Source: Paludibaculum fermentans (GTDB lineage Bacteria; Acidobacteriota; Terriglobia; Bryobacterales; Bryobacteraceae). From it: DNA of 64,000 bases. Of the stretch, positions 1-64,000 are shown piece by piece (the stretch's first letter is position 1; each line of letters opens with the position of its first letter). The DNA lies in contig NZ_CP063849.1 in assembly GCF_015277775.1 (NCBI RefSeq), positions 4,852,001 through 4,916,000 on the forward strand, written 5' to 3'. The position numbers and the translations under genes are program-made. The notes below the pieces were generated by a model. The model worked only from the letters and a program-made list of their open reading frames with translations, did no database searches and was not told the origin of the DNA.

Positions 1-1091
1 CCCTTCGACTTCCGCCATTCGCGCAGCAACGGCCGTACATCGGTGAAGAACGCCTCGCGCAGGCACTCTTCCGAATCGATCAGGTCGGCCTTCTGCTGAT
101 GCGCGGCCAGCTTGCCGAAGTCGATCAGCGCGGCCTTCAGGAACAGTTCCTGCGCCGTGCACGCCGTCTGGATCGTCTCTTCGATCTTGTTCTTCAGGTT
201 GTGGCTCTGGTCGACCATGTAAGCCAAGTCAGGAGCCGCGCCGCGCTCCCATGTGAAGTAGCAGATCTCGTAGAAGATCCGGAACACCTGGTAGGGATCG
301 ATGGAGCCCAGCGTCAGGTCGTCGTCCGCATAGCGGCGGTCATTGAAGTGGAAGCCGCCCAGCATGTCTTCGCTCAGCAGCCACGCCACAATCTGTTCGA
401 TGTTCACCGCCTGGTAGTGATGCCCCGTGTCTACCAGCACCTTGGCGCGCGGCCCGCAATGCTTCGACAGGATATAGGACATGCCCCAGTCGGCGATATC
501 GGTGTGATAGAAAGCCGGCTCAAACGGCTTGTACTCCACCAGCATGCGCTGGTTACCACTTAACGCGGAGTGCACTGTTTTCAGGCCTTCGGTGAACCAG
601 TCCTTGCGCGCGCGAATCGAGCCCGTACCGGGGAAATTCGTGCCGTCCGCGAACCACAGCGAGAGGTCGCGTGACCCGCTCGCGCTCTGGATCTCGACCG
701 AATCCAGGATGTGCGAAAGTGCGGTCTTGCGGACTTCCGCATCCGGGTTGCCCAGCGACCCATTCTTATAGCACTGGTCCTGGAATACGTTCGGATTGAT
801 GGCGCCGATTCGGACGCCATGTTCCGCGGCCACCTTCATGACGGCAGGCACGTCGGCCTTGCCATTCGGGAAATCCCACAGGACATGGACCGCCACACTC
901 GGACAGCACCCGGTCACCTGGTGCACGATGCCCGCATCGGAGATCTTCTCGGCAGTGCTCGTGGCTGCTCCTGCCTGGATGAACTTGCCGAAGCGAGTGC
1001 CGGTGTTGGCAAAGCCCCACGACGGCAGTTCGATCGCAAAGGACTCTAGCGCCTTGAAAGCAAGGTCGGTTTGCACGGAAGAGAGCGGCAT
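1..1091 (-). CDS. rhaI: L-rhamnose isomerase (RhaI type), 3' end cut by window edge
   Basis: About 363 residues are visible, starting at the ATG at 1091 and running off the window before the stop. The protein reads as a TIM-barrel sugar isomerase of the RhaI (Pseudomonas stutzeri/Bacillus) type rather than the E. coli RhaA type. Supporting stretches are VLVDTGHHYQAVNIEQIV and GGFHFNDRRYADDDL, which carry the conserved His and Asp residues that bind the divalent metal. It would interconvert L-rhamnose and L-rhamnulose in the cytoplasm. This fits the GH106 rhamnosidases elsewhere in the window, which would release rhamnose. The exact sugar preference of this family is broad, so an isomerase acting on another deoxy-hexose is possible. 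Confidence 0.85.
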   Translation of the reverse strand, partial: MPLSSVQTDLAFKALESFAIELPSWGFANTGTRFGKFIQAGAATSTAEKISDAGIVHQVTGCCPSVAVHVLWDFPNGKADVPAVMKVAAEHGVRIGAINPNVFQDQCYKNGSLGNPDAEVRKTALSHILDSVEIQSASGSRDLSLWFADGTNFPGTGSIRARKDWFTEGLKTVHSALSGNQRMLVEYKPFEPAFYHTDIADWGMSYILSKHCGPRAKVLVDTGHHYQAVNIEQIVAWLLSEDMLGGFHFNDRRYADDDLTLGSIDPYQVFRIFYEICYFTWERGAAPDLAYMVDQSHNLKNKIEETIQTACTAQELFLKAALIDFGKLAAHQQKADLIDSEECLREAFFTDVRPLLREWRKSK

Positions 1092-1109
1092 ATGATGGTA
1101 CCCGCGCGT

Positions 1110-1138
1110 ATTATATCAACGAGAACTTTGGCTCTGAA
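1110..1138 (-). promoter_or_regulatory. Probable sigma-70 promoter of rhaI
   Basis: On the minus strand a perfect -10 TATAAT (1115-1110) is preceded, after a 17-base spacer, by TTCAGA (1138-1133), a four-of-six match to TTGACA. Transcription would start near 1103, leaving a leader of about 12 bases before the rhaI ATG. No operator is evident. Confidence 0.55.
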
Positions 1139-1171
1139 GGTCCACTACTAGGTTGCGAGGCCGGTACAACC

Positions 1172-1675
1172 GTGAACCCAAGATCCAATCCAGACTCCAG
1201 GCCAGTTGACCTGCGGCAGTTTGACTCCGCTTTCGGACGTCCCGAGAAACAGGAACCCGCCGCCCGGACCAGTTACGAGGAAGTGCCCGACGGCTTCTAT
1301 GAGGCACGGGTGGAAGATGCCACCCTCAGCCGCACACACACAACAGGCAATCCCATGATGGTGTGGCGCCTGCGCATCCTGGGCCCAACCTGCCAGGGGC
1401 GCTGCGTCACCAAGATGCGAGTGATCACGCAGAAGACGCTGCCGTTCCTGAAGGGGGACCTGGAGCGGTTGGGCCTGCACCTGACCCGGCTCTCTGAGGT
1501 GCAGGAACGCATGGACGAGATGATCGATCGCGAGATCCGGATCCAGAAGAAGACAGACCCGGCCCGAAAGTGGGCCGACATCAACTTCGTCCGCGAACGC
1601 AAGAACCCCGGCAGTGAACCGGCCGACTCGGAGTCAGCCTGGCATGCCGGGATCGACGACGACATTCCGTTCTAA
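1172..1675 (+). CDS. DUF669-like protein with SSB-type C-terminal tail
   Basis: This 167-residue protein starts at GTG. Its core (about residues 38-75: VPDGFYEARVEDA, then GNPMMVWRLRI) resembles DUF669 proteins, which are often found in phage replication or recombination modules and are thought to bind single-stranded DNA. The protein ends in DDDIPF, the same acidic tip that bacterial SSB uses to recruit RecO, PriA, exonuclease I and others. No phage genes surround it: upstream and divergent is rhaI, and it converges with the CoA-binding gene, overlapping it by 4 bases. It is therefore probably a chromosomal ssDNA-binding or SSB-mimicking protein. The family call comes from reading motifs, not from a search. 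Confidence 0.6.
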   Translation: MNPRSNPDSRPVDLRQFDSAFGRPEKQEPAARTSYEEVPDGFYEARVEDATLSRTHTTGNPMMVWRLRILGPTCQGRCVTKMRVITQKTLPFLKGDLERLGLHLTRLSEVQERMDEMIDREIRIQKKTDPARKWADINFVRERKNPGSEPADSESAWHAGIDDDIPF

Positions 1676-2079
1676 CTGGCCAGTTCGGTCCGGAATCGGC
1701 GGTGCTCAATCAGGAGACATCGATCCTGTACGACCAGGAGCCCGGCGTCCCTCGCTTTTTGGGCCGCTTCCTCGTGGATCACGTCGAGTTGCATCCAGAC
1801 GGCCTTCGCGCCGATACGGATGGCGGCATCGACGGCTTCCGGCACGGCTTCTGGACGCCGAAAAAGGTTGACTAAGTCAACTACTTCCTGGATTTCGTCA
1901 AGTATCGGGTAGGCCTTCTCGCCGAGGACTTCCGTCTCGTTCGGATTGATAGGAATAATCCGATACCCGGCCTTCTGCATGTAGGCCGCGACTTCGTAGC
2001 TCGGACGGAATTTGTTCGACGATAATCCGACTACGGCGATCGTCTTACAGGTCTTGAGGATTTCGAGTTCGGGTGGCAA
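1672..2079 (-). CDS. CoA-binding domain protein (YccU family)
   Basis: This 135-residue protein is a single Rossmann-type CoA-binding domain. Visible hallmarks are the N-terminal KTIAVVGLSSNKFRPSYEVA strand-loop-helix and the central YRIIPINPNE segment, typical of the YccU/CoA_binding_2 group. The precise role of this family is not established; it binds CoA or acyl-CoA in structures. It lies 2 bases downstream of rluB and is the last gene of the scpA-scpB-rluB transcript. It overlaps the 3' end of the convergent DUF669-like gene by 4 bases, so there is no room for a separate terminator. Confidence 0.85.
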   Translation of the reverse strand: MPPELEILKTCKTIAVVGLSSNKFRPSYEVAAYMQKAGYRIIPINPNETEVLGEKAYPILDEIQEVVDLVNLFRRPEAVPEAVDAAIRIGAKAVWMQLDVIHEEAAQKARDAGLLVVQDRCLLIEHRRFRTELAS

Positions 2080-2081
2080 GT

Positions 2082-2810
2082 TCAGTCGTTGAGATGCAGG
2101 ACCTTGCGGAAACGCTCCACCTCATCGTGATCGAGGTGCCGGAACTCGCCCACCTTGACTGAGCCCAGCTTCAGGAAGCCGATCTGGACACGCTTCAGTT
2201 TCTCGACCAGGCGCCCTAAGCTCTTGAACATGATACGGATCTGGTTCTGCCGGCCCTCGGTGAGCCGCACCTCGTACCAGGGGTTCACGTTGTGCTTGAT
2301 CATCTTGAGCTTGGCCGGGGCTGTACGGCGCCCATGAATCGGGATGCCGTTGCGGAACTGCTCTTCCTGCTCTGCTGAGAGGATCCCGTTTGTTTTCACC
2401 AGATAGATCTTCTCGACGTGGCTCGCGGGCGAGGTCAGCTTGTTGGCGAACTCGCCGTCCGTGGTCAGCAGCAGCAGGCCTTCGCTCAGGTAGTCGAGCC
2501 GCCCAACCGGGAAAACCCTTTCCTTGACACCCTTTAGCAGGTGCTTGACGGTGCGTCGGCCTTCCGGATCGCTCAGCGTAGTCACCACTTCGCGCGGCTT
2601 ATTCAGGGCGATGTAGACGTCGTGCTTCGGCTTGCGCAGCAGCGTTCCATCGACCTTGACATGGTCCTTTTCGAGGTCGGCTTTGGAGCCTAACTCCGTG
2701 ATTGTCTTGCCGTTAACCGTGACCCGGCCTTCGACGATAATCTGCTCGGCTTTGCGGCGGCTGGCAATCCCTGCCTGCGCCAGAATCTTTTGAAGACGTT
2801 CTTCAGCCAT
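2082..2810 (-). CDS. rluB: Pseudouridine synthase of the RluB/RsuA family
   Basis: This 242-residue enzyme converts a uridine in ribosomal RNA to pseudouridine. The N-terminus is an S4 RNA-binding domain (ERLQKILAQAGIASRRKAEQ, residues 4-23). The catalytic domain has the GRLDYLSEGLLLLTTDG motif, with the catalytic Asp in GRLD, and a later LTEGRQNQIRIMF motif. The longer reading frame back to 2933 is rejected because the extra 41 residues are unlike the family. The ATG at 2810 overlaps the end of scpB by 8 bases, which suggests translational coupling. The order scpA-scpB-rluB is conserved in many bacteria. Whether it acts on 23S (RluB) or 16S (RsuA) RNA is inferred from context. Confidence 0.92.
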   Translation of the reverse strand: MAEERLQKILAQAGIASRRKAEQIIVEGRVTVNGKTITELGSKADLEKDHVKVDGTLLRKPKHDVYIALNKPREVVTTLSDPEGRRTVKHLLKGVKERVFPVGRLDYLSEGLLLLTTDGEFANKLTSPASHVEKIYLVKTNGILSAEQEEQFRNGIPIHGRRTAPAKLKMIKHNVNPWYEVRLTEGRQNQIRIMFKSLGRLVEKLKRVQIGFLKLGSVKVGEFRHLDHDEVERFRKVLHLND

Positions 2811-3726
2811 TGTCTGTCTGAGGCGCCTCTTCGTCGCCTGCGGGCTTTTCGCCCTCGGGAGGCCCTGGTTCGACCGGAGACGCCTCCAGTTCTTCCGGCT
2901 GTTCGGGCAGCCGCGGCTGGTCCGGGCTGCCAATCTCTTCGTCCGCCAACGACTGGCGGCGGATGTCTTCGAATTCCTTCAAGCTCGGTAACTCATTCAA
3001 ATCCTTGAGTCCGAACTGGGTGAGGAACTCTTTCGTGGTCTTGTACAGGATCGGTTTGCCGATGACGTTCTTGCGGCCGGCCGTGGTGATGATCTTGCGA
3101 TCGAGCAGCGTTTTGATGACACCGCCGCCCTGCACGCCGCGGATCTCGAGGATCTCGGGCATCGTGATGGGCTGTTTGTAGGCGATGACGGCCAGGGTTT
3201 CCAGGGCGGCCTGGGAGAGCTTCAGGGGCTGCTTCAGGTTCTTGACGAAGCTACGAAGAACTTCGTGGTGCTCCGGCTTGGTGGCCATCTGGTAGCCGCC
3301 GGCCACTTCGCGGATAAAGATGCCGCGTTCGGCGCGGCTCGTCTCTTCGGCCAGAAGTCTAAGCACCGGCTCGACTTCCTCGAGCGGACGGTCGAGCGCG
3401 GCGGCAATCTGGACGGCCGGCATGGGCTCATTCAGGACGTAAACGATCGCTTCGAGCACGGCCTTGAGCTCGGCCGCCTGGCTGTCGGAGACGGGCTGGG
3501 GCTGCTGCTGGTCGCCCAGAAGTTGTTCAGCCGAAAAGCTCTCCGGCACCGGCTGGTCGTCGTCCGACTGCGCGACGGGCTCAAACTCGTCGCCCGGCTG
3601 GATCTCGGCCGCAACCTCTTCCGGTTCAGCAGGTTCGGGCTGAACCTCGGGTTCCGGTTCGGGTTGTTGTGCAGGCTCCTGCTGCTGTTCCGCCAACTCG
3701 GCGGAGGGGAGGTCTTTCTCTTCCAT
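2803..3726 (-). CDS. scpB: Segregation and condensation protein B
   Basis: ScpB is the kleisin-associated subunit of the SMC-ScpAB condensin, which organises and segregates the chromosome. The winged-helix core covers roughly residues 80-250 (LKAVLEAIVYVLNEPM, then ALETLAVIAYKQPITMPEI and the GVIKTLLDRKII motif). The 307 residues are much longer than a typical ScpB of about 180-200. The excess is an N-terminal tail of about 75 residues and a C-terminal tail of about 45, both rich in Glu, Pro and Gln and probably disordered. It sits 5 bases downstream of scpA and overlaps rluB. Confidence 0.93.
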   Translation of the reverse strand: MEEKDLPSAELAEQQQEPAQQPEPEPEVQPEPAEPEEVAAEIQPGDEFEPVAQSDDDQPVPESFSAEQLLGDQQQPQPVSDSQAAELKAVLEAIVYVLNEPMPAVQIAAALDRPLEEVEPVLRLLAEETSRAERGIFIREVAGGYQMATKPEHHEVLRSFVKNLKQPLKLSQAALETLAVIAYKQPITMPEILEIRGVQGGGVIKTLLDRKIITTAGRKNVIGKPILYKTTKEFLTQFGLKDLNELPSLKEFEDIRRQSLADEEIGSPDQPRLPEQPEELEASPVEPGPPEGEKPAGDEEAPQTDNG

Positions 3727-3731
3727 GGGGC

Positions 3732-4520
3732 TTAACTCTTGTACTCTTCCTCGATGCGCAGGATCGACTCTTCCGTCACCTGCATCTCATCGAAGCCCGT
3801 GTCGCGCTTGACGTGAATCTCGCCAAAGCTCTCAGATTGCGTGAGCTTGATGGCCTGCTGCTTCACCATCTCCAGCACGGCCAGGAACAGACAGATCATA
3901 GCGCGGCGCGAGCGTTGCTGCTCAAATAGCGGCACCAGCGCCATGGTCTTGCCGGAAGGCAGGGCGCGCAAGCTGTTCTTGAGGAAGAGGATCATGTCGG
4001 GCACCGACACTTCCTCTTTGTTTACTTCATAAAGCGGCCGGTGCTTGGCCCGCTCCAGCACCTGCTCGAAGGTCTTCACCAGGTCGAACAGGGTGACCGC
4101 CAGGCCCGGGCCTTCGTCCTCGTTGACGAAGTTCTGAATCTGCGGATTCGACCAGATGGCCTCCTCGATCATGCGCTTTTCCTGCAACATAGCGGCGGCG
4201 GAGCGGAAGCGCTCGTACTCCAGCAGGCGGTCGACCAGTTCCTTGCGGGGGTCTTCCTGCGGGTCGATCTTGTCCAGTTCCGGATCCCGCGGCAGGAGCA
4301 TCTTCGACTTGATGTGGATGAGCGTGGCGGCCATGTAGACGAAGTCGGCGCTGAGCTCGATGTCGAGGGCCACGGCCTTCTGGACGTAGTCGAGATACTG
4401 CTGTGTAATCTGCGCGATGGGGATGTCGTAGATGTTGATCTGCTGCCTGCGGATGAGGTCCAGCAGCAGGTCCAGGGGCCCGTCGTAGTGCTCCAGATGT
4501 ATGTTGAGCGGGGAAGACAC
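3732..4520 (-). CDS. scpA: Segregation and condensation protein A (kleisin)
   Basis: ScpA is the kleisin that closes the SMC ring. The N-terminal YDGPLDLLLDLIRRQQINIYDIPI signature (residues 12-35), the helix LIHIKSKMLLP and the C-terminal winged-helix segment RRAMICLFLAVLEMVKQ are all present, and 262 residues is a normal length. The apparent start is a GTG at 4520, but an AAAGGAGG Shine-Dalgarno lies directly against it with almost no spacer, so initiation here is unusual. No better in-frame ATG, GTG or TTG exists before the conserved region. The gene heads the scpA-scpB-rluB-CoA-binding operon and diverges from shc. Confidence 0.93.
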   Translation of the reverse strand: MSSPLNIHLEHYDGPLDLLLDLIRRQQINIYDIPIAQITQQYLDYVQKAVALDIELSADFVYMAATLIHIKSKMLLPRDPELDKIDPQEDPRKELVDRLLEYERFRSAAAMLQEKRMIEEAIWSNPQIQNFVNEDEGPGLAVTLFDLVKTFEQVLERAKHRPLYEVNKEEVSVPDMILFLKNSLRALPSGKTMALVPLFEQQRSRRAMICLFLAVLEMVKQQAIKLTQSESFGEIHVKRDTGFDEMQVTEESILRIEEEYKS

Positions 4521-4708
4521 CTCCTTTCAGGATAGCAGGATCGCGGCTGGCGGCTAGCCCATAGTGCACAAGCGCCTGATTCTAAACAGATTCTCGCCAG
4601 AACCAGGAGTTTACCCGGCGCGCGTTGAATTATCAGTATTCCTGTTGTTCCGAGGCCTCGTAATTTAAGAAAATAGAAAGAGATCTGGTAACGTGGAGAA
4701 CTGCTCGA

Positions 4709-6703
4709 ATGGAATCCGCCTGGTTTGAAAGTGTAAGCCGGCGCGCTGGCCGCAAGTCTCTTGCCACCATCGCAGCGCACCGGCCGGCGCTGGCTGAGGC
4801 GTGCACCGCGACGCTGCTGCGCGCCCAAGGTGCGTTGTTGGACCTGCAGAAGCCGGAGGGGTATTGGTGCGGCGACCTGCTGGCCGACACAACGCTGGAA
4901 TCTGACTATATTCTGCTGCAATTGTGGCTGCATCCCCCTGACGAGAATGGCTGGAAGCCGCCAAACCGGGAGACCATCTCGAAGGCTGCGCAATCCATTC
5001 TGGAGCGGCAGCTTCCCAACGGCGGGTTCAACATCTACCCCAGCGGCCCGGCAGACGTCAGCGCGAGCGTCAAGGCGTACACAGCGTTGAAGTTGGCGGG
5101 CACCCCGGCCGAGAGCGAAGCAATGGTGAACGCCCGCAACTGCATCCTGCGATTGGGCGGTATCCAGAGCGCGAACAGCTACGTCAAGATCAACCTGAGC
5201 CTGTTCGGGCTGTTCCCGCGCCAGCATGTCCCCTCGATCCCGCCCGAGCTGGTGCTGCTCCCCGGTGGGGTGCTGTACGAAATGTCGTCCTGGACGCGGG
5301 CCATCGTGGTGCCGTTGTCGATCGTGCAGGCGCGGGGTGGTACGCGGCCGGTGCCTCCTGGCTTTGACCTGGTGGAACTGGAAGCGCCGGGCAAGAGCTA
5401 CAAGCTGCCTCGCAAAGACAAGCTGTCACTGCTGTTTTCCGGCATCGACCGGGGCCTGAAGATCTGGCAGGACCGGGGCAACACCAAGGTCAAGAACGCG
5501 GCAATCCGCGCGGCGGAGAAGTGGATGCTCGACCATACGCGGTATTGCGATGGCCTGGGCGCAATCTACCCGTCGATGATGTACCTGATCATGGCTCTGG
5601 ATGCGCTGGGCTATCCCACCGACCATCCGGATTTGAAGGACGCGCTGGCGCAGTTTGACGCGCTGATGACGCAGCGGGGGAGCCAGTTCTATTTCCAGCC
5701 GTGCTTCTCTCCGGTGTGGGACACGGCCATTGCTACGTTTGCGCTGGGCGAGATGGGCGAGACGCCTCCGGACCGCATGAGCAAGGCGGCCGACTGGCTG
5801 ATTGCGCGCGAAGTGCGGCGGAAGGGCGACTGGTCGGTCAAGCGGCCAGACCTGGAGCCTTCCGGCTGGGCGTTTGAGTTTGCGAACGAACAGTATCCGG
5901 ACATCGACGATACGGCGATGGTGCTGCTGGCCTTGATGCACGCGCGGGGCACGAACCCGGAGGCGCAGGAAAGGTGCGCGCGGCGGGCGGTGAACTGGCT
6001 GTTCGGCATGCAGTCAAGGGATGGCGGCTGGGCTGCCTTCGATGTCGACAACGACTGGCAGTTGCTGAACCGGGTGCCCTTTGCGGACCACAACGCGATG
6101 CTGGATCCGACCTGCCCCGACATTACGGGGCGCGTGCTGGAAGCGTTGACCCGGCGAGGCTACAGCAGCGACAATCCGGCGATCCACCGCGGAGTGGAGT
6201 ACCTGCTGAAGACGCAGGAGCGGAATGGCAGCTGGTATGGGCGTTGGGGTGTCGACTACATCTACGGGGCCTTCCTGGCCATCCGCGGGTTACGGAACGC
6301 TCATGCGGAAGGCACCGCGGACGCCATCAAGAAAGCAGCCCGCTGGCTGGCCGCCGTGCAGAATCCGGACGGCGGCTGGGGTGAAAGCTGTGCCAGCTAT
6401 GTGGAAGATCACTTTGTGGCCGCGCCTAGTACGCCATCACAGACCGCCTGGGCGGTGATTGGCCTGCTGGCCGCAGGTGAAGGGCATTTCGAGCAGGTCC
6501 GCAAGGGCCTGGAATACCTGATCCAAACGCAGAAGGCGGACGGCACTTGGGATGAGCAATTGGCCACGGGCACCGGCTTCCCCAACGTGTTCTACCTGCA
6601 GTACACGCTGTACCGGAATTACTTTCCGGTGCTGGCGCTGAGCCTGGCGCGCAAGGCCCTGGCCGGCCAGGCGGCGGCTGAAAAGCGATTGCTGACGATG
6701 TAG
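4709..6703 (+). CDS. shc: Squalene-hopene cyclase
   Basis: This 664-residue enzyme cyclises squalene to hopene/hopanol, giving hopanoids that stiffen the membrane. The catalytic Asp-rich motif is DIDD at residues 398-401. At least four QW repeats are visible: QSRDGGW (about 435), QERNGSW (503), QNPDGGW (551) and QKADGTW (608). The N-terminal repeat region (QKPEGYW, QLPNGGF) completes the double alpha-barrel, and the length is normal. No other hopanoid or isoprenoid gene is adjacent, so it is transcribed alone, divergently from scpA over a 188-base intergenic region. It converges with the YCF48-like gene across a dispersed repeat. Confidence 0.97.
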   Translation: MESAWFESVSRRAGRKSLATIAAHRPALAEACTATLLRAQGALLDLQKPEGYWCGDLLADTTLESDYILLQLWLHPPDENGWKPPNRETISKAAQSILERQLPNGGFNIYPSGPADVSASVKAYTALKLAGTPAESEAMVNARNCILRLGGIQSANSYVKINLSLFGLFPRQHVPSIPPELVLLPGGVLYEMSSWTRAIVVPLSIVQARGGTRPVPPGFDLVELEAPGKSYKLPRKDKLSLLFSGIDRGLKIWQDRGNTKVKNAAIRAAEKWMLDHTRYCDGLGAIYPSMMYLIMALDALGYPTDHPDLKDALAQFDALMTQRGSQFYFQPCFSPVWDTAIATFALGEMGETPPDRMSKAADWLIAREVRRKGDWSVKRPDLEPSGWAFEFANEQYPDIDDTAMVLLALMHARGTNPEAQERCARRAVNWLFGMQSRDGGWAAFDVDNDWQLLNRVPFADHNAMLDPTCPDITGRVLEALTRRGYSSDNPAIHRGVEYLLKTQERNGSWYGRWGVDYIYGAFLAIRGLRNAHAEGTADAIKKAARWLAAVQNPDGGWGESCASYVEDHFVAAPSTPSQTAWAVIGLLAAGEGHFEQVRKGLEYLIQTQKADGTWDEQLATGTGFPNVFYLQYTLYRNYFPVLALSLARKALAGQAAAEKRLLTM

Positions 6704-6768
6704 TGACCGCGCCGGGCTGTCTCCGTTGGAGATGTGGGGGCAATGGGGCGCGATTCGGCTTGAATGCA

Positions 6769-6810
6769 GGCTTTCGGTGACTATCCGCTCCCTTACGGTC
6801 GCGGCTCAAT
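6769..6810. repeat. Dispersed intergenic repeat, copy 1
   Basis: Positions 6784-6810 are a 27-base sequence found again without mismatch at 9558-9584, and similarity extends leftwards to 6769 (GGCTT-CGGTG-CT). It lies in a convergent 3'-3' intergenic region between shc and the YCF48-like gene. It has no open frame or transposase, so it looks like a small non-coding interspersed element. A short hairpin (TCTCC-GTT-GGAGA, 6720-6732) lies just upstream. Confidence 0.75.
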
Positions 6811-6856
6811 TTGCGGCTTCCTGCGCTTTGGCGGCCTGCGGGGCCAAGGGGACTCG

Positions 6857-7870
6857 CTAGCGGTACCTGGCGATGCGGCCTTTGGGGCCTACCGCCCAGC
6901 CTGTGACGCCGTTTCTGGTGAAACTGATGGCGTTGTAGGAGCCATTGTCGATGTGTGTCCAGTTGCGGCCGTCGTCCCGGGAAACGTCCGAGCCAGAGGT
7001 GCCGGTGGCGATCCAGAGGCCCGGTTTGGGCAGGTATTTCACGGCAGAGCGAAACCCGGCCGGTGGTGTGAGCGGGGTCTTCCAGGTTTTGCCACCGTCG
7101 GAGGAGTAGGCGGCTGTCTGACGGCCTTCCTTGTCCTTGGAGTAATCCCCGCCCACTACGACGCCATGATCGTCGTCGCGGAAGGCTACGGAGAAGATGC
7201 CCGCGGCCTGGCCATCATTGCGGACGGGAGTGGTGGCGGGTTTCCAGGTCCGTCCAGCGTCGCGGGAGCGGATGACGCGCGCGGCTCCGGGCCCTCCGGT
7301 GACGTACCAGGCATCGCGGCTGCCGTGAACAAAAACGCAGGTATTGCTGGCCGCGAAGGCGCCTTCTCCAGGCAGGGCCGGGGGCGTTTTGAGGCGCGAC
7401 CAGTGGGCGCCGCCATCGGCTGTAAACAGCAGTTCAGCGCTGCCATCGAGCGGGTCGCCTAAGACAAGGCCCGTGTGTCCATCCCAGAACGCGATGCTGT
7501 CGAAGAAGCCCTTAGCGTTGGGTTGCGTGTATTGGAGGGTCCAATGGGCTCCGGCGTCCTCCGTTTTGTAGATGCGCGAGAGGTCGCCGGGTCCTGCGCT
7601 CATGAGGTAGGCGATGCGATCGTCGACGGGCCAGATGCCGCGGAAATCGAGGTGCTCGGCGCCGGGGACCTGGGCCGCGATCCAGTGCTCGCCTCCGTCG
7701 ACGGTGCGCAGGAAGGTGCCATGGGAGCCGCTGGCCCAGACGACGCGATCGCTGACGGCGCGCACTCCGCGTAGGGAGGCTGTGGTGGGGCTGTTCTGTG
7801 GGGTCCAGGATTGGGCGTGTACAGCGGCACAACAGAGCATCCAACCGGCCACAAGCGTTGCTAATCTCAT
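6857..7870 (-). CDS. Secreted YCF48/BNR-type beta-propeller protein
   Basis: This 337-residue protein starts at the ATG at 7870, preceded by a GAGGAAG ribosome site; the frame extending to 8320 is an antisense artefact over the sialidase-like gene. A signal peptide (MRLATLVAGWMLCCAAVHAQ) is followed by repeated blades with Asp-box-like DGG.HW and DAGRTWK/DGGKTWK motifs, as in the YCF48/HCF136 photosystem II assembly family and sialidase-type propellers. In non-photosynthetic bacteria the function is unknown; a secreted scaffold or ligand-binding role is likely. It diverges from the sialidase-like gene with a 58-base gap. Confidence 0.85.
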   Translation of the reverse strand: MRLATLVAGWMLCCAAVHAQSWTPQNSPTTASLRGVRAVSDRVVWASGSHGTFLRTVDGGEHWIAAQVPGAEHLDFRGIWPVDDRIAYLMSAGPGDLSRIYKTEDAGAHWTLQYTQPNAKGFFDSIAFWDGHTGLVLGDPLDGSAELLFTADGGAHWSRLKTPPALPGEGAFAASNTCVFVHGSRDAWYVTGGPGAARVIRSRDAGRTWKPATTPVRNDGQAAGIFSVAFRDDDHGVVVGGDYSKDKEGRQTAAYSSDGGKTWKTPLTPPAGFRSAVKYLPKPGLWIATGTSGSDVSRDDGRNWTHIDNGSYNAISFTRNGVTGWAVGPKGRIARYR

Positions 7871-7928
7871 TGGTTCTTCCTCGTAGTGTAACGGGCCGCA
7901 TTCCTTCCGCGCCGTGCAATGAGAGAGA

Positions 7929-9152
7929 ATGGCTGAAATCGCAATGAATACCCTGTTGTCCCGCCTCCTGCTGCCGACCCTGTTGTTCGCCGGCACCGCC
8001 CTGGCCGAGAAACCGTTTGTTGAGAAGGACGATGTCTTCCCGCTGGACGTGAAACACAACCACGCGTCGAGCATCCTGTATCTGCCGAACGGGGATCTGT
8101 TTGTCTGCTGGTATCGCGGCTCGGGCGAGCGGCAGGCGGATGACGTGCAGGTGATGGGCGCCCGGAAGAAGAAGGGCGCAAAGAGCTGGTCGGCTCCGTT
8201 CGTGCTGGCCGATGTAGCCGGCTTCCCGGACACGAATCCGACGCTGTTCCTGGACCGCGATAAGCGGCTGTGGCTGTTCTGGCAGACGATTGTGGCGAAC
8301 ACCTGGGAATCGGCGATCACGAGCTACCGGGTGTCGTCGAACTACAACGGGGACGGGGTGCCCAAGTGGGACCGGGCCGACATCATGCTGCTGAAGCCGA
8401 ACCACCTGGTGGAGCGCGTGCAGGAGTTTGGTTCGCGGTACACCTCGGGCCGGGAGGGCGACTATTGGAAGCGCGAACTGGAGAAGGCCAAGGACAAGTA
8501 CTTCTCGCGGATGGGCTGGATGAACCGGCCGCACCCCGTACAACTGGCGTCGGGCCGGATTGTGGTGGGGCTGTATTCCGACGGCTACAGCATCAGCCTG
8601 GCGGCGATCAGCGACGACAACGGGCTGACCTGGCACGCGTCCGACCCGATTGTGGGCAACGGCAACATCCAACCGTCGTTCGCGATCAAGAAGGACGGCG
8701 GGTTGGTGGCCTACATGCGGGACAACGGTCCGCCGCCGAAGCGGCTCATGAAGAGCGAATCGAAGGACAACGGCGAGACGTGGACGTTCGCGGAGGATAC
8801 CGATATTCCGAACTCCGGCACAGGCGTGGAAGTGTTGACGCTGAAGGACGGCCGCTGGCTGATGATCAACAACGACACGGAGCGCGGGCGGAATTCTCTG
8901 TGCCTGTCGATCTCGAACGATGAGGGCAAGACCTGGAAGTGGAACCGGCATATTGAACTGGACAAGCGGGCGGAGAAGCCGGGGTCGTTTCATTATCCGG
9001 CGATTGTGCAGGCTGCGGACGGGACGATCCACGCGAGCTACAGCGTGTTCCTGAATCACCTGCCGCAGACGGAGCCGCACAAGACGATCCGGCATGCGCA
9101 CTTCAACCTGGAGTGGGTGATGGAGGGGGATCCGGCGGAGGCAGCCCATTGA
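7929..9152 (+). CDS. Secreted sialidase-like (BNR repeat) protein
   Basis: This 407-residue protein has a signal peptide (NTLLSRLLLPTLLFAGTALA). A six-bladed sialidase-type propeller follows, with Asp-box-like motifs SDDNGLTWH, SKDNGETWT and SNDEGKTWK. Proteins of this kind (exo-alpha-sialidase/BNR domain) are abundant in Acidobacteria and Planctomycetes and many act on sugars other than sialic acid. The Arg triad of true neuraminidases cannot be assigned with confidence, so the substrate is open. Either the ATG at 7929 or the one at 7944 (MNTLL) could be the start; both give a signal peptide. It is divergent from the YCF48-like protein. Confidence 0.82.
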   Translation: MAEIAMNTLLSRLLLPTLLFAGTALAEKPFVEKDDVFPLDVKHNHASSILYLPNGDLFVCWYRGSGERQADDVQVMGARKKKGAKSWSAPFVLADVAGFPDTNPTLFLDRDKRLWLFWQTIVANTWESAITSYRVSSNYNGDGVPKWDRADIMLLKPNHLVERVQEFGSRYTSGREGDYWKRELEKAKDKYFSRMGWMNRPHPVQLASGRIVVGLYSDGYSISLAAISDDNGLTWHASDPIVGNGNIQPSFAIKKDGGLVAYMRDNGPPPKRLMKSESKDNGETWTFAEDTDIPNSGTGVEVLTLKDGRWLMINNDTERGRNSLCLSISNDEGKTWKWNRHIELDKRAEKPGSFHYPAIVQAADGTIHASYSVFLNHLPQTEPHKTIRHAHFNLEWVMEGDPAEAAH

Positions 9153-9176
9153 CACCACGGATGCCGGCGCTATATT
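9149..9176 (+). promoter_or_regulatory. Probable sigma-70 promoter for small membrane protein gene
   Basis: A perfect TTGACA at 9149-9154 is followed after 16 bases by TATATT at 9171-9176. The -35 box overlaps the last bases of the sialidase-like gene. Transcription would start near 9183, giving a leader of about 65 bases before the GTG at 9248. This makes the small gene an independent unit. Confidence 0.6.
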
Positions 9177-9247
9177 GAAGGCGCAGTGAAGCCGCGACCG
9201 GCAGGAAGCGGGCGATCCGGTTCCTCCGGGACGGCTGGGAGGTAACC

Positions 9248-9508
9248 GTGAACAATTCCGTGGTCGTGATTTCCTACCTGATCTCGATGGCTGTTGCCCT
9301 ATTCCTGTTGTGGAGGTTCAGCCACATTCGCTGGTATTGGCATGCATTGGCCGTGGCGGTCGCACTGGGCTTGGGCTTGATGCCACCGCTGGCGCAGGAG
9401 GCCGGGCGCAACTATGACGTCGCGCTGGGCAGCGCGTTCCTGTTCCTGTTGGTGTGGGGCGCGGGTGAGCCCCTGTTCAAGGTGCTGCATTTGCCGCGGC
9501 ATTTTTAG
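9248..9508 (+). CDS. Small integral membrane protein, unknown function
   Basis: The 86-residue protein starts at GTG (9248) after a GGGAGG ribosome site. It is almost entirely hydrophobic, with three predicted membrane helices (about residues 4-22, 30-48 and 58-76), joined by short charged loops (RFSHIRWYWH; EAGRNYD). I do not recognise a family. It has its own promoter and lies alone between the sialidase-like gene and a convergent FAD oxidoreductase. It could be a real conserved small protein; nothing in the neighbourhood indicates its job. Confidence 0.6.
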   Translation: MNNSVVVISYLISMAVALFLLWRFSHIRWYWHALAVAVALGLGLMPPLAQEAGRNYDVALGSAFLFLLVWGAGEPLFKVLHLPRHF

Positions 9509-9509
9509 C

Positions 9510-9530
9510 GACGGGGAGAGTCTTCCCGTC
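9510..9530 (+). terminator. Hairpin after the small membrane protein gene
   Basis: Two bases after the stop codon, GACGGG (9510-9515) pairs with CCCGTC (9525-9530). A second hairpin follows (AAGCC-TGGG-GGCTT, 9533-9546). There is no T-run, so this would be a weak or Rho-assisted terminator or an RNA-stabilising structure, partly inside the dispersed repeat. Confidence 0.4.
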
Positions 9531-9541
9531 TGAAGCCTGGG

Positions 9542-9584
9542 GGCTTGCGGTGGCTCCTCCGCTCCCTTACGGTCGCGGCTCAAT
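9542..9584. repeat. Dispersed intergenic repeat, copy 2
   Basis: This is the second copy of the element at 6769-6810, sharing an identical 27-base block at 9558-9584. Like copy 1 it lies between two converging genes (small membrane protein and FAD oxidoreductase). Its left end includes the AAGCC/GGCTT hairpin. The placement of both copies at 3' ends suggests a role in, or tolerance at, transcript ends. Confidence 0.75.
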
Positions 9585-9629
9585 GTGACTCAATGCGGCG
9601 CAGTTCGCGCGGTTGCGGTTGCGGGCCGG

Positions 9630-11552
9630 TCAGGCGTAGCAGCGGATCTCGAAGAGACGCGCCAGTTCGCTGCCGTTCGTGGCCGAAATCTGCACTCTTA
9701 TGCGGTCTGTCGTCACCGCCTCGAATTGGTGGCGGCGCAGCCTCTGGTGATTCCCTGTCACCGTGGCGAGTTCTTTGCCTCCGGCCAGGATGCGGTAGTC
9801 CCTCACCGTCTCCGGTTGCGGGGCCCGGACGATTCCCTTCGTCACGCCATCTGACGAAGAGAGCGTCAACTCGCGCTGGAAGCCGGTGTCGAACGTCAAC
9901 TGGATGCTCGAGAGCTTCACCGGGCGCGGCCATTGGAGTTCAATCCAGGCGCCATCCGAGGAGAGCCTTCCGGCCCACTGATGGACCTCTTTGCCCGGGA
10001 TGTCGCGGACCCAGCCGTCGAGGATGTTCTGGGCGGGATAGTGCTCCTCGCTGCCGGACGCCTGCACTTTCGCCTGTTTGGCAAGGTCGAGCAGATCTTC
10101 GTTCTTCACTCCGCGTAACGACTGATCCTGGCGCAGCAGTGTCTGCTGGAGCGACTGGACGCGCGGGCGGTCCTGCGCCAGTTGGCGCGGGAGGATTCCG
10201 GCGGAGACACATTGAGCCGCAGCGGTACCGGCCGCCTGCCCGACGCAGGCGCAGGTGGCCATGACGCGGCTAGAGGTGAAGGCCGCGTGGGTGGCGCTGA
10301 TGTTGCGGCCCGCCATCATCAGGTTCGGGACGTTTTTACTGTAGAGCGAACGGAGAGGAATGTTGTAGACCTCGGGCGTCTTCAGCACGGTGTTGGGCGG
10401 CAGTTCGGAGCGGTCGAAGCCTCCCGGCGGGTGGTCGTCCATGGGCCAGCCGCCAATGGCGACCGCGTCGTCGAACTCGCCTTTGAGCAGATCGTGCTGC
10501 GTGAGGAGATGATCGCCCACCATGCGGCGGCTGCCGCGCTTGCCGGGCATCATGCCAAGCCAGTCGAGAGCCCAGTTGGCGGAATCGGGGTGGTTGTCGC
10601 TGTTCTTGATGTAGTCCCAGACGCCGAGGGCGATGGCGAGCAGCTCGTAGCGGATGCGCTCGTTGTCCCAGATGGTGTTCAGGTTGCCGCCCCACTCGAT
10701 CCACCAGTAGCCGTATTCCCAGGTCTTGGTGGGGCGGAAGCGGAGCTGCTCCCTGGTCACCTTGCGAGCCCAACTGGGCGGGGTGAACGGCATGGGGCGG
10801 CCGTAGTCTCGGGACGTAAAGAGGATGCTGGAGCCGAGGGTCTCCTCGTCCGGCTTCTCGGGCGCGAGCGATTCATTGAACTCGGAGCGGGCTTCGCGGC
10901 CGGTGCGCATGAGGGCTCCGGATTCCAGTCCGAGGCGGGAGTCGCCGGTGCAGTCGAGATAGAGCGGCGCGTGGACGCGGTAGAGGTGCTCGCTCTTGTC
11001 GCAGCGGGCCATGACGTGGTCGATGGCTTCGCCCTTTTTGACCACGCTGTACAGGGTGGTCTCCAGCAGGACTGTGATGTTCTTTTCGCGGACCACCTTG
11101 TCGTAGAGCAGGAGGTCCCACATCTCCCAACTGCGCTGCGGGTTGCCGGCGGCGTCGTCGAGGCGGAGTTCCTCGATGAGGCCGCCTTCGCGCCAGCCGG
11201 GCCGGCCGCGGTGGGAATTGGCTCCGACGACGTGCATCTTTACTTCGCTGGAGGAGTTGCCGCCGAGGCGGGAGCGGTCCTGGACGAGGACGACCTTGGC
11301 TCCATTGCGGGCGGCACTGAGGGCGGCGCAGACTCCGGCGAGGCCGCCACCGGCGATGAAGACGTCGGTCTTGAGCTCGACCAGCGTCATGTTGGGTTCG
11401 TGCTGGATGGTCTTGGGGCGATTTTTGGGCGGCGCGACGATGTCGAAGTCGGGCTTGGCCGGCGGCAGGGATTGGGCGTGGAGGTCCTGCGCGAGCACGG
11501 CCAGGGAGTAACCCGAGAAGGGAAAGGCGGTAAGGAGGTCGCGGCGCTTCAT
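9630..11552 (-). CDS. Secreted FAD-dependent oxidoreductase with C-terminal discoidin-like domain
   Basis: The 640-residue protein starts MKRRDLLTAF, a twin-arginine-like signal, consistent with export of a folded flavoprotein. The FAD_oxidored-type core has the dinucleotide motif VFIAGGGLAGVCAALSAARNG (residues about 63-83) and LVQDRSRLGG, then the MMAGRNISATHAAFTSSRVMATCACVGQAAGTAA segment that closes the FAD site. Residues from about 500 onward look like a beta-sandwich F5/8-type C domain (ASGSEEHYPAQNILDG, then W.ELQWPRPVKLSSIQLTFD). Such proteins are common beside glycan-use genes, but the substrate is not known. An AT-rich 54-base gap separates it from hpt upstream. Confidence 0.85.
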   Translation of the reverse strand: MKRRDLLTAFPFSGYSLAVLAQDLHAQSLPPAKPDFDIVAPPKNRPKTIQHEPNMTLVELKTDVFIAGGGLAGVCAALSAARNGAKVVLVQDRSRLGGNSSSEVKMHVVGANSHRGRPGWREGGLIEELRLDDAAGNPQRSWEMWDLLLYDKVVREKNITVLLETTLYSVVKKGEAIDHVMARCDKSEHLYRVHAPLYLDCTGDSRLGLESGALMRTGREARSEFNESLAPEKPDEETLGSSILFTSRDYGRPMPFTPPSWARKVTREQLRFRPTKTWEYGYWWIEWGGNLNTIWDNERIRYELLAIALGVWDYIKNSDNHPDSANWALDWLGMMPGKRGSRRMVGDHLLTQHDLLKGEFDDAVAIGGWPMDDHPPGGFDRSELPPNTVLKTPEVYNIPLRSLYSKNVPNLMMAGRNISATHAAFTSSRVMATCACVGQAAGTAAAQCVSAGILPRQLAQDRPRVQSLQQTLLRQDQSLRGVKNEDLLDLAKQAKVQASGSEEHYPAQNILDGWVRDIPGKEVHQWAGRLSSDGAWIELQWPRPVKLSSIQLTFDTGFQRELTLSSSDGVTKGIVRAPQPETVRDYRILAGGKELATVTGNHQRLRRHQFEAVTTDRIRVQISATNGSELARLFEIRCYA

Positions 11553-11606
11553 ACAGTTAACTATATAAAATTTCAGATGTCAGACAGATGGCAGGTGCCG
11601 AAGGGG

Positions 11607-12128
11607 CTAGGGGACGAGGATGCAGAGGTCTTTGAGATTGCGGTAGCGCTGGTCGAAGTCGAGGCCGTAGCCGATGACGAACTTATCTTCAATGGTGAAG
11701 CCGATATAGTCGCCTTCGACGGCGATGCGGCGGCGGGAGGGTTTGTCGAGGAACGAGGCGATCTTGAGGGAGCGCGGGGCACGCTGGGACATGACGTGCT
11801 GGAGGTAGTTGAGGGTGAGACCTGTGTCGATGATGTCCTCGACCAGGAGCACGTCCTCCTCCTGAATTGGCTTATCGAGGTCCTTGGTGAGCTGCACCTG
11901 GCCGGAGGTGGTGGTGCCTTCATAGCTCTTGGTGCCGATGAATTCGATGCGGACGGGGAGATCGATATGGCGCACCAGGTCTGCCAGAAAAATGAAGGAG
12001 CCCTTCAGAACGCCCACGAGAACGATGGAGCGGCCCTGGTAGTCGGCGGTGATCTGGGCGCCGAGGGCGGCGATGCGGGCTTGGATTTCGTCGTGTGGGA
12101 TGAGGACTTCGATTTTAGGAGACGCCAT
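11607..12128 (-). CDS. hpt: Hypoxanthine phosphoribosyltransferase
   Basis: This 173-residue cytoplasmic enzyme salvages hypoxanthine and guanine to IMP and GMP using PRPP. The PRPP-binding signature VEDIIDTG is at residues 96-103, the LKGSFIFLADL segment at 41-51, and the flexible-loop SYEGTTTSG at 68-76. The length is typical. It is separated from the FAD oxidoreductase by 54 bases and from the upstream peptidase-like gene by 66 bases, so it may be transcribed with either or alone. Confidence 0.96.
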   Translation of the reverse strand: MASPKIEVLIPHDEIQARIAALGAQITADYQGRSIVLVGVLKGSFIFLADLVRHIDLPVRIEFIGTKSYEGTTTSGQVQLTKDLDKPIQEEDVLLVEDIIDTGLTLNYLQHVMSQRAPRSLKIASFLDKPSRRRIAVEGDYIGFTIEDKFVIGYGLDFDQRYRNLKDLCILVP

Positions 12129-12194
12129 GCGATCAGTCTGGCATAACGGGGTGTTCGAAGGAGAGGGCTTGTGCGCCGGAGATCCGGGCCAGGC

Positions 12195-12983
12195 TTAGTC
12201 GGCGGCGCGCAGGCGATTGCTGGGCGGGCCGATGTGGATGTGGGCGGCCGTGGCGCGGCCGGGGATGGCGGTGCGGAAGGCGTAGTAGGGAATCTTCTTC
12301 GATTCGAGGTATTGGCGGAGCCAGACGCCTTCGGGCGTATCGGGGCTGAGGCCGACGTCGATGCGGCCGCGGTGGTCGTAACCCATTGCCTTGTGGATGG
12401 CTGTTTCGCCGTTGGCGCTGATGGGCAGGGCCTTGGCGAACTGCTTCTCGTAGGAGAGCACGACGTCGCGCATCAGGCTGGGGGTGAAGAGGCCGTTGCC
12501 GTCGTAGCGTTCCTGCAGGGGCTTGGGACCCAGGTCTTCGTCGTGGTTGGACTCCATCGCCTGTTCTGCCTTGGCCATGTCGGCGATCTCGCGCAGGAAG
12601 CGGGCACGGGACTCGGCGAGGGTGAGCGTTCGGCGGCGGTAGTCGAGCTCCTCAAGGATGGGCGTGAGTTCGTTGCGGGCGTAGATCCCCTGTTCAATGA
12701 GGGGTTTGACCTGCTCGACGAGGTCCTTGATGCGGTCGAAGCGGCGTTGGGAGGCGGCGACCATCTCGTCGGCCTGTTCGATGTTGATCTCGTCGGGACG
12801 GAGGGTGCCGTAGAGCGTGCGCTTGAGGATCATATCGTCACCGATATCGGCTGCGCTGCTGAGAGCGCGGTCGAGTAGCTGATGACGCGAGTACATGGTC
12901 TGCGCCTGCAAGCTTCCTATGAGAAGGAACGCCAAACTAACAAAACACTTGCGCACTGTTCTTATTGTAGTACGATACGGCAT
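12195..12983 (-). CDS. Exported protein with M15/LAS-like His/Asp motif, unknown function
   Basis: The product of about 262 residues has a signal peptide (RKCFVSLAFLLIGSLQAQ) and a helical middle region with many charged residues (residues about 60-150). Its C-terminal 80 residues contain DHRGRIDVGL and then AAHIHIG. This H-x(4)-D ... H-x-H spacing resembles the zinc site of M15/LAS D-Ala-D-Ala peptidases, so a peptidoglycan peptidase is a reasonable guess, not a demonstrated identity. The start is uncertain: ATG 12983, GTG 12956 (which would sit 7 bases after a TACAAT box) or GTG 12998. It diverges from rsfS over a very short gap. Confidence 0.6.
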   Translation of the reverse strand: MPYRTTIRTVRKCFVSLAFLLIGSLQAQTMYSRHQLLDRALSSAADIGDDMILKRTLYGTLRPDEINIEQADEMVAASQRRFDRIKDLVEQVKPLIEQGIYARNELTPILEELDYRRRTLTLAESRARFLREIADMAKAEQAMESNHDEDLGPKPLQERYDGNGLFTPSLMRDVVLSYEKQFAKALPISANGETAIHKAMGYDHRGRIDVGLSPDTPEGVWLRQYLESKKIPYYAFRTAIPGRATAAHIHIGPPSNRLRAAD

Positions 12984-13007
12984 AAGGAGAAGTTCCACTC
13001 AGAACGC

Positions 13008-13409
13008 TTGCGGAAACCTAAAGAAAACGGGGCAGTAGCTACTGCAGTCGTCACGGAAAGCCCCACGTGGCAGCTTGCATTGCGGGCAGCCGAAGCCAAA
13101 AAGGCAGATGGCATCCGCATTTTGGACCTCCGCGAAATCACCTCCTTCGCCGACTATTTCCTCATCTGCACGGGCACGAACCAGCGCCAGAACCAGGCGA
13201 TCTGGGACGAAATTGCCGTGCGCATGAAGAAAGAGGCCGGCGAGATGCCCATCAACGTGGAAGGCTTCGAGAATGGCGAATGGATTCTCGGGGACTTCGG
13301 CGACCTGATTGTGCACATCTTCTCGGAAGAGAAGCGGGAGTACTACCAACTCGAGCGTCTCTGGCGCGATGCCAAAGACGTGCCGATTCCTCCGGAAGCC
13401 GCCGCCTAA
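13008..13409 (+). CDS. rsfS: Ribosomal silencing factor RsfS
   Basis: RsfS binds protein L14 of the large ribosomal subunit and blocks 30S joining during starvation. The full domain is present: ALRAAEAKKADGIRILDLREITSFADYFLICTGTN, then INVEGFENGEWILGDFGDLIVHIF and YYQLERLW. The start is uncertain. A TTG at 13008 gives 133 residues; the frame stays open back to an ATG at 12882, but that would run antisense through the coding start of the divergent gene. An AAGGAG at 12984-12989 has no start codon at normal spacing, so initiation at TTG or another non-standard codon is likely. Confidence 0.9.
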   Translation: MRKPKENGAVATAVVTESPTWQLALRAAEAKKADGIRILDLREITSFADYFLICTGTNQRQNQAIWDEIAVRMKKEAGEMPINVEGFENGEWILGDFGDLIVHIFSEEKREYYQLERLWRDAKDVPIPPEAAA

Positions 13410-13418
13410 GCAGGCGGA

Positions 13419-13946
13419 TCAACGGCAGACGGCGCCGACGGTTGTCGCCACGCCGCCCTGAGCGGCGAGGTCGCGAAGCATTTGCGCCGCGGCATCCTCA
13501 TTCAGGCTCTTCACCGCATCGGTGACGAGTTCCACGTACCTGCCTGTCCTCAACAGGCCGAAGACTGCGTGTTTGACGCAGATTTCGGTGACAACGCCGT
13601 AGACGACGCAGCGCTCCGCGCCCAGTTCGTCGAGCAGCGCGGGCAGGCCAGGTATCGTAAAACAATCCACAGACTGCTTGGTTAAAACGATCTGGCCGAC
13701 CAGTGTGGTCTCCGGCTTGCGCTGGCCCAGGGTGCCGGCGACGCAGTGGTGCGGCCAATTGGCGAATTCGGGGTCGGTTTCGGTGTGCGCGTCGGCGGTG
13801 GAGATCAGCGGGATGCCGTTGGCGGCGGCGTACTGGTTGAGGCGCGCGACGTTGGGGAGGATGAGCTCGGCGCCGGGGACGTAGAGGGCTCCGGCGGGAT
13901 TGACGAAGTCGAACTGCGTATCGATGTCGAAGAAGACGGTCTTCAT
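13419..13946 (-). CDS. pncA: Nicotinamidase (isochorismatase-like cysteine hydrolase)
   Basis: This 175-residue enzyme deamidates nicotinamide to nicotinate in NAD salvage. The catalytic triad reads as Asp (DID, residues 7-9), Lys90 (LTKQS) and Cys123 (TEICVKHA). Metal ligands are likely Asp52, His54 and a His in the WPHHC.AGT stretch (64-72), which is diagnostic for PncA rather than other isochorismatases. The ATG overlaps the pncB stop as ATGA, so the two are translationally coupled, and their products catalyse consecutive steps. It is the last gene of the six-gene ABC-transporter/NAD-salvage operon and converges with rsfS. Confidence 0.93.
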   Translation of the reverse strand: MKTVFFDIDTQFDFVNPAGALYVPGAELILPNVARLNQYAAANGIPLISTADAHTETDPEFANWPHHCVAGTLGQRKPETTLVGQIVLTKQSVDCFTIPGLPALLDELGAERCVVYGVVTEICVKHAVFGLLRTGRYVELVTDAVKSLNEDAAAQMLRDLAAQGGVATTVGAVCR

Positions 13947-15262
13947 CGTTCGCTCCGGCGGAACTCCTCAGTGAGTTGGATGAGTTCGGCGCTGTGTTCG
14001 ATGCGGTAGGGCGGGTCGCATTCAAAGAGGCTGCGATACTTCTTCGGCAGGCGGTCGAGGCTTTCGCGGGCGTACTGGCGGGCCTCGGAGGCGGTGGGCC
14101 GGTGTCCGACGATTTCGCCGCCCAGCATGACGGGGCGCAGCATGGCTTCGCAGCCCTGCAGGAAGCACTCCGACGCGCGTCCGACGATGTCGTGGCCGGG
14201 GTAGCGGAAGATCTGCTTGGCTCCGGGTACGGTGGATTTGTCGGGACTGATCTTGGCGGTGAAGCGGCGCGAGCCGTTGGCGTCGAGTTCCACCAGTTTG
14301 TAGACGGCGCCATGACTGGGGGCGTCTGAGGACGTCGCGAGTTCGGTGCCGACGCCGTAGGAGTCGATGGGGGCTCCGGTGGCCACGAGCTCGAGGATCT
14401 TGTACTCGTTCAGGTCGCCCGTGGCCATGATTTTGGCATCCGTGAGGCCTGCTTCGTCGAGGATGGTGCGAACAGCGCGGGCGAGCTCGACTAGGTTGCC
14501 GCTGTCGAGGCGGACGCCCCACATGGGCCGGCCCAGCGAAGCGGCGCGGCGCGCGCCTTCCAGGGTGTCGTAGGTATCGATGAGATAGGTGGTGGCGGGG
14601 CCCAGCAGGTCCTGGAGCCGTTGGTAGGCTTCCAGTTCGGTGGGGAAGCTCTGGACCCAGGAGTGCGCGGCGGTGCCGAAGACGGGAATGCCGTAGCGCA
14701 TGCCGGTGAGGGTGTTCGATGTGCCGGTGCAGCCTCCGATGTAGGCGGCGCGGCCGGCGTAGACTCCGGCGTCGGGCGAGTGGGCGCGGCGGGTGCCGAA
14801 TTCGACGACGGAGCGGCCTCCGGCAGCCTCGACGATGCGCGCGGCCTTGGTCGCGATGAGGGTCTGGAAGCCGATGGTGGCGAGCAGGAAGGTCTCGGGA
14901 ATCTGGGCTTCGAGCAGTGGTGCGCGCAGGGTGAGAATGGGCTCACCGGGGAATAACGGCGTGCCTTCGCGAGCGGCGAAGACATCGCCGGTGAAGCGGA
15001 AGGCGCGGAGGGCATCGAAGAAGCCCTCCGGTACACGGTGGAACTGTGGGAGTCCCTTCAGGTAGAGGATCTCTTCCTCAGTGAAGCGGACGTTGAGGAG
15101 GTATTCGAGCGCCTGGTCGAGGCCGGCGGCCAGGATGAAGTTGCGGTTCGGCGGCAGGCGCCGCACAAAGAGTTCGAAGGTGGCCACCTCACCGGTCTTG
15201 CCGGCGCACCAGTAGCCGGCGGCCATGGTGAGCTGGTAAAGGTCGGTGAGTAGCGCGCTCAC
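13943..15262 (-). CDS. pncB: Nicotinate phosphoribosyltransferase
   Basis: The 439-residue enzyme makes nicotinate mononucleotide from nicotinate and PRPP. The N-terminal LLTDLYQLTMAAGYW, the VEFGTRRAHSPDAG motif with the phospho-accepting His161, and the GVRLDSGNL and GVGTELATS motifs (predicted PRPP and phosphate contacts) are all present. The start is a GTG that overlaps the stop of the DUF4340 gene (GTGA), and its own stop overlaps pncA. With pncA it forms a complete salvage route from nicotinamide to NaMN. Why it is welded to a Gld-type transporter operon is not known. Confidence 0.95.
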   Translation of the reverse strand: MSALLTDLYQLTMAAGYWCAGKTGEVATFELFVRRLPPNRNFILAAGLDQALEYLLNVRFTEEEILYLKGLPQFHRVPEGFFDALRAFRFTGDVFAAREGTPLFPGEPILTLRAPLLEAQIPETFLLATIGFQTLIATKAARIVEAAGGRSVVEFGTRRAHSPDAGVYAGRAAYIGGCTGTSNTLTGMRYGIPVFGTAAHSWVQSFPTELEAYQRLQDLLGPATTYLIDTYDTLEGARRAASLGRPMWGVRLDSGNLVELARAVRTILDEAGLTDAKIMATGDLNEYKILELVATGAPIDSYGVGTELATSSDAPSHGAVYKLVELDANGSRRFTAKISPDKSTVPGAKQIFRYPGHDIVGRASECFLQGCEAMLRPVMLGGEIVGHRPTASEARQYARESLDRLPKKYRSLFECDPPYRIEHSAELIQLTEEFRRSER

Positions 15263-16596
15263 TTTCCGGCGCCCTTCGCCGGTGGCTGCTCCTTCACGTC
15301 GCTGGCTGCTTTTTGTAGATCGGACACGGCTTTGGCCTCCAACTCATAGAGTGACGGTTCTCCCTCGCGGCGCGCAATGTAACGATCGCCGGCCTTGGAG
15401 ATAGACACCTTCTCGGTGACCTTGCCGTCCTGCGAAGTGACGCCGATTTCGATCTCCGGCGTGGTGAAACCGGAGTCCGGGAATTTGGTGGCGGAGAGGT
15501 CGCGCAGGCGGTCGATGAGCGACTGGATGCCGACGGAGTCCATGGTCTTGTTGTTGGCCACCCAGCGGTCGCCGGCCTTGCTGGCGTTGAGCTGTTTGGC
15601 TGAGTCCTTGTAGTCGACGCGGGTGGGGTCGTTGAAGCCGAAGGAGAAGAGCTTCTTGTTTCGAAAGTCCTCAGGCGACTTGTCGAGATCCTTGCCGATC
15701 TCGTCGGTGATGAGATGGAAGCCGTCCACCACGCTGGACTTCGCGTAGAACTTGTTCTCCTTGTTCTTGCGCACTTCCAGTTTCTGGGTGGTGGCCGCGT
15801 CGGTGATGGCTACGGTGGCGAGCGGGGCGGAAGCGGCGAACTGCTTGGCGAGGTCGGCCTGCTGATCGGAGGTGAGGAGCGGATCGAGCTTGGCGTCAGT
15901 GAGTTTGCGCGCGAGTTCCTCCACCTGCCAGCCGTCGGCCCGCATAGGCTTGGGGCTGACGATGGTCCACTCGTTCTGGCCGTTCTTGGAGAATTCGAGG
16001 TTCACGCCTTTGACGGTGAGCTGCAGGCGGGCCAGCTTGGTGACGTCGAACTTGAGCAGGCGTTTGTCGCGGAAGTCGACGCCGAGCTTGTCGAGCGTGG
16101 CGCGGGTGCTGGAGGCGATGGTGAAGACGCGGGCGTCCCCATCCACTTGCGCGAAGGTCGCGCCGCCGACGGGCGCTTCGTCGCCGAGGCTGACGGTGCG
16201 GGTCTTGCCGTTCTTCAGAGAAATGACGAACTGAACTGGAGGCGTCTTGAGGCCGAAGCCGGCGAGGTCAGTGGGCTTCTCCTCGATCACCTTCTCCGAG
16301 CTGAGGGAGGTGAGCGCGGTGAGGAGGTTGTTGATGGCTTCTCGGTCGGTGTCGTAGGCCTGCGGTGCCGTGACGGCCCAGACGTTGGAGGCGCTGCGTT
16401 TGAGGGAGGTGTTCTCGCCCTCGCGGCGTTTGATGTCAACGGCCGTGATGTCGGCTTCGTTGAGGGTCAGGATCTTGGGAGGAGTGCCGGCCGGCGGCTT
16501 GGCGGCATCTTCCTTCTGCTGCTTATTGGACCAGTAGACAGCTCCGCCGAGGGCCGCCAGCAGGACGACGGCGACGAGTAATCCTCTCGCTTTCAT
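15259..16596 (-). CDS. DUF4340 domain protein, membrane-anchored
   Basis: The 445-residue protein has one N-terminal membrane helix (residues 4-24) and a large extracytoplasmic part made of repeated beta-rich units (WAVTAPQAYDTDREAINNLLTALTSL, then FGLKTPPVQFVISLKNG), characteristic of DUF4340. DUF4340 proteins are regularly encoded directly after GldG-like proteins in ABC-2 transporter operons. Here it starts 7 bases after the GldG-like gene and overlaps pncB by 4 bases. The biochemical role is unknown; it probably acts with the GldG-like subunit outside the membrane. Confidence 0.87.
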   Translation of the reverse strand: MKARGLLVAVVLLAALGGAVYWSNKQQKEDAAKPPAGTPPKILTLNEADITAVDIKRREGENTSLKRSASNVWAVTAPQAYDTDREAINNLLTALTSLSSEKVIEEKPTDLAGFGLKTPPVQFVISLKNGKTRTVSLGDEAPVGGATFAQVDGDARVFTIASSTRATLDKLGVDFRDKRLLKFDVTKLARLQLTVKGVNLEFSKNGQNEWTIVSPKPMRADGWQVEELARKLTDAKLDPLLTSDQQADLAKQFAASAPLATVAITDAATTQKLEVRKNKENKFYAKSSVVDGFHLITDEIGKDLDKSPEDFRNKKLFSFGFNDPTRVDYKDSAKQLNASKAGDRWVANNKTMDSVGIQSLIDRLRDLSATKFPDSGFTTPEIEIGVTSQDGKVTEKVSISKAGDRYIARREGEPSLYELEAKAVSDLQKAASDVKEQPPAKGAGK

Positions 16597-16603
16597 GTGC
16601 CGG

Positions 16604-17992
16604 TTACCTCCTGCGCCACCAGACCATGATCCCGAAGATGATGACGAAGATCGGGATGAGGAACTGGCTGACCATGCGGACCATCAGCATCTGCGAGCCG
16701 GTGAGCTGGATGCGGCGGTCTTCCGGATCCTTGGGACGGATGGAGATGAGGTCCTCGTCGTTGGTGAGCCAGTTGAGCATGTTCATGACGAGATCGCGAT
16801 TGCCGCCGAAGCCGAGGGCGTAGTTCGAGATCCAGTCGGAAGAGCCGACCACGATGAAGCGGCCTTCCACGTTGTTGTTGTTGTTCTGCTTGCCGGTGCG
16901 ATAGGTGCCGGCGGCGGCGACGGTGTAGGACTGGGTGTCGCCCTTGGGCATGGTGATCGCTCCACCGGCCGCGTTGAGGTTGGTGGCGGCGATGGAGTTC
17001 TTGGAAGTGGAGGCCAGCTTCTCAGCCGTGGTCTTGTCGGTTGGCTTCACGTCGAGCGACCGTACGAGGGGGAAGGCCGTGGCGGTGCGCTTCATTTCGC
17101 GCACGATGGGATGCGTCTCGTAGCGCGTGGCCAGGGCGACTTCGGGTCCCATGCCATAGAGGCCGCCGAGTCCGGAGGTGTCGAGGATCAGGTTGGCCTG
17201 CAGAGTGACGCCCCAGCCGTTGAGAACATCGAGCAGGGCTTTGTTTTCGGCCACGGTTTCCTTGCCGGTCTTGAGCGGGGGATCAGAGAGGAACAGGCCG
17301 CGGCCGCCATCCTCGATGTACTTCTTGAGCGCATCGACGACGGGCTGAGGATAGTCGACCTTGGGGCCGGCAACCACGACCAGGGAGCACCCGGCGGGCA
17401 CTTCGGGTTTCTCGATCAGGTTGATGACCTGGGTCTTGTAGTTGTTCTTCTCGACGAGTTCCTTCACGCCGGCATAGGAGCTATTGGTGGTGTCCTCGAG
17501 CGAGTGCTCGCCGGCGCCGGTAGTGAAGCAGGCTGTGCGATCGCCGGTCTTCTGCAGGCGGATGATGGCGGAGGTGAGTTCCTCCTCGCTGACAGAGCGC
17601 GCTTCCTGGCGCTTGTCACCGGACTGCAGGACGATGGTGCCGGTCTGGGTGATGCCGAACTGCTTGGCGAGCTGCGGCTTCTTGAAGGGATCGATGTAGA
17701 CGACGCTGAGCTTGGTGGAGAGGTTGTCGTAGCGGTCGAGAAGGTCCTTGGCTTTGGCGAAACCGGTGGTCTCGTCAAAGTAGGAGATGGTGACATCCTG
17801 CTTCAGTCCGGAGACGAGCTTGATGGTCTGGTCGGACAGGGAGTAGCGCTTGTTGGAGGTCGCGTCGAAGGACTTGTTGTAGCGGTTGGCCAGGAAGTTG
17901 ACGGTGGCAAGGACCGCGATGATGACGACGATATAGACGCCGGCGTAGGCGGTGTACTTGGTCTGGCGGCTTTTCATCCAGGTGTTGCTCAT
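16604..17992 (-). CDS. GldG-like ABC transporter auxiliary protein
   Basis: This 462-residue protein belongs to the 'ABC-type transport system involved in gliding motility, auxiliary component' family. An N-terminal helix (residues 13-35, YAGVYIVVIIAVLATVNFLANRY) leads into an extracytoplasmic domain with the family stretch KRYSLSDQTIKLVSGLKQDVTISYF and a Rossmann-like middle (CSLVVVAGPKVDYPQPVVDALKKYIEDGGRGLFLSDPP). A second helix lies at the very C-terminus (FLIPIFVIIFGIMVWW). It follows the permease by 18 bases. In this lineage these operons are not tied to gliding; the cargo is unknown. Confidence 0.88.
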   Translation of the reverse strand: MSNTWMKSRQTKYTAYAGVYIVVIIAVLATVNFLANRYNKSFDATSNKRYSLSDQTIKLVSGLKQDVTISYFDETTGFAKAKDLLDRYDNLSTKLSVVYIDPFKKPQLAKQFGITQTGTIVLQSGDKRQEARSVSEEELTSAIIRLQKTGDRTACFTTGAGEHSLEDTTNSSYAGVKELVEKNNYKTQVINLIEKPEVPAGCSLVVVAGPKVDYPQPVVDALKKYIEDGGRGLFLSDPPLKTGKETVAENKALLDVLNGWGVTLQANLILDTSGLGGLYGMGPEVALATRYETHPIVREMKRTATAFPLVRSLDVKPTDKTTAEKLASTSKNSIAATNLNAAGGAITMPKGDTQSYTVAAAGTYRTGKQNNNNNVEGRFIVVGSSDWISNYALGFGGNRDLVMNMLNWLTNDEDLISIRPKDPEDRRIQLTGSQMLMVRMVSQFLIPIFVIIFGIMVWWRRR

Positions 17993-18010
17993 TGTGGTGT
18001 CTCCTCGCGT

Positions 18011-18778
18011 TTACGCTCTCCAGCGGAGCGATTCCAGGCTCCGCGCCGTGAGGAACAGTCCCAGGAAGATCATGGACGCGAAGTAGACCGCGTCGCGTGT
18101 ATCCAATACGCCCTTGGAGAAGGGCTCGAAGTGGCGGACCACCGACATGTAGCCCATGACGGCAGCCCAGGTGGAGGTCTCGTAGCCGGCCACCCATTCA
18201 AAGACCCACAGCAGCAGGCAGACCGAGAAGGTGACGGCGCCGGCGATGATCTGATTGCGGGTGAGGGTGGAGACGAAGGCCCCGATGGCGAGCAGCGCGC
18301 CGGCCTGCAGGATGAGGCCGAGGTAGCCGATGACCAGCGGCTTCCAGTCGGGCTTGCCGTAGGCGAACAGGAAGAAGAAGTTGAGGCCGCTGATGAGCAG
18401 GATGCAGCCGTAGAGCGCGACGGCGGCCAGCCACTTGCCGATGATGATCTCGGCGTCGTGGATGGGCGAGGTGAGCAGCAGTTCGATGGTGCCGGAGCGT
18501 TTCTCTTCCGAGAACAGGCGCATGGAGATGAGCGGGATCAGGAACAGGCCGATCACCGAAACGTTCATCAGCAGCGGGCGGATGATCATCTCATTCACAT
18601 CCATGGGGAAGCTGCGGCCCATGGCCTGCGACTGGAAGCTGACGTTGACGAAGTAGCCGACGGCATTCCAGAAGAAGAAGCCGAAGACGATGGCAAACAT
18701 CGCCATGAGCAGGTAAGCGATGGGCGAGGAGAAGTAGCTCTTGAGTTCCTTCTGGCAGATGGTGATGACGTTGGTCAT
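18011..18778 (-). CDS. ABC-2 type transporter permease (GldF-like)
   Basis: This 255-residue integral membrane protein has about six hydrophobic segments. The characteristic ABC-2 stretch SMRLFSEEKRSGTIELLLTSPIHDAEIIIGKWLAA occurs between the second and third helices. It is the membrane pore partner of the ATPase encoded immediately upstream, with which it overlaps by 4 bases (ATGA). The GldG-like and DUF4340 proteins that follow would be extracytoplasmic partners. Direction is presumably export; the substrate is not evident. Confidence 0.93.
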   Translation of the reverse strand: MTNVITICQKELKSYFSSPIAYLLMAMFAIVFGFFFWNAVGYFVNVSFQSQAMGRSFPMDVNEMIIRPLLMNVSVIGLFLIPLISMRLFSEEKRSGTIELLLTSPIHDAEIIIGKWLAAVALYGCILLISGLNFFFLFAYGKPDWKPLVIGYLGLILQAGALLAIGAFVSTLTRNQIIAGAVTFSVCLLLWVFEWVAGYETSTWAAVMGYMSVVRHFEPFSKGVLDTRDAVYFASMIFLGLFLTARSLESLRWRA

Positions 18779-19734
18779 TGCTTGTCTCCTTCACCGGGCT
18801 TCTCGGTGGCGGTGAGTTCCAGGAAGACGTCTTCCAGGCTCAGGGCCACGGCGCGCAGTTCGCTCAGGTTCCAGCCGGATTCGACCACGGCGCGGGCGAC
18901 TTCGGCGCGCACGTTCTTGCCGGGCAGGGATTCGACCTCGAAGGAGTAGACGCCGTTGTGGGTGTCGCGGGCGACGACGCGGCTGACGCCGGCCACCTGC
19001 TCCAGTCGCTGGCGGATGACGGGTTCCTCGCCGCCCGAGACCTGAACGGCTACCGCTTCCTGGCCGCGCAGGCGGGAGGTCAGGTTTTGCACGGAGTCGG
19101 TGGCGACGATGCGGCCCTTGGTGATGATCACCACGTGGTCGCAGGTCTGTTCGACTTCGGGCAGGATGTGGGTGGACAGAATGATGGTGTGCTCTCCGGC
19201 GAGGGAGCGAATGAGGTCGCGCGTCTCGTGGATCTGCTTGGGATCGAGACCGGCGGTGGGTTCGTCGAGAATCAGCACGTCGGGGTTGTGAATAATGGCC
19301 TGGGCCAGGCCGACGCGCTGCCGGTAACCTTTGGAAAGCTTGGCGATGAGTTTCTTGCGGACATCGGCGACGGCGCAGCGCTCGGCCACTTCGTCCACGC
19401 GCTTGGCCAGTTCGGCGCTGGGGATCCCCTTCAACCGTCCGACGAAGGCGAGATACTCCTCGACTTCCATTTCGGGGTAAACGGGTGGATTTTCAGGCAG
19501 ATAGCCGATCCGCTTCTTGACTTGCATGGGCTCTTCGAGCACGTCGAAGCCCGCTACATGAGCTGTGCCTTGGGTGGGCGGCATGAAGCAGGTAAGGATC
19601 CGCATTGTCGTGGTTTTGCCGGCGCCGTTCGGCCCCAGGAAGCCAACAATCTGACCCTTTTCCACTTCGAAGCTGATGCCCTGCACGGCGACATTGCGGC
19701 CGTAACGCTTGGTCAGTCCTTCGACCTTGATCAT
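18775..19734 (-). CDS. ABC transporter ATP-binding protein (GldA-like)
   Basis: The 319-residue ATPase has all nucleotide-binding motifs: Walker A GPNGAGKTT (34-42), signature LSKGYRQR (133-140), Walker B VLILDE (153-158) and the switch His189 (STH). A C-terminal extension of about 90 residues after the domain is typical of ABC-2 exporter ATPases. It is the first gene of the operon running to pncA, and has a good promoter about 90 bases upstream. It powers the permease encoded next. Confidence 0.95.
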   Translation of the reverse strand: MIKVEGLTKRYGRNVAVQGISFEVEKGQIVGFLGPNGAGKTTTMRILTCFMPPTQGTAHVAGFDVLEEPMQVKKRIGYLPENPPVYPEMEVEEYLAFVGRLKGIPSAELAKRVDEVAERCAVADVRKKLIAKLSKGYRQRVGLAQAIIHNPDVLILDEPTAGLDPKQIHETRDLIRSLAGEHTIILSTHILPEVEQTCDHVVIITKGRIVATDSVQNLTSRLRGQEAVAVQVSGGEEPVIRQRLEQVAGVSRVVARDTHNGVYSFEVESLPGKNVRAEVARAVVESGWNLSELRAVALSLEDVFLELTATEKPGEGDKQ

Positions 19735-19757
19735 TTAATCATCCTTAACGGGGATGT

Positions 19758-19774
19758 GGGACGAGTTCCGTCCC
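19758..19774 (-). other. Small leader hairpin ahead of the ABC operon
   Basis: GGGACG (19758-19763) and CGTCCC (19769-19774) form a perfect six-base stem with a five-base loop. It lies in the transcribed leader between the predicted promoter and the ATPase start. It could affect translation or message stability; no known riboswitch fold is recognised. Confidence 0.35.
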
Positions 19775-19823
19775 AGGAGAAATAGACGGTCTTCGTCCTC
19801 ATCTCGTGAGCTTGACGAATATG

Positions 19824-19853
19824 AGGATAGAAAAGAGATTAAGGTACTGTCAA
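19824..19853 (-). promoter_or_regulatory. Probable sigma-70 promoter of the ABC transporter/NAD salvage operon
   Basis: On the minus strand a perfect TTGACA (19853-19848) is followed, after 18 bases, by TATCCT (19829-19824). Transcription would begin near 19817 and give a leader of about 80 bases to the ATG at 19734. Confidence 0.55.
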
Positions 19854-19863
19854 TGCTGCGGGT

Positions 19864-19880
19864 AGGGGATTGACGCCCCT
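19864..19880 (-). other. Short hairpin downstream of the aldolase gene
   Basis: AGGGG (19864-19868) pairs with CCCCT (19876-19880) around a seven-base loop, 15 bases beyond the aldolase stop. There is no T-run on the minus strand, so termination is doubtful; it also sits just upstream of the ABC-operon promoter. Confidence 0.3.
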
Positions 19881-19895
19881 CGAAAAGCGTGATTC

Positions 19896-20678
19896 TCACG
19901 CCAGTTGGGTGCGCAGATTGTGCACCAGCGAGCGGGCCGCGTTGTTCAAAAGCACGGCGTCCGAGCCGGAAGCGATGAAGCGGAAACCCAGCGAGCGGTA
20001 GTGCTCCATGTCGTCGGGCTTGGGTAGCAGGATGCCCAGGGCCTTGCCGTGGCGGCGCGCGGCCTCAACGGTTTTGGCAATGGCGGCGGAGAATTCGGGG
20101 TGGTCGAACTGGCCCAGGACCCCGTAGGAGTGCGAGAGATCCGAGGGTCCGATGAAGAGGACATCGACGCCGTCGACAGAGGCGATCGCATCGACATTGT
20201 CGACGGCGGTGCGGGTTTCAATCTGGACGATGGTGAGCAGGGCGGTGGCGGAGGCTTCCAGGTAAGGCCGGAAGTTCGCTCCATACTCGCAGACACGGTT
20301 GGAGAAGGCCACGCCGCGGACTCCCAGTGGGGGGTAACGCATGGCAGCAGCGGCCGCGCGGGCGTCCTCTTCCGTATCGATGCGCGGGAACATGACGCCG
20401 TGGGCGCCGCAATCCAGCACGCGGTGGGCGCGCTGGCGGGCGTTCGATTCGACACGGACGATGGCTGCGGATGATGTAGCCGAAAGCGCCTGCATCTGGG
20501 CCAGCGCCTCCACTTCCCCGCCCGCCCCGTGCTCCAGGTCGATGAGCGACCAGTCGTAGCCGGCGAGTCCCATCAATTCAGCGGTCAAAGGCGAGCCGAG
20601 GCTCAGAAAACAGCCCAACACGGTCTCACCGGCCAGCAGGCGTTCCTTGAGCTGAGCGGCCTTGGTTTGCGTGTTCAT
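19896..20678 (-). CDS. HpcH/HpaI family class II aldolase
   Basis: This 260-residue TIM-barrel enzyme resembles 2-keto-3-deoxy aldolases (HpaI, GarL, YfaU/RhmA). Motifs include DLEHGAGG with the catalytic His (about residue 51), the metal-binding Glu of QIETRTAVDN and the Asp of FIGPSDLSHS. It would cleave a 2-keto-3-deoxy acid to pyruvate plus an aldehyde. RhmA works in rhamnonate breakdown, which would suit the rhamnose theme here, but the sequence alone does not fix the substrate. It is monocistronic or distantly follows the regulator gene upstream (87-base gap). Confidence 0.87.
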   Translation of the reverse strand: MNTQTKAAQLKERLLAGETVLGCFLSLGSPLTAELMGLAGYDWSLIDLEHGAGGEVEALAQMQALSATSSAAIVRVESNARQRAHRVLDCGAHGVMFPRIDTEEDARAAAAAMRYPPLGVRGVAFSNRVCEYGANFRPYLEASATALLTIVQIETRTAVDNVDAIASVDGVDVLFIGPSDLSHSYGVLGQFDHPEFSAAIAKTVEAARRHGKALGILLPKPDDMEHYRSLGFRFIASGSDAVLLNNAARSLVHNLRTQLA

Positions 20679-20765
20679 GCGGACCTTGATTGTATCAAGC
20701 GGCCAATGGGGAACCTGGAGCGGGTGCGCGAACCAGCCGGCATCTTCACCCGCGCCGCCTCGGAA

Positions 20766-22031
20766 CTAGCGGGGCGAAGGAATGGGCCGGAAGGCGAGCA
20801 GATGTGTGCGAGGCTCGGTATCGCCCTCCGTTTCGGCTTCGACCAGGGCTTCAAAGTCCGGCGGGCGGCCGGCCTGCTGCCAGGCTTGTTCGAGTTCGTC
20901 CAGATTGACGGTTGTGGTGAGGAACCCCACCAGGACGTCGGTGTCCACCCCCGCCAGGGCAAGTTGACGGGTGACGGGAGAGGTTGTGCGCTGCAGAATG
21001 GTGCCGTAGCGGACAGAGTGCCGCGGGCTGATGCGGCGTGTGCGGTATTCGGCCTTCTCGCCCGGCCTGGGCGACAGATTCCGGATGACGTCGCTATCTT
21101 CAACAGAAACCTGGAAGTTGGCGCCCGCGGTAGCGGCACTGACGCCGGAGCTATTCCAGGCGGCCCCCGGGAGCACGACGTTCCGGTCTGCCGGAGCAAC
21201 GGTTGACATGGAGGCCGTGCCCGCAAGCTGCACCTGCACGCCGCGCTTCTCCAGGAACTGCATGAGTTTCACCGCGGCGAAGGTGTCCTGCCCGACCGCG
21301 TAACTTTGAGTCAACTGAGGCGGGCCCAGGCGTTTCGCCAGCGCCGCAATCTCACTGGATTCGAGCATGCGCCGCGGGTCGTTGATACGCACGTCGCGCA
21401 TTCTCACCGGGCTATCGGCCCACGAGACGAAAACCGGAGTGGGCACATAGACAGAGATCGGTTTGCCGCCCTTCAGGAAGGCAGTCCAGAAGGGAGCCAG
21501 GGTGGGACGCGCCTCGCCCGAACGCGGAATCAGCAAGCCGATCAGCAGCCCTCCGACAGCCGCCGACAGGCCCAAAGCCAGGGGCATCCAGGGGTAAGGA
21601 CGGCGATGCGGGACAGGCGCGGGTTCCAGCTCGACCGGCTCCGGAGGGGGTTCCGGCGCTTTGAACTGAACGGAAAGCTGGTGTCCGCCCAGGGGGATGC
21701 TGAGCCGCAGGAAGCAGTTCGAGCCCTCGCCTTCGTAGTACTCTTTCAGCCTTTGGCGGAGCCGCGCGACGACGACGCGCACGGTGGCGTCGAGGCGAGG
21801 GTCGAAGGCGGAGGAGCGGCCCAGAGCCTTCGTGGCGAGGGCATATTCGCTGATGGGGCAGTTCCGATGTTCCCAAAGGAAGGTGAGCAACTGGCGGAGG
21901 GAAGGCGCCTTGGCGAACGAGGGGCTCCGCAGGATGCCTGCAAATGCTTCATCAGCGGTCGCTTCGTGCGTGGAAGCGACATTTGGCTCCGGAGCCACCA
22001 CTGGGGGGATTGTATTACAGGCCTCAAGCAT
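20766..22031 (-). CDS. Membrane-anchored winged-helix protein
   Basis: The 421-residue protein begins with a winged-helix-like domain (about residues 28-125). It has the pattern SLRQLLTFLWEHR ... SEYALATKALGRSSAFDPRLDATVRVVVARLRQRLKEYYEGEG, seen at the N-terminus of many acidobacterial signalling proteins. A Pro-rich linker and one membrane helix (about 147-167, MPLALGLSAAVGGLLIGLLI) follow, then a C-terminal domain of about 240 residues with no family I recognise. A ToxR-like arrangement, with DNA binding inside and sensing outside, is plausible. It is divergent from the GH29 gene, 69 bases away, and may control it. Confidence 0.72.
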   Translation of the reverse strand: MLEACNTIPPVVAPEPNVASTHEATADEAFAGILRSPSFAKAPSLRQLLTFLWEHRNCPISEYALATKALGRSSAFDPRLDATVRVVVARLRQRLKEYYEGEGSNCFLRLSIPLGGHQLSVQFKAPEPPPEPVELEPAPVPHRRPYPWMPLALGLSAAVGGLLIGLLIPRSGEARPTLAPFWTAFLKGGKPISVYVPTPVFVSWADSPVRMRDVRINDPRRMLESSEIAALAKRLGPPQLTQSYAVGQDTFAAVKLMQFLEKRGVQVQLAGTASMSTVAPADRNVVLPGAAWNSSGVSAATAGANFQVSVEDSDVIRNLSPRPGEKAEYRTRRISPRHSVRYGTILQRTTSPVTRQLALAGVDTDVLVGFLTTTVNLDELEQAWQQAGRPPDFEALVEAETEGDTEPRTHLLAFRPIPSPR

Positions 22032-22100
22032 CCGGCAACGTGGCGTCGCGGAGGGTAGCGCGGCTCTAGCGCTATAGTGCTAGGGAGAGACCCATCCGAT

Positions 22101-23585
22101 ATGCCTGATCGCCGCTCCTTCCTCCTATCGCTTCCCGCCGCCGCGGGACTCACTTCCATCCTGCGGGCAGCCCCTGCCGCCCCCGCTCCCTTTGGCGTGC
22201 TGCCGTCCTCCCGGCAACTGCTGTGGCACGAGATGGAGGTTTACAGCTTCCTGCACTTCACGACGAACACGTTCACCGACAAGGAGTGGGGCTTCGGCGA
22301 TGAGAGTCCGTCGATCTTCAACCCAACCGCCTTCGACGCCGACGCCATCGTCGCGGCGCTCAAGACCGGCGGCATGAAGGGCGTGATTCTCACCTGCAAA
22401 CACCACGATGGATTTTGCCTGTGGCCGACCAGGACGACCGAGCATTCAGTGAAGGCCAGTCCCTGGCGTGGCGGCAATGGCGATGTCGTGAAGGAGATCT
22501 CACAGGCGGCCGCGAAGCACGGCCTGAAGTTCGGAGTCTATCTGTCGCCCTGGGACCGGAATACGCCGAAGTACGCGTCGCCGGAGTACGTCACGATGTA
22601 CCGGGCTCAATTGACCGAACTGCTGACGCAGTATGGACCCATCTACGAGGTCTGGCACGACGGCGCCAACGGCGGCGACGGATTCTATGGCGGTGCGAAG
22701 GAAAAGCGACGCATCGACAAAAAGACCTACTACGACTGGCCCACGACCTGGGCGCTGGTCAGGAAGCTGCAGCCGAACGCGGTGATCTTCAGCGATGTGG
22801 GCCCCGATATCCGCTGGGTGGGCAACGAGAAGGGCTACGCTGCCGAGACAAGTTGGGCGACGTTTGAGCCCGTGGGCGAGGACGGCGGACCGGCGTCACC
22901 CGGCGACGTGAAGACGAAGGACTCGATGGGCGGCACGCGCGGCGGCTCAAAGTGGCTGCCGGCGGAGTGCGATGTATCCATCCGGCCGGGCTGGTTCTGG
23001 CATGAAAAGGAAAACGCGAAGGTGAAGTCCTCGCGCGAGCTGATGGATCTCTACTACAAGTCAGTGGGTCGCGGCGGGAGCTTTCTGCTGAACATCCCGC
23101 CGGATCGGCGCGGGCTGCTGCACGAAACCGACGTAGCCTCGATCAAAGGCTTCGGCGACATGGTGCGGGGCACCTTCGCCACGAACCTGGCGGCCAAGGC
23201 CAAGGTCACGGCGTCGAACGTGCGCGGGAAGAGCAAGACGTTTGGGCCTGAGCGCCTGTTGGATGGCGACCGCTACAGCTTCTGGAGTACGGATGATGCG
23301 GTGACCACGGCGGAGGTGGTGCTCGATCTGGGCCGGGAGACCGCATTCAACGTGATCCGCATCCGCGAGAACCTCAAACTGGGCCAGCGGGTGGAAGGTA
23401 TTGCGGTGGATCAGTGGAAAGACGGCAACTGGGTGACCGTGGGTGAGGCCGGCAGCGTCGGGTCGTGCCGCCTGTTCAGGACAGCGGAAAAGGTGACTAC
23501 GGCGAAGGTGCGCCTGCGGGTGACGAAATCGCCGGTCTGCCCGGCTTTGTCGGAGTTCGGGCTGTTCCTGGAAGCGGGCGCTTAG
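22101..23585 (+). CDS. GH29 alpha-L-fucosidase with C-terminal discoidin-like domain
   Basis: The 494-residue protein starts at ATG 22101 with a twin-arginine-like signal (PDRRSFLLSLPAAAGL). The GH29 TIM barrel is recognised by LTCKHHDGFCLWPT, FGVYLSPWD and EVWHDGANG, the last holding the catalytic nucleophile Asp, and by GRGGSFLLNIPPDRRG at the barrel end. From about residue 355 a galactose-binding-like (F5/8 type C) domain follows (ASNVRGKSKTFGPERLLDGD). It would release terminal alpha-L-fucose outside the cytoplasm. The stop overlaps the convergent regulator gene by 4 bases. It is flanked by two membrane-bound regulators. Confidence 0.92.
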   Translation: MPDRRSFLLSLPAAAGLTSILRAAPAAPAPFGVLPSSRQLLWHEMEVYSFLHFTTNTFTDKEWGFGDESPSIFNPTAFDADAIVAALKTGGMKGVILTCKHHDGFCLWPTRTTEHSVKASPWRGGNGDVVKEISQAAAKHGLKFGVYLSPWDRNTPKYASPEYVTMYRAQLTELLTQYGPIYEVWHDGANGGDGFYGGAKEKRRIDKKTYYDWPTTWALVRKLQPNAVIFSDVGPDIRWVGNEKGYAAETSWATFEPVGEDGGPASPGDVKTKDSMGGTRGGSKWLPAECDVSIRPGWFWHEKENAKVKSSRELMDLYYKSVGRGGSFLLNIPPDRRGLLHETDVASIKGFGDMVRGTFATNLAAKAKVTASNVRGKSKTFGPERLLDGDRYSFWSTDDAVTTAEVVLDLGRETAFNVIRIRENLKLGQRVEGIAVDQWKDGNWVTVGEAGSVGSCRLFRTAEKVTTAKVRLRVTKSPVCPALSEFGLFLEAGA

Positions 23586-25726
23586 GGAAATACATCGGCA
23601 CGGAGCAGGTCGCTGTTGGAGGGGTCCAGCCGGACCGTCAAGAGCGACTTGCCGTCCCTGGAGAGCGAGAACGGGCCGATGCCGATGGGCAGAATCGGCT
23701 CCGGGTAATCGGCAACCAACCGTGCCGTATGGGTTTTGAAGTCCAGGAAGTAGATGGACTGCAGGCTCGAGTTGTTGGTCCGCACGCCCAGGTAATAGAC
23801 TCCGTTCGTGTCCACCGCCCAGCAACTGGTGCAGTAAGGGACCAGCCCCTCCAGCACCCGGCTCACCTTGCCCGACTGAAGATCGCCGGTCCACAACTGG
23901 GTGTCGGCAGGCTCCCTCACAAAATAGAGCGCTTTTCCGTCGGGCGCGATGTCGAGCGACAGCCCGCGGGTCTGCAGAACGGTCTGGCCTTTGCCGCCGG
24001 CCGCGGGGAACTTGACCATCGAATCGTCCAGGCCGGCGTAAATCCACTGGCCATCGGGCGAATAGACGGGATGCACCCCGATCTCCCCGAAGGGTTTCAC
24101 CTGCCAGGAGCCGTTCTCCTCGCGGGCAACGAACAGCTCCTTCGTCTTGGAGTTATTGAAAATTAACGACTTCCCATCAGGAGCCCAACGTGCCACGGAG
24201 GGACGCAGTTTGCCCTGGGTGACCTGGACGGGTCCGCTGCCATCGGCCAGGGAAACCCAGATCTGCTCTTCGCCCGTCCGGTCTGTGCGGAAAGCAACGC
24301 GGGCACCGTCAGGGGAATACTGTGGCGATGCATCCTGCCCGGTGGATGCGATCAACCGGGTCCAGGTATGCGGCGCATTGACGCTCAAGCGCCAGATATT
24401 CGGGTCGGACTGAACTACGGTGTAAATGAGTGAATGCGTCTTCAGCGAGAAGGAGAACTGGATGGGGAACTCGGCATAGACGCCGGTGGGCACAGGGGCA
24501 TGGCCCGGCTCCAGGCGCCAGATGCGGAATTCTCCCCCGCGATTGGAGGCGAAGAAGATCGTCCGGTTGTCGGAAGACCAGCCCTGCGCCGAGATCTCGC
24601 GGATATCGGAGGTGAGTTTGCGGGGCTCGCCGCCAGTGGTTGGCACGGAGAAGAGTTCCTGATAGGCGCGATGGTAGGCGCGGACGAAGGAAACATTGGA
24701 GCCATCCGGCGAGAAGCGCGGATCGATGTCCCCGATGATCAGGTCCTCTGGCTGAGTCAGGCGTGATTTCTGCCCGGTGCCGACGCTGACCAGGAAGATG
24801 CCCAAAGGCTGGCTTTGGTTGACAGCGTCATCCATGGCGATGGTGTCACCGCGCGGTGACCAGGCGAGATGAGGATTCGATAGGCCGTAGCGAGTCGCCA
24901 GGACAGGCGTAATCACCCGCTCCGCGCCGCCGTTCACCGGCAGCACCACCAGCTCACCAGCCGACTCGCGGAATCGAAGGCACGCGATGGAGCGACCGTC
25001 CGGCGCCCAGGTTGGACTGGAATACGAACCCGGAGCAGCGCTGAGGAGCCTGGGTGCTCCGCCGGCAGGCTGGATCCAGATCTGGGCCGGTTTTCCGACC
25101 CCCTGCTCCCACAGGTAAGCCACTGTGGTGCCATCGGGAGAAATGGAGGGCTGGTATTCCTTACCGCCCAGCCGCGTCACGGGGGTGATGTGCGGAGGGA
25201 CAGGAGCCGGCTGCGGCCAGAGCAGGAAAACGGCCAATATCAGAACTCCAGCCAGTGCCGGCCCCAGGGTCCACCAGAAGACACGGCGATCTTTCGATGG
25301 GCGCTGACCCGGTGTCGTGGGCACGGCCAACTCCGGCTCGGTGAGGACTGGCGGGTGAAGCTCGGAGGAGCGGGCCGGCTCTTCGTGGCAGGTAACCGGA
25401 CCCAGAATGCGGTAACCTCGGCCCGCAAAGGTCTCGATATACCCGGCGGCGCCCTTCTCCACATTCAGGGCTTTTCTGACAACCGCTATGTTTTGGGCTA
25501 GATTCGCCTCATCAACAACCCGATCGGGCCAGATTGCAGCAATTAACTCCTCCTTGGTAACAACCTGAGGAGACTGCTCTACCAAAATCAGTAGGGTTTC
25601 GGCGGCTTTTCTGGTGAGATGGAGCGGCTCGCCTTCGCGGAGAAGAATCTTCGCCGAGGCGTCCAGACCGAATGCGCCGAACTTGTAAATCCGCCGTCTC
25701 TCCAACACGTTACCGTTCAAATTCAA
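23582..25726 (-). CDS. Winged-helix / transmembrane / TolB-like propeller regulator
   Basis: The 714-residue protein has an OmpR/CadC-type winged helix at residues about 12-110 (KFGAFGLDASAKILLREGEPLHLTRKAAETLLILVE, then SPQVVTKEELIAAIWPD and YIETFAGRGYRI). One membrane helix follows (about 148-168), then a PD40/TolB-like beta-propeller with repeated SPDG and APDG motifs. Such one-component regulators would bind DNA in the cytoplasm and sense a ligand outside. The annotated start is TTG (25726); the GTG at 25708 is an alternative. A tandem 11-base repeat lies just upstream. It diverges from the GH106 gene. Confidence 0.9.
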   Translation of the reverse strand: MNLNGNVLERRRIYKFGAFGLDASAKILLREGEPLHLTRKAAETLLILVEQSPQVVTKEELIAAIWPDRVVDEANLAQNIAVVRKALNVEKGAAGYIETFAGRGYRILGPVTCHEEPARSSELHPPVLTEPELAVPTTPGQRPSKDRRVFWWTLGPALAGVLILAVFLLWPQPAPVPPHITPVTRLGGKEYQPSISPDGTTVAYLWEQGVGKPAQIWIQPAGGAPRLLSAAPGSYSSPTWAPDGRSIACLRFRESAGELVVLPVNGGAERVITPVLATRYGLSNPHLAWSPRGDTIAMDDAVNQSQPLGIFLVSVGTGQKSRLTQPEDLIIGDIDPRFSPDGSNVSFVRAYHRAYQELFSVPTTGGEPRKLTSDIREISAQGWSSDNRTIFFASNRGGEFRIWRLEPGHAPVPTGVYAEFPIQFSFSLKTHSLIYTVVQSDPNIWRLSVNAPHTWTRLIASTGQDASPQYSPDGARVAFRTDRTGEEQIWVSLADGSGPVQVTQGKLRPSVARWAPDGKSLIFNNSKTKELFVAREENGSWQVKPFGEIGVHPVYSPDGQWIYAGLDDSMVKFPAAGGKGQTVLQTRGLSLDIAPDGKALYFVREPADTQLWTGDLQSGKVSRVLEGLVPYCTSCWAVDTNGVYYLGVRTNNSSLQSIYFLDFKTHTARLVADYPEPILPIGIGPFSLSRDGKSLLTVRLDPSNSDLLRADVFP

Positions 25727-25727
25727 G

Positions 25728-25749
25728 ATCTTCTTAGAATCTTCTTAGC
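25728..25749. repeat. Tandem 11-base direct repeat at regulator start
   Basis: ATCTTCTTAGA at 25728-25738 is followed directly by ATCTTCTTAGC at 25739-25749. It lies immediately upstream of the winged-helix regulator start, in the region divergent to GH106. The OmpR-family fold commonly binds tandem direct repeats, so this may be an autoregulatory site (inference). Confidence 0.5.
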
Positions 25750-25897
25750 CTCGAACCGTTGTACCCGCACTGTCAATAGCTGAACCTAATCACGAACAGT
25801 AGTGTAGCGCAACCGTTTTGGGCGTGGAATCGACTGATATATCTGTAGGCCACTCTAAAACCACGTCAGCTTCCACCGTCCGTTCAGGGGACATTGA

Positions 25898-28474
25898 ATG
25901 CACCATCGCCGCCTGGGCCAAGCAGCCCGTCTCATCGCCCTGGCCGTGTCGGCCGGTGTCGCGTCGTCCGCCTCGTCCATTGATGCAATTCGAGCTTCAT
26001 TCGCCGCGCCGCCGCCTGATAGCAGGATCATGATGCGGTGGTGGTGGTTCGGTCCGGCGGTCACGCAGCACGAGTTGCAGCGCGAGTTGGAGGTCATGAA
26101 AGCGGGCGGCATCGGGGGCGTCGAGATACAGCCGGTCTACCCCTTGGCCCTGGACAACCCGGAACAGAAGATCCGCAATCTGCCATTCCTGTCGGCAGAG
26201 TTCCTGGATTCCGTGAAGTTCGCGGCGGAAACCGGGCGAAGGTTGGGTCTGCGGGTCGACATGACCTTGGGCAGTGGTTGGCCTTATGGTGGTCCGCACA
26301 TCCCCCTGCCCCTAGCGGCTGGCAGGCTACGGGTGGAGCGAGGAGCGACGGCTCCCGTGCTCAAGGAAGGCGAATCACTGGTCGCAGCGTTCGCCGACCA
26401 GAACCTTTTCTTTATAGCTGGCCACACGGGCATGAAGGTGAAGCGGGCCTCAGCAGGTGCGGAGGGGTTGGTTCTCGACCACTACAACCGGGCGGCCCTC
26501 GACAAACACTTGCAGGCGGTGGGGGAACCACTGCTGAAAGCCTTTGGCGGAAACCCGCCGTACGCCGTCTTCAATGACAGCCTCGAAGTTTTTGGCTCGG
26601 ATTGGACCACTGACCTGCTGGCGGAGTTCCAGAAGAGACGCGGCTACGATCTCAAGCCGAACCTGCCGGCCCTGGTCGGTGAGCTCACGGTGGAGAAGGG
26701 CGCCATTCGAAACGACTGGGCCCTGACGCTTACTGAACTGGTGGAAGAGCGATTCCTTGCGCCGGCCCGGGAGTGGGCCCATGCGCACGGAACGCTCTTC
26801 CGGTCGCAGACTTACGGCACTCCGCCCGTTACTCTTTCCAGCCAGCGGTTTGTCGACCTGGCCGACGGCGAGCAACCGCACTGGCGGCAGTTCAGCGCCA
26901 CCAGATGGGCCTCGTCGGCCAACCACATTCTGGGAAAGCCTGTCACGGCGACCGAGACGTGGACGTGGCTGCATTCGCCTACTTTCGCGGCCACGCCGCT
27001 GGACATCAAGGCGGAAGCCGACCGGCATTTCCTGCAGGGCGTGAACCAACTTATCGGTCATGGCTGGCCCTATTCGCCTGAGAGCGCAGGCAAGCCCGGC
27101 TGGGGCTTCTACGCCGCCGCATCGTTTAACGACAACAACCCGTGGTGGATCGTGATGCCCGATGTATCCGCCTATCTGCAGCGCCTCAGTTGGCTGCTGC
27201 GGCAGGGCAAACCGGCCAACGACGTGGCGTTGTATGTGCCCGTCGGCGATACGCGCGCGCGGTTTACGGCTGGTTCGGGCCGGGTCTCCATCGACCGCCA
27301 GATGGGCGAAGTGACCGGGCCCGAGGTGATTCCGCAGATCCTGGACGCCGGCTTTGGCTTCGACGGCGTCGACGACGGCCTGTTGGAGCAGGCCCTGGCT
27401 AGCGGCGGCTACCGCATCGTGGTGCTGCCGAATGTGGAACGGATCCCCCTGTCAAGCTACCGCTGGTTGGAACGGTTTGCGGCTGGTGGCGGACTTCTAG
27501 TGGCAGTGAGGCGTAAGCCTTCGCTGGGCCCGGGGTTGCTGGATGCGGAGAATGAGGCCAGGCAGATTCGGGAGATCTCAGCCAGGCTGTTCGACGCCGC
27601 CGGCGCCCCGGGCCGTTTTGTCGCCGATGACAAGAACCTCGGGGCGGCACTCACCGCATCGAGGACTCCGGATTTGACGTGGGCTCCGGCCAATCCCCAA
27701 CTGGGATTCGCACACCGGAAACTGGCGGACAGCGAAATCTATTTCGTCGCCAATACGAGCAATCAGGCTTATACGGGCAAAGTACGATTCCGGGTGGAGG
27801 GTCTCAAGCCTGAGTGGTTGGATCCGCTTTCGGGCAGGACCCTCGCGCTCGGAGATGAGATCACACTGCCTCCCTACTCGTCATTAGTGGCGATTCTCTC
27901 CACCGGCGCAAAGCCAGCCGTACCCGCGAAGTCCGCCACGAGCGGGGGCATGGATCTCAGCACTGACTGGAAGGTCAGCTTTGAAGGGCTGGACAAGTCT
28001 GTTTCGATGGACCGGTTGAGGTCGTGGACGGAGGACGCGGCGACGCGCCATTTCTCCGGCACGGCGGTGTACGAGAAGGCGGTTACGGTTTCGAAGCAGC
28101 TGAGCGGCGACCGCGTGGTGCTGGACTTCGGTGAAGCCACGCCGATTCCGGAATCGCGCAGCGCGAACGGCATGCGGGCCTGGCTGCAGGCGCCGGTGCG
28201 GGATGCCGCTGTGGTTTATGTGAATGGACAACGGGCCGGGTCGGTGTGGGCGCCACCCTATCGGGTGGAGCTCACGGGCCTGTTGAAGGAAGGCCGGAAT
28301 GAGTTGCGGGTGGTCGTGGCCAATACGTCGATCAACCGCCTGGCCAGCCAGGGTGAGCCGGACTACAAAGCAGTCGCGGCCAAGTACGGCGAACGGTTCC
28401 AAATGCAGGATATGCGCAACCTGAAGCCGGAGCTTTCCGGGCTTTTGGGCCGTATCAGGCTGGTGGCGGAATGA
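25898..28474 (+). CDS. GH106 alpha-L-rhamnosidase
   Basis: This 858-residue secreted enzyme starts at ATG 25898 with a signal peptide (LIALAVSAGVASSASS). The GH106 barrel is marked by RIMMRWWWFGPAVT, AGGIGGVEIQPVYPL, VDMTLGSGWPYGGP, the FNDSLEVFGSDWT stretch and TATETWTWLHSPTFAATPLDIKAEADRHFLQGVNQLIGHGWPYSP. The C-terminus from about 690 is a galactose-binding-type sandwich (VYVNGQRAGSVWAPPYRVELTGLLKEGRNELRV). It would remove rhamnose from plant rhamnogalacturonan or bacterial polysaccharides. It is followed by the Oar-like receptor, suggesting joint use in glycan capture. Confidence 0.9.
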   Translation: MHHRRLGQAARLIALAVSAGVASSASSIDAIRASFAAPPPDSRIMMRWWWFGPAVTQHELQRELEVMKAGGIGGVEIQPVYPLALDNPEQKIRNLPFLSAEFLDSVKFAAETGRRLGLRVDMTLGSGWPYGGPHIPLPLAAGRLRVERGATAPVLKEGESLVAAFADQNLFFIAGHTGMKVKRASAGAEGLVLDHYNRAALDKHLQAVGEPLLKAFGGNPPYAVFNDSLEVFGSDWTTDLLAEFQKRRGYDLKPNLPALVGELTVEKGAIRNDWALTLTELVEERFLAPAREWAHAHGTLFRSQTYGTPPVTLSSQRFVDLADGEQPHWRQFSATRWASSANHILGKPVTATETWTWLHSPTFAATPLDIKAEADRHFLQGVNQLIGHGWPYSPESAGKPGWGFYAAASFNDNNPWWIVMPDVSAYLQRLSWLLRQGKPANDVALYVPVGDTRARFTAGSGRVSIDRQMGEVTGPEVIPQILDAGFGFDGVDDGLLEQALASGGYRIVVLPNVERIPLSSYRWLERFAAGGGLLVAVRRKPSLGPGLLDAENEARQIREISARLFDAAGAPGRFVADDKNLGAALTASRTPDLTWAPANPQLGFAHRKLADSEIYFVANTSNQAYTGKVRFRVEGLKPEWLDPLSGRTLALGDEITLPPYSSLVAILSTGAKPAVPAKSATSGGMDLSTDWKVSFEGLDKSVSMDRLRSWTEDAATRHFSGTAVYEKAVTVSKQLSGDRVVLDFGEATPIPESRSANGMRAWLQAPVRDAAVVYVNGQRAGSVWAPPYRVELTGLLKEGRNELRVVVANTSINRLASQGEPDYKAVAAKYGERFQMQDMRNLKPELSGLLGRIRLVAE

Positions 28475-28526
28475 GGAGTCTCCCCTCAGTTGTGTCGGCC
28501 GCCTCCGCAGAGTTGGGTATTCAGGC

Positions 28527-28550
28527 ATCGCGCGCCTGTCAACGCGCGAT
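28527..28550 (+). promoter_or_regulatory. GC-rich hairpin in the leader of the TonB receptor gene
   Basis: ATCGCGCG (28527-28534) pairs perfectly with CGCGCGAT (28543-28550) around an eight-base loop. It lies between the rhamnosidase stop and the receptor start. There is no T-run, so it is not a classical terminator; it may be an attenuator, an operator or an RNA-stability element. Confidence 0.45.
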
Positions 28551-28580
28551 GAGTTGGGTTAGTTTCAGCGGGTCCGGATC

Positions 28581-28599
28581 ACACGGCTGGGAACCGTGT
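28581..28599 (+). promoter_or_regulatory. Second leader hairpin before the TonB receptor gene
   Basis: ACACGG (28581-28586) pairs with CCGTGT (28594-28599) around a seven-base loop, about 38 bases before the receptor ATG. Together with the preceding hairpin it makes a structured leader. Confidence 0.4.
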
Positions 28600-28637
28600 C
28601 TGACCGGGCCGGCGCAGCGAATTAGAAAGGAATGGAA

Positions 28638-31600
28638 ATGAAGAGTCGCATTTTCTCGCTTATTGCGATATTCGTCCTGCTGACGGGCCTACCGGCCTGG
28701 GCGCAGGATGCCAGAGGCACCATACTCGGAAAGATCACTGATCCGAGCGGAGCCGTATTGCCTGGCGCCACGGTCGTGGTAGCCAACTCGGCCATGGGCT
28801 ATAAATTGACGTTGACGACGAATTCAGACGGCCTGTACACAGCGCCGCTGCTTTCGCCTGGTGTGTATCAGGTGGAGGTCACCGCGGCTGGCTTTAAAAA
28901 GGCCACTCGCAGCGGAATCGAAGTCCGCATCGCGGACCGCCTCGACATCAGCATTGCGCTCGAGATCGGTACGCAGGACCAGTCGGTCACCATCACGTCG
29001 GACCTGCCGCTGTTGAACGCGGAATCCGCCTCCACCGGCACTGTCATCGACTCCAAGCGGGTCGCCAACCTGCCGCTGTCTTACGGCAACCCGTTCCTGC
29101 TCATCGGCCTGACCGCCGGCGTCACCTTCAACGGCAGCGTCCGCCTGGACCGTCCGTTCGAGCCCACGCACATCGTCAACTACTCGATGGGCGGCACGCG
29201 CGGCAACCTGAACGACCTAACCATCGACGGCGCGCCTTCCACGGCCACGGCCAACGCCAACGAAGTGACGGCTTCCTACGTTCCTCCGACGGACATCGTG
29301 CAGGAATTCAAGGTGCAGACGGCCACGTTCGATGCCCAGTTCGGCCAGACCCAGGGCGGCGTAACCAACATCAGCATCAAGTCCGGCACAAACGACCTCC
29401 ACGGCAGCGCCGGGTATTCGTTCTACCGGCCCAACATGCTGGCCAACGATTTCTTCAACAACAAGTCGGGCCTGCCCACGCCGAACTTCGAGTTCAATCG
29501 CTGGGGCGGCTCGATCAGCGGCCCGGTCGTGCTCCCGAAGATCTACAACGGCCACAACAAGACATTCTTCCTGTGGGGCTATGAAGGCATCAGGGACTCT
29601 CGGCCCCGCCATGACGACACATCGAATACGGTGCCCACGGCGGCCATGCACGACGGCGATTTCTCCGCCCTTCTGGCCAGCGGCTCCACCTATGCCATCT
29701 ACGATCCAGCCACCCGCGTGAAGCTCGCCAACGGCCGCTATCAGCAGACCCCGTTCGCCGGCAACATCGTTCCGAAAGCGCGTTTCGACGCCGTCGGAAA
29801 GGCGATCCTCGACTGGTATCCCACCACGCCGAAGTCAGCCGGTGATGCGGTCGGAATCGGGAACTTCCGCGACGCCAGCCTGGCGGAAACGGCCGACTAC
29901 TACAACAACACGGTGCGCGTCGACCAGAACCTCGGCGACCGCCAGCGCTTGTTCGTCCGCATCAGCCAGTACCGCCGCGATTCGCTCTACAACGACTACT
30001 TCGGTAACGCATTCACCGGCACGCAGTTCCTGTTTGACTCCAAGGCAGGCATGATCGACCACGTCATCACGCTGTCGCCGACCATGGTGCTGAACACCCG
30101 CTACAGCTACAACCGGTTCATCCGCGGCTCCGACGGCCCGGCGTCGGGCGAAGGTTTTGATGTCACCAAGCTCGGCTTCTCCCAGCAGTTTGCCAAGCAG
30201 GTGCCCACCGACATCGCGCGCTTCCCGCGCGTCAACCTGACTGGCTACATCAGCAACGGCTTCACCGGCGAACTACGCCCCGTGAACAACCACACGGCGT
30301 CGGCCACACTGACCAAGTCCGCCGGCAAGCACAACATCCGCACGGGCTTTGAGTTCCGCGTCTACCAGGAAGCGGACAAGTTCTTCAGCAATGCCCAGAG
30401 CGGCCAGTTCACGTTCGACTCCACGTGGACCAAGGGCCCGCTGGACAACGCGTCGGCGTCGCCCAGCAGCATCGGGCAGTCAGTCGCCGCACTGCTCCTC
30501 GGCCTGCCTGGCTCGGGCAGCATCGCCCGGTCGGCGGACTATATTGAAGCCTCCAAGAGCTGGGGCTTCTTCATCCAGGACGACTTCAAGCTGAGCCGCA
30601 AGCTTACCTTGAACATCGGCGTCCGCTATGAGTTCGAAACGCCGCTGAAGGAGCGCTACAACCGCAGCGCCCTGGGCTTCGACCCGAACTACACCCAGAG
30701 CATCTCGGCCGCCGCGCAGGCCAACTATGCGAGCATCTACCCGAATATCTCGGGCGGGTTCGCGCAGCTTCCGCCCAGCGCCTTCGCGCTTAGGGGCGGC
30801 ATGACCTTTGCGGGCGTGAACGGCAACGACGGCGGTCTTTACAACACGCCGAAGAACGTCTTTCTGCCGCGCATCGGTTTCGCCTACCAACTGGACAGCA
30901 AGACCGTTATCCGTTCGGGCTTCGGTATGTTCGCCGGCTTCCTCGGCGAGCGCCGCGGCGACGTCATTCAGAACGGCTTCAGCCAGAACACCAACATGGT
31001 GCTGACGCGGGATAGCGGCCTCACCTGGGCCACCACCCTTGCCAATCCCTTCCCGGACGGAGTCTCCGAGCCGAGAGGCGCCGCCGACGGCTACGCCACC
31101 TACCTGGGCCAGAGCTTCTCGTTCTTCAACCAGAATCCGAAGCTCCCCATGACCAACCGCTGGGAGTTCAGCGTCCAGCGCGAGCTCAAGGGCTACAGCC
31201 TGGAGGCCAGCTATATCGGCAGCAAGACCAATCACATCGAGGTCTCCACGGCCAGCGGAACTTCCTCGAGTCTGGGACGCAACATCAATGCGCTGCCGCT
31301 GCAGTATTGGAGCACCTCGCGCGTGCGCGACGACGTAAACAACAATTACCTCAGCGCCAATATCTCCAACCCGCTGGTGGGCTTGGTCCCCGGCAATACG
31401 CAAGGCACCTACACCAGCGCGCAAATCTCGCGGCAGACCCTGCTGTCGCCCTATCCCGCGTTTGGCTCCAACAGCATCACGACCAGCGACAACTCCGGCT
31501 ACTCCTGGTACCACAGCATGCAGATCTCGCTCCAGAAGCGATTCAGCAAGGGCTACACGGTCATGGGGAGCTACACCCTGTCCAAGTGGATGCAGGCAAC

Positions 31601-32213
31601 AAACCTGCTGAACGCGGCCGACCCGCTGCCCATTCGGGAAATCTCCGACGCCGACGCCCCGCACCGCATCAACATCAGCGGAATCTGGGAACTCCCGTTC
31701 GGCAAGGGCAAGCCCATGCTGTCGAACTCCAACGGCTTCGTCTCCCGCCTGGTCGGCGGATGGCAGGCCTCCGGCATCTGGTCGCTGCAGAGCGGCTTCC
31801 CGCTGGCCTGGGCCAACAGCATCTATTACGGCAACCCGGCCGATATCCTGCTGCCGCAGGATCAGCGCACACCTGACCATTGGTTCAATGTGAGCGGCTT
31901 TGAAACCGTCAGCACCAAGCAGTTGCTCAGCAACCAGCTCCGCTGGTGGCCGCTGCGCTTCGCGCAACTCCGCCGTCAGCGCCAGAACAATGTTGATCTG
32001 GCCCTGATCAAGGACACGCGCATTCGGGAAGGCATGAACTTCCAGTTCCGCGCGGAAGCGCTCAACGCCTTCAACCACCCGTATTTCCCCGCTCCGAACA
32101 TGACGGTGACCACGGCCCAGAGCGCGGGCGCCACCGGCTTCGGCCAGATCAACGCCTCCACCCAGGACAATTACGCACGGCGCCTGCAGCTCACTGCACG
32201 CTTCACGTTCTAG
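28638..32213 (+). CDS. Oar-like TonB-dependent outer-membrane receptor
   Basis: The 1191-residue protein starts at the second ATG (28638), six bases from a GAAAGGA ribosome site; the ATG at 28632 abuts that site. A signal peptide (ending LPAWAQ) is followed by a carboxypeptidase-regulatory-like beta-sandwich (residues about 25-105, GTILGKITDPSGAVLPGATV), then a plug-like region and a large outer-membrane barrel ending in aromatic ARFTF. This architecture is expanded in Acidobacteria and related to Myxococcus Oar. It probably takes up large glycans or oligosaccharides with TonB energy. A strong terminator follows at once. The neighbouring GH106 suggests a rhamnose-containing ligand (inference). 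Confidence 0.92.
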   Translation: MKSRIFSLIAIFVLLTGLPAWAQDARGTILGKITDPSGAVLPGATVVVANSAMGYKLTLTTNSDGLYTAPLLSPGVYQVEVTAAGFKKATRSGIEVRIADRLDISIALEIGTQDQSVTITSDLPLLNAESASTGTVIDSKRVANLPLSYGNPFLLIGLTAGVTFNGSVRLDRPFEPTHIVNYSMGGTRGNLNDLTIDGAPSTATANANEVTASYVPPTDIVQEFKVQTATFDAQFGQTQGGVTNISIKSGTNDLHGSAGYSFYRPNMLANDFFNNKSGLPTPNFEFNRWGGSISGPVVLPKIYNGHNKTFFLWGYEGIRDSRPRHDDTSNTVPTAAMHDGDFSALLASGSTYAIYDPATRVKLANGRYQQTPFAGNIVPKARFDAVGKAILDWYPTTPKSAGDAVGIGNFRDASLAETADYYNNTVRVDQNLGDRQRLFVRISQYRRDSLYNDYFGNAFTGTQFLFDSKAGMIDHVITLSPTMVLNTRYSYNRFIRGSDGPASGEGFDVTKLGFSQQFAKQVPTDIARFPRVNLTGYISNGFTGELRPVNNHTASATLTKSAGKHNIRTGFEFRVYQEADKFFSNAQSGQFTFDSTWTKGPLDNASASPSSIGQSVAALLLGLPGSGSIARSADYIEASKSWGFFIQDDFKLSRKLTLNIGVRYEFETPLKERYNRSALGFDPNYTQSISAAAQANYASIYPNISGGFAQLPPSAFALRGGMTFAGVNGNDGGLYNTPKNVFLPRIGFAYQLDSKTVIRSGFGMFAGFLGERRGDVIQNGFSQNTNMVLTRDSGLTWATTLANPFPDGVSEPRGAADGYATYLGQSFSFFNQNPKLPMTNRWEFSVQRELKGYSLEASYIGSKTNHIEVSTASGTSSSLGRNINALPLQYWSTSRVRDDVNNNYLSANISNPLVGLVPGNTQGTYTSAQISRQTLLSPYPAFGSNSITTSDNSGYSWYHSMQISLQKRFSKGYTVMGSYTLSKWMQATNLLNAADPLPIREISDADAPHRINISGIWELPFGKGKPMLSNSNGFVSRLVGGWQASGIWSLQSGFPLAWANSIYYGNPADILLPQDQRTPDHWFNVSGFETVSTKQLLSNQLRWWPLRFAQLRRQRQNNVDLALIKDTRIREGMNFQFRAEALNAFNHPYFPAPNMTVTTAQSAGATGFGQINASTQDNYARRLQLTARFTF

Positions 32214-32228
32214 TTCCGGGTCCAACCC

Positions 32229-32266
32229 AAAGGGCGGCCTCGCTATCGCAGCGGGGCCGCCCTTTT
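32229..32266 (+). terminator. Rho-independent terminator after the TonB receptor gene
   Basis: GGGCGGCC (32232-32239) pairs with GGCCGCCC (32255-32262), flanked by AAA on the left and TTTT on the right. The stem begins about 15 bases after the stop. The A/T flanks mean it could also work weakly for fabI transcripts coming from the other strand. Confidence 0.88.
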
Positions 32267-32303
32267 CCTGTTTGTGAAACTGAATCGTGCTTTTGGGCTC
32301 GGG

Positions 32304-33074
32304 CTAAATGCCCATTATCTGATAGCCGGAGTCGACGTACATGATGTTGCCCGTCACGCCGCGGCCCAATTCGGACGCCAGGAAGACAGCCGCGTCGGCC
32401 ACTTCCGCCGGATCGGTCGTGCGCCGGAGGGGAGCGGTCTCCGTCACATGATCCAGAATCTTCGAAAAATCCTTAATGCCGCGAGCCGAAGCGGTCTTGA
32501 TAGGACCGGCTGAAATTGCGTTCACACGAATGTTCCGCGGACCCAGTTCACTCGCCAGGTACCGCACGCTGGCTTCCAGAGCGGCTTTGGCCACGCCCAT
32601 CACGTTGTAGTTGGTCATGACACGCTGGCTGCCCAGGTAGGACAGTGTCATGATCGACCCGCCTTCCGTCATGACGGGCGCAACGGCCCGGGAGATCGCC
32701 ACCAGAGAGTAACAGGAGACTTCCTGTGCCAGCAGGAACCCGTCCCGCGAGGTCTCGTAGAACGGCCGCGCCAGGTCTTCCTTGTTGGCAAAGGCAATGG
32801 AATGAACAACGGCATCGAGCCGGATGCCTTCCGACTTCAACATCTCCGTCAAATGCTGGATGTCATCCTCGCGGGTCACATCGCAGCAGACCAGTTTCTG
32901 AGCATCAAGGTCGCGGGCCAGCTCTTCCACTACGTCCTTTTGCCTTTCCCCCTGGTAAGTGAGGATCAGTCCGGCGCCTTCCCGGCGGTAGGCGCGGGCG
33001 ATCGCGTAGGCGATGGACCAGCGGTTTGCCAGCCCCAGGACGAGCGTTGTCTTGTCTTTCAGCAACTGAGACAT
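32304..33074 (-). CDS. fabI: Enoyl-[acyl-carrier-protein] reductase (NADH), FabI
   Basis: The 256-residue enzyme performs the last reduction in each round of fatty-acid elongation. It is a divergent short-chain dehydrogenase with GLANRWSIAYAIA (14-26) for NADH binding, and catalytic Tyr146, Tyr156 and Lys163 in SYLGSQRVMTNYNVMGVAK, matching the E. coli numbering. ATG 33074 is chosen over the longer frame to 33149 because FabI proteins begin close to the first beta strand. This is the triclosan-target type of reductase. It appears to be monocistronic. Confidence 0.96.
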   Translation of the reverse strand: MSQLLKDKTTLVLGLANRWSIAYAIARAYRREGAGLILTYQGERQKDVVEELARDLDAQKLVCCDVTREDDIQHLTEMLKSEGIRLDAVVHSIAFANKEDLARPFYETSRDGFLLAQEVSCYSLVAISRAVAPVMTEGGSIMTLSYLGSQRVMTNYNVMGVAKAALEASVRYLASELGPRNIRVNAISAGPIKTASARGIKDFSKILDHVTETAPLRRTTDPAEVADAAVFLASELGRGVTGNIMYVDSGYQIMGI

Positions 33075-33208
33075 GAATTTCTTATTGTAGCCTGCGGTTT
33101 CGGCTTTCCGCGCAGCACTCCAAGCTGGCCGGACGAATCCTGTATCCACTCACCGGGCCTGAAACGTCAGCACTTATGGTTGTAGTCTAAGAACGAGAGG
33201 ATTTTGTT

Positions 33209-35338
33209 ATGCGGCCTCGGTCATTGTGTCTATTGGTCTTCTTGTGTCTACTCATGCTCCCGGTCCAGGCCGCCACGCAGTGCGCGCTGACCGCGACGCC
33301 CTTGCTTGTGGCGTCAGAAGGTTTAACTGAACCGATTGGGGACATTCTGCTCAGCTGTTATGGCGGCGCTCCGATGGGCCTCATCAAGGGCTCGCTCCAG
33401 ATTTCCGTGAGCCGGCGCATCTCGAATGCGATTGACGATTCGGGTTTCGTCCAGGGCGTTACGTTCGCCCTGCAGACGCCCGTCGGGTATACGAATCTGC
33501 CGGTTACGGTGCGCCCGCTGGATACTTCGATCCTGATCGAGAACTTCCAGTTCAATATGACGTCACAGGGTACGTTCCTCGTCAAAGTGAGCGGCATCCG
33601 GACGGAAGCCGGTGGAACCACGCAGGCCTATGTGCAGTGGCTCACCAATGAGCAGTTGCCCATCCCTTCGCCCATCACCACGGTGGGCACGTCGCAGACA
33701 TCGCTCTATGCGACCACCCTGGCGGCCTCAGTATACGGCACCGGACCGCCGCTGCCGCAGTACCTGGACTTCGACAACATGATCGCCAGCGGCGCCGGCA
33801 TGGCGACCACGCGTGTCACTGAAGGGTTTGGTTCGGCCTTTGTACGCCGGGTCACGGCGGACACGACAAACGGCATGCGCGTCATGATCCGCCTGGCGGG
33901 TGTACCCACCGGAGCGAAGATCGTCGCCCCCGACGCCATCGCCGGCAGCGACGCGGCCATCCCCACCTCCAGCGGCCAATTCGGCACCAATCCTACGGGC
34001 GGCCTGTACAATCCGCTCGCCGGCAACACGCTGCTGCTGGTGAGGGTGCGCGGGGCCCAACCCGACGGCAGCGGCGGGTTCGTCGTGTGGACGCCCAGCA
34101 CCGGCCCGCAGGCCCTGTTTGGCGTGGGAGAGATCGACTACCAGGGTTCGTCTCCCTATGTCGTGTATGAAGTGCTGGACGCCAGTTCCACCACGCTGGA
34201 ATCGGCGCAGATCCCGCTCTGGCTGTTCCTGCCCACCGATCAGTTCGTCACCGAAGGCGTGGTCACCCAGACGGTGAGCCTGGGACCGCTCTCCACCCTC
34301 ACGGGCTCGGTCGCGGGGGCGCCCATTCCGCGCTACAAAGCCGCCACCGTCACCAACGACTGCCAGTTGCTGGGCGACTGCAACGCGAACTACTTCCCCA
34401 AGATGGAGATCACGCCCACCCGCTCGCCCGAGGACTTCAGCGCGCCCTCCGGCTCTGCCGCGCAATCGGGTTACGTTTTGGTCCACAACATCGGCGGCGG
34501 CCTGTTGCAATGGCGGGTCCTGACCCGATACGTCAACGGTGCGGGCTGGTTGACCGTCGCCAACCCCAGCGGCGCCAACAACGCCACGGTGCGCTTCGAC
34601 GTCCTGCCGAAGTCTCTGCCCGAGGGGCTGTATGAAGCTGACCTGGTCTTCCAGAACGTCAATCCCTACTCCGGCAGCGTGGAAGAGCAGTTCGTTCACG
34701 TCAAGCTGACCGTCACGGCTCCGCTGCCCGAACAGCCTCCGCCCGCTCCGGCCCCCACCATCACCAACGTCGTGACGCCGGGCTCCCGCTGGGGCATGCC
34801 GTTCGCCCCAGGCGCGCTCGTTGTCCTGCTCGGCACCAACTTCACAGACCAGACCACGGTGACGATGCGGGGCCGTCCGGCCTCCATTGTCCTGGTCTCC
34901 GCAACGGAACTCACAGTGCAGGTCCCGGTGGACCTGACACCGGGCCCGGCTCCGGTGGTCGCCACCAACTCCGGCAGCGCCAGCGTGGCCTATGGCGTCG
35001 ACATCGTGGCCATCTCGCCCGACCTGCTGTTCATTCTCAACAGCGATGACGAGACGAACAGCGCCGACCGGCCCGCCGAAACAGGCAAGACGCTGCAACT
35101 CTTCATCACTGGTTTGGCCAGTGCTATTCATCCGGTGAAAGTGCGAATTCACGACCGCTGGATGGACGCAACACCGGAACCCACGCTGCAATTGGGGGTT
35201 GATCTCCTGAAAGTGACCATCCCGGCGGATCTGCCCACCATGCAATCCGACACCATGGTCTGCGCCCAAGTCTCGGAAACCTTGGACGGGGTTTGTAGTG
35301 TGGCGAGGAACATCTGGTTGAAGGAGACCGCCCAATAG
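33209..35338 (+). CDS. Secreted protein with C-terminal IPT/TIG-like domain
   Basis: The 709-residue protein begins with a signal peptide (MRPRSLCLLVFLCLLMLPVQA). Most of it is beta-rich, low in Lys and Cys, with no enzyme motifs. Around residues 390-510 there is a BACON-like segment (VHNIGGGLLQWRVLTRYVNGAGWLTVANPSG). From about 518 an Ig-like/IPT domain follows (APTITNVVTPGSRWGMPFAPGALVVLLGTNFTD, then SATELTVQVP), close in pattern to the Solibacter-type C-terminal domain TIGR03437. It is probably a cell-surface or extracellular protein. Its stop codon TAG overlaps the apparent ATA start of the next gene. Confidence 0.78.
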   Translation: MRPRSLCLLVFLCLLMLPVQAATQCALTATPLLVASEGLTEPIGDILLSCYGGAPMGLIKGSLQISVSRRISNAIDDSGFVQGVTFALQTPVGYTNLPVTVRPLDTSILIENFQFNMTSQGTFLVKVSGIRTEAGGTTQAYVQWLTNEQLPIPSPITTVGTSQTSLYATTLAASVYGTGPPLPQYLDFDNMIASGAGMATTRVTEGFGSAFVRRVTADTTNGMRVMIRLAGVPTGAKIVAPDAIAGSDAAIPTSSGQFGTNPTGGLYNPLAGNTLLLVRVRGAQPDGSGGFVVWTPSTGPQALFGVGEIDYQGSSPYVVYEVLDASSTTLESAQIPLWLFLPTDQFVTEGVVTQTVSLGPLSTLTGSVAGAPIPRYKAATVTNDCQLLGDCNANYFPKMEITPTRSPEDFSAPSGSAAQSGYVLVHNIGGGLLQWRVLTRYVNGAGWLTVANPSGANNATVRFDVLPKSLPEGLYEADLVFQNVNPYSGSVEEQFVHVKLTVTAPLPEQPPPAPAPTITNVVTPGSRWGMPFAPGALVVLLGTNFTDQTTVTMRGRPASIVLVSATELTVQVPVDLTPGPAPVVATNSGSASVAYGVDIVAISPDLLFILNSDDETNSADRPAETGKTLQLFITGLASAIHPVKVRIHDRWMDATPEPTLQLGVDLLKVTIPADLPTMQSDTMVCAQVSETLDGVCSVARNIWLKETAQ

Positions 35339-35997
35339 TCCTTGTCACCGGCGGTACCGGCTATCTCGGGCGTGCGCTCTGCGAAGTATTGCTTGCTCGG
35401 GGCGCGTCAGTCCGAGTGCTGGTACGGCCGGGTGGCGAGCCGCGCGCTCCGCGAGGGGCGGTTCTCCATTTGGGCGACGCCCTGAACCCTGACAGCGTGA
35501 CTGTAGCGGCCCAAGGCTGTGACACGCTGGTCCATCTGGTAGGCACGCCGCATCCGGCATCGTGGAAACAGGCGGAGTTTGAGAGGGTGGACCGCACTTC
35601 TCTCTTTGCCAGCGTGGACGCCGCCCGGCGGGCTGGCATCCGCCACTTCGTTTATGTGAGCGTGGCTCATCCCGCGCCCGCCATGCAGGGCTATATCGCC
35701 ATCCGCACGCAGTGTGAACAGCGCATCCTGGAAGCCGGGCTGAACGCCACCATCCTGCGTCCCTGGTACGTCCTGGGGGCTGGCCATCGCTGGCCCTTGA
35801 TCCTGGTGCCCTTCTACTGGCTGGCTGAGCGTCTGGGGCCCACGCGGGCCGCCGCGCTTCGGTTGGGTTTGGTCACTCACGCGCAAATGCTGTTGGCGCT
35901 GCGATGGGCAGTGGAAACGCCTCACGCAGAGGCAGGCCCGAGGATTGTGGACGTGGCTGGAATCCGGGCTATTGCTGCGGCGGGTGCTGAGGCATAG
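35335..35997 (+). CDS. NAD(P)-dependent epimerase/dehydratase-like SDR, apparent ATA start
   Basis: The frame encodes VLVTGGTGYLGRALCEVLLARGA at its very start, a complete Rossmann motif (TGGTGYLG), then LVHLVGTPHP, HFVYVSVAHP and ILRPWYVLG, as in the atypical SDR/NmrA-like group (220 residues). There is no ATG, GTG or TTG in front of the motif. AAGGAG at 35320-35325 is 9 bases ahead of ATA at 35335, which overlaps the previous stop as ATAG. The first standard start (TTG, 35389) would delete the nucleotide-binding loop. I therefore place the start at ATA. A sequencing error of ATG to ATA is the alternative. Its 3' end overlaps the Spy-like gene by 29 bases. Confidence 0.75.
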   Translation: MVLVTGGTGYLGRALCEVLLARGASVRVLVRPGGEPRAPRGAVLHLGDALNPDSVTVAAQGCDTLVHLVGTPHPASWKQAEFERVDRTSLFASVDAARRAGIRHFVYVSVAHPAPAMQGYIAIRTQCEQRILEAGLNATILRPWYVLGAGHRWPLILVPFYWLAERLGPTRAAALRLGLVTHAQMLLALRWAVETPHAEAGPRIVDVAGIRAIAAAGAEA

Positions 35998-36463
35998 GCT
36001 GGCGGCCGCCGCCCGGGCCGTTCTGACGAGGCCCATTCTGGTTCCGCTTCTGCAGTTCCCGCATTAGATTGCCCGGCTGCATGTTCGGCCGGCGGCGCAT
36101 CAGCTCGTGGTATTGGTCAGGCGTGAGGATGGCACGCAACCGCAGGCTCATCTGGGAGAAGCTGCGAGTGATGTCGCCGCGGGCGGCGATCAGGCGCTCA
36201 ATCGCCTCGTTGCCGCGCCGCTGGTCAAAGTTGTCTTCGTTGAAGATATCCTGCAGTTCGACTTCGGCCTTCTCGACGGAGGCCCGTTGATCGATCATCT
36301 TCGTACGGTACTCTTTCACGATGTCGCGGATCTGCCGGTTCTGGTCGTCAGTCAGATTGAGATCCTTGGCCACCGGCGAATCCCACCACGGATAGAAACC
36401 GCGGGGCATCTGCGCCAGCAGGGGTAGCCCCAGGCAAAACACCAGTAAAATCAACCGCAGCAT
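35969..36463 (-). CDS. Spy/CpxP-like periplasmic LTXXQ protein
   Basis: This 164-residue protein has a signal peptide (MLRLILLVFCLGLPLLAQ) and a helical domain with two LTXXQ motifs (LTDDQ, about 37-41; LTPDQ, about 113-117), the hallmark of Spy/CpxP/ZraP chaperone and stress-sensor proteins. The C-terminal 35 residues are Gln/Pro/Gly-rich and disordered. It starts 3 bases after the anti-sigma gene, so it belongs to the sigma/anti-sigma operon and probably senses or buffers envelope or metal stress. It converges with and overlaps the SDR gene. Confidence 0.88.
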   Translation of the reverse strand: MLRLILLVFCLGLPLLAQMPRGFYPWWDSPVAKDLNLTDDQNRQIRDIVKEYRTKMIDQRASVEKAEVELQDIFNEDNFDQRRGNEAIERLIAARGDITRSFSQMSLRLRAILTPDQYHELMRRRPNMQPGNLMRELQKRNQNGPRQNGPGGGRQPMPQHPPQQ

Positions 36464-36466
36464 AAT

Positions 36467-36958
36467 CTACTGCGCCTCAACCGCGGCCGGCGCCGCATTG
36501 CTGTCAAACAGACCTTGCAGGGGATCGGCCGCGCGCGGCGTCTCCTGATTCACCACACTCGCGATCTCGTTGAAAAACTGGGCGTCAGACACCGCTGAAG
36601 CGGTCTGGACCGGGATCACGGGCGGCTTCGCCTGATGCATCGCCACACCGGCGAAAATCATCAGCGCCGTCGCGGTGGCCGGGATCATCCGCCAGAGCAA
36701 GGGGCGCCGCGGGCGCTCGATCCGTGCCCAGACGGCCTGGCGTTGTGCGCGCAGCCGCTCCTCCAGACCCTCGCTGGATGCCGGCGCGTCCTCCACAACG
36801 GAACGGCGGCGAGCCTGTACGGCCTGCCAATGGTCACTGCAGTCCCTGCATTCGGTCAGATGGGCCGGAGAGCGTCCCTCCGCCGGATCCAAGCCGTACA
36901 ACCGGCTGATGAGATCGCTTTCCGTCCAGTGGGGCGAGTTGTATTTGTCCGAGTTCAT
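36467..36958 (-). CDS. Anti-sigma factor with zinc-binding HxxxCxxC motif
   Basis: The 163-residue protein (ATG 36958) has HLTECRDC (residues about 34-41), the H-x3-C-x2-C motif of ZAS-type anti-sigma factors, in a short cytoplasmic N-terminus. A single membrane helix follows (about 85-105, MIPATATALMIFAGVAM) and an extracytoplasmic tail of about 55 residues. It would hold the ECF sigma factor encoded 18 bases upstream and release it on envelope stress. The order sigma, anti-sigma, Spy-like parallels the RpoE/CpxP and CnrH-type metal-stress modules. Confidence 0.83.
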   Translation of the reverse strand: MNSDKYNSPHWTESDLISRLYGLDPAEGRSPAHLTECRDCSDHWQAVQARRRSVVEDAPASSEGLEERLRAQRQAVWARIERPRRPLLWRMIPATATALMIFAGVAMHQAKPPVIPVQTASAVSDAQFFNEIASVVNQETPRAADPLQGLFDSNAAPAAVEAQ

Positions 36959-36976
36959 AATCCTCACTCCCATTCC

Positions 36977-37552
36977 CTACTTCCTGCGGCCCTCATAGAG
37001 ATCCTGAAGCTCCAGCCTGAGTTTCGCCAGCGCCCGGGCCATGTGCGCCTTCACTGTCCCTACGTCCAGGTCAAGAATCTCCGCTATCTCGTCGAGGCCT
37101 CTATCTTCATAGTGCCGCAAGGTGAAGACGGCCCGCTGCCGGTCAGACAGGTTACCGAGAGCGGTCTGCAATCGAACCCCTATTTCCCCGGCAAACATCT
37201 GAGCCTCGGCATCGGGCGACGCCGAGGAGGCCATATTAAGAATCAGCTCTTCGTCTTCCTGCTTCGGGCGTTTCCGCCAGAACTGCCAGCGCCTGGACCT
37301 CAACTTATCCAGGCAGGTGTTCACCGCAATCCGTGTCAGCCACTTGGCCGAATCGTCGATGGGAACTTCCTGTTTCTGCAGCGCTTTATATGCCTTGAAG
37401 AAGACATCCTGAGTGGCCGAATCCGCCTCATCCGCCTCGCCCAGCATGCGCTGGCACAGCAGGAATACCCGGCGTTGCTCGGACAGCATCCATCCGGCAA
37501 AGTCGGAGCCTGCTTCCGCGGCACCAGCCGAGGCGACGAGTTGGTCTGCCAT
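36977..37552 (-). CDS. ECF-type RNA polymerase sigma factor
   Basis: The product of about 191 residues has region 2 (EQRRVFLLCQRMLGEADEADSATQDVFFKAYKAL, then WLTRIAVNTCLDKLRSRRW) and region 4 (LSDRQRAVFTLRHYEDRGLDEIAEILDLDVGTVKAHMARALAKLR). There is no region 1 or 3, as expected for the ECF group. ATG 37552 is chosen; ATG 37561 and a longer frame to 37633 are possible. Its gene heads a three-gene operon with the anti-sigma factor and a Spy-like protein. It diverges from the TauE-like gene. Confidence 0.93.
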   Translation of the reverse strand: MADQLVASAGAAEAGSDFAGWMLSEQRRVFLLCQRMLGEADEADSATQDVFFKAYKALQKQEVPIDDSAKWLTRIAVNTCLDKLRSRRWQFWRKRPKQEDEELILNMASSASPDAEAQMFAGEIGVRLQTALGNLSDRQRAVFTLRHYEDRGLDEIAEILDLDVGTVKAHMARALAKLRLELQDLYEGRRK

Positions 37553-37682
37553 CGTGCCCATCCTAACCCGAATGACGCGGGTTTCCGCCGGAAGGTTTAC
37601 ATCTTCAACGAATTCCGCCAGTTTCGTCCACATCGCCCCGGGAATGGTCCAGGGCAGCCTGGTTTTGCTAGACTCCTGATCG

Positions 37683-38045
37683 ATGAACTACTTGCTGCTT
37701 TTGGCCATTGGGCTGGTAGCCGGGGTCCTGGGCGGGATGTTCGGCATTGGCGGGGGCCTGGTGATCATCCCAGGCCTGATCTTTCTGTTGAAAATGGAGC
37801 AGTTCGACGCGCTTGGCACGTGCCTGGCAGCGCTCATTCCGCCAGTAGGCTTCCTGGGCGCCTACGAGTATCACCGCATGGGCCACATGAACATGAAGTA
37901 TGCCGCGCTGATCGCGCTCGGGCTCTTCATCGGGTTCTACTTCGGAGCGCGCATTACGCTGGGCCTGCCACCGGTGGTTGCCCGCCGCGGTTATGCCGTC
38001 TTCCTCGTCCTGGTTGCTGCCCAGATGTTATTGACGGATAAGTAG
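37683..38045 (+). CDS. Half-size TauE/SafE-family membrane protein
   Basis: The 120-residue protein has four predicted helices and the family signature GLVAGVLGGMFGIGGGLVIIPGLIFLL at its N-terminus. Full-length TauE/SafE exporters have two such halves (about 250 residues), so this one probably dimerises or oligomerises. The family exports sulfite, sulfoacetate or other small anions. It lies divergent from the ECF sigma operon and converges with an unknown coiled-coil gene, with 2 bases between the stops. Confidence 0.85.
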   Translation: MNYLLLLAIGLVAGVLGGMFGIGGGLVIIPGLIFLLKMEQFDALGTCLAALIPPVGFLGAYEYHRMGHMNMKYAALIALGLFIGFYFGARITLGLPPVVARRGYAVFLVLVAAQMLLTDK

Positions 38046-38047
38046 TT

Positions 38048-38536
38048 CTACGCGGTTCGCGCTTCTTTTGACTTCAACAGCCGCGAATTCTGCGAACGTT
38101 CGTCACCGGAGATCGACCGCGTACTGAAGATCGAGCACTGTTTGGCCAGGCTCTTCATGTCGCTGCCCTCCTCGACCACCATCTCGTGCTCCACCCAGTT
38201 TGAGAGCGGGATATTGCGGAAGAACAGCCGCTCCTGCAGCACCAGCGCCTTGCGGTTGACGAACATCGACTTGTTCTCACGCATGTAGTGGCGCTCTTCC
38301 ACCCGGAAGTCGGCCAGGAACTGGTCGAAGGCTTTGCGCATGGTGGACTCTTCCGCCGTTTTCACCTTTTCTTCAATCAGCTTTTCCTGATTCTTAATCA
38401 CCGCGCGGGCCTCGGCAAGGCTCTCCCGTTCCTTCGAGACGGCTACCTCGAGCTTGGCCTGCATGATGTAGAAGCTCAACAGCGCGCTTCCAGCGGCAAT
38501 GAAGAGCGGAAGTAGGATCCAAAGCATGGCGGTCAT
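38048..38536 (-). CDS. Membrane-anchored coiled-coil protein, unknown function
   Basis: The 162-residue protein has one N-terminal membrane helix (about residues 5-25, LWILLPLFIAAGSALLSFYIM), then a charged coiled coil (27-65, KLEVAVSKERESLAEARAVIKNQEKLIEEKVKTAEE). A compact conserved-looking segment follows (FDQFLADFRVEERHYMRENKSMFVNRKALVLQERLFFRNIPLSNWVEHEMVVEEG). I do not recognise the family. The start could be ATG 38536 or 38527. It sits between the TauE-like gene and a glycosyltransferase with no clear functional link. Confidence 0.7.
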   Translation of the reverse strand: MTAMLWILLPLFIAAGSALLSFYIMQAKLEVAVSKERESLAEARAVIKNQEKLIEEKVKTAEESTMRKAFDQFLADFRVEERHYMRENKSMFVNRKALVLQERLFFRNIPLSNWVEHEMVVEEGSDMKSLAKQCSIFSTRSISGDERSQNSRLLKSKEARTA

Positions 38537-38605
38537 AGTGACTCTCTTGCAATGTATCGGACGGGCCGCGCCAAGGCTTTATAGCCGCAATCTAAGTTAT
38601 TTGCC

Positions 38606-39484
38606 TTACTGTGTCGGGTCGAGCTTGGCGCCGGAGAGAATGGAGAAGGCCAGGCCCACCTTCAATGACCCCAGTGCCGAGAAGAAGCACTTCAGTTTGA
38701 ATGAGATGCCCGCGCCAAAACCCAGATGCTTGGAGATAAAGGCGGCGGCTCCGGAGACCCGGTCGGCGGTGTAGAGATCAGCATCCATCGCAATCTCAGT
38801 GAACGGATTCAGCACGACGAAGGTCTGTTCGGAAACCAGAATCTGCTTCCCGGCATTCCTGATCTGCCAGCAGACTTCCAACAGGCTCCAGTGCTCCGAA
38901 AACCGTTTCTCGTCCAGGTAGTTCATTCCAGCCAGGAATGACTTGCGGACCATCATCGCCTCTTCGTCAACCGCTTCGGCCAGGCCGCTCTGGGGCGCCA
39001 CTCGCGGCAGGGGCACTCCGCGCAGGCTGGCCTCCGCCAAGGCTTCCGGAGACGGCAACCGGAACGAGTTCGGCACGACCGCGCCGGAAGCGTCCTGGAT
39101 CTGTGGCGCACTGGCGGTCACAGCGTCGCTGGCTTCGAGGACGGCGGCCAGCGTACTGACCGTATCCGGCTGCACTTCGACGTGCGGATCCAGAAAGAAA
39201 ATCAGGTCCGATTGTGCGGTCCGCATCCCAATGTTGCGTGCCCGCGACCGCCCGAAATTGCGAGGCAAACGCAGCATCTGAATGCCGGGAAAGTCCGCAT
39301 CCACCCGTGGACAGCCATCCCGGCTGCCGGCATCGACGACGAGAACTTCAATCGCTGCACGATCTTGCGATGCATCCAGCGCGGTCAGGCAACGGCGCAG
39401 GGCTGCCTCGCATTCGTAAGCAACGATCACGACGGAGACTCTCGGCCGGGCGGGCGCTTCTTGCTGTGGAACTTCCTGGGACAC
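38606..39484 (-). CDS. Family 2 glycosyltransferase
   Basis: The 292-residue protein has a GT-A fold start (RVSVVIVAYECEAALRRCLTALDAS), the nucleotide-sugar region VLVVDAGSRDG and RNFGRSRARNIGMRTAQSDLIFFLDPHVEV. The usual DXD metal motif is replaced by D-P-H, which occurs in some members of the family. No transmembrane helix is evident, so it is a peripheral cytoplasmic enzyme that adds sugars to a lipid or polysaccharide. No polysaccharide cluster surrounds it. It is 54 bases downstream of the response-regulator stop but reads away as the next minus-strand gene, so it may be part of the same transcript. Confidence 0.85.
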   Translation of the reverse strand: MSQEVPQQEAPARPRVSVVIVAYECEAALRRCLTALDASQDRAAIEVLVVDAGSRDGCPRVDADFPGIQMLRLPRNFGRSRARNIGMRTAQSDLIFFLDPHVEVQPDTVSTLAAVLEASDAVTASAPQIQDASGAVVPNSFRLPSPEALAEASLRGVPLPRVAPQSGLAEAVDEEAMMVRKSFLAGMNYLDEKRFSEHWSLLEVCWQIRNAGKQILVSEQTFVVLNPFTEIAMDADLYTADRVSGAAAFISKHLGFGAGISFKLKCFFSALGSLKVGLAFSILSGAKLDPTQ

Positions 39485-39538
39485 CAGTGGAGATCATAGC
39501 GCAAGCGGGGGTCTCAACGGACCACCGCGGGCGTCAAA

Positions 39539-40180
39539 CTAGTCGATCAGCCCCTTGCGAACAGCGAACCGCACCAGTTCGCCCGTGGAATGAAGGTTCA
39601 ACTTCTCCATGATGCGGCCGCGGTGCGCGTCCACGGTGTAGACACTCAACTTGAGATCCGAAGCGATTTCCTTGTTCGTCTTTCCTTCGGCAATCAACTG
39701 GAGCACTTCCCGCTCCCGCGAGGTGAGCAGGTCAATCGGATCCGTGACATGTTGCCGGTAGTCGGTGAGCACCGCGTCGGCAATGGCCGGAGACAGGTAG
39801 CCTTCCCCGCGAGCGATCGCCCGCACAGCCGCCAGCAGATCGGCATCGATCGCGTCTTTGAGGAGATAGCCACGCGCGCCGGCCCGCAGGATCTCCCTGA
39901 CATAAACAGCATCCTTGTGCATGGATAAAGCCAAGACCCGAGTCCTGGGGGAGCTTTCCATCAGACGCCGGGTCGCTTCGATCCCGTTCAGTTCCGGCAT
40001 GGCTACATCCATGACGACGACGTCCGGCGAAAGGGTGGTCGCGCGCTCAATAGCCTCCCGGCCGTTGGAAGCCTCGCCGACGATCTCCATGTCCGCCTGG
40101 GACTCCAGGATGCGGCGAAAGCCTTGCCTGACAACGCTGTGGTCGTCGGCCAGCAGAATACTGATTTTTTTCGAACTCAT
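39539..40180 (-). CDS. NarL/FixJ-type response regulator
   Basis: This 213-residue protein has a receiver domain with acidic pair Asp12/Asp13, phosphoacceptor Asp58 (VVVMDVAMP) and Lys108 (YLLKDA). A LuxR-type helix-turn-helix follows from about residue 147 (LTSREREVLQLIAEGKTNKEIASDLKLSVYTVDAHRGRIMEKL). It lies 24 bases downstream of the histidine kinase and is its probable partner. It is the obvious candidate for binding the GGGATA/TATCCC repeats between the kinase gene and the efflux operon. Confidence 0.95.
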   Translation of the reverse strand: MSSKKISILLADDHSVVRQGFRRILESQADMEIVGEASNGREAIERATTLSPDVVVMDVAMPELNGIEATRRLMESSPRTRVLALSMHKDAVYVREILRAGARGYLLKDAIDADLLAAVRAIARGEGYLSPAIADAVLTDYRQHVTDPIDLLTSREREVLQLIAEGKTNKEIASDLKLSVYTVDAHRGRIMEKLNLHSTGELVRFAVRKGLID

Positions 40181-40204
40181 AGGTGCACGCTGAAGCGCCG
40201 CCCG

Positions 40205-41539
40205 CTATTCCAGCCGCTCAGCGAACGGGAAGCTGGCCAGAATGGCGACGCCCTGGTTGGGCGCGGTGTCCACCTTCAATTCTCCCCCAGCGCTGCGTGC
40301 CCGCGCTCGCATTCCGACCAAGCCCAATCCGCGGCGATTCTGTTCCTCTTCCGGAACCACGCCGCGGCCGTTGTCCGCAATCCGCAGTTCAATCTGACCG
40401 CCGGGATTTGCGAGCGAGACCTCCACCTTGGTCGCCTTGGAGTGCCGGGCCACGTTGGTCAGGGCCTCCTGGGCGATTCGGAAGATGTGAGTCTCCGTCT
40501 CATCCGCGACACGTCCGTCGAACGTCGACGTATACTCCACGTTGATGCCGGTGCGCTGCTGGAACCGGTCGCACAGCCAGCGCAGGCCCGCATCCAGCCC
40601 GAAATCGTCCAGGATCGTCGGTCGCAGCAACTGCGAGAGCTCGCGGACGTTGACGATTGCGGCATCGACAAGATGCAGACAGTCGTCGACCTGCGCCCGG
40701 CCTCCGTTCGCATGATCCAGAATTGTGACAAGGTTCGCTTTCACCGCCGTAAGCGACTGCCCCAATTCGTCGTGAAGCTCATGCGAGAAGCGCCTGGCGG
40801 TGGTCTCCTGTTTCTCCAGCAGGTTCCACGACACGCGGCTCAACTCACCGGTCTGCCACTCCAACTGCCGGATCAGACTGACCGTCAGCTTGACGGTGTA
40901 CACAGCGCAACCCAAGGCAAGCAAAAGGCCGGCCCCCAGGAGGATAGACGACTCCCGCAGCAACCTCTCAGAGATCCCTTCCAGCTGCTGCTTCAGCTCA
41001 ACCGAACGTCTCGACTGAACCTCGACCAACTTATCCACCAGCGCCAGCACATTCTGATGGGCCGACATCATCTGGCGCAGCGGCCGCGCTTTGCCCGATT
41101 CGTCACTGAGAATGCCACGCGCTTCGGTGGAGTAGTGCGTGACCGCTTTGTAAAGGTCCTGCCACAGTGCCTGGGCGGGCTCGTCGGCCGCATCGGCGGC
41201 AATGCTCTCGATATCGCGGTCAGAGGCTTCTAACTGGCTCAGCAGCTGTTGGCGGTCCAGGTTTTCCGGTTGCTTGGCAAAGCCCGCGAAGATGGCATTG
41301 ATCGCCCGCTGCTCCCGCAGCACGGCATCCAGAAGATCCTGGATGCGAACCTGCTCTTCCAGAAGCTCCGCCGTTGTCGACCGTATGTTGCTGATACTGC
41401 GGACACCCAACAGGCCCGCCGCCAGCAGCAGGAGGATCACCAGGGCAAATCCGGCGAGCACGACCCGGCTGATGGCCTTCTGGGTGACTGGCCGCACGAG
41501 GGCAGACGAAATGTTGCCCGGCTCCGCTGCGCGCACCAC
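40205..41539 (-). CDS. Sensor histidine kinase (NarX-like, HisKA_3) with periplasmic four-helix sensor
   Basis: With a GTG start at 41539 (after a GAGGGGG ribosome site) the protein has 444 residues. Helix 1 is at about 25-46 (VVLAGFALVILLLLAAGLLG) and helix 2 at about 197-217, with an all-helical CHASE3/Tar-like sensor of about 150 residues between. The phosphoacceptor is His253 in RFSHELHDELGQS, followed by an HATPase domain (AQEALTNVARHSKAT, IADNGRGV, GLGLVGMRARA). The frame stays open to 41635, but those 32 extra residues would cover a perfect palindrome and look non-coding. It pairs with the NarL-type regulator downstream and diverges from an RND metal-efflux operon. Confidence 0.92.
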   Translation of the reverse strand: MVRAAEPGNISSALVRPVTQKAISRVVLAGFALVILLLLAAGLLGVRSISNIRSTTAELLEEQVRIQDLLDAVLREQRAINAIFAGFAKQPENLDRQQLLSQLEASDRDIESIAADAADEPAQALWQDLYKAVTHYSTEARGILSDESGKARPLRQMMSAHQNVLALVDKLVEVQSRRSVELKQQLEGISERLLRESSILLGAGLLLALGCAVYTVKLTVSLIRQLEWQTGELSRVSWNLLEKQETTARRFSHELHDELGQSLTAVKANLVTILDHANGGRAQVDDCLHLVDAAIVNVRELSQLLRPTILDDFGLDAGLRWLCDRFQQRTGINVEYTSTFDGRVADETETHIFRIAQEALTNVARHSKATKVEVSLANPGGQIELRIADNGRGVVPEEEQNRRGLGLVGMRARARSAGGELKVDTAPNQGVAILASFPFAERLE

Positions 41540-41584
41540 GGTTGTAGTTGCCCCCTCACTGTTTAGGATGCGCGATTCCGCGCT

Positions 41585-41598
41585 GGGGATATATCCCC
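41585..41598. promoter_or_regulatory. Perfect 14-base palindrome, predicted operator
   Basis: GGGGATATATCCCC is its own reverse complement. It contains GGGATA (41586-41591) and TATCCC (41592-41597) as abutting inverted half-sites, in the region between the histidine kinase and the efflux operon. Confidence 0.55.
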
Positions 41599-41711
41599 CT
41601 TGTGGGCTATATCTCACCACGGATCGACGGGGCACGTCGAATCACGCTTAGATGCAGTTCGGGCCGGCGTGTTACCTATATCTTCCGATCACGCTTGGAT
41701 TTGGAGCAAAA

Positions 41712-41731
41712 TATCCCGAGACTTCGGGATA
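41712..41731. promoter_or_regulatory. Inverted repeat at the ribosome site of the efflux operon
   Basis: TATCCCGA (41712-41719) and TCGGGATA (41724-41731) form a perfect eight-base inverted repeat with a four-base loop. It uses the same GGGATA/TATCCC half-sites as the palindrome at 41585-41598, in the opposite relative orientation, with a further GGGATA at 41752-41757. The right arm touches the AGGAG ribosome site (41731-41735), so it could act as DNA operator or RNA hairpin. Confidence 0.55.
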
Positions 41732-41740
41732 GGAGTCGGT

Positions 41741-43060
41741 ATGGCTGTCACGGGATACTGGAGAAAAGTGAAAGCAACCATAGGCATTGTGTGCTGCAGC
41801 GCCTTTCTGGGTTTGACCGCGCTGGCACAGGGACAGGCTCTTCCTGCGCCCGGCCAGCCGGCGCCAGCGGCGCTAACCATTGATCAGGCAGTCGACGAGG
41901 CCCTGCGTAACAACCTGGACCTCATGGCCGAGAAGCAGAACGTACCCGTCGCCAAGGCCCGCGAGATCACCGCGGCCCTTCGCCCGAATCCAACGCTGAT
42001 CTTCAATTGGGACTATCTCGACTGGCTGCGGCGCGGACTGACTCCGCAGAACAGCGCCGGGCCATCGGAGTTCTCCCCGCAATTCAACTACACGTGGGAG
42101 CGAGGCGGCAAGCGCGAGCGCCGGATCGACCTCGCCACGGCAGTCACGTCTGTGGCCGAACTTCGCCTGCTCGACACCATGCGGCAGTTGGGCCTGGCCG
42201 TCCGACTGGCCTGCGTCGATTTCCTTCTGGCGCGTGAGAACGTCGACCTGGCGCAACAGAATCTCAAAGTTTTCAATGACATAGTGCGCGTGAACGAAGC
42301 CAAGGTCAACGCTGGAGACCTGGCCGGCGTGGAACTCATCCGGACGCGCGTCGCCCAGCAGCAACTGCAAAACGCCGTCGCCCAGGCGAACCTCAAGCTA
42401 CAGACCGCTCGCAACACCATCCAACAGCTGCTGGGCCGCAACTCCAAGATGGCCGACTTTGAAGTCACCGGCTCTCTCCGCAGCGACGACATGGTCATGG
42501 TGCTGGAAGAGATGAAGAAGCAGGCGCTGGCTCAACGGCCCGACCTTATGGCGACACGCAAGGACACCGACAGGGCCAAAGCGGACGCCAACCTGCAGCA
42601 GGCCATAGGCAAGCCCGATGTCACCACCGGACTGCTGTACCACAACCAATATGGCTACTCGAACGGCCGCACGTTCGGAGTCATGGTGAGCATGCCCCTG
42701 CCGGTGTACGACCGCAACCAGGGCGAAATCGCCAGGGCCCAACGGGAAATGACGCAGACGCAGTACCGCGCGAAGGCCTTGGAGAACGCCATCTCCACGG
42801 AAGTGGAAAACTCCTGGCAGCAGTACAGCACCGCCAAGGGACTGCTCGATCGCATCCGCGGCGAGTTGCTGAACCAGGCCAGACAGGTTCGCGACATCAC
42901 GGAGTTTAGCTATCGCCGGGGCGAAGCCTCGCTGCTGGAGTTCCTCGATGCGGAGCGAACCTATAACGACACAATGCAGAGCTACAACGACGCAAGGGCG
43001 GACTACACACGCAGTCTATTCCTCATCGACGCTGTGACCGGGAAGTCGGTAAATCCATGA
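41741..43060 (+). CDS. Outer-membrane efflux protein (CzcC/CusC/TolC family)
   Basis: The 439-residue protein starts at ATG 41741 with AGGAG six bases ahead; the frame back to 41600 is non-coding. A signal peptide (ATIGIVCCSAFLGLTALAQ) is followed by two outer-membrane-efflux repeats rich in long helices (LTIDQAVDEALRNNLDLMAEKQNV; YRRGEASLLEFLDAERTYNDTMQSYNDARADYTRSLF). It forms the exit channel for the RND pump encoded downstream. Its stop overlaps the adaptor start (ATGA). Confidence 0.93.
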   Translation: MAVTGYWRKVKATIGIVCCSAFLGLTALAQGQALPAPGQPAPAALTIDQAVDEALRNNLDLMAEKQNVPVAKAREITAALRPNPTLIFNWDYLDWLRRGLTPQNSAGPSEFSPQFNYTWERGGKRERRIDLATAVTSVAELRLLDTMRQLGLAVRLACVDFLLARENVDLAQQNLKVFNDIVRVNEAKVNAGDLAGVELIRTRVAQQQLQNAVAQANLKLQTARNTIQQLLGRNSKMADFEVTGSLRSDDMVMVLEEMKKQALAQRPDLMATRKDTDRAKADANLQQAIGKPDVTTGLLYHNQYGYSNGRTFGVMVSMPLPVYDRNQGEIARAQREMTQTQYRAKALENAISTEVENSWQQYSTAKGLLDRIRGELLNQARQVRDITEFSYRRGEASLLEFLDAERTYNDTMQSYNDARADYTRSLFLIDAVTGKSVNP

Positions 43061-44202
43061 GAATCATCGCAGTCATATTGATGGCCGGCGCATTGGCCGC
43101 CTGCTCCAGGAAGCAGGAAGAAGCCCAGGCCGCGGCGCCGCCGCCCCAGACCAGACCAGGTGAAGTGACCCTGCCCGCGGACTCCCCCAAGCTGAGGCAG
43201 ATCAAAGTCGAAGCTGTCCAGACGGCCCAGATCCCGATCGACGAGGTGGATGCACCCGGCAAGCTGGAGGTCAACCCGAATCGTGTCTCGAGGGTCGTCA
43301 CCCCGGTAGCAGGCCGCATTACCCAGGTCTTCGTGAAGTTGGGGGATGCCGTGAAGGAAGGCCAACCCGTCGCCACCATCGAAAGCCCCGACGCCGACGT
43401 CGCCATCTCCGCCTACCTCCAGGCGGACTCAAGCCTCGGCCAGATGAAAGCGAACCTCCTGAAGGCGCAGTCCGACTTTGAGCGCAACCGGGACCTACTG
43501 GAACACCAGGCGGTCGCCCGCAAGGAACTCATGAATGCCGAGAATGCCCTGGCGCAAGCCAAGGCGCAGGTGGAGCAGGCTGTGGCTGCCCGCGAGCAGG
43601 CCCTGCGCCGCCTGGGACTCCTGGGCCTGAAGGCCGGCGAATTCGGGCAGAAGATCACGCTGCGCGCCCCCGTCTCCGGCAAGGTGCTGGAAATGAATGT
43701 CGTGCAAGGCGAATTCCGCAACGATACGAATCAGGCCCTGCTGACCGTGGCCGACCTCAGTACCGTCTGGGTGGCCTCGGATGTCCCGGAAACGGCGATT
43801 CGTTTCATCAAGCTCGGCGAGATGCTGGATATCGAGCTGAGTGCGTATCCCAACGAGCACTTCCGGGCCGGAGTGCGCCGCATCGCCGATAGCGTGGACC
43901 CGACTACGCGCACAGTGAAGGTCCGCGCGGAACTGCAGAATCCGTCCGGCCGCCTGCTGCCTGAGATGTTTGGCCGAGTCCGCCATGTGGAGACCATGTC
44001 CTCCATGGCGGCGATTCCCGCGCCCGCCATTCTGCAGGGCCAGAGCGGAAGTTATGTCTATCGGGAAACGGCACCGGGACGCTTCATGCAGACTCCAATC
44101 CAGACCGGCAACCGGGCCGGTGACCTCGTCGGCGTATCCACGGGCCTCAAGGTTGGCGACCGCATTGTCACTGACGGTGTGATGCTGCTCAAGGGCAACT
44201 AG
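43057..44202 (+). CDS. RND efflux periplasmic adaptor lipoprotein (CzcB/CusB-like)
   Basis: The 381-residue protein has a lipobox (MAGALAACS, Cys16). It shows the membrane-fusion pattern: a lipoyl half-motif (RVVTPVAGRITQVFVKLGDAVKEGQPVATIESPD), a helical hairpin (QSDFERNRDLLEHQAVARKELMNAENALAQAKAQVEQA), the second lipoyl half (LRAPVSGKVLEMNVVQGE) and beta-barrel segments. No N-terminal His-rich metal-binding domain is present. It links the inner-membrane pump to the outer-membrane channel. It overlaps the channel gene by 4 bases and precedes the pump by 13. Confidence 0.95.
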   Translation: MRIIAVILMAGALAACSRKQEEAQAAAPPPQTRPGEVTLPADSPKLRQIKVEAVQTAQIPIDEVDAPGKLEVNPNRVSRVVTPVAGRITQVFVKLGDAVKEGQPVATIESPDADVAISAYLQADSSLGQMKANLLKAQSDFERNRDLLEHQAVARKELMNAENALAQAKAQVEQAVAAREQALRRLGLLGLKAGEFGQKITLRAPVSGKVLEMNVVQGEFRNDTNQALLTVADLSTVWVASDVPETAIRFIKLGEMLDIELSAYPNEHFRAGVRRIADSVDPTTRTVKVRAELQNPSGRLLPEMFGRVRHVETMSSMAAIPAPAILQGQSGSYVYRETAPGRFMQTPIQTGNRAGDLVGVSTGLKVGDRIVTDGVMLLKGN

Positions 44203-44215
44203 AGGAGACGTCACA

Positions 44216-47200
44216 TTGATTGCAAAACTTCTCCGTTTCGCCTTGAAGCAACGCTTCATCACCCTCATTTTGGGTCTTATCCTGGTGGCCGCCGGCATCT
44301 GGGCCTACCAACAGCTCAAGATCGAAGCTTACCCGGATATCTCCGACACCCAGGTGGTAGTCATCTCCCTCTATCCCGGCCGCGCGGCCGAGGAAGTGGA
44401 ACAACAGGTCACGGTTCCCCTGGAGCGCGCGCTCAACAGCGTGCCCAATGTCATTGCCCGGCGGTCCCGCACCATCTTCGGCCTGTCTGTGGTCGAACTT
44501 ACCTTCGCCTATGGCGTGAACGACTACTTCGCACGCCAGGTCGTGCTCGAAAAGCTGCGCGACGCCAATCTTCCGCCCAACGTGTCGCCCTCGCTCGGCC
44601 CCCTCTCCACACCCATCGGTGAACTCTACCGCTACACGCTGGAAGGTACCGGCTACAACGCGATGCAACTGCGCGAACTTCAGGATTGGGTGATTACACC
44701 CCGCTTCCTGCAGGTTCAGGGTGTGGCCGACGTCACTCCTTTCGGCGGGCTGATTCGGCAGTATCAGGTCGAAATCGATCCCTTGGCCCTCGCCAAGTAC
44801 GGCCTCACCGTCGCCCAGGTGGCGCAGGCCATCGACGCCAACAACCAGAACGCCGGTGGTGCGCTTCTCGACAACCACCAGCAGGCCATGGTGATTCGCG
44901 GAGTGGGCCAGGTGAAGGCGCTGTCCGACGTCGAGAGTATCGTGGTCAGCGCGTCGAAAGGCGTGCCGATCTTCATCCGCGACGTGGGCCATGTGAAGTT
45001 TGGCGCTCCTTTGCCCACCGGCATCTTCGGCGTCAATGAAAAGACCAACGGCGTGGAAGGCATCGTCCTCATGCGCCGCGGTGAGAATCCCAGCGACGTG
45101 CTGAAGGGGATCGGTGATGCCGTGGAAGAGCTGAACTCCACACGCCTGCCGCAGGGCGTCACCGTCAAGCCCATTTACGACCGCACGGATCTCGTCAACA
45201 ACACCCTGGGCACCGTCACCCATACGCTGCTCGAAGGGTTGGTCATCGTCGTCGCCGTACTGTTCCTATTCCTGGGCAGTGTCCGTGCGGCTCTTCTGAC
45301 CGCCATCACCATCCCGCTGTCGCTGCTCTTCGCGTTTCTCTGCATGCAGTTCTCCGGCATCCCCGCCAACCTGCTGTCCCTCGGTGCACTCGACTTCGGC
45401 ATCATCGTCGACGGCACGCTGGTCATGGTGGAGCACGTTGTCCACATGCTGGGCGAACGCAAGCGGGCCGGACTACTGGGAGAGCGGGATGGCGTTGTCG
45501 GCGCCATTCGCGACGCGGCCCTGGAGATGGAGCGGCCCATCTTCTTCTCGCTGCTCATCATCATCGCCGCCTACATTCCGCTATTCACGCTGGAGCGCGT
45601 CGAGCGCCGCCTGTTCACGCCCATGGCGTTCACCATCTGCTACGCCCTGTTCGGCTCCATGCTGATTGCACTGACGCTCATCCCGGTGCTGGCTACCTAC
45701 CTGTTCAAAAACGGAGCGAAGGACTGGGAGAACCCGGTGCTCCACTGGCTGGGCAAGCTCTACCGCCGGGCCCTGGAAACCACGATGGCCCGCCCCAAGG
45801 CCACTGTCGGCCTTTCGGTCCTTGTGGTGGTGGCTGCCTTTGTCCTTTCCCTGGCCCTGGGCTCGGAATTCCTGCCACAACTGGACGAAGGCGTCATCTG
45901 GGTCCGCGCGACGCTGGCGCCCGGCATCTCCATCGACAAATCGGCCCAAGTGGCCAGCCAACTGCGCGGAATCCTCCGCAGCTTCCCCGAGGTCAAGATG
46001 GCCAGCTCGCAAAGCGGGCGCAACGACTCGGGCACTGACCCCTACGGCGCAAACCGCAACGAAATCTTCGTCGCCCTGCAGCCCTACGAATCCTGGACCA
46101 CCGGACGCAACAAGGCCACGCTCATCGACGCCATGTCGCAGCGCCTGCGCAACGAGGTACCGGGTGCATCCTTCAGCTTCACGCAGCCCATCATCGACAA
46201 CGTGACCGAGGCCGTCACCGGCTCAGCCGCCGACCTCGCGGTCATCTTCACCGGTACCGACCTGGCCGAACTTCGCATGCTCGCCGGCGAGACCCTTGAG
46301 GTGATCCGGAAAGTGCCAGGTGCGGCCGATTCCGCAATTGAGCAGGAAGAAGACCAGCCGCAGTTGCGGATTCAGATCGACCGCCAGGCCGTGGCCCGCT
46401 ACGGCATCAATGTCCGCGACATCCAGGACATGATCGAGATGGCCATCGGAGGCCGCGCCGTCAGCACCGTGTTTGAAGGTGAACGCGTCTTTGACGTGAC
46501 CGTCCGTTTCATTCCGGAGGCGCGCAAGGACGCGCATGTCATCGGCGAGATCCTCATACCGACCCGCGATGGCGGGCGCGTACCGCTCGCCCAGTTGGCG
46601 CGCATCGACGTGGTCAACGGCGCCAGTATTATCGCCCGCCGCGAGAACCGCCGCCAGATTACGGTCCGCACCAACATTCGCGGCCGCGACCAGGGCAGCT
46701 TCGTGGCCGACGCGCAGACTCGCTTCAGTAAGGCGATTCATCTGCCCCCGGGCTACGACGTCGACTGGGGCGGCCAGTTCGAAAATCTCACCCGCGCCAA
46801 GCGCAGGCTGACGTTCATCATGCCGGTCACGGTGGCCGTGATCTTCGCCCTGCTGTTCTGGACCTTCGGATCTCCGGTCTATGCCGGACTGGTCCTGATG
46901 AATGTACCCTTCTCGCTGGTGGGCGGCATCATCTTTCTGTATATGCGCGGCATCAACCTCAGCGTCTCCAGCGCCGTCGGCTTCATCAGCCTATTCGGCG
47001 TGGCGGTGATGAGCGGCGTGCTCGTGGTTGCTGAGATCAACCGCCGGCGCCGGTCCGATCCTGAGCTTGGTGTGCGCGATGCTGTCGTCCAGGGCGCCCT
47101 CGCACAGATGCGCCCCGTACTCATGATGATCGTGGTAGCCTTGCTGGGCATGGTCCCAGCCGCCCGCGCCACAGGCATCGGTAGTGATATACAAAGGCCG

Positions 47201-47323
47201 TTGGCCACGGTTGTTGTGGGCGGTTTGCTGTCTACCCTGTTGCTCACGTTGCTGGCCCTGCCCAGCCTGTATCTACTCGTGTCGGGATCCGACAAACCCA
47301 AGGAAGTCGTGGAGGCTGAATGA
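44216..47323 (+). CDS. Heavy-metal RND efflux pump (CzcA/CusA family)
   Basis: The 1035-residue inner-membrane pump starts at TTG 44216, supported by GAGGAGACG at a suitable distance. Twelve helices and two large periplasmic loops are evident. The HME-RND relay motif DFGIIVDG begins at Asp393 in helix 4, which separates metal pumps from drug pumps. The sequence opens with LLRFALKQRFITLILGLILVAAGIWAYQQLKIEAYPDIS, typical of CzcA/CusA. The metal ion (Co/Zn/Cd, Ni or Cu/Ag) cannot be fixed from what I see. The stop overlaps the DUF190 gene (ATGA). Confidence 0.95.
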   Translation: MIAKLLRFALKQRFITLILGLILVAAGIWAYQQLKIEAYPDISDTQVVVISLYPGRAAEEVEQQVTVPLERALNSVPNVIARRSRTIFGLSVVELTFAYGVNDYFARQVVLEKLRDANLPPNVSPSLGPLSTPIGELYRYTLEGTGYNAMQLRELQDWVITPRFLQVQGVADVTPFGGLIRQYQVEIDPLALAKYGLTVAQVAQAIDANNQNAGGALLDNHQQAMVIRGVGQVKALSDVESIVVSASKGVPIFIRDVGHVKFGAPLPTGIFGVNEKTNGVEGIVLMRRGENPSDVLKGIGDAVEELNSTRLPQGVTVKPIYDRTDLVNNTLGTVTHTLLEGLVIVVAVLFLFLGSVRAALLTAITIPLSLLFAFLCMQFSGIPANLLSLGALDFGIIVDGTLVMVEHVVHMLGERKRAGLLGERDGVVGAIRDAALEMERPIFFSLLIIIAAYIPLFTLERVERRLFTPMAFTICYALFGSMLIALTLIPVLATYLFKNGAKDWENPVLHWLGKLYRRALETTMARPKATVGLSVLVVVAAFVLSLALGSEFLPQLDEGVIWVRATLAPGISIDKSAQVASQLRGILRSFPEVKMASSQSGRNDSGTDPYGANRNEIFVALQPYESWTTGRNKATLIDAMSQRLRNEVPGASFSFTQPIIDNVTEAVTGSAADLAVIFTGTDLAELRMLAGETLEVIRKVPGAADSAIEQEEDQPQLRIQIDRQAVARYGINVRDIQDMIEMAIGGRAVSTVFEGERVFDVTVRFIPEARKDAHVIGEILIPTRDGGRVPLAQLARIDVVNGASIIARRENRRQITVRTNIRGRDQGSFVADAQTRFSKAIHLPPGYDVDWGGQFENLTRAKRRLTFIMPVTVAVIFALLFWTFGSPVYAGLVLMNVPFSLVGGIIFLYMRGINLSVSSAVGFISLFGVAVMSGVLVVAEINRRRRSDPELGVRDAVVQGALAQMRPVLMMIVVALLGMVPAARATGIGSDIQRPLATVVVGGLLSTLLLTLLALPSLYLLVSGSDKPKEVVEAE

Positions 47324-47619
47324 AGCTAATGGTTATCTTCCTCGCGGAGACCGAGACGCACGGCGACATCCCGCTGTACGAGGCGCTGGTGCGCAAGCTC
47401 AACCAGAAAGGCGTCCAGGGCGCCAGTGTGATGCGCGGCGTGATGGGCTTCGGCAAAGACCATCACGTTCACCGCGGCCGTCTCTTCGGTGTCTCCGACG
47501 ACCGGCCGGTCATGATCGTCGCCGCCGATTCGGAAGAAAACCTGCGCAACGTCGTGCCCAGCCTCCGCAAACTGGCACCCTCGGCGCCCATCCTCCTGAT
47601 GGACGCCGAGCAACTCTAG
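47320..47619 (+). CDS. DUF190 PII-like protein coupled to the RND pump
   Basis: The 99-residue protein matches the DUF190 pattern: LAETETHGDIPLYEALVRKLNQKGVQGASVMRGVMGFGKDHHVH, then RPVMIVAADSEENLRNVVPSLR. DUF190 proteins have a ferredoxin-like PII/CutA fold and form trimers. The gene overlaps the pump by 4 bases and ends the operon, so the protein is made in step with the pump. A regulatory or metal-sensing role at the cytoplasmic face of the pump is likely (inference). His residues in DHHVHRG could bind metal. Confidence 0.87.
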   Translation: MKLMVIFLAETETHGDIPLYEALVRKLNQKGVQGASVMRGVMGFGKDHHVHRGRLFGVSDDRPVMIVAADSEENLRNVVPSLRKLAPSAPILLMDAEQL

Positions 47620-47630
47620 CGGGTCCGGCG

Positions 47631-48356
47631 TCACTGCGCCAGGATATTAATCTCGCCAATCCCGCCTTTCACGCTGAGGCGGATGGTCGCCTTCGACTGC
47701 CCGTTTGACTCGCTTACCCAACGATCGCCGTCTTTCTTGAGGCCTCGCACGTTGATGGAGCCGATGCCCCCGTTCGCCTCGGCCACCACACCTACATCCG
47801 GCGGCAGATGCACTGTCGCCTCGCCGACACCGCCTTCGATCCGGACTTCATAGTCCCGCTGCGGTTTGCCGCGCAGGTCCATATCGACGGAACCGGCGCC
47901 CATCTGGACCTCCACGCTGCGCAGCGTGAGGTCTCCCAGGTTGAGCTTGTTCTCTCCAGCTCCGCAGTGGATCCGCAGGTCCAGGGGAACGTCGTTGGCC
48001 AGCTTCAGATCCCAGATGTTCTTGATGTTGCCGAAATTGCCTTTGCCGCCGCCCTGCCGGACCGTCAGCCGGCCGCGAAAGCCTGAGTCGTCATAGCGGA
48101 CTTCCGGCTTCCAGTCGGGCACGTTGTAGGTAAACTCACCATCAAACAACTCTTTCGAGCCGCCGCTCACGTTGAGCTCTCCCGCGCCAATGTTGAGATC
48201 GGCCACCACAATCTCGGCCTTCGCCGCGCGGGACCGTTCGATGATCTTCGTATCCCTTACCGTCTCACCGGTGGGCTTACTGTTAATGTCTATGGAACAG
48301 CCTGCCGACGCCAGGATAGCGGCGAACAGGCCTACCCGGTATGCGGGCAATGTCAT
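47631..48356 (-). CDS. Toast-rack (DUF4097/LiaF-like) lipoprotein
   Basis: The 241-residue protein starts at ATG 48356 with GGAGGG ahead, and has a lipobox (ILASAGCS, Cys19). The rest is a right-handed beta-helix-like 'toast rack' with repeated Gly-rich turns (LNIGAGELNVSGGS, IHCGAGENKLNLGDLTLRSVEVQMGAGSVDMDL, GGVGEATVHLPPDVGVVAEANGGIGSINV). Such domains occur in LiaF/LiaG-type envelope-stress proteins and adhesin-like proteins; the function here is unknown. It converges with the RND operon (11 bases between stops) and lies downstream of the second GH29 gene. Confidence 0.82.
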   Translation of the reverse strand: MTLPAYRVGLFAAILASAGCSIDINSKPTGETVRDTKIIERSRAAKAEIVVADLNIGAGELNVSGGSKELFDGEFTYNVPDWKPEVRYDDSGFRGRLTVRQGGGKGNFGNIKNIWDLKLANDVPLDLRIHCGAGENKLNLGDLTLRSVEVQMGAGSVDMDLRGKPQRDYEVRIEGGVGEATVHLPPDVGVVAEANGGIGSINVRGLKKDGDRWVSESNGQSKATIRLSVKGGIGEINILAQ

Positions 48357-48411
48357 GGATTCCCTCCACTGCCATTCGGATACGAAAATCAACTTATGGG
48401 AGTTCCGTTTT

Positions 48412-50148
48412 TCACTGCGCCGGATGCAGCACCAGCCGCTCCAGGTTAATCGTGCCGCCGGATTTCGTATCCAGCCGCACACGAACTTCCGTGGCGCCCT
48501 GTTTCAGTTCCAGCTCACCCAGGGGCTGCGACTTGAACACCCAATCGCCGCCTGAGTTGATCGACGAGCCTGTCAACTTGGCCGGCCCGGCTTCCACGGT
48601 GAACGGCGTTCCGGCCTTTCTCGACGAATAGAAGGCCTCCACGCGGTAGCGGCCGGCCTTGGGCGCTTCCACCTTCCAATAAGGCACGTCCTTGTCGCGT
48701 GTCCAGCGTGTCAGAAACACATGGCCCAGCGCGTTCTCTTTCTTCGCCCGCTGCTCGAACTCGGTCTCGATTTCGCACGACTCCACACCCAGGCTGATCA
48801 GCCCCTTCGCATCCGGCCGGTTGGCGAACGGCACCGTCACGGGAGCCCCGTCCAGCGTCAGCTCCAACACGCTCGCAATCTCATCCGGAGCAGCGCCGGG
48901 CAGCGTCAGCAGAATGTCGTCGCCATCGCGCTTGGAGACAATTCTGCGAGACGGATCGGCTAGCAGCTGCGCCGAGTGCACCAGATTCCGCAAGCCCGCG
49001 ACGCGCAGCACGCCGTCCTTGGGCCAGTCGAAGATGTGCAGGTACAGCTTATTGCCCTTGGTGGTCGCGCGTCCGAAGAAGGACATGCGCTCGAACGGGC
49101 TCGCCGTGGTGTCGTAGATCGACTCCTGGTTCACTTTCATCCAGCGGCCCATGGCGTTCAACCGCGTCACAAACTCGTCCTGAATCGTGCCGTCCGGCTT
49201 TGGCCCTACATTCAGCAGCAGATTGCCGCCCTTGCTCACCACCTCCACCAGCATCCGGATCAGGTCCCGGTCCGTCTTGAACTCGGTTTCATACTTGTTG
49301 TAGCCCCACGAGTCGTTGTTGATCGTGACGCACGCCTCCCACAGGATCGGCTTGCCGCTGGGATCCTTGAAGCCAGTGGCCGGGACGTACTGTTCCGGCG
49401 TGCCGAAGTCGGCCTTATTGCCCGGCTTGCGCTCATACAAACGGTCGTTGATCAAGGTGTTCGGCTGCAGGCCGCGGATGAAGTCGTAGACCTCGTCGTC
49501 GCGTTTCGCCTCCGCCAGGGTGTGCTCCCACTCGCCGTCGAACCAGATCATCGCCACGTCGCCATAACCCGTCAGGAGCTCCTTCAACTGGGCCTTCATG
49601 AAGTCGATATACCGGTTGTTGTTGCCGCCTTCCTTGTAGTTCTTCGGATACTCCCACGAACGGCGCGGCCGGTAGTCAGGATGGTGCCAGTCCATGATCG
49701 AGTGGTAGAAGCCCAGGCGCATGTCCTTCTTCTTCGCCGCGGCCGCCAGTTGCTTCAGCGGGTCGCCCTGGTAGGGCGTCGTCTCCACGTCGTAGTCGCT
49801 CACCTGGCTGCGGTAGATGCTGAAGCCGTCGTGGTGCTTCGACGTGATCACCATGTACTTTGCCCCGGCGTTCTTGGCCAGATCCACCCAGGCATCGGCG
49901 TTGAACTTCACTGGATTGAACTGTTTGGCGTACACGTCGTAGTCGGCCTGCGGGATCTGGGCCATGGTCCGGATCCACTCGTGGCGCCCGATCACCGAGT
50001 AGGCACCCCAGTGAATGAACATCCCGAACTTGGCTTCGCGGAACCAGCGGGTGCGTTCTTCCGCGGAAAGCGGCGGCTGGGAAGGTTGGGCGAACGACAC
50101 TGACGTAGCGGCCAGCAGGGCCAGGGCGGCGAAGGAGGCGATCTTCAT
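48412..50148 (-). CDS. GH29 alpha-L-fucosidase, second copy
   Basis: The 578-residue enzyme starts at ATG 50148 with a Sec signal (MKIASFAALALLAATSVSFAQ). GH29 landmarks are WFREAKFGMFIHWGAYSV, VITSKHHDGFSIY, LGFYHSIMDWHHPDY and AMIWFDGEWEH, where the Asp is the nucleophile, plus VVSKGGNLLLNVGPKPDG. A C-terminal beta-sandwich (about residues 470-578) may bind carbohydrate. It is quite unlike the first GH29 enzyme in sequence and signal type, which points to different substrates or subfamilies. It is divergent from trxB. Confidence 0.94.
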   Translation of the reverse strand: MKIASFAALALLAATSVSFAQPSQPPLSAEERTRWFREAKFGMFIHWGAYSVIGRHEWIRTMAQIPQADYDVYAKQFNPVKFNADAWVDLAKNAGAKYMVITSKHHDGFSIYRSQVSDYDVETTPYQGDPLKQLAAAAKKKDMRLGFYHSIMDWHHPDYRPRRSWEYPKNYKEGGNNNRYIDFMKAQLKELLTGYGDVAMIWFDGEWEHTLAEAKRDDEVYDFIRGLQPNTLINDRLYERKPGNKADFGTPEQYVPATGFKDPSGKPILWEACVTINNDSWGYNKYETEFKTDRDLIRMLVEVVSKGGNLLLNVGPKPDGTIQDEFVTRLNAMGRWMKVNQESIYDTTASPFERMSFFGRATTKGNKLYLHIFDWPKDGVLRVAGLRNLVHSAQLLADPSRRIVSKRDGDDILLTLPGAAPDEIASVLELTLDGAPVTVPFANRPDAKGLISLGVESCEIETEFEQRAKKENALGHVFLTRWTRDKDVPYWKVEAPKAGRYRVEAFYSSRKAGTPFTVEAGPAKLTGSSINSGGDWVFKSQPLGELELKQGATEVRVRLDTKSGGTINLERLVLHPAQ

Positions 50149-50161
50149 GCTGCAAGGTATT

Positions 50162-50180
50162 CTATCGCCCACTGCGATAG
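50162..50180. promoter_or_regulatory. Seven-base inverted repeat between GH29 and trxB
   Basis: CTATCGC (50162-50168) and GCGATAG (50174-50180) form a perfect inverted repeat with a five-base centre. The divergent intergenic region is only 55 bases, so a protein bound here could affect both genes. Confidence 0.45.
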
Positions 50181-50203
50181 CATGGGATTTCCAGGTACAT
50201 TGC

Positions 50204-51127
50204 ATGCGGAACGTTATCATCATCGGCTCAGGCTGCGCGGGGAATACCGCGGCTATCTATACCGCCCGGGCGGGCCTGGCCCCCCTCGTGATTGCCGGCC
50301 ACGAGCCCGGCGGCCAGCTTTCCATCACCACCGAAGTTGAGAACTTCCCGGGGTTTCCGGAAGGCATCATGGGGCCGCAACTTGTTGAAAACATGAAGCA
50401 GCAGGCCATCCGCTTCGGTGCCGAATACGTCTCCGGCAAGGTCGAGGAGGCCGACCTCTCAAAGCGTCCCTTCAGCCTGAAGATCGACGACGAATGGCAC
50501 GAGTGCCGCACCCTCATCGTCGCCTCCGGCGCCTCCGCCCGCTGGCTGGGCCTGCCCAACGAGCAGAAACTCATCGGCCACGGTGTCAGCTCCTGCGCCA
50601 CGTGCGACGGCTTCTTCTATAGAGGCAAGAAAATCATCGTGATCGGCGGCGGCGACTCCGCCATGGAGGAAGCCAACTTCCTCACTCGTTTCGGCGACGA
50701 GGTCACCCTGGTCCACCGCCGCGAGGAGTTCCGTGCCTCCAAAATAATGCTCGACCGCTGCAAGGCGAACCCGAAGATCAAGTGGCTCACCAACACCGTG
50801 GTCGAGGACGTGCTCGACATCGAGAAGGGCTACGTCGAAGCCGTTAAGCTGAAGAACACCAAGACCGGCGAAGCCTGGACCCAGGCGGTCGACGGCTTTT
50901 TCCTTGCAATCGGGCACATTCCGAACACACAACCCTTCGTCGGCCAGCTCGACCTTGACGAAGACGGCTACATCATCAGCCATGGGGGCGCCCGCACTAA
51001 TATCACCGGCGTCTTCCATGCCGGAGACGTGGAAGACCGCATCTACCGCCAGGCCATCACCGCCTCGGGCGCCGGCTGCAAGGCGGCCATCGAAGCCGAA
51101 AGATTCCTGGAAGCCGAAGGCCACTAG
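50204..51127 (+). CDS. trxB: Thioredoxin reductase
   Basis: The 307-residue flavoprotein reduces thioredoxin with NADPH. It has the FAD motif IIIGSGCAGNTAAIYTARAG (4-23), the redox-active CATC at residues 131-134, and the NADPH motif IVIGGGDSAMEEANFL. The starting frame extends back to 50015, but the ATG at 50204 directly precedes the FAD strand. It is followed 30 bases later by cysD, so reductant supply and sulfate activation may be co-transcribed; thioredoxin is the electron donor for PAPS/APS reductase. Confidence 0.94.
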   Translation: MRNVIIIGSGCAGNTAAIYTARAGLAPLVIAGHEPGGQLSITTEVENFPGFPEGIMGPQLVENMKQQAIRFGAEYVSGKVEEADLSKRPFSLKIDDEWHECRTLIVASGASARWLGLPNEQKLIGHGVSSCATCDGFFYRGKKIIVIGGGDSAMEEANFLTRFGDEVTLVHRREEFRASKIMLDRCKANPKIKWLTNTVVEDVLDIEKGYVEAVKLKNTKTGEAWTQAVDGFFLAIGHIPNTQPFVGQLDLDEDGYIISHGGARTNITGVFHAGDVEDRIYRQAITASGAGCKAAIEAERFLEAEGH

Positions 51128-51157
51128 TCGCCTGAGCAGTACGAAAGCGGTTCGTTC

Positions 51158-52057
51158 ATGACGCGGTTGTCACACCTGCGCTGGTTGGAAGCCGAGAGTA
51201 TACACATCCTGAGGGAGACGGCCGCTGAGTTCCAGCGGCCCGTCCTGCTTTACTCCATCGGCAAGGACTCTTCCGTACTCGTCCGCCTGGCCCAGAAGGC
51301 CTTTCATCCCGCGGCTGTCCCGTTCCCCCTGCTCCACGTCGATACCGGCTACAAATTCGGTGAGATGATCGAATTCCGCGACCGGTTCTGCCGCGAACAG
51401 GGCCTGGACCTCCGCGTCCATAGTTCCCAGGAGTACATCGACGCTCCTGTTGATCCGTTCCGCCTCGGCACGTCCCGCTGCTGTGCCCAGCTCAAGACCC
51501 GGGCTTTGCTCGAAGCCCTGCGAGCGCTCGACGCCGATGCCGCCATCGGCGGTGCCCGCCGCGAAGAGGAGAAATCCCGCGCCAAGGAGCGCATCTTCTC
51601 CCACCGCGACGCGGCCGGCCAGTGGGATCCTCGCAACCAGCGCCCCGAACTCTGGAATCTCTTCAACAGCCGCCTCGACAAGGGCCAGAGCATGCGCGTC
51701 TTCCCGCTCTCCAACTGGACCGAAATCGATGTCTGGGAGTACATCGAGGCCGAGCGGATTCCCGTCGTCCCGCTCTACTTCGCCAAACCCCGGCCCGTCG
51801 TCGTGCGCGGCGGCGCGCTCATCCCCCTGGAGCACGACCTCGAACTGCTCGCGGGCGAGCACGTGGAAGAGCGCGTGTGCCGCATGCGCTCCCTCGGTTG
51901 CACCTACTGCACCGGCGCCGTCGAATCCACGGCCACAACCGTGCCCGAAATCATCGCCGAGTTGCAGGCCACGCGCCACTCCGAACGCCAGAACCGCGCC
52001 ATCGACCACGACCAGGAAGGCTCTATGGAGTTAAAGAAGCGCGAGGGCTACTTCTAG
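51158..52057 (+). CDS. cysD: Sulfate adenylyltransferase subunit 2
   Basis: The 299-residue ATP-pyrophosphatase-fold subunit makes adenosine phosphosulfate from ATP and sulfate together with CysN. The PP-loop SIGKDSS is at residues 33-39, and [11 protein letters not shown] and [18 protein letters not shown] are family signatures. It is the catalytic partner of the GTPase encoded 2 bases downstream. No cysH reductase is in the window. Confidence 0.96.
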
Positions 52058-52059
52058 CC

Positions 52060-53853
52060 ATGGAATCCACCCTCCTCCGTTTCACCGCCATCGGCAGCGT
52101 CGACGACGGCAAATCCACGCTCATCGGCCGCCTGCTCCACGACCAGAGCGCCGTCTACGACGACCAACTCGATTCCATCCGGCGCGTCTCCCGCGAAGGG
52201 CTGGACCTCGCCCTGATCACCGACGGCCTGCGCGCCGAACGCGAGCAGGGCATCACGATCGACGTCGCCTACCGCTACTTCTCCACGCCGCGGCGCCGCT
52301 TCATCATCGCCGACACTCCGGGCCATGAGCAGTACACCCGGAACATGGTGACGGGTTCCAGCACGGCCGATGTCGCGGTTGTCCTGATCGACGCCCGCCT
52401 CGGTGTCCTGCCTCAGACCCTGCGCCACACCTATCTCTCCTGGCTGCTCGGCATCCGCCGCATCTGCGTGGCAGTCAACAAAATGGACGCAGTCGGGTTC
52501 AACCAGTCCATCTTTGAATCCATTCGAGCCGCGCTGCTCCAGAAGACCTCCGGCCTGCCTGCCCTCGAACTCGCCTTCCTGCCGGTCTCCGCGCTTCAGG
52601 GCGACAACGTCGTCCACCGCGGCGCCAGCATGCCCTGGTTCGATGGCCCCACCCTGCTCGAATACCTCGAGACCGTTCAGCCCCCTCCGGCCCATCATTC
52701 CGGACTCCGCCTGCCGGTGCAGGCCGTCCTGCGCGGCGCAAATAGCGACCGCTTCTATGCCGGTCAGCTCTCCGGCGGCTCAGTCCAGCCCGGCGACCAG
52801 GTGTTGTTGCTGCCATCCGGCAAGTTCCAGCGCGTCGCTTCGGTCCGGCTGCGCGACGAGGCCCTCTCCTCCGCCGCCACGCCCATGTCAATCTCCGTCT
52901 CGCTCGACGGACATGTCGACCTCTCGCGCGGCGACATGATCGTCGACCCGCTCCATCCTCCGGCGTCCACGCGCCATCTCAAGGCAATCCTCTTCTGGAT
53001 GAGTTCGGACCCGCTCAGCAGCAGCAAGGCCTACCTGCTCAAACACACCACCCAGACCGTCTGCGCCGAGATCACATCCGTCGACGCCGCCCTTGATGTC
53101 GCCACCCTCCGCTTCGAGCCCAGTTCAGCGCTCGGCCTCAACGACATCGCACGGGTCACCCTCGAAACCCAGCGGCCCATCTACTGCGATCCCTACACCG
53201 CCAACCGCGCTACCGGCAGCTTCATTCTGGTGGACCCGGTATCCAACGGCACTATTGCCGCCGGCATCATCGAATCAGCGGAACAGCCGGCCGGCCCTTC
53301 GACACTCAGCCGTCCTGGCGACCATGCGGGCGGGGTCCTCTGGCTCACGGGCCTTAGCTCCTCCGGGAAGAGCACCCTCGCCGTCGTCATTCACCAGCGC
53401 CTCAAGGACCTGGGTTACCGCGTCGAGATGCTCGACGGCGACATCGTCCGAAAACACCTCTCCAAGGGCCTCGGCTTCAGCAAGGAAGATCGTGACGAGA
53501 ACATCCGCCGCATTGGCTTTGTCGCCGAACTGCTGGCCCGCAACGGAGTGGTTGCCATCGTCTCCGCCATCTCGCCTTATCGCGCCATCCGCGGCGAAGT
53601 GCGCGCGCGCATCGCCAACTTCATAGAGATCTATGTAAATGCGCCGCTTGCTATCTGTGAGCAGCGAGATGTCAAAGGGCTCTACCGCAGGGCCCGCACC
53701 GGGGAACTCAAAGGCATGACCGGCATCGACGATCCCTATGAGCCGCCTGTCGAACCCGAAGTGGAATGCCGCACGGACCTCAACGCCGTCGAAGCCTGCG
53801 TGGGCCAGGTGCTGCGCTACGCAGTCGACCGCCTGGACGGCCGCTCCGCCTGA
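52060..53853 (+). CDS. cysNC: Bifunctional sulfate adenylyltransferase subunit 1 / adenylylsulfate kinase
   Basis: The 597-residue fusion starts at ATG 52060. The N-terminal GTPase (CysN) has GSVDDGKST (12-20), DTPGHEQY and NKMD motifs and drives APS synthesis. The C-terminal APS kinase (CysC, from about residue 425) has the P-loop GLSSSGKST at 431-439 and the DGDIVRKHL motif, giving PAPS. The fused arrangement means APS is passed directly to phosphorylation. PAPS can serve assimilation or sulfation of glycans and lipids. It converges with the AlkP operon, with 7 bases between stops. Confidence 0.96.
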   Translation: MESTLLRFTAIGSVDDGKSTLIGRLLHDQSAVYDDQLDSIRRVSREGLDLALITDGLRAEREQGITIDVAYRYFSTPRRRFIIADTPGHEQYTRNMVTGSSTADVAVVLIDARLGVLPQTLRHTYLSWLLGIRRICVAVNKMDAVGFNQSIFESIRAALLQKTSGLPALELAFLPVSALQGDNVVHRGASMPWFDGPTLLEYLETVQPPPAHHSGLRLPVQAVLRGANSDRFYAGQLSGGSVQPGDQVLLLPSGKFQRVASVRLRDEALSSAATPMSISVSLDGHVDLSRGDMIVDPLHPPASTRHLKAILFWMSSDPLSSSKAYLLKHTTQTVCAEITSVDAALDVATLRFEPSSALGLNDIARVTLETQRPIYCDPYTANRATGSFILVDPVSNGTIAAGIIESAEQPAGPSTLSRPGDHAGGVLWLTGLSSSGKSTLAVVIHQRLKDLGYRVEMLDGDIVRKHLSKGLGFSKEDRDENIRRIGFVAELLARNGVVAIVSAISPYRAIRGEVRARIANFIEIYVNAPLAICEQRDVKGLYRRARTGELKGMTGIDDPYEPPVEPEVECRTDLNAVEACVGQVLRYAVDRLDGRSA

Positions 53854-53860
53854 TCTCGCC

Positions 53861-55951
53861 TTACTGCACGTAGCCCAGCGACTTCAGCCGGTCCACCGCT
53901 TCCTGGCCCATCCCTAGCTCCTGGTCGCCCGGTTTGATGTAGTTCTGCTGCCACGTCCTCAGCAGCCGTTCCAATTGCGCCGCCTGCTCCGGCTTGCTGC
54001 CCTGCACGTCCCGCGTCTCATTGGGATCCGCCGCCAGGTCGTACAACTCCCGCCGGCCCTTCGTCGTCAGCACCATTTTCAGCCCGCCCAGGTAGACGGC
54101 CCGCTCCACATCGATGAACCGCTCCTCCACGCCCCACTTCTGCCACAGCGCATACGACTCCGCATACACCGGCCGCGCCGCAAGCTTGTCGGCTTTGCGC
54201 AATGTGATCCCCGCCAGCCGCCGCGGCACCGGCGCGCCCAGCACGTCCAGCACGGTTGGAAACAGGTCCACCAGGCTCACCGTCACCGCTACGTCCTGCC
54301 TCGCCTTCTGCCCCGGATACTTCACAATCAGTGGCACATGCACCTGATCCTGGTACACCGATACCCCATGCTCCATCAGCGACCGCTCGCCAAAGACCTC
54401 GCCGTGGTCCGCCGAGACGATAATCAGCGAGTTGTCGAACAGCCCATTCGCCCGCAACATCTGGAACAGCCGGCCCAACTCGTGATCCACATACGCGATC
54501 CCGGAGTCGTAGGCAGCCACCAGTTCTTCCCGCTCCTGGGGCGTCACCACCCGCTTCTCCTGGTCCACAAGCTTCACGATTTCGTAGAACTCCGCGCTGG
54601 TCCGGTCCTTGGTGGGTGTCATGAACCGGTTCTTGAAGGGCGGTGGCGGGTTGTAGGGCCAATGCGCGTCCATCAGGTTCAGGAAGAGGAATTCCGGCCG
54701 GCCACGCTTCCACTTGGGCAGCAACTTACCCACCTCGTCGGCGATCTTAGCGCCCGGCACATAGGGCGTGTCCGCACCACTGATCCCCATCAGGTGGAGC
54801 CGCGTCGAACGCAACACGGAAGGCATCCGGCTGGTCTCCAGCGATACCGGAGTCGTTGGAACCCGGTACAGGTCGAACCCGCGCCCGAACCCGATCTCGG
54901 GAGCCAGGTAGGCTTTGTTCGCCACTATGGCGGCCGTCCGGTAGCCATAGTGCTGCAGGGTCTCGGCCAGCGTCGGCGCCGATTGAGGAATGTGCCCCAG
55001 CCGCACGTCCGGATAGTCATACCGCACACCGTGCCGCAGTGCGTAGAGGCCCGTCATCATCGTCGCGTGGCTGGGCGCGGTCCAATCCGCCGCCGAAATC
55101 GCGCCGCTGTATACCGTCGCCTGCCGTGCAAATTCCTCCAATTGCGGGGTCGTCTGCCTTGGATACCCGTACAGGTGCAGATGGTCCGCCCGCACCGTAT
55201 CCAGGGTGATGAGAATGACATTCGGACGCCCGGCCTGTGCGCCTTCCGCCGGCGGTCCCGGCAGCGACACCCGGGCCCTCAGCCCAAACCCCAGCACCAC
55301 CGCAGCCGCCACAATCCACACCGATGCAGTCACCGCGAATCGCGAACCCCAGCCCGCCGGCTTGCCCCGGAATAGCAGCCACGACAGGGCCAGCACGGCC
55401 AGAAACGCGAGCGACGAAAACGAAATCTGGACCAGCGCATTGCCCTTCGGCAGGACGTAGAAGTACATCCAGGGCCGCAGCAATACAGCGACCGTCAGCG
55501 TCACCGGATTCATCAGGAACCAGGTCCAGCGCGACCACCGTGCGCTCCACCCGGCCACCAACCCCGCGGCAATCAGCCCCGCCGGCACCGCCAGCGCCAG
55601 CACTGTCGGCACCAGCCCTTGCGACCGCCGCGCCAGCACATACCCGAACACCAGCAGCACCGTGAGGCCGGCGCTGCGCGTCATGCGTGCTTCCGCCTCT
55701 TCCGCGTTCCTGGGCTGCCCGGCCAGAAACCAGATCCCTGCGCCCGCCGCCGACAACAGCGGACCGCAGACCAACCAGACCAACAGAGCCTCGACGCCCG
55801 CCAGCCAGTACTCCGGGTAGGGCACCGTGCCCTCCGGCCGCAGCCACTCCGAAACCGCATCCGCCAGCGCATACTCCACCGCACCGTAGAAGGCCCAATA
55901 CACCAGGCCCCACCACAATGCCCTGCGCCAGTAGAAAACCGCCGGATTCAT
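53861..55951 (-). CDS. Membrane-bound sulfatase-like AlkP-superfamily protein with Thr nucleophile position
   Basis: The 696-residue protein starts at ATG 55951 with GAGGTGG ahead. About six membrane helices (residues 1-230) precede an extracytoplasmic alkaline-phosphatase-superfamily domain. Metal ligands are probably Asp251 (ITLDTVRADH) and Asp515-His516 (SADHGEVFGE). The nucleophile site reads DWTAPSHATMMTG: Thr291 sits where sulfatases need a Cys or Ser for formylglycine, and the following Arg of C-x-P-x-R is His. It is therefore more like a Thr-dependent phosphotransferase or phosphodiesterase such as LtaS/EptA than a true sulfatase. It ends in RLKSLGYVQ. It is the last gene of the AlkP operon. 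Confidence 0.85.
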   Translation of the reverse strand: MNPAVFYWRRALWWGLVYWAFYGAVEYALADAVSEWLRPEGTVPYPEYWLAGVEALLVWLVCGPLLSAAGAGIWFLAGQPRNAEEAEARMTRSAGLTVLLVFGYVLARRSQGLVPTVLALAVPAGLIAAGLVAGWSARWSRWTWFLMNPVTLTVAVLLRPWMYFYVLPKGNALVQISFSSLAFLAVLALSWLLFRGKPAGWGSRFAVTASVWIVAAAVVLGFGLRARVSLPGPPAEGAQAGRPNVILITLDTVRADHLHLYGYPRQTTPQLEEFARQATVYSGAISAADWTAPSHATMMTGLYALRHGVRYDYPDVRLGHIPQSAPTLAETLQHYGYRTAAIVANKAYLAPEIGFGRGFDLYRVPTTPVSLETSRMPSVLRSTRLHLMGISGADTPYVPGAKIADEVGKLLPKWKRGRPEFLFLNLMDAHWPYNPPPPFKNRFMTPTKDRTSAEFYEIVKLVDQEKRVVTPQEREELVAAYDSGIAYVDHELGRLFQMLRANGLFDNSLIIVSADHGEVFGERSLMEHGVSVYQDQVHVPLIVKYPGQKARQDVAVTVSLVDLFPTVLDVLGAPVPRRLAGITLRKADKLAARPVYAESYALWQKWGVEERFIDVERAVYLGGLKMVLTTKGRRELYDLAADPNETRDVQGSKPEQAAQLERLLRTWQQNYIKPGDQELGMGQEAVDRLKSLGYVQ

Positions 55952-55964
55952 CGCCTGTCCCACC

Positions 55965-56789
55965 TCAGAACACCACACCGAAGCGCCGTTTCAACAACAG
56001 CGCCACCGGCATCGAAATCAGCATCAGCGCCCAGAGCCAGTGCATCGACAGACCGAACAGCGGCACTTCAGCGGACGGGTACTCAATCTCGGCCCATTCC
56101 ACCCGGCCATCCGGCAGCCGGCTCTCGCCCGGATGCAACCAGAGACTCATCGCGGCAGCCACCCGCCGCGCATCCACCGGACGCCGCCGCCCGCCAGTCT
56201 CAATCCGTTTCTCCACCTGGCCCCAGGAAAACTCCGCCCGCAGGATTCCGGCGCTCTCGCCAGTGGCCCGGATCCGCCACACTACGCTCTGCTCAGCTTC
56301 CACCCGGACCGCCGGCGTCTCTACTTCGATCCCCGCGGGCGCAACCAACCGGGGCGTACTGCCGCCCGTATCCACGGGCCGGTCCAGATGGACCGTAAAC
56401 AGCGCCGTCTCCCCGATCTTCAGCGGACTCTGCCCGTAATACCGTTCCATCTGCGCCAGCAGCGGCCACAGCGCGACGCTCGCGCAAGCAATCGGGACAG
56501 CCATCCAGAACAGATACCCGGCATTGGCCAGTAAAAGCCTTCCCTGCGCTCCAAACACCAACGCGGGCTCGTCCGAGAACAGCCGCATCTCCATCAGGTA
56601 CGCGCGCAGCAGACTCTTTGAACGCTCAATCCGCTTCGGGCTCGACGTATGCCGGAATACGAACAGCATCACCAGCGCGGCCGACACGGCCAGCGGAGTC
56701 ATACTCACCCAAGGCGGCAGCCCGCCCGTCAACGCCGCATAGGCGTCGAACAGGCGGCTCAAGCCGAGATTGATCCACTCCACCAGCAT
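55965..56789 (-). CDS. Membrane protein of unknown function in the AlkP operon
   Basis: The 274-residue protein has helices near residues 27-47 and 90-110 and a C-terminal one near 250-268. A beta-rich extracytoplasmic part of about 130 residues lies between the second and third (IGETALFTVHLDRPVDTGGSTPRLVAPAGIEVETPAVRVEAEQSVVWRIRAT), resembling an Ig-like fold. I do not recognise a family. It is 9 bases downstream of the RHH gene and 13 bases upstream of the membrane AlkP gene, so it almost surely works with them. Confidence 0.75.
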   Translation of the reverse strand: MLVEWINLGLSRLFDAYAALTGGLPPWVSMTPLAVSAALVMLFVFRHTSSPKRIERSKSLLRAYLMEMRLFSDEPALVFGAQGRLLLANAGYLFWMAVPIACASVALWPLLAQMERYYGQSPLKIGETALFTVHLDRPVDTGGSTPRLVAPAGIEVETPAVRVEAEQSVVWRIRATGESAGILRAEFSWGQVEKRIETGGRRRPVDARRVAAAMSLWLHPGESRLPDGRVEWAEIEYPSAEVPLFGLSMHWLWALMLISMPVALLLKRRFGVVF

Positions 56790-56798
56790 GAATCCGCG

Positions 56799-56990
56799 CT
56801 AATCCAGGTAACCCAGGCCCTTCAACTTCTTCGCGATCTCCTCGTCGGAATCAGAGGTCTCGATGCGGGCCAGTTCGCGCTCCAGCACGTGCTCCACAAA
56901 CTCCTGCACCGACGAATACCCGCCCGCCTCCGCGCATCGCTTGACCCGCTCCGCGAGCTCTTTCTTCAGCTTGATCGAGGTTGAAAACAT
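56799..56990 (-). CDS. Ribbon-helix-helix protein in the AlkP operon
   Basis: This 63-residue protein has the RHH pattern: beta strand FSTSIKLKKELAERVKRCAEAGGYSSVQEFVEHVLERELAR. Such proteins bind DNA as dimers and regulate transcription, often as antitoxins, but no toxin gene is adjacent. The C-terminal tail ends KKLKGLGYLD, which echoes the RLKSLGYVQ end of the membrane AlkP protein of the same operon. It lies 18 bases downstream of the AlkP lipoprotein and may be an autorepressor, or a protein-binding module that has lost DNA binding. Confidence 0.8.
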   Translation of the reverse strand: MFSTSIKLKKELAERVKRCAEAGGYSSVQEFVEHVLERELARIETSDSDEEIAKKLKGLGYLD

Positions 56991-57008
56991 AACAATTTCC
57001 CCAGTCTC

Positions 57009-58907
57009 TCAGAACATCGGATGGCCCGTCATCGCCGCGGGCACCGCCACTCCGAACTGTTTCAGGATCGTCACCGGCACGTCGCGCAGATGTGGTTTCT
57101 CCAGCGCCGGCTTCCGGTTTGTGAACAGTACGCCCGGCACAAACTCCGGATCGATGCAGTGATCCGCCAGCCACGCCTCTTCATTTGGAACGATGATCCG
57201 TTCCGGCACCGCGCCCAACGCGGTCTGCCAGCTCGCCCGGTAGCCCGGCTCGTACCCCACCACCAGATCCGGCGCGTAGCCCGGCAGCTTGCCCGTCGCC
57301 ACCTGCGCCGCCGTGTAGACCGCCTTCACGACAGCCTTCCCTGTCTGCGGATCCCTCAGCGCCAGCAGGCGCTCGCTGATCTTCCGCAACACCGCCTGGC
57401 TATCCTCACCCGGAGCGACCGCCCCATTCGGCTCCCGGCCCGCCAGGTTCAGGTAGATCTCGTTGAGCCCCAGGGCGTAAGCCTGTGTCCGCGACCAGTC
57501 GACATTCGCGAACAACTCCTCATCCCCGCGCTTGCTGCCGTCGATCAGCTTCAGCAGTCCTTCCTGTTCCAGCCAGGAATTCAGGTGCACCGCCCGGTCG
57601 AACGTCGAGAAGCCGTGATCCGACATCACCACCAGCGTCCCATCCGAACCCAGTTTCGCCATCGCCAGCCCCACCGCTTCGTCGACCCGCTGATAGATCC
57701 GGGCCAACTCCTCGTCATAGCGGCCCCACAGCACGTGCGCGTGCTGGTCGATGCTCGAAAAGTAGTAGAACATCAGCCCATCTTCATACCGGTCCAACTC
57801 ATGACGAAACAAAGCCATGTTGTCGTCCAGCACCTGCCCGGCCTGCTGCAGGAACTCCGCATGGCTCAGCGAGTGCGCGCGCAGCGCCGACGTATCCTCG
57901 GCGATCCCCTGCGTGTAGAAAGGACCCACCGCACCAGCCAGCGTCCCGCTGAACTCCTTGGGCGTGGAGATGGGCAGGGCCGGTTCCCGTGGATCCATAT
58001 TCACGGGGCTCAGGTAAACTTCCAGCGAAGGCGTCACCCGGCGCAGCAGAACCCTCGCGATGCCGCGCGCCTTGGCCGCCGGACCCAGCAGCGAAAACTC
58101 CAGCCGGAACCAGGGTGACCACTCCCCGGCGCGGAGCGCAAACCGTTGCCCGCCGGCGGAAATCAAGGCCGTACCTGTACCCTCGTCCACATCCACGGTC
58201 AGTTCGGCCGTCGAGAGTGGATGGCTGCGCCGGAATCCGTTCACCGGCCCCTCCACCGTCAACACCGCGCGCCGCCCCTGCATCTTCACCGGAACAATCC
58301 GGCCGCCTGGTACCGTCCGCTCTACCGCCCCTAGCTCAGACGTGAACGTCGTGAATGTCCCGTAGCCGCCCTGCAGGTCCGGCGTACCCATGCCCGCCAG
58401 GCTCTCCCCCGGAAACTCGACCGGAGGGAAGTTCACCGGCATGCGCAGGATCCGCGCCGGCACCCCGTGCGCGCCCAGCAGAGTCCAGAACGCCGCCCCC
58501 TGCCGCAGGTTGCGCACCTGGCCGGATTCCAGCGGCAGGATCCACGGCCCCAGCGCGAACGTGCGCCGGGCCTCCAGCACTTCCGCCATCGAAGAGTAAG
58601 GCGTAATCGTCGCCGCGTCCCTGTGTACGAAGTCGAAGATCCCGTGCCCGCCCGGATCCAGGCCCGTAATCACGGCCGACCAGGCCACCGGGCTCTGCGG
58701 GGGATTTGTCGTCGCCAGGCGCTGGAATCCACCCTGCCGCCGCAACCGGTCCAGGTTCGGCAGCAGCGCCCAATGCTTCTCGACAAAGACCGGATCCATG
58801 CCGTCCACGCCCAGCACAATCATCCGCGGATGCTTCGCTCTTTCTTTGGGCGCACTGCAACCCCAACAGCCCAGGACCACCGCCAACAACAGCCAGCCCG
58901 GTCTCAT
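57009..58907 (-). CDS. AlkP-superfamily phosphodiesterase-like lipoprotein
   Basis: The 632-residue protein starts at ATG 58907 with a lipobox (VVLGC, Cys14). The domain belongs to the type I phosphodiesterase/nucleotide pyrophosphatase-like group: VLGVDGMDP (metal ligand Asp35), QSPVAWSAVITGLDPGGHGIFDF with Ser72 at the nucleophile position, DQHAHVLWGRYDEEL and MSDHGFSTF. It would hydrolyse or transfer phosphate esters on the outer face of the inner membrane or in the periplasm. The ATG overlaps the previous stop (ATGA). It is a paralogue of the next gene upstream, sharing the whole layout. Confidence 0.88.
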   Translation of the reverse strand: MRPGWLLLAVVLGCWGCSAPKERAKHPRMIVLGVDGMDPVFVEKHWALLPNLDRLRRQGGFQRLATTNPPQSPVAWSAVITGLDPGGHGIFDFVHRDAATITPYSSMAEVLEARRTFALGPWILPLESGQVRNLRQGAAFWTLLGAHGVPARILRMPVNFPPVEFPGESLAGMGTPDLQGGYGTFTTFTSELGAVERTVPGGRIVPVKMQGRRAVLTVEGPVNGFRRSHPLSTAELTVDVDEGTGTALISAGGQRFALRAGEWSPWFRLEFSLLGPAAKARGIARVLLRRVTPSLEVYLSPVNMDPREPALPISTPKEFSGTLAGAVGPFYTQGIAEDTSALRAHSLSHAEFLQQAGQVLDDNMALFRHELDRYEDGLMFYYFSSIDQHAHVLWGRYDEELARIYQRVDEAVGLAMAKLGSDGTLVVMSDHGFSTFDRAVHLNSWLEQEGLLKLIDGSKRGDEELFANVDWSRTQAYALGLNEIYLNLAGREPNGAVAPGEDSQAVLRKISERLLALRDPQTGKAVVKAVYTAAQVATGKLPGYAPDLVVGYEPGYRASWQTALGAVPERIIVPNEEAWLADHCIDPEFVPGVLFTNRKPALEKPHLRDVPVTILKQFGVAVPAAMTGHPMF

Positions 58908-61054
58908 CCCTGCGCCTCGGGCACCACACCGAATACAGCCGTCCCTTCCATCCACGCCGGCTTCGCCACGCCAAACAGGTGCAGCGCCGTCGGAGCCATG
59001 TCCTCAATCCCCGGATCCATCGCGTCCACCGCACGGTTCGAGAACAGCACACCCGGCACCAGCACCGGATCGATACAGTGATCGCCGCTCCACGCCTTCG
59101 TGTTATCCGAGAAGATCTCTTCGCTGGTCTTGCCCAGCGCCGCGTCCCACGAACTGCGGTAGCCGTCGCTGAAGCCCACAATCAGATCCGGAGCCGCATT
59201 CAAATAGGGCCCTTTGTAGATCTTCCCCGCCGTGTACACCTGCTGGATCGCCACCGCGCCATCCGCCGGATCGCACAGCCCGCGCAGCTTCTCAGTCAGC
59301 TCCCGGCACAACTCCGCCGTCTCCGCGCCGCGCTCGACAACGCCGTTCGATTCCCGGCCCTTCTGGTTCACATACACGCCGGCCAGCCCGAAGGTGTAAG
59401 CCCGCGTCCTGCTCCAGTCGATCCCTCGCAGATACGCGCCGTCGCCTTCATAGCCCGGCTGCATCGCCAGGTAGCCGTTGTCGCGCAGCCAGGCGTTCAG
59501 GTTCACCCCGCGCCGGAATGCCCGGAACCCGTGATCCGACAACACGAAAATGGCGGTTTTGTCATCCACATAGCGCATCGCCCGGCCCACCAGGGCATCC
59601 ATCCGCTGGTACAACTGTTCGATCACCGCCGTATGCCGGCCCGCCGGCAGGCGCCCGTCGAGGTGACGAAAGAACATGTGTTGCACCCGGTCGCTGGTAT
59701 CAAATACACACGCCACCACGCCGCGCTTGGTGCGGTCCAGCGCATTGAAGAACATCGCCTCCCGTTCTTCCTGGATCGAATACGCCTGCGACAGGAACGC
59801 GTCCTCGTCAATCACGCCTTCGTTCAACGCCCAGGTATCTTCGGCCATGCCGACTGTCGCATAGCTGCCCAGCAGCTTCGCCAGATACGTCGCGTAGTAC
59901 GACGGGTGCGAGATGGGCAACGCCGGATTCTCGGGATCAATATTGATCGGCGTCACATACAGGCTGAACTCGGGCGTCGTTTCCGTGATCATCACCCGGG
60001 CAATGCCGCGCACCTTCACGCCCAGCGCCGCTGGAAACGCCAATTGCAGCCAGGGCGAATACTCATCCGGCTTCAGCGCGTGCTTCTGCCCGTCGATCTC
60101 CAACTCATACGCGCCACCGCGGGGCCGCAGTTCAAAGGGCAACTGCATCGCCGCCCCGCCCTCCACCAGTGAGTTCGCGGGCCCCCGCAGCACGCCGCGC
60201 AATCCCTCACCCGAGCGCTCCAGCGGATACCTGCTTCCGCTCTCATACGTAGCCTCGGCCACGCGCGTCGTGAACTGCGTAAAGCTCCCCTGTGTGCCCA
60301 GCAGGTCCGGCGTGCACATCGCCGACAGCAACCGGCCATTGAACTCTTCCGGCGGAAACGTGATCGGCACCCGCAGGATCGTCGACCCGATGCCGTGTTC
60401 GCCCAGAATCTTCCAGAACGTCTGGCTCTTGCGCCGCATCTCCACCATCGGGTTCGACAGCGGAATCCGGAAGCGGCCCAGCTTCAGGACCTTCGCCGGA
60501 CCGGATACGCGCGAACTCGACAGCTCCGGCAGATACGACTTCAAATTGCGGTTCAGGAAATCGAAGATGTTGTGGCGCGCCGGATTCACACCCGTCGCAA
60601 ACGTCGACCACGCGACGGGCGAAAGCGAGGGGAAAGTTGTTCGCAGGCGGCGGTAGCTGCCCTTGTCGCGCAACGCCGCCAGGTTCGGCAACTTGCCCTC
60701 GGCCATGAACCGTTCGGTCAGCACCGGGTCCAACCCATCCAGGCCCAGGAAGATCAGCTTGCGGACCCGCGCTTTGCGATATCCTTGCCGCCGGCGAACC
60801 AGGCTCCAGACCAGCCGCACCGGCCAGGCCACCAGGGACAGCAAGGTGAGGAAAAACGCCGAGATCATCGCCAGCAGCGAGCCCATGAACGCGAAGCCCG
60901 CGCCCGGCCCGACATAGGCGAACCCCCACCCGGCGCCCGGCATGGGCGGCGGCGCACACACCGCGGCCACAGCCAGGGCCAACAGGATCCAGGTTGCGGT
61001 CGAACTGCTGAGCCTGCGGGCCGGCGCCGGGATCAACCCGCGCCGCCTCATCAT
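58904..61054 (-). CDS. AlkP-superfamily phosphodiesterase-like membrane protein
   Basis: The 716-residue protein has two N-terminal helices (about 20-38 and 52-86) joined by a Gly-rich loop. The paralogous AlkP domain follows: IFLGLDGLDP (Asp106), SLSPVAWSTFATGVNPARHNIFDF (Ser145 position), SDRVQHMFFRHLDG and LSDHGFRAFRRG. It is anchored with its domain outside or partly so. It overlaps genes on both sides by 4 bases (61051-61054; 58904-58907), so three AlkP-superfamily genes are translated as one coupled block. The substrate is unknown; lipid-linked or nucleotide-linked phosphate esters are plausible. Confidence 0.88.
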   Translation of the reverse strand: MMRRRGLIPAPARRLSSSTATWILLALAVAAVCAPPPMPGAGWGFAYVGPGAGFAFMGSLLAMISAFFLTLLSLVAWPVRLVWSLVRRRQGYRKARVRKLIFLGLDGLDPVLTERFMAEGKLPNLAALRDKGSYRRLRTTFPSLSPVAWSTFATGVNPARHNIFDFLNRNLKSYLPELSSSRVSGPAKVLKLGRFRIPLSNPMVEMRRKSQTFWKILGEHGIGSTILRVPITFPPEEFNGRLLSAMCTPDLLGTQGSFTQFTTRVAEATYESGSRYPLERSGEGLRGVLRGPANSLVEGGAAMQLPFELRPRGGAYELEIDGQKHALKPDEYSPWLQLAFPAALGVKVRGIARVMITETTPEFSLYVTPINIDPENPALPISHPSYYATYLAKLLGSYATVGMAEDTWALNEGVIDEDAFLSQAYSIQEEREAMFFNALDRTKRGVVACVFDTSDRVQHMFFRHLDGRLPAGRHTAVIEQLYQRMDALVGRAMRYVDDKTAIFVLSDHGFRAFRRGVNLNAWLRDNGYLAMQPGYEGDGAYLRGIDWSRTRAYTFGLAGVYVNQKGRESNGVVERGAETAELCRELTEKLRGLCDPADGAVAIQQVYTAGKIYKGPYLNAAPDLIVGFSDGYRSSWDAALGKTSEEIFSDNTKAWSGDHCIDPVLVPGVLFSNRAVDAMDPGIEDMAPTALHLFGVAKPAWMEGTAVFGVVPEAQG

Positions 61055-61917
61055 CTCAGCTTGCCCTCGACAAACGGCACTTCGAACACCTTCTCATGGA
61101 ATATCGGACCGTGGCCGAAATAGCCATCTTCCCCGAACAACTCGCCATGATCCGCCGTGATCGTGACATAGGTGTTCTTCGGCAGCAGGTCGAACATCTC
61201 TTCCACGACATTGTCGATATACTTCACAGCCTTGATCTGCCGCGCCTGCAATTCCGCCAGCTTCTTGTCATCGAAGAACTTGTCCTTCTTCTTCAGCAAC
61301 TTGCCGCCCACCACCTCGTCATCCAGGTGTTTGAACACACCGTGCACACCGGAGATGCGCGGCCATTGGTCTGGCGGCTCCTGCGGCAGCGCGTACGGGT
61401 AATGGGTCTCCCCGACGTTCAGGATGTAGAAAGTGGGCTGCTCTTCGTGGAACCGCAACTCATGCACCATGGCCCGCATGTCATTGTGCTTGTCCATCAG
61501 GCGGTAGCTGTCGAAGCCTGTATTCAGCGGAGTCTTCGGATTCAACACCGGCAGCGACACCATCGCGTGCGTCTTGTAGCCCAGGGAGTCCTTCAGAAAC
61601 GTTGGCAGGTTCAGCCGGGGCACCAGCGACCGGAACGAGATGTCTTCCGCGCCCAACCGCTCGTTATAGCGGAGAATGTCGTGTTTGTAGTACTCCGAAG
61701 CGTACACATGCTTCGGGCTCGTGTGGGGCAGCAACCCCATCAGCAGGTTGTAGTGCGAGGGCGAGGTCCACGAGGCATACGACCATCGCTTCTCCACCTT
61801 GCCCAGACTGCGCATCACTTTCGGACGCGCTCTCACGAACGAGTCATACCGGCAGCTGTCCAGGATGATCAGCAGGTAGTTGTTCTGGGCTTTCCGGGCC
61901 GTGGGGGACTGCGCCAT
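61051..61917 (-). CDS. Short sulfatase-like AlkP-superfamily protein without signal peptide
   Basis: The product of about 288 residues starts at ATG 61917 (TTG 61926 is the longer option). It is half the usual size. Key pieces are LLIILDSCRYDSF (metal ligand Asp), SWTSPSHYNLLMGLLPHTSP (Thr at the nucleophile site with His replacing Arg), ILNVGETHYPYALP and ITADHGELFGEDGYFGHG. No signal peptide or membrane helix is evident, so it acts in the cytoplasm or at the inner membrane face. It is the first gene of the six-gene operon and overlaps the next by 4 bases. It shares the T-x-P-S-H site with the membrane member at the other end of the operon. Confidence 0.83.
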   Translation of the reverse strand: MAQSPTARKAQNNYLLIILDSCRYDSFVRARPKVMRSLGKVEKRWSYASWTSPSHYNLLMGLLPHTSPKHVYASEYYKHDILRYNERLGAEDISFRSLVPRLNLPTFLKDSLGYKTHAMVSLPVLNPKTPLNTGFDSYRLMDKHNDMRAMVHELRFHEEQPTFYILNVGETHYPYALPQEPPDQWPRISGVHGVFKHLDDEVVGGKLLKKKDKFFDDKKLAELQARQIKAVKYIDNVVEEMFDLLPKNTYVTITADHGELFGEDGYFGHGPIFHEKVFEVPFVEGKLR

Positions 61918-62071
61918 CTCAGGCAATCATAGCATCCGCACCCTTTGGCCCCGCCTCGCCGCCGCCCCCTCAAAACCAACCACACAGCCGCGAATCGGAC
62001 TTCCCTGTCTGATTGTGATATACCCAATCCAGTTCAGTTTTGTGTCTCATGTCGTCCGGAGGTACTCCGAC

Positions 62072-64000
62072 ATGTCAGGAACGATCAAAGCGCTCGCCCC
62101 CCTCCTCCTCTGCCTCGTCGCCGGAAGTTCAGCACAGGGTCCCGCAACCAACACCGCCGATCCGCTTGAACGCGGCTTCCAAACCCCGCCCGATTCGGCC
62201 AAACCGCGCGTCTGGTGGCATTGGATGAACGGAAACATCACCAAGCCCGGCATTCAGGCCGACCTGGAATGGATGAAGCGCATCGGCATCGGGGGCTTCC
62301 AGAACTTCGATGCCGCCCTGGCCACGCCCCAAATCGTGGACAAGCGACTGGTCTATATGACCCCGGAATGGAAGGATGCCTTTCGCTTCACCGTCACCCA
62401 GGCTGACCGGCTGGGCCTCGAAATGGCCATCGCCGGCTCGCCCGGATGGAGCGAAAGCGGAGGCCCCTGGGTTCCACCGGCCCAGGCCATGAAGAAGTTC
62501 GTCTGGAGCGAGACGATCCTCGAAGGCGGCCGGCCCTTCGTCGGCAAACTGCCCGCACCCCCCTCCGTCTCCGGACCCTACCAGAACATTCCGCGCGCGA
62601 CGGGTGGCGGCATGATGGGCTCCGCCGCGCCCCAGCGCCCGCCCGACTTCTATGCCGACAGCAGCGTCGTCGCCTACCGCCTGGCCACCTCGGACGTCTC
62701 GCTCGCCGAACTCCAGCCTGCCGTGACGTCCAGCGGCGGCGACTTCACCCTGCTCGGCCTCACCGACGGGGATCTCGCCAAGGGAACCGAACTCCCCATG
62801 GCCCCGGTAGGGGAACAGGCGTGGATCCAGTTCGAATTCGCCCAGCCGCAAACCGTTCGCGCTCTCACCCTGGTCCTGCTCTCCGCCGCCCGCAACCCCT
62901 TCGGCGAGATGGCTTCGGATACGGGCCTCAACCTGGAATCCAGCAACGACGGCAAACAGTTCACCCGCGCCGCGTCCATTCCCGTCAGCCGTTCTGTCGC
63001 CAACACCATCTCGTTCGCGCCCGTGACCGCTAAGTACTTCCGCGTCACCTTCCGCACCCCGCAGCCGTCGTCGCGCGGCAGCGCCAGCATGAACTTCGGT
63101 GGTGGACGGCCCCCGGCCGCGCCCACCGCCCATCGCATCGCGGAACTGGTCCTCCACCCGGGAGCGCGCGTAAACCGTTTCCAGGAAAAGGCCGCCTTCT
63201 CCACCGTACCCACGCTCTACCAGTTCGCCACTCCAGCTGTCGCCCCGGCAGACGCTGTCGCCAAGGCCAACGTCGTCGACCTCACCTCCAAGATGCGTCC
63301 CGACGGCACACTCGAGTGGACCCCGCCCGCCGGTCGCTGGACGATCCTCCGCATCGGTTACTCCCTGTTGGGCATTACCAACCACCCCGCCTCGCCGGAA
63401 GCCACCGGGCTCGAAGTCGACAAACTCAATCGCAGCTTCGTCAAAGCTTACGCCGACAACTACCTCGATCAGTACAAGGACGCCGCCGGCGGGCTCATGG
63501 GCAAGCGGGGCCTGCAGTATGTCGTCATCGACAGCTACGAAGCAGGCGCCCAGAACTGGACCGGCGAGATCCTGTCCGAATTCGCGAAACGGCGCGGCTA
63601 TGATCCGCATCCCTGGCTGCCTGTCCTCACCGGGCGAGTCGTAGAGAGCGCCGAGGCTTCCGACAGCTTCCTCTGGGACTTCCGCAAAACCATCGGCGAC
63701 CTCATGGCCGAATACCACTACGACCAGTTCGGCGCCTCGCTCAAGGCCCGCGGCATGGGCCGCTACACCGAGGCCCATGAGTCCGGCCGCGCTTTCATCG
63801 GCGACGGCATGGACATGAAACGCCACGCCGACGTGCCCATGAGCGCCATGTGGACCCCGCGGCCCGGCCAGACCGGCGAATCGTTCGGCTACAACGCCGA
63901 CATCCGCGAGTCCGCCTCAGTCGCCCACATCTATGGCCAGAACATCGCAGCCGCCGAGTCCCTTACCGCCATCGGCTCCGCCTGGGCCTGGTCGCCCGAA
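62072..64000 (+). CDS. GH106 alpha-L-rhamnosidase, second copy, 3' end cut by window edge
   Basis: 643 residues are visible from ATG 62072 (GGAGGT ahead), with the frame open to the window end. A signal peptide (LAPLLLCLVAGSSAQ) precedes the GH106 opening RVWWHWMNGNITKPGIQADLEWMKRIGIGGFQNFD, then MAIAGSPGWSESGGPWVPP. Later parts include VVIDSYEAGAQNWT (an acidic catalytic candidate), TEAHESGRAFIGDGMDMKRHADVP and RESASVAHIYGQNIAAAESLT. A galactose-binding-like insert lies around residues 200-330. It shares the fold but little sequence with the first GH106 enzyme. It diverges from the AlkP operon with 154 bases between. Confidence 0.93.
   Translation, partial: MSGTIKALAPLLLCLVAGSSAQGPATNTADPLERGFQTPPDSAKPRVWWHWMNGNITKPGIQADLEWMKRIGIGGFQNFDAALATPQIVDKRLVYMTPEWKDAFRFTVTQADRLGLEMAIAGSPGWSESGGPWVPPAQAMKKFVWSETILEGGRPFVGKLPAPPSVSGPYQNIPRATGGGMMGSAAPQRPPDFYADSSVVAYRLATSDVSLAELQPAVTSSGGDFTLLGLTDGDLAKGTELPMAPVGEQAWIQFEFAQPQTVRALTLVLLSAARNPFGEMASDTGLNLESSNDGKQFTRAASIPVSRSVANTISFAPVTAKYFRVTFRTPQPSSRGSASMNFGGGRPPAAPTAHRIAELVLHPGARVNRFQEKAAFSTVPTLYQFATPAVAPADAVAKANVVDLTSKMRPDGTLEWTPPAGRWTILRIGYSLLGITNHPASPEATGLEVDKLNRSFVKAYADNYLDQYKDAAGGLMGKRGLQYVVIDSYEAGAQNWTGEILSEFAKRRGYDPHPWLPVLTGRVVESAEASDSFLWDFRKTIGDLMAEYHYDQFGASLKARGMGRYTEAHESGRAFIGDGMDMKRHADVPMSAMWTPRPGQTGESFGYNADIRESASVAHIYGQNIAAAESLTAIGSAWAWSPE

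Follow-up and report, generated by a model that had tools for sequence, protein, structure and literature searches.

Why should four proteins of the alkaline phosphatase (AlkP) superfamily be encoded together with a ribbon-helix-helix (RHH) protein and a membrane protein in Paludibaculum fermentans, and which of these genes belong together? An earlier note on this locus had suggested a single pathway acting on a phospho- or glycolipid intermediate, with the RHH protein as local regulator. All coordinates below refer to the window, the whole stretch of 64,000 nucleotides of DNA that was analysed, and the genome that contains it is designated G000.

Organization of the operon

The listing of open reading frames (ORFs) in the window confirmed six closely packed genes, g1 to g6, on the minus strand, with a CysD-CysNC pair lying convergent to them on the opposite strand.

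61051..61926, minus strand: g1, short AlkP-superfamily hydrolase of 291 amino acids with T-x-P-S-H (PF00884)
58904..61054, minus strand: g2 (PDE1), AlkP-superfamily phosphodiesterase of 716 amino acids with SPVAWS (PF01663)
57009..58907, minus strand: g3 (PDE2), exported AlkP-superfamily phosphodiesterase, predicted lipoprotein, with SPVAWS (PF01663)
56799..56990, minus strand: g4 (RHH), ribbon-helix-helix protein of 63 amino acids (PF01402) with a COOH-terminal LKGLGYLD tail
55965..56789, minus strand: g5 (MEM), protein of 274 amino acids with three transmembrane (TM) segments, placed by profile matches in the Oxa1/YidC superfamily (DUF106/EMC3-like)
53861..55978, minus strand: g6, AlkP-superfamily protein of 705 amino acids with approximately seven TM segments and T-x-P-S-H (PF00884)
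51158..52057, plus strand: CysD-type ATP sulfurylase small subunit (PF01507; TIGR02039, 446 bits, cut-off 396.6)
52054..53853, plus strand: CysN-APS kinase fusion, CysNC (PF01583, 205 bits; PF00009)

The tight packing on one strand that the earlier note had described was borne out. The g1 and g2 genes overlap by 4 bases. The mechanical ORF for g3 is open to position 58955, and the ATG at 58907 gives a lipoprotein-like start and, as for g1 and g2, a 4-base overlap with g2. Gaps of 18 and 9 bases separate g3 from g4 and g4 from g5, respectively, and g5 overlaps g6 by 14 bases if a GTG start is taken. Scanning for consensus promoters revealed no promoter-like site at the operon, and terminator-like sites were not above those in shuffled sequences, so that these scans neither support nor oppose a single transcript. 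The window also contains an alpha-L-fucosidase gene. None of the six operon proteins matched a PADLOC model at an E value of 0.01, and an anti-phage defence reading of the operon was therefore dropped.

Conservation of a four-gene core

Synteny was compared at 40 phylum loci, drawn from the 75 genomes with a PDE1 match above 600 bits and chosen for strong matches and contig room, and at 73 named loci that remained after duplicates were removed from the best 80 of 532 matches; given this selection, both sets are biased to close relatives. Contigs already present in the genome set (L080, L120, L129, L133, L134, L135, and L136) were excluded from the locus counts. The unit found to be conserved was a four-gene core, PDE1-PDE2-RHH-MEM (g2 to g5), rather than all six genes as grouped in the earlier note. 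This core was complete at 38 of the 40 phylum loci (33 in the order PDE1-PDE2-RHH-MEM) and at 55 of the 73 named loci (from the best 80 of 532 matches). It reaches several phyla, including Dadabacteria, Calditrichota, and Poribacteria, with its order kept in many families, so that the refuting condition set in the earlier note, contiguity in this strain alone, was not borne out for the core. Apart from the window, two of the phylum and named loci (the latter from the best 80 of 532) were found to have the exact set of six genes in the same order and on one strand: L074, whose PDE1 is 95% identical to that of the window, and L078, where the sulfatase match is weak.

A PDE1 match above 600 bits was obtained in 75 of 297 phylum genomes, and PDE2 was present at 39 of the 40 phylum loci, which argues against a chance assembly of the gene set. 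After removal of G088, which had two partial matches containing stops, MEM was counted in 77 of the 297 genomes; PDE1 and MEM were found together in 73 genomes, PDE1 without MEM in two, and MEM without PDE1 in four. In G034, G083, G138, and G288, MEM adjoins PDE2 on a contig separate from that of PDE1. The core was incomplete at 20 of the 40 phylum and 73 named loci (the latter from the best 80 of 532), six of which are cut by contig ends. The other 14 loci have enough contig room yet lack at least one core gene: PDE1 stands alone, with the other three core genes absent, at seven (L052, L082, L098, and L100-L103), only PDE2 is absent at four, only MEM at two, and both RHH and MEM at one. A Sat-APS-kinase gene sits between g5 and g6 in L054 and L088. 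Further neighbour families common to several loci looked clade-specific.

AlkP-superfamily proteins and their predicted location

The assignment of four AlkP-fold proteins to two subtypes stood as the earlier note had it. Both g2 (114 bits) and g3 (115 bits) matched PF01663 (cut-off 23) and carry SPVAWS, and both g1 (40 bits) and g6 (181 bits) matched PF00884 (cut-off 25) and carry T-x-P-S-H. PDE2 is 40% identical to PDE1. Residues D106, S145, D455, H459, D507, H508, and H659 of PDE1 were invariant in alignments of 15 and 24 sequences; the metal ligands and nucleophile region of PDE1 presumably have the roles that we assign to them by analogy. Among solved structures, the PDE1 profile weakly matched ENPP1/2 (E values of 2e-4 to 3e-4).

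PDE1 has a signal-peptide-like start, a YVGPGAG motif, and one TM segment. The net charge after this segment was at least +3 in all 112 sequences carrying the motif, and this charge analysis suggests that the PDE1 catalytic domain probably faces the cytosol. A lipobox, Tat, or Sec/TM-type start was present in 83 of 97 PDE2 orthologues, with the catalytic domain of PDE2 probably facing outside. For g6, in which approximately seven TM segments were counted by eye, the catalytic domain is also predicted to lie, probably, outside. No export signal was seen in g1. The membrane anchoring proposed in the earlier note was retained for g2 and g6, with the g2 catalytic domain most likely cytosolic by charge. 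The graded set from cytoplasm to envelope in that note would be better described, from these predictions, as a pair on opposite membrane faces together with accessory paralogues.

Formylglycine (S1) sulfatases are characterized by the motif C/S-x-P-S/A-R. Inspection of the g1 and g6 sequences showed T-x-P-S-H instead of this motif, and g1 scored 70 bits against NF038075 (STM4013/SEN3800 hydrolase), below the cut-off of 250 bits. The g1 gene is lineage-limited, being present at one of the 40 phylum loci and 25 of the 73 named loci (from the best 80 of 532), and at all 14 loci that have five genes in order, among them the window, it is located directly upstream of PDE1 (named loci from the best 80 of 532). 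The g6 position is variable: several AlkP paralogues, g6 among them, are interchangeable there, and a SULF-class gene was present at 14 of the 40 phylum and 35 of the 73 named loci (best 80 of 532).

Profile similarity of MEM to the Oxa1/YidC superfamily

The MEM protein of the window, searched alone, gave no Pfam match. Profiles of MEM matched MJ0480 of M. jannaschii with E values of 8.3e-11 (A2), 2.1e-12 (A4), and 2.2e-9 (A9). MJ0480 was the only PDB match at E values up to 5 for A4 and A9 and the best PDB match for A2, with the other A2 match having an E value of 1.2. The likeness spans TM1, a coiled hairpin, and TM2; TM3 and its Trp are weakly collinear. PF01956 was matched by 21 of 61 aligned MEM members at E values up to 1, one of which exceeded the gathering score. 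A search of the window genome with PF01956 missed MEM and yielded one weak place, inside an AcrB-type gene. A single weak PF01956 match is no evidence alone, as this family also gives sub-threshold matches in E. coli and B. subtilis.

An AlphaFold model of MEM (pLDDT of 94.7, pTM of 0.85) comprised helices at residues 2-21, 26-48, 51-70, and 75-119, a beta region at 128-249, and a helix at 251-266. The order of elements in the model is short helix, TM1, helical hairpin, TM2, and TM3, and the three predicted TM helices with a hairpin between the first two correspond to the arrangement of DUF106/EMC3. A beta domain of approximately 120 residues lies between TM2 and TM3. From the model we infer the placement and sidedness of MEM in the membrane, with the hairpin cytosolic and the beta domain outside. 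In fold searches, the whole model was matched by its beta domain alone (best VIA Z of 6.3, rmsd of 2.3, 76 aligned), and the first 122 residues yielded generic helical proteins (Foldseek E value of 0.4 at best, VIA Z below 8). No Oxa1-superfamily chain was among the matches shown, which indicates neither relation nor its absence. The fold comparison thus did not confirm the Oxa1 relation, for which the evidence comes from sequence profiles and from the order of elements. As judged by profile, MEM is a member of the Oxa1/YidC superfamily in its DUF106/EMC3 branch.

Ordinary YidC was also present in 40 of 41 genomes, and a search for MEM on plasmids gave no match. In excerpts of published papers, the DUF106 branch is placed in archaea and EMC3, TMCO1, and GET1 in eukaryotes (PMC8675477, PMC8887752), YidC and DUF106 are described in prokaryotic membranes (PMC8890630), protein insertion is given as the best known role of the Oxa1 superfamily (PMC8887752), and insertases are stated to be able to scramble lipids (PMC10491306). 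A mention of DUF106 in a mycobacterial paper concerned a different family number and was set aside. If the relation of MEM is true, the branch of archaeal DUF106 and eukaryotic EMC3/TMCO1/GET1 would have bacterial relatives in a defined operon, which would bear on the origin of specialised Oxa1 members and on whether any of these transport lipids instead of proteins.

RHH protein and its COOH-terminal tail

The g4 protein matched PF01402 with 22.4 bits (cut-off 20.5), as expected of a CopG-type ribbon-helix-helix protein. Its score against ParD (TIGR02606) was 15.8 bits (cut-off 46.2), and its neighbours are AlkP enzymes and MEM, not a toxin; a toxin-antitoxin reading was rejected on both grounds. 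Also discarded were a likeness to the COOH-terminal domain of RNA polymerase alpha (E value of 0.14 or worse) and the best matches of the RHH profile, to designed helical proteins (E value of 8e-5), which were dismissed as chance.

A COOH-terminal L-x-x-x-G-Y-type tail, a pattern defined after the first cases were seen, was found in 100 of 100 RHH matches above 60 bits at the loci (named loci from the best 80 of 532). Thirteen of 19 extra RHH matches, in nine families, lie beside apsK, at up to 3.2 kb, or are fused to it. The 19 include matches upstream at the PDE1 locus itself in G001, G005, and G017 and one (G083:C5:136120) in which the match is confined to the tail half of the profile, and exclude a second match in tandem at the core of G059. 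An extra RHH-like copy in L186 has no tail. Similar residues are common at the ends of APS kinases and CysD, and the resemblance to the RHH tail could therefore be coincidence. The earlier view of RHH as a plain local regulator was not upheld, in that the tail and the extra copies fit a putative coupling or sensing part in sulfate activation as well as they fit a repressor.

Link to sulfate activation

In the window, the PAPS-making genes for CysD and CysNC adjoin the operon, and CysNC holds the only apsK match of G000 (a single TIGR00455 match). Of 41 genomes, 36 had apsK matches over the cut-off, at 38 places in all. Nine of these lie within 7.4 kb of PDE1, compared with approximately 0.2 expected by chance if genomes of 3.2-4 Mb are assumed and shared ancestry is ignored. 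In another 12 genomes, apsK either bears the RHH tail or is adjacent to an RHH copy or to a PDE3-type AlkP gene. Overall, apsK is found beside an AlkP phosphodiesterase gene or an RHH copy or tail in 21 of the 36 genomes and is linked to none of these in 15.

Genes for CysD, CysN, CysC, or Sat were nearby at 20 of 114 loci, the window included, with those for PAPS on the PDE1 strand in 17 of the 20; they were not found in the stretch examined at 94 of 113 loci, the window excluded. A CysQ-like gene (PF00459) was present at eight loci (named loci in all these counts from the best 80 of 532). Of 17 genomes with a sulfotransferase-family match at an E value below 1e-80, 14 have it no more than 8.1 kb from PDE1; the profile had been made from copies neighbouring PDE1 and is thus biased to their detection. 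In L175, L176, L177, L189, and L209, which are separate from the PDE1 locus, ATP sulfurylase and APS kinase have a PDE3-type AlkP gene between them or adjacent to them, and L179, L180, L194, and L198 show variants of this arrangement. A search of G000 with two P-loop sulfotransferase families, PF13469 and PF00685, gave no match at an E value of 0.001; a sulfotransferase fed by PAPS here, if any, would thus belong to another family. These neighbourhoods indicate that the module is tied to sulfate activation.

A candidate pathway and its alternatives

The joint conservation of the core and the nearby sulfate-activation genes point to an undescribed cell-envelope pathway, and the Oxa1/YidC relation of MEM and the sulfate link go beyond the earlier note. 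No described system of this composition was found in the titles and abstract openings of open-licence papers, in agreement with that note. Its idea of a common pathway gained support from the core being conserved as a unit; the phospho- or glycolipid chemistry did not. Our tentative interpretation, a reasonable possibility rather than a probable one, is that the operon forms the membrane part of an envelope pathway that depends on sulfate activation. The substrate of PDE1 would be a phosphodiester intermediate, lipid-linked or membrane-bound, at the cytosolic face. MEM, placed by profile in a superfamily that inserts proteins and is able to scramble lipids, would pass or position either this intermediate or a partner protein across the membrane. 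Processing would be completed outside by PDE2 and, in the window operon, by g6, with RHH coupling the module to APS/PAPS enzymes via its tail or by sensing their state. The g1 protein and PDE3-type enzymes, in which an export signal was not seen, would be accessory paralogues, and the product may be an envelope lipid or glycan that is sulfated or depends on activated sulfate in another way. Weighing against this interpretation are the 15 genomes in which apsK has none of the above links, the 94 loci at which CysD, CysN, CysC, or Sat genes were not found in the stretch examined, the opposite strand of the CysD-CysNC pair in the window, the lack of PF13469 and PF00685 matches in G000, the fold comparison of MEM, the 14 loci with contig room but an incomplete core, and the tailless RHH-like copy in L186.

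A bolder reading, which we regard as very doubtful, is that, in an undescribed activated-sulfate pathway, AlkP enzymes on both faces perform group transfer or release in place of classical P-loop sulfotransferases, with MEM as its membrane carrier, a lipid or headgroup scramblase, and RHH docking onto or reporting on APS/PAPS enzymes. The lack of PF13469 and PF00685 matches here, the position of AlkP genes, at other loci, between those for ATP sulfurylase and APS kinase, and the common L-x-x-x-G-Y tail are compatible with it. If true, it would give bacteria a second, EMC3/DUF106-like Oxa1 branch that is not a general insertase.

MEM might instead serve specifically to insert or assemble PDE1 and g6, the membrane enzymes encoded with it, as a biogenesis factor supplied by the enzyme cluster itself and with no part in lipid transport. 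Its Oxa1-superfamily relation, the membrane segments in PDE1 and g6, the co-occurrence of PDE1 and MEM, and four loci with PDE1 and MEM in which PDE2 is not nearby (named loci from the best 80 of 532) speak for this explanation. We nevertheless consider it unlikely, given that almost all of the genomes already have a normal YidC, that the outside beta domain of MEM would be left without explanation, and that MEM lies beside PDE2 and apart from PDE1 in the four genomes mentioned above, which ties MEM to the exported PDE2 as well. Nucleotide pyrophosphatases can hydrolyse APS, PAPS, or PAP, and the AlkP enzymes may do so to control the level of activated sulfate. The PDE3-type genes next to ATP sulfurylase and APS kinase fit this possibility, as do the inclusion of such pyrophosphatases in PF01663 and the weak reach of the PDE1 profile to ENPP1/2. 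It is quite improbable, however, in that PDE2 is exported to where APS and PAPS are not expected, MEM is given no role, and a CysQ-like gene is already present at the eight loci noted above.

Equally improbable in our estimation is scavenging of sulfur or phosphorus, in which exported hydrolases would free sulfate or phosphate from outside esters for assimilation by CysD/CysNC. Export of PDE2, the probable action of g6 outside, and the alpha-L-fucosidase in the window, which may recall degraders of sulfated glycans, are in line with scavenging, but g1 and g6 have T-x-P-S-H in place of the formylglycine motif, the linked APS kinase and sulfotransferase build rather than reduce, and PDE1 probably faces the cytosol. 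That the genes are functionally unrelated neighbours, kept by chance or shared ancestry, is extremely improbable: related genomes do inherit synteny from common ancestors, the presence of g1 and g6 varies, and some loci have PDE1 without the rest, yet the core order holds in many families belonging to several phyla, and PDE1 and MEM tend to be present or absent together.

The sulfate link in the proposed envelope pathway would provide a concrete handle on a product of the cell envelope in many Acidobacteriota, in Dadabacteria, and in other groups. It would also bear on the large AlkP families that are annotated merely as phosphodiesterase or sulfatase.

Comparison with known systems

Gene clusters for PAPS synthesis and a sulfotransferase exist in the form of nodPQ/nodH. 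The module resembles them in having ATP sulfurylase, APS kinase, a CysQ-like protein, and a P-loop sulfotransferase around it in many genomes, and differs from them in its AlkP pair, MEM, and tailed RHH, and in the lack of PF13469 and PF00685 matches in G000. Features in common with the type I phosphodiesterase/nucleotide pyrophosphatase family (PF01663) are the metal-ligand pattern D, D-x3-H, D-H, H and scores above the family cut-off. Differences are the SPVAWS nucleophile region, the pairing of paralogues predicted on two membrane faces, matches to solved structures that are no more than weak, and, as it appears from the Pfam match, an extended segment that separates the nucleophile from the second matched part. 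The g6 protein resembles EptA/MCR and LtaS in having several TM segments and an AlkP domain that is predicted to be outside, and it matches such profiles weakly; it differs from phosphoethanolamine transferases and lipoteichoic acid synthases in that the listed matches are all far below curated cut-offs and in its approximately seven TM segments. MEM has profile likeness (PF01956, MJ0480) and element order in common with the DUF106/EMC3/TMCO1/GET1 branch, whereas it is bacterial, occurs beside a normal YidC, contains a beta domain, and is genetically bound to AlkP enzymes.

Organization of the operon

The six minus-strand genes (g1–g6) are separated by 4-base overlaps or by gaps of 18 and 9 bases, and are flanked by a convergent CysD-CysNC pair and a divergent open frame. 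The earlier note had described them as encoding four alkaline-phosphatase-superfamily (AlkP) proteins, an RHH protein and a membrane protein; this composition was borne out by Pfam and NCBIfam scans, in which the membrane protein gave no match. The window (4,852,001–4,916,000 of a 9.5-Mb genome) has an even GC level of 0.60–0.66 in 2-kb steps, and the closest named relatives of the locus among the matches listed were Bryobacteraceae/Bryobacterales and other Acidobacteria assemblies.

Features surrounding the operon in the window
43057–47323, plus strand: HlyD-type membrane fusion protein and AcrB-type efflux pump
48412–50223, minus strand: alpha-L-fucosidase (PF01120)
listed from 50015, plus strand: pyridine-nucleotide-disulphide oxidoreductase open frame
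51158–53853, plus strand: CysD-CysNC pair, convergent with the six-gene block
from 61880 past the window end, divergent: open frame that by eye looks like a glycoside hydrolase

The starts of the fucosidase and oxidoreductase frames overlap, so that one of the two is probably internal.

Conservation of the core

The genes g2–g5, here PDE1, PDE2, RHH and MEM, constitute a conserved unit. PDE1 matches at E 1e-30 were present in 163 of 297 phylum genomes and exceeded 600 bits in 75 of these 297. The whole core was found at 38 of 40 phylum loci chosen among those 75 genomes, with the same order on one strand at 33, and at 55 of 73 named loci from the best 80 of 532 (in order at 39). Six of the 20 incomplete loci were truncated by contig ends; the other 14 had enough room, with PDE1 alone at seven, only PDE2 missing at four, only MEM at two, and both RHH and MEM at one. 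Judged by assembly title alone, the whole core also occurs in Dadabacteria, Calditrichota, Poribacteria, Omnitrophota, Planctomycetota, Phycisphaerae, Gemmatimonadetes, Thermodesulfobacteriota and Bacteroidota. Searched for separately in whole genomes, MEM was found in 77 (G088 left out), 73 of which were among the 75 PDE1 genomes; in the four MEM-only genomes, the PDE1 search gave weaker, PDE2-grade matches.

The outer members vary. At 14 loci, the window counted, g1 lies ahead of the in-order core. A g6-like gene of the SULF class, variable in position, was present at 14 of the 40 phylum loci and 35 of the 73 named loci (best 80 of 532), and a third AlkP-type phosphodiesterase, PDE3 (~430 amino acids, without an export signal), at 17 and 14 of the same sets, upstream of PDE1 at most loci that have it.

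Several individual arrangements were also observed. PDE2-RHH-MEM precedes PDE1 on the same strand at L047, L122, L124, L126, L145, L146 and L148, and at L081, L083, L106 and L110, where g1, PDE1, RHH and MEM are present, PDE2 was not found in the stretch examined. PDE1 is joined with upstream sequence in one long open frame at L059:8896–12372, and PDE1 frames of 1138–1167 amino acids occur in G170, G216, G231 and G272; all of these are possibly PDE3-PDE1 fusion proteins.

Association with sulfate activation

Open-frame families around PDE1 include CysD, CysN, CysC, Sat, CysQ-like (PF00459) and PF13469 sulfotransferase, and in many genomes the core is linked with sulfate activation. APS kinase (CysC) exceeded the cut-off at 38 places in 36 of 41 genomes, nine of these places being within 7.4 kb of PDE1, versus about 0.2 expected. 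In 12 further genomes APS kinase lay beside an RHH copy or a PDE3-type AlkP gene or carried an RHH-type tail (in G047 and G240 the tail was the sole link), and in 15 it showed none of these associations. Of 14 genomes having any CysD match, 7 have it no farther than 8 kb from PDE1, and the sulfotransferase family lies within 8.1 kb of PDE1 in 14 of the 17 genomes where its matches fall below 1e-80. Among 19 non-core RHH matches, 13 lay within 3.2 kb of, or were fused to, an APS kinase (9 families), three of them upstream at the PDE1 locus itself. A recurring layout, in which the AlkP phosphodiesterase has ~460 amino acids, no export signal and, in those inspected, ITIPAW and ENDTGPDDAVH motifs, was found at five loci.

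RHH (LGY tail)–Sat–AlkP–CysC operons apart from the PDE1 locus
L175:3521–7056
L176:6216–9794
L177:5749–9196
L189:5901–9445
L209:6262–9797

The single APS kinase of the window's genome is the one beside the operon, and a search of that genome for PF13469 and PF00685 found no sulfotransferase of either family. A second CysD-CysN set in this genome (L190:7269–10642; G000:C1 near 6.756 Mb) precedes a CysH-like reductase that has an ECGLH motif; this set is probably the assimilatory one.

A shared C-terminal tail

Among matches above 60 bits, a C-terminal [LFM]-x-x-x-G-Y pattern was present in 100/100 RHH, 4/4 Sat-linked-type RHH, 6/7 CysD, 3/7 CysC, 20/68 SULF and 2/12 Sat-kinase proteins. It was absent from sulfotransferase (0/26), PDE1 (0/114), PDE2 (0/101), PDE3 (0/32), G1 (0/27), CysQ (0/8), CysN (0/7) and MEM (0/99) matches, and occurred in 6 of 4063 other open frames, many of them spurious. 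This distribution suggests a docking element that is shared, although such C-terminal residues also occur in CysD and APS kinases in other settings.

APS kinases ending in the RHH-type LGY tail lie at L178:6425–7159, L188:6234–6971 and L179:5443–6237, those of L178 and L179 with a weak RHH-profile match at the C-terminal end. L186 carries one additional RHH-like copy outside the core, without the tail.

Predicted membrane topology of PDE1 and PDE2

Export and topology were called with crude sequence patterns, including our own Tat pattern, not with trained predictors. PDE1 carries a conserved YxGPGAG motif at 112 of 114 loci. N-terminal to the motif is a signal-like stretch, with an AxA-like pattern at -3/-1 in 87/112; beyond the motif come a single TM segment and then a basic stretch with a median of 8 Lys/Arg and 0 Asp/Glu (net charge at least +3 in 112/112). 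Given this basic stretch, the positive-inside rule would place the PDE1 catalytic domain in the cytosol. The 97 PDE2 starts comprised 48 with a lipobox, 13 with a Tat motif, 22 with a stretch of Sec or TM type, and 14 that matched none of the patterns, several of these resembling Tat signals. PDE1 and PDE2 thus probably act on opposite membrane faces.

MEM as a probable Oxa1-superfamily relative

MEM is very likely a relative of the Oxa1 superfamily. Profiles built from 8, 61 and 22 sequences, the last solely from the window's lineage, matched MJ0480, an archaeal YidC-like DUF106 protein, at E 8.3e-11, 2.1e-12 and 2.2e-9, respectively; the sole other match of the first profile had E 1.2, and for the other two MJ0480 was the only chain at E ≤5. 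TM1, a helical hairpin and TM2 were aligned, and a second, weak match aligned TM3 and its Trp in the correct order. PF01956 (EMC3_TMCO1) was the commonest Pfam match of singly scanned MEM members (21/61 at E ≤1, best 3.8e-7); a detailed scan of ten placed one above the gathering score and five below, with four giving no match. In the AlphaFold model, which is of high confidence, the elements follow the expected order, and a beta domain separates TM2 from TM3. Fold searches spoke neither for nor against the relation; run with the whole model, they matched it only by its beta domain.

Oxa1-superfamily insertases are described, at abstract level, as scrambling lipids in vitro (PMC10491306). The earlier note had proposed a shared pathway, and we tentatively infer one leading to a sulfate-dependent envelope product, in which a lipid-linked intermediate would be processed by PDE1 and PDE2 and moved by MEM. 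Against this stand the readings of MEM as a dedicated insertase, and of the system as serving APS/PAPS turnover or scavenging. An ordinary YidC accompanies the MEM module in 40 of 41 genomes.

The DUF106/EMC3 branch is treated as archaeal and eukaryotic in passages of PMC8675477 and PMC8887752, and DUF106 is placed in prokaryotic membranes in PMC8890630; titles and abstract openings of the open-licence literature searched named no bacterial member of the branch. Compared with that branch, MEM adds, in its predicted structure, the beta domain between TM2 and TM3.
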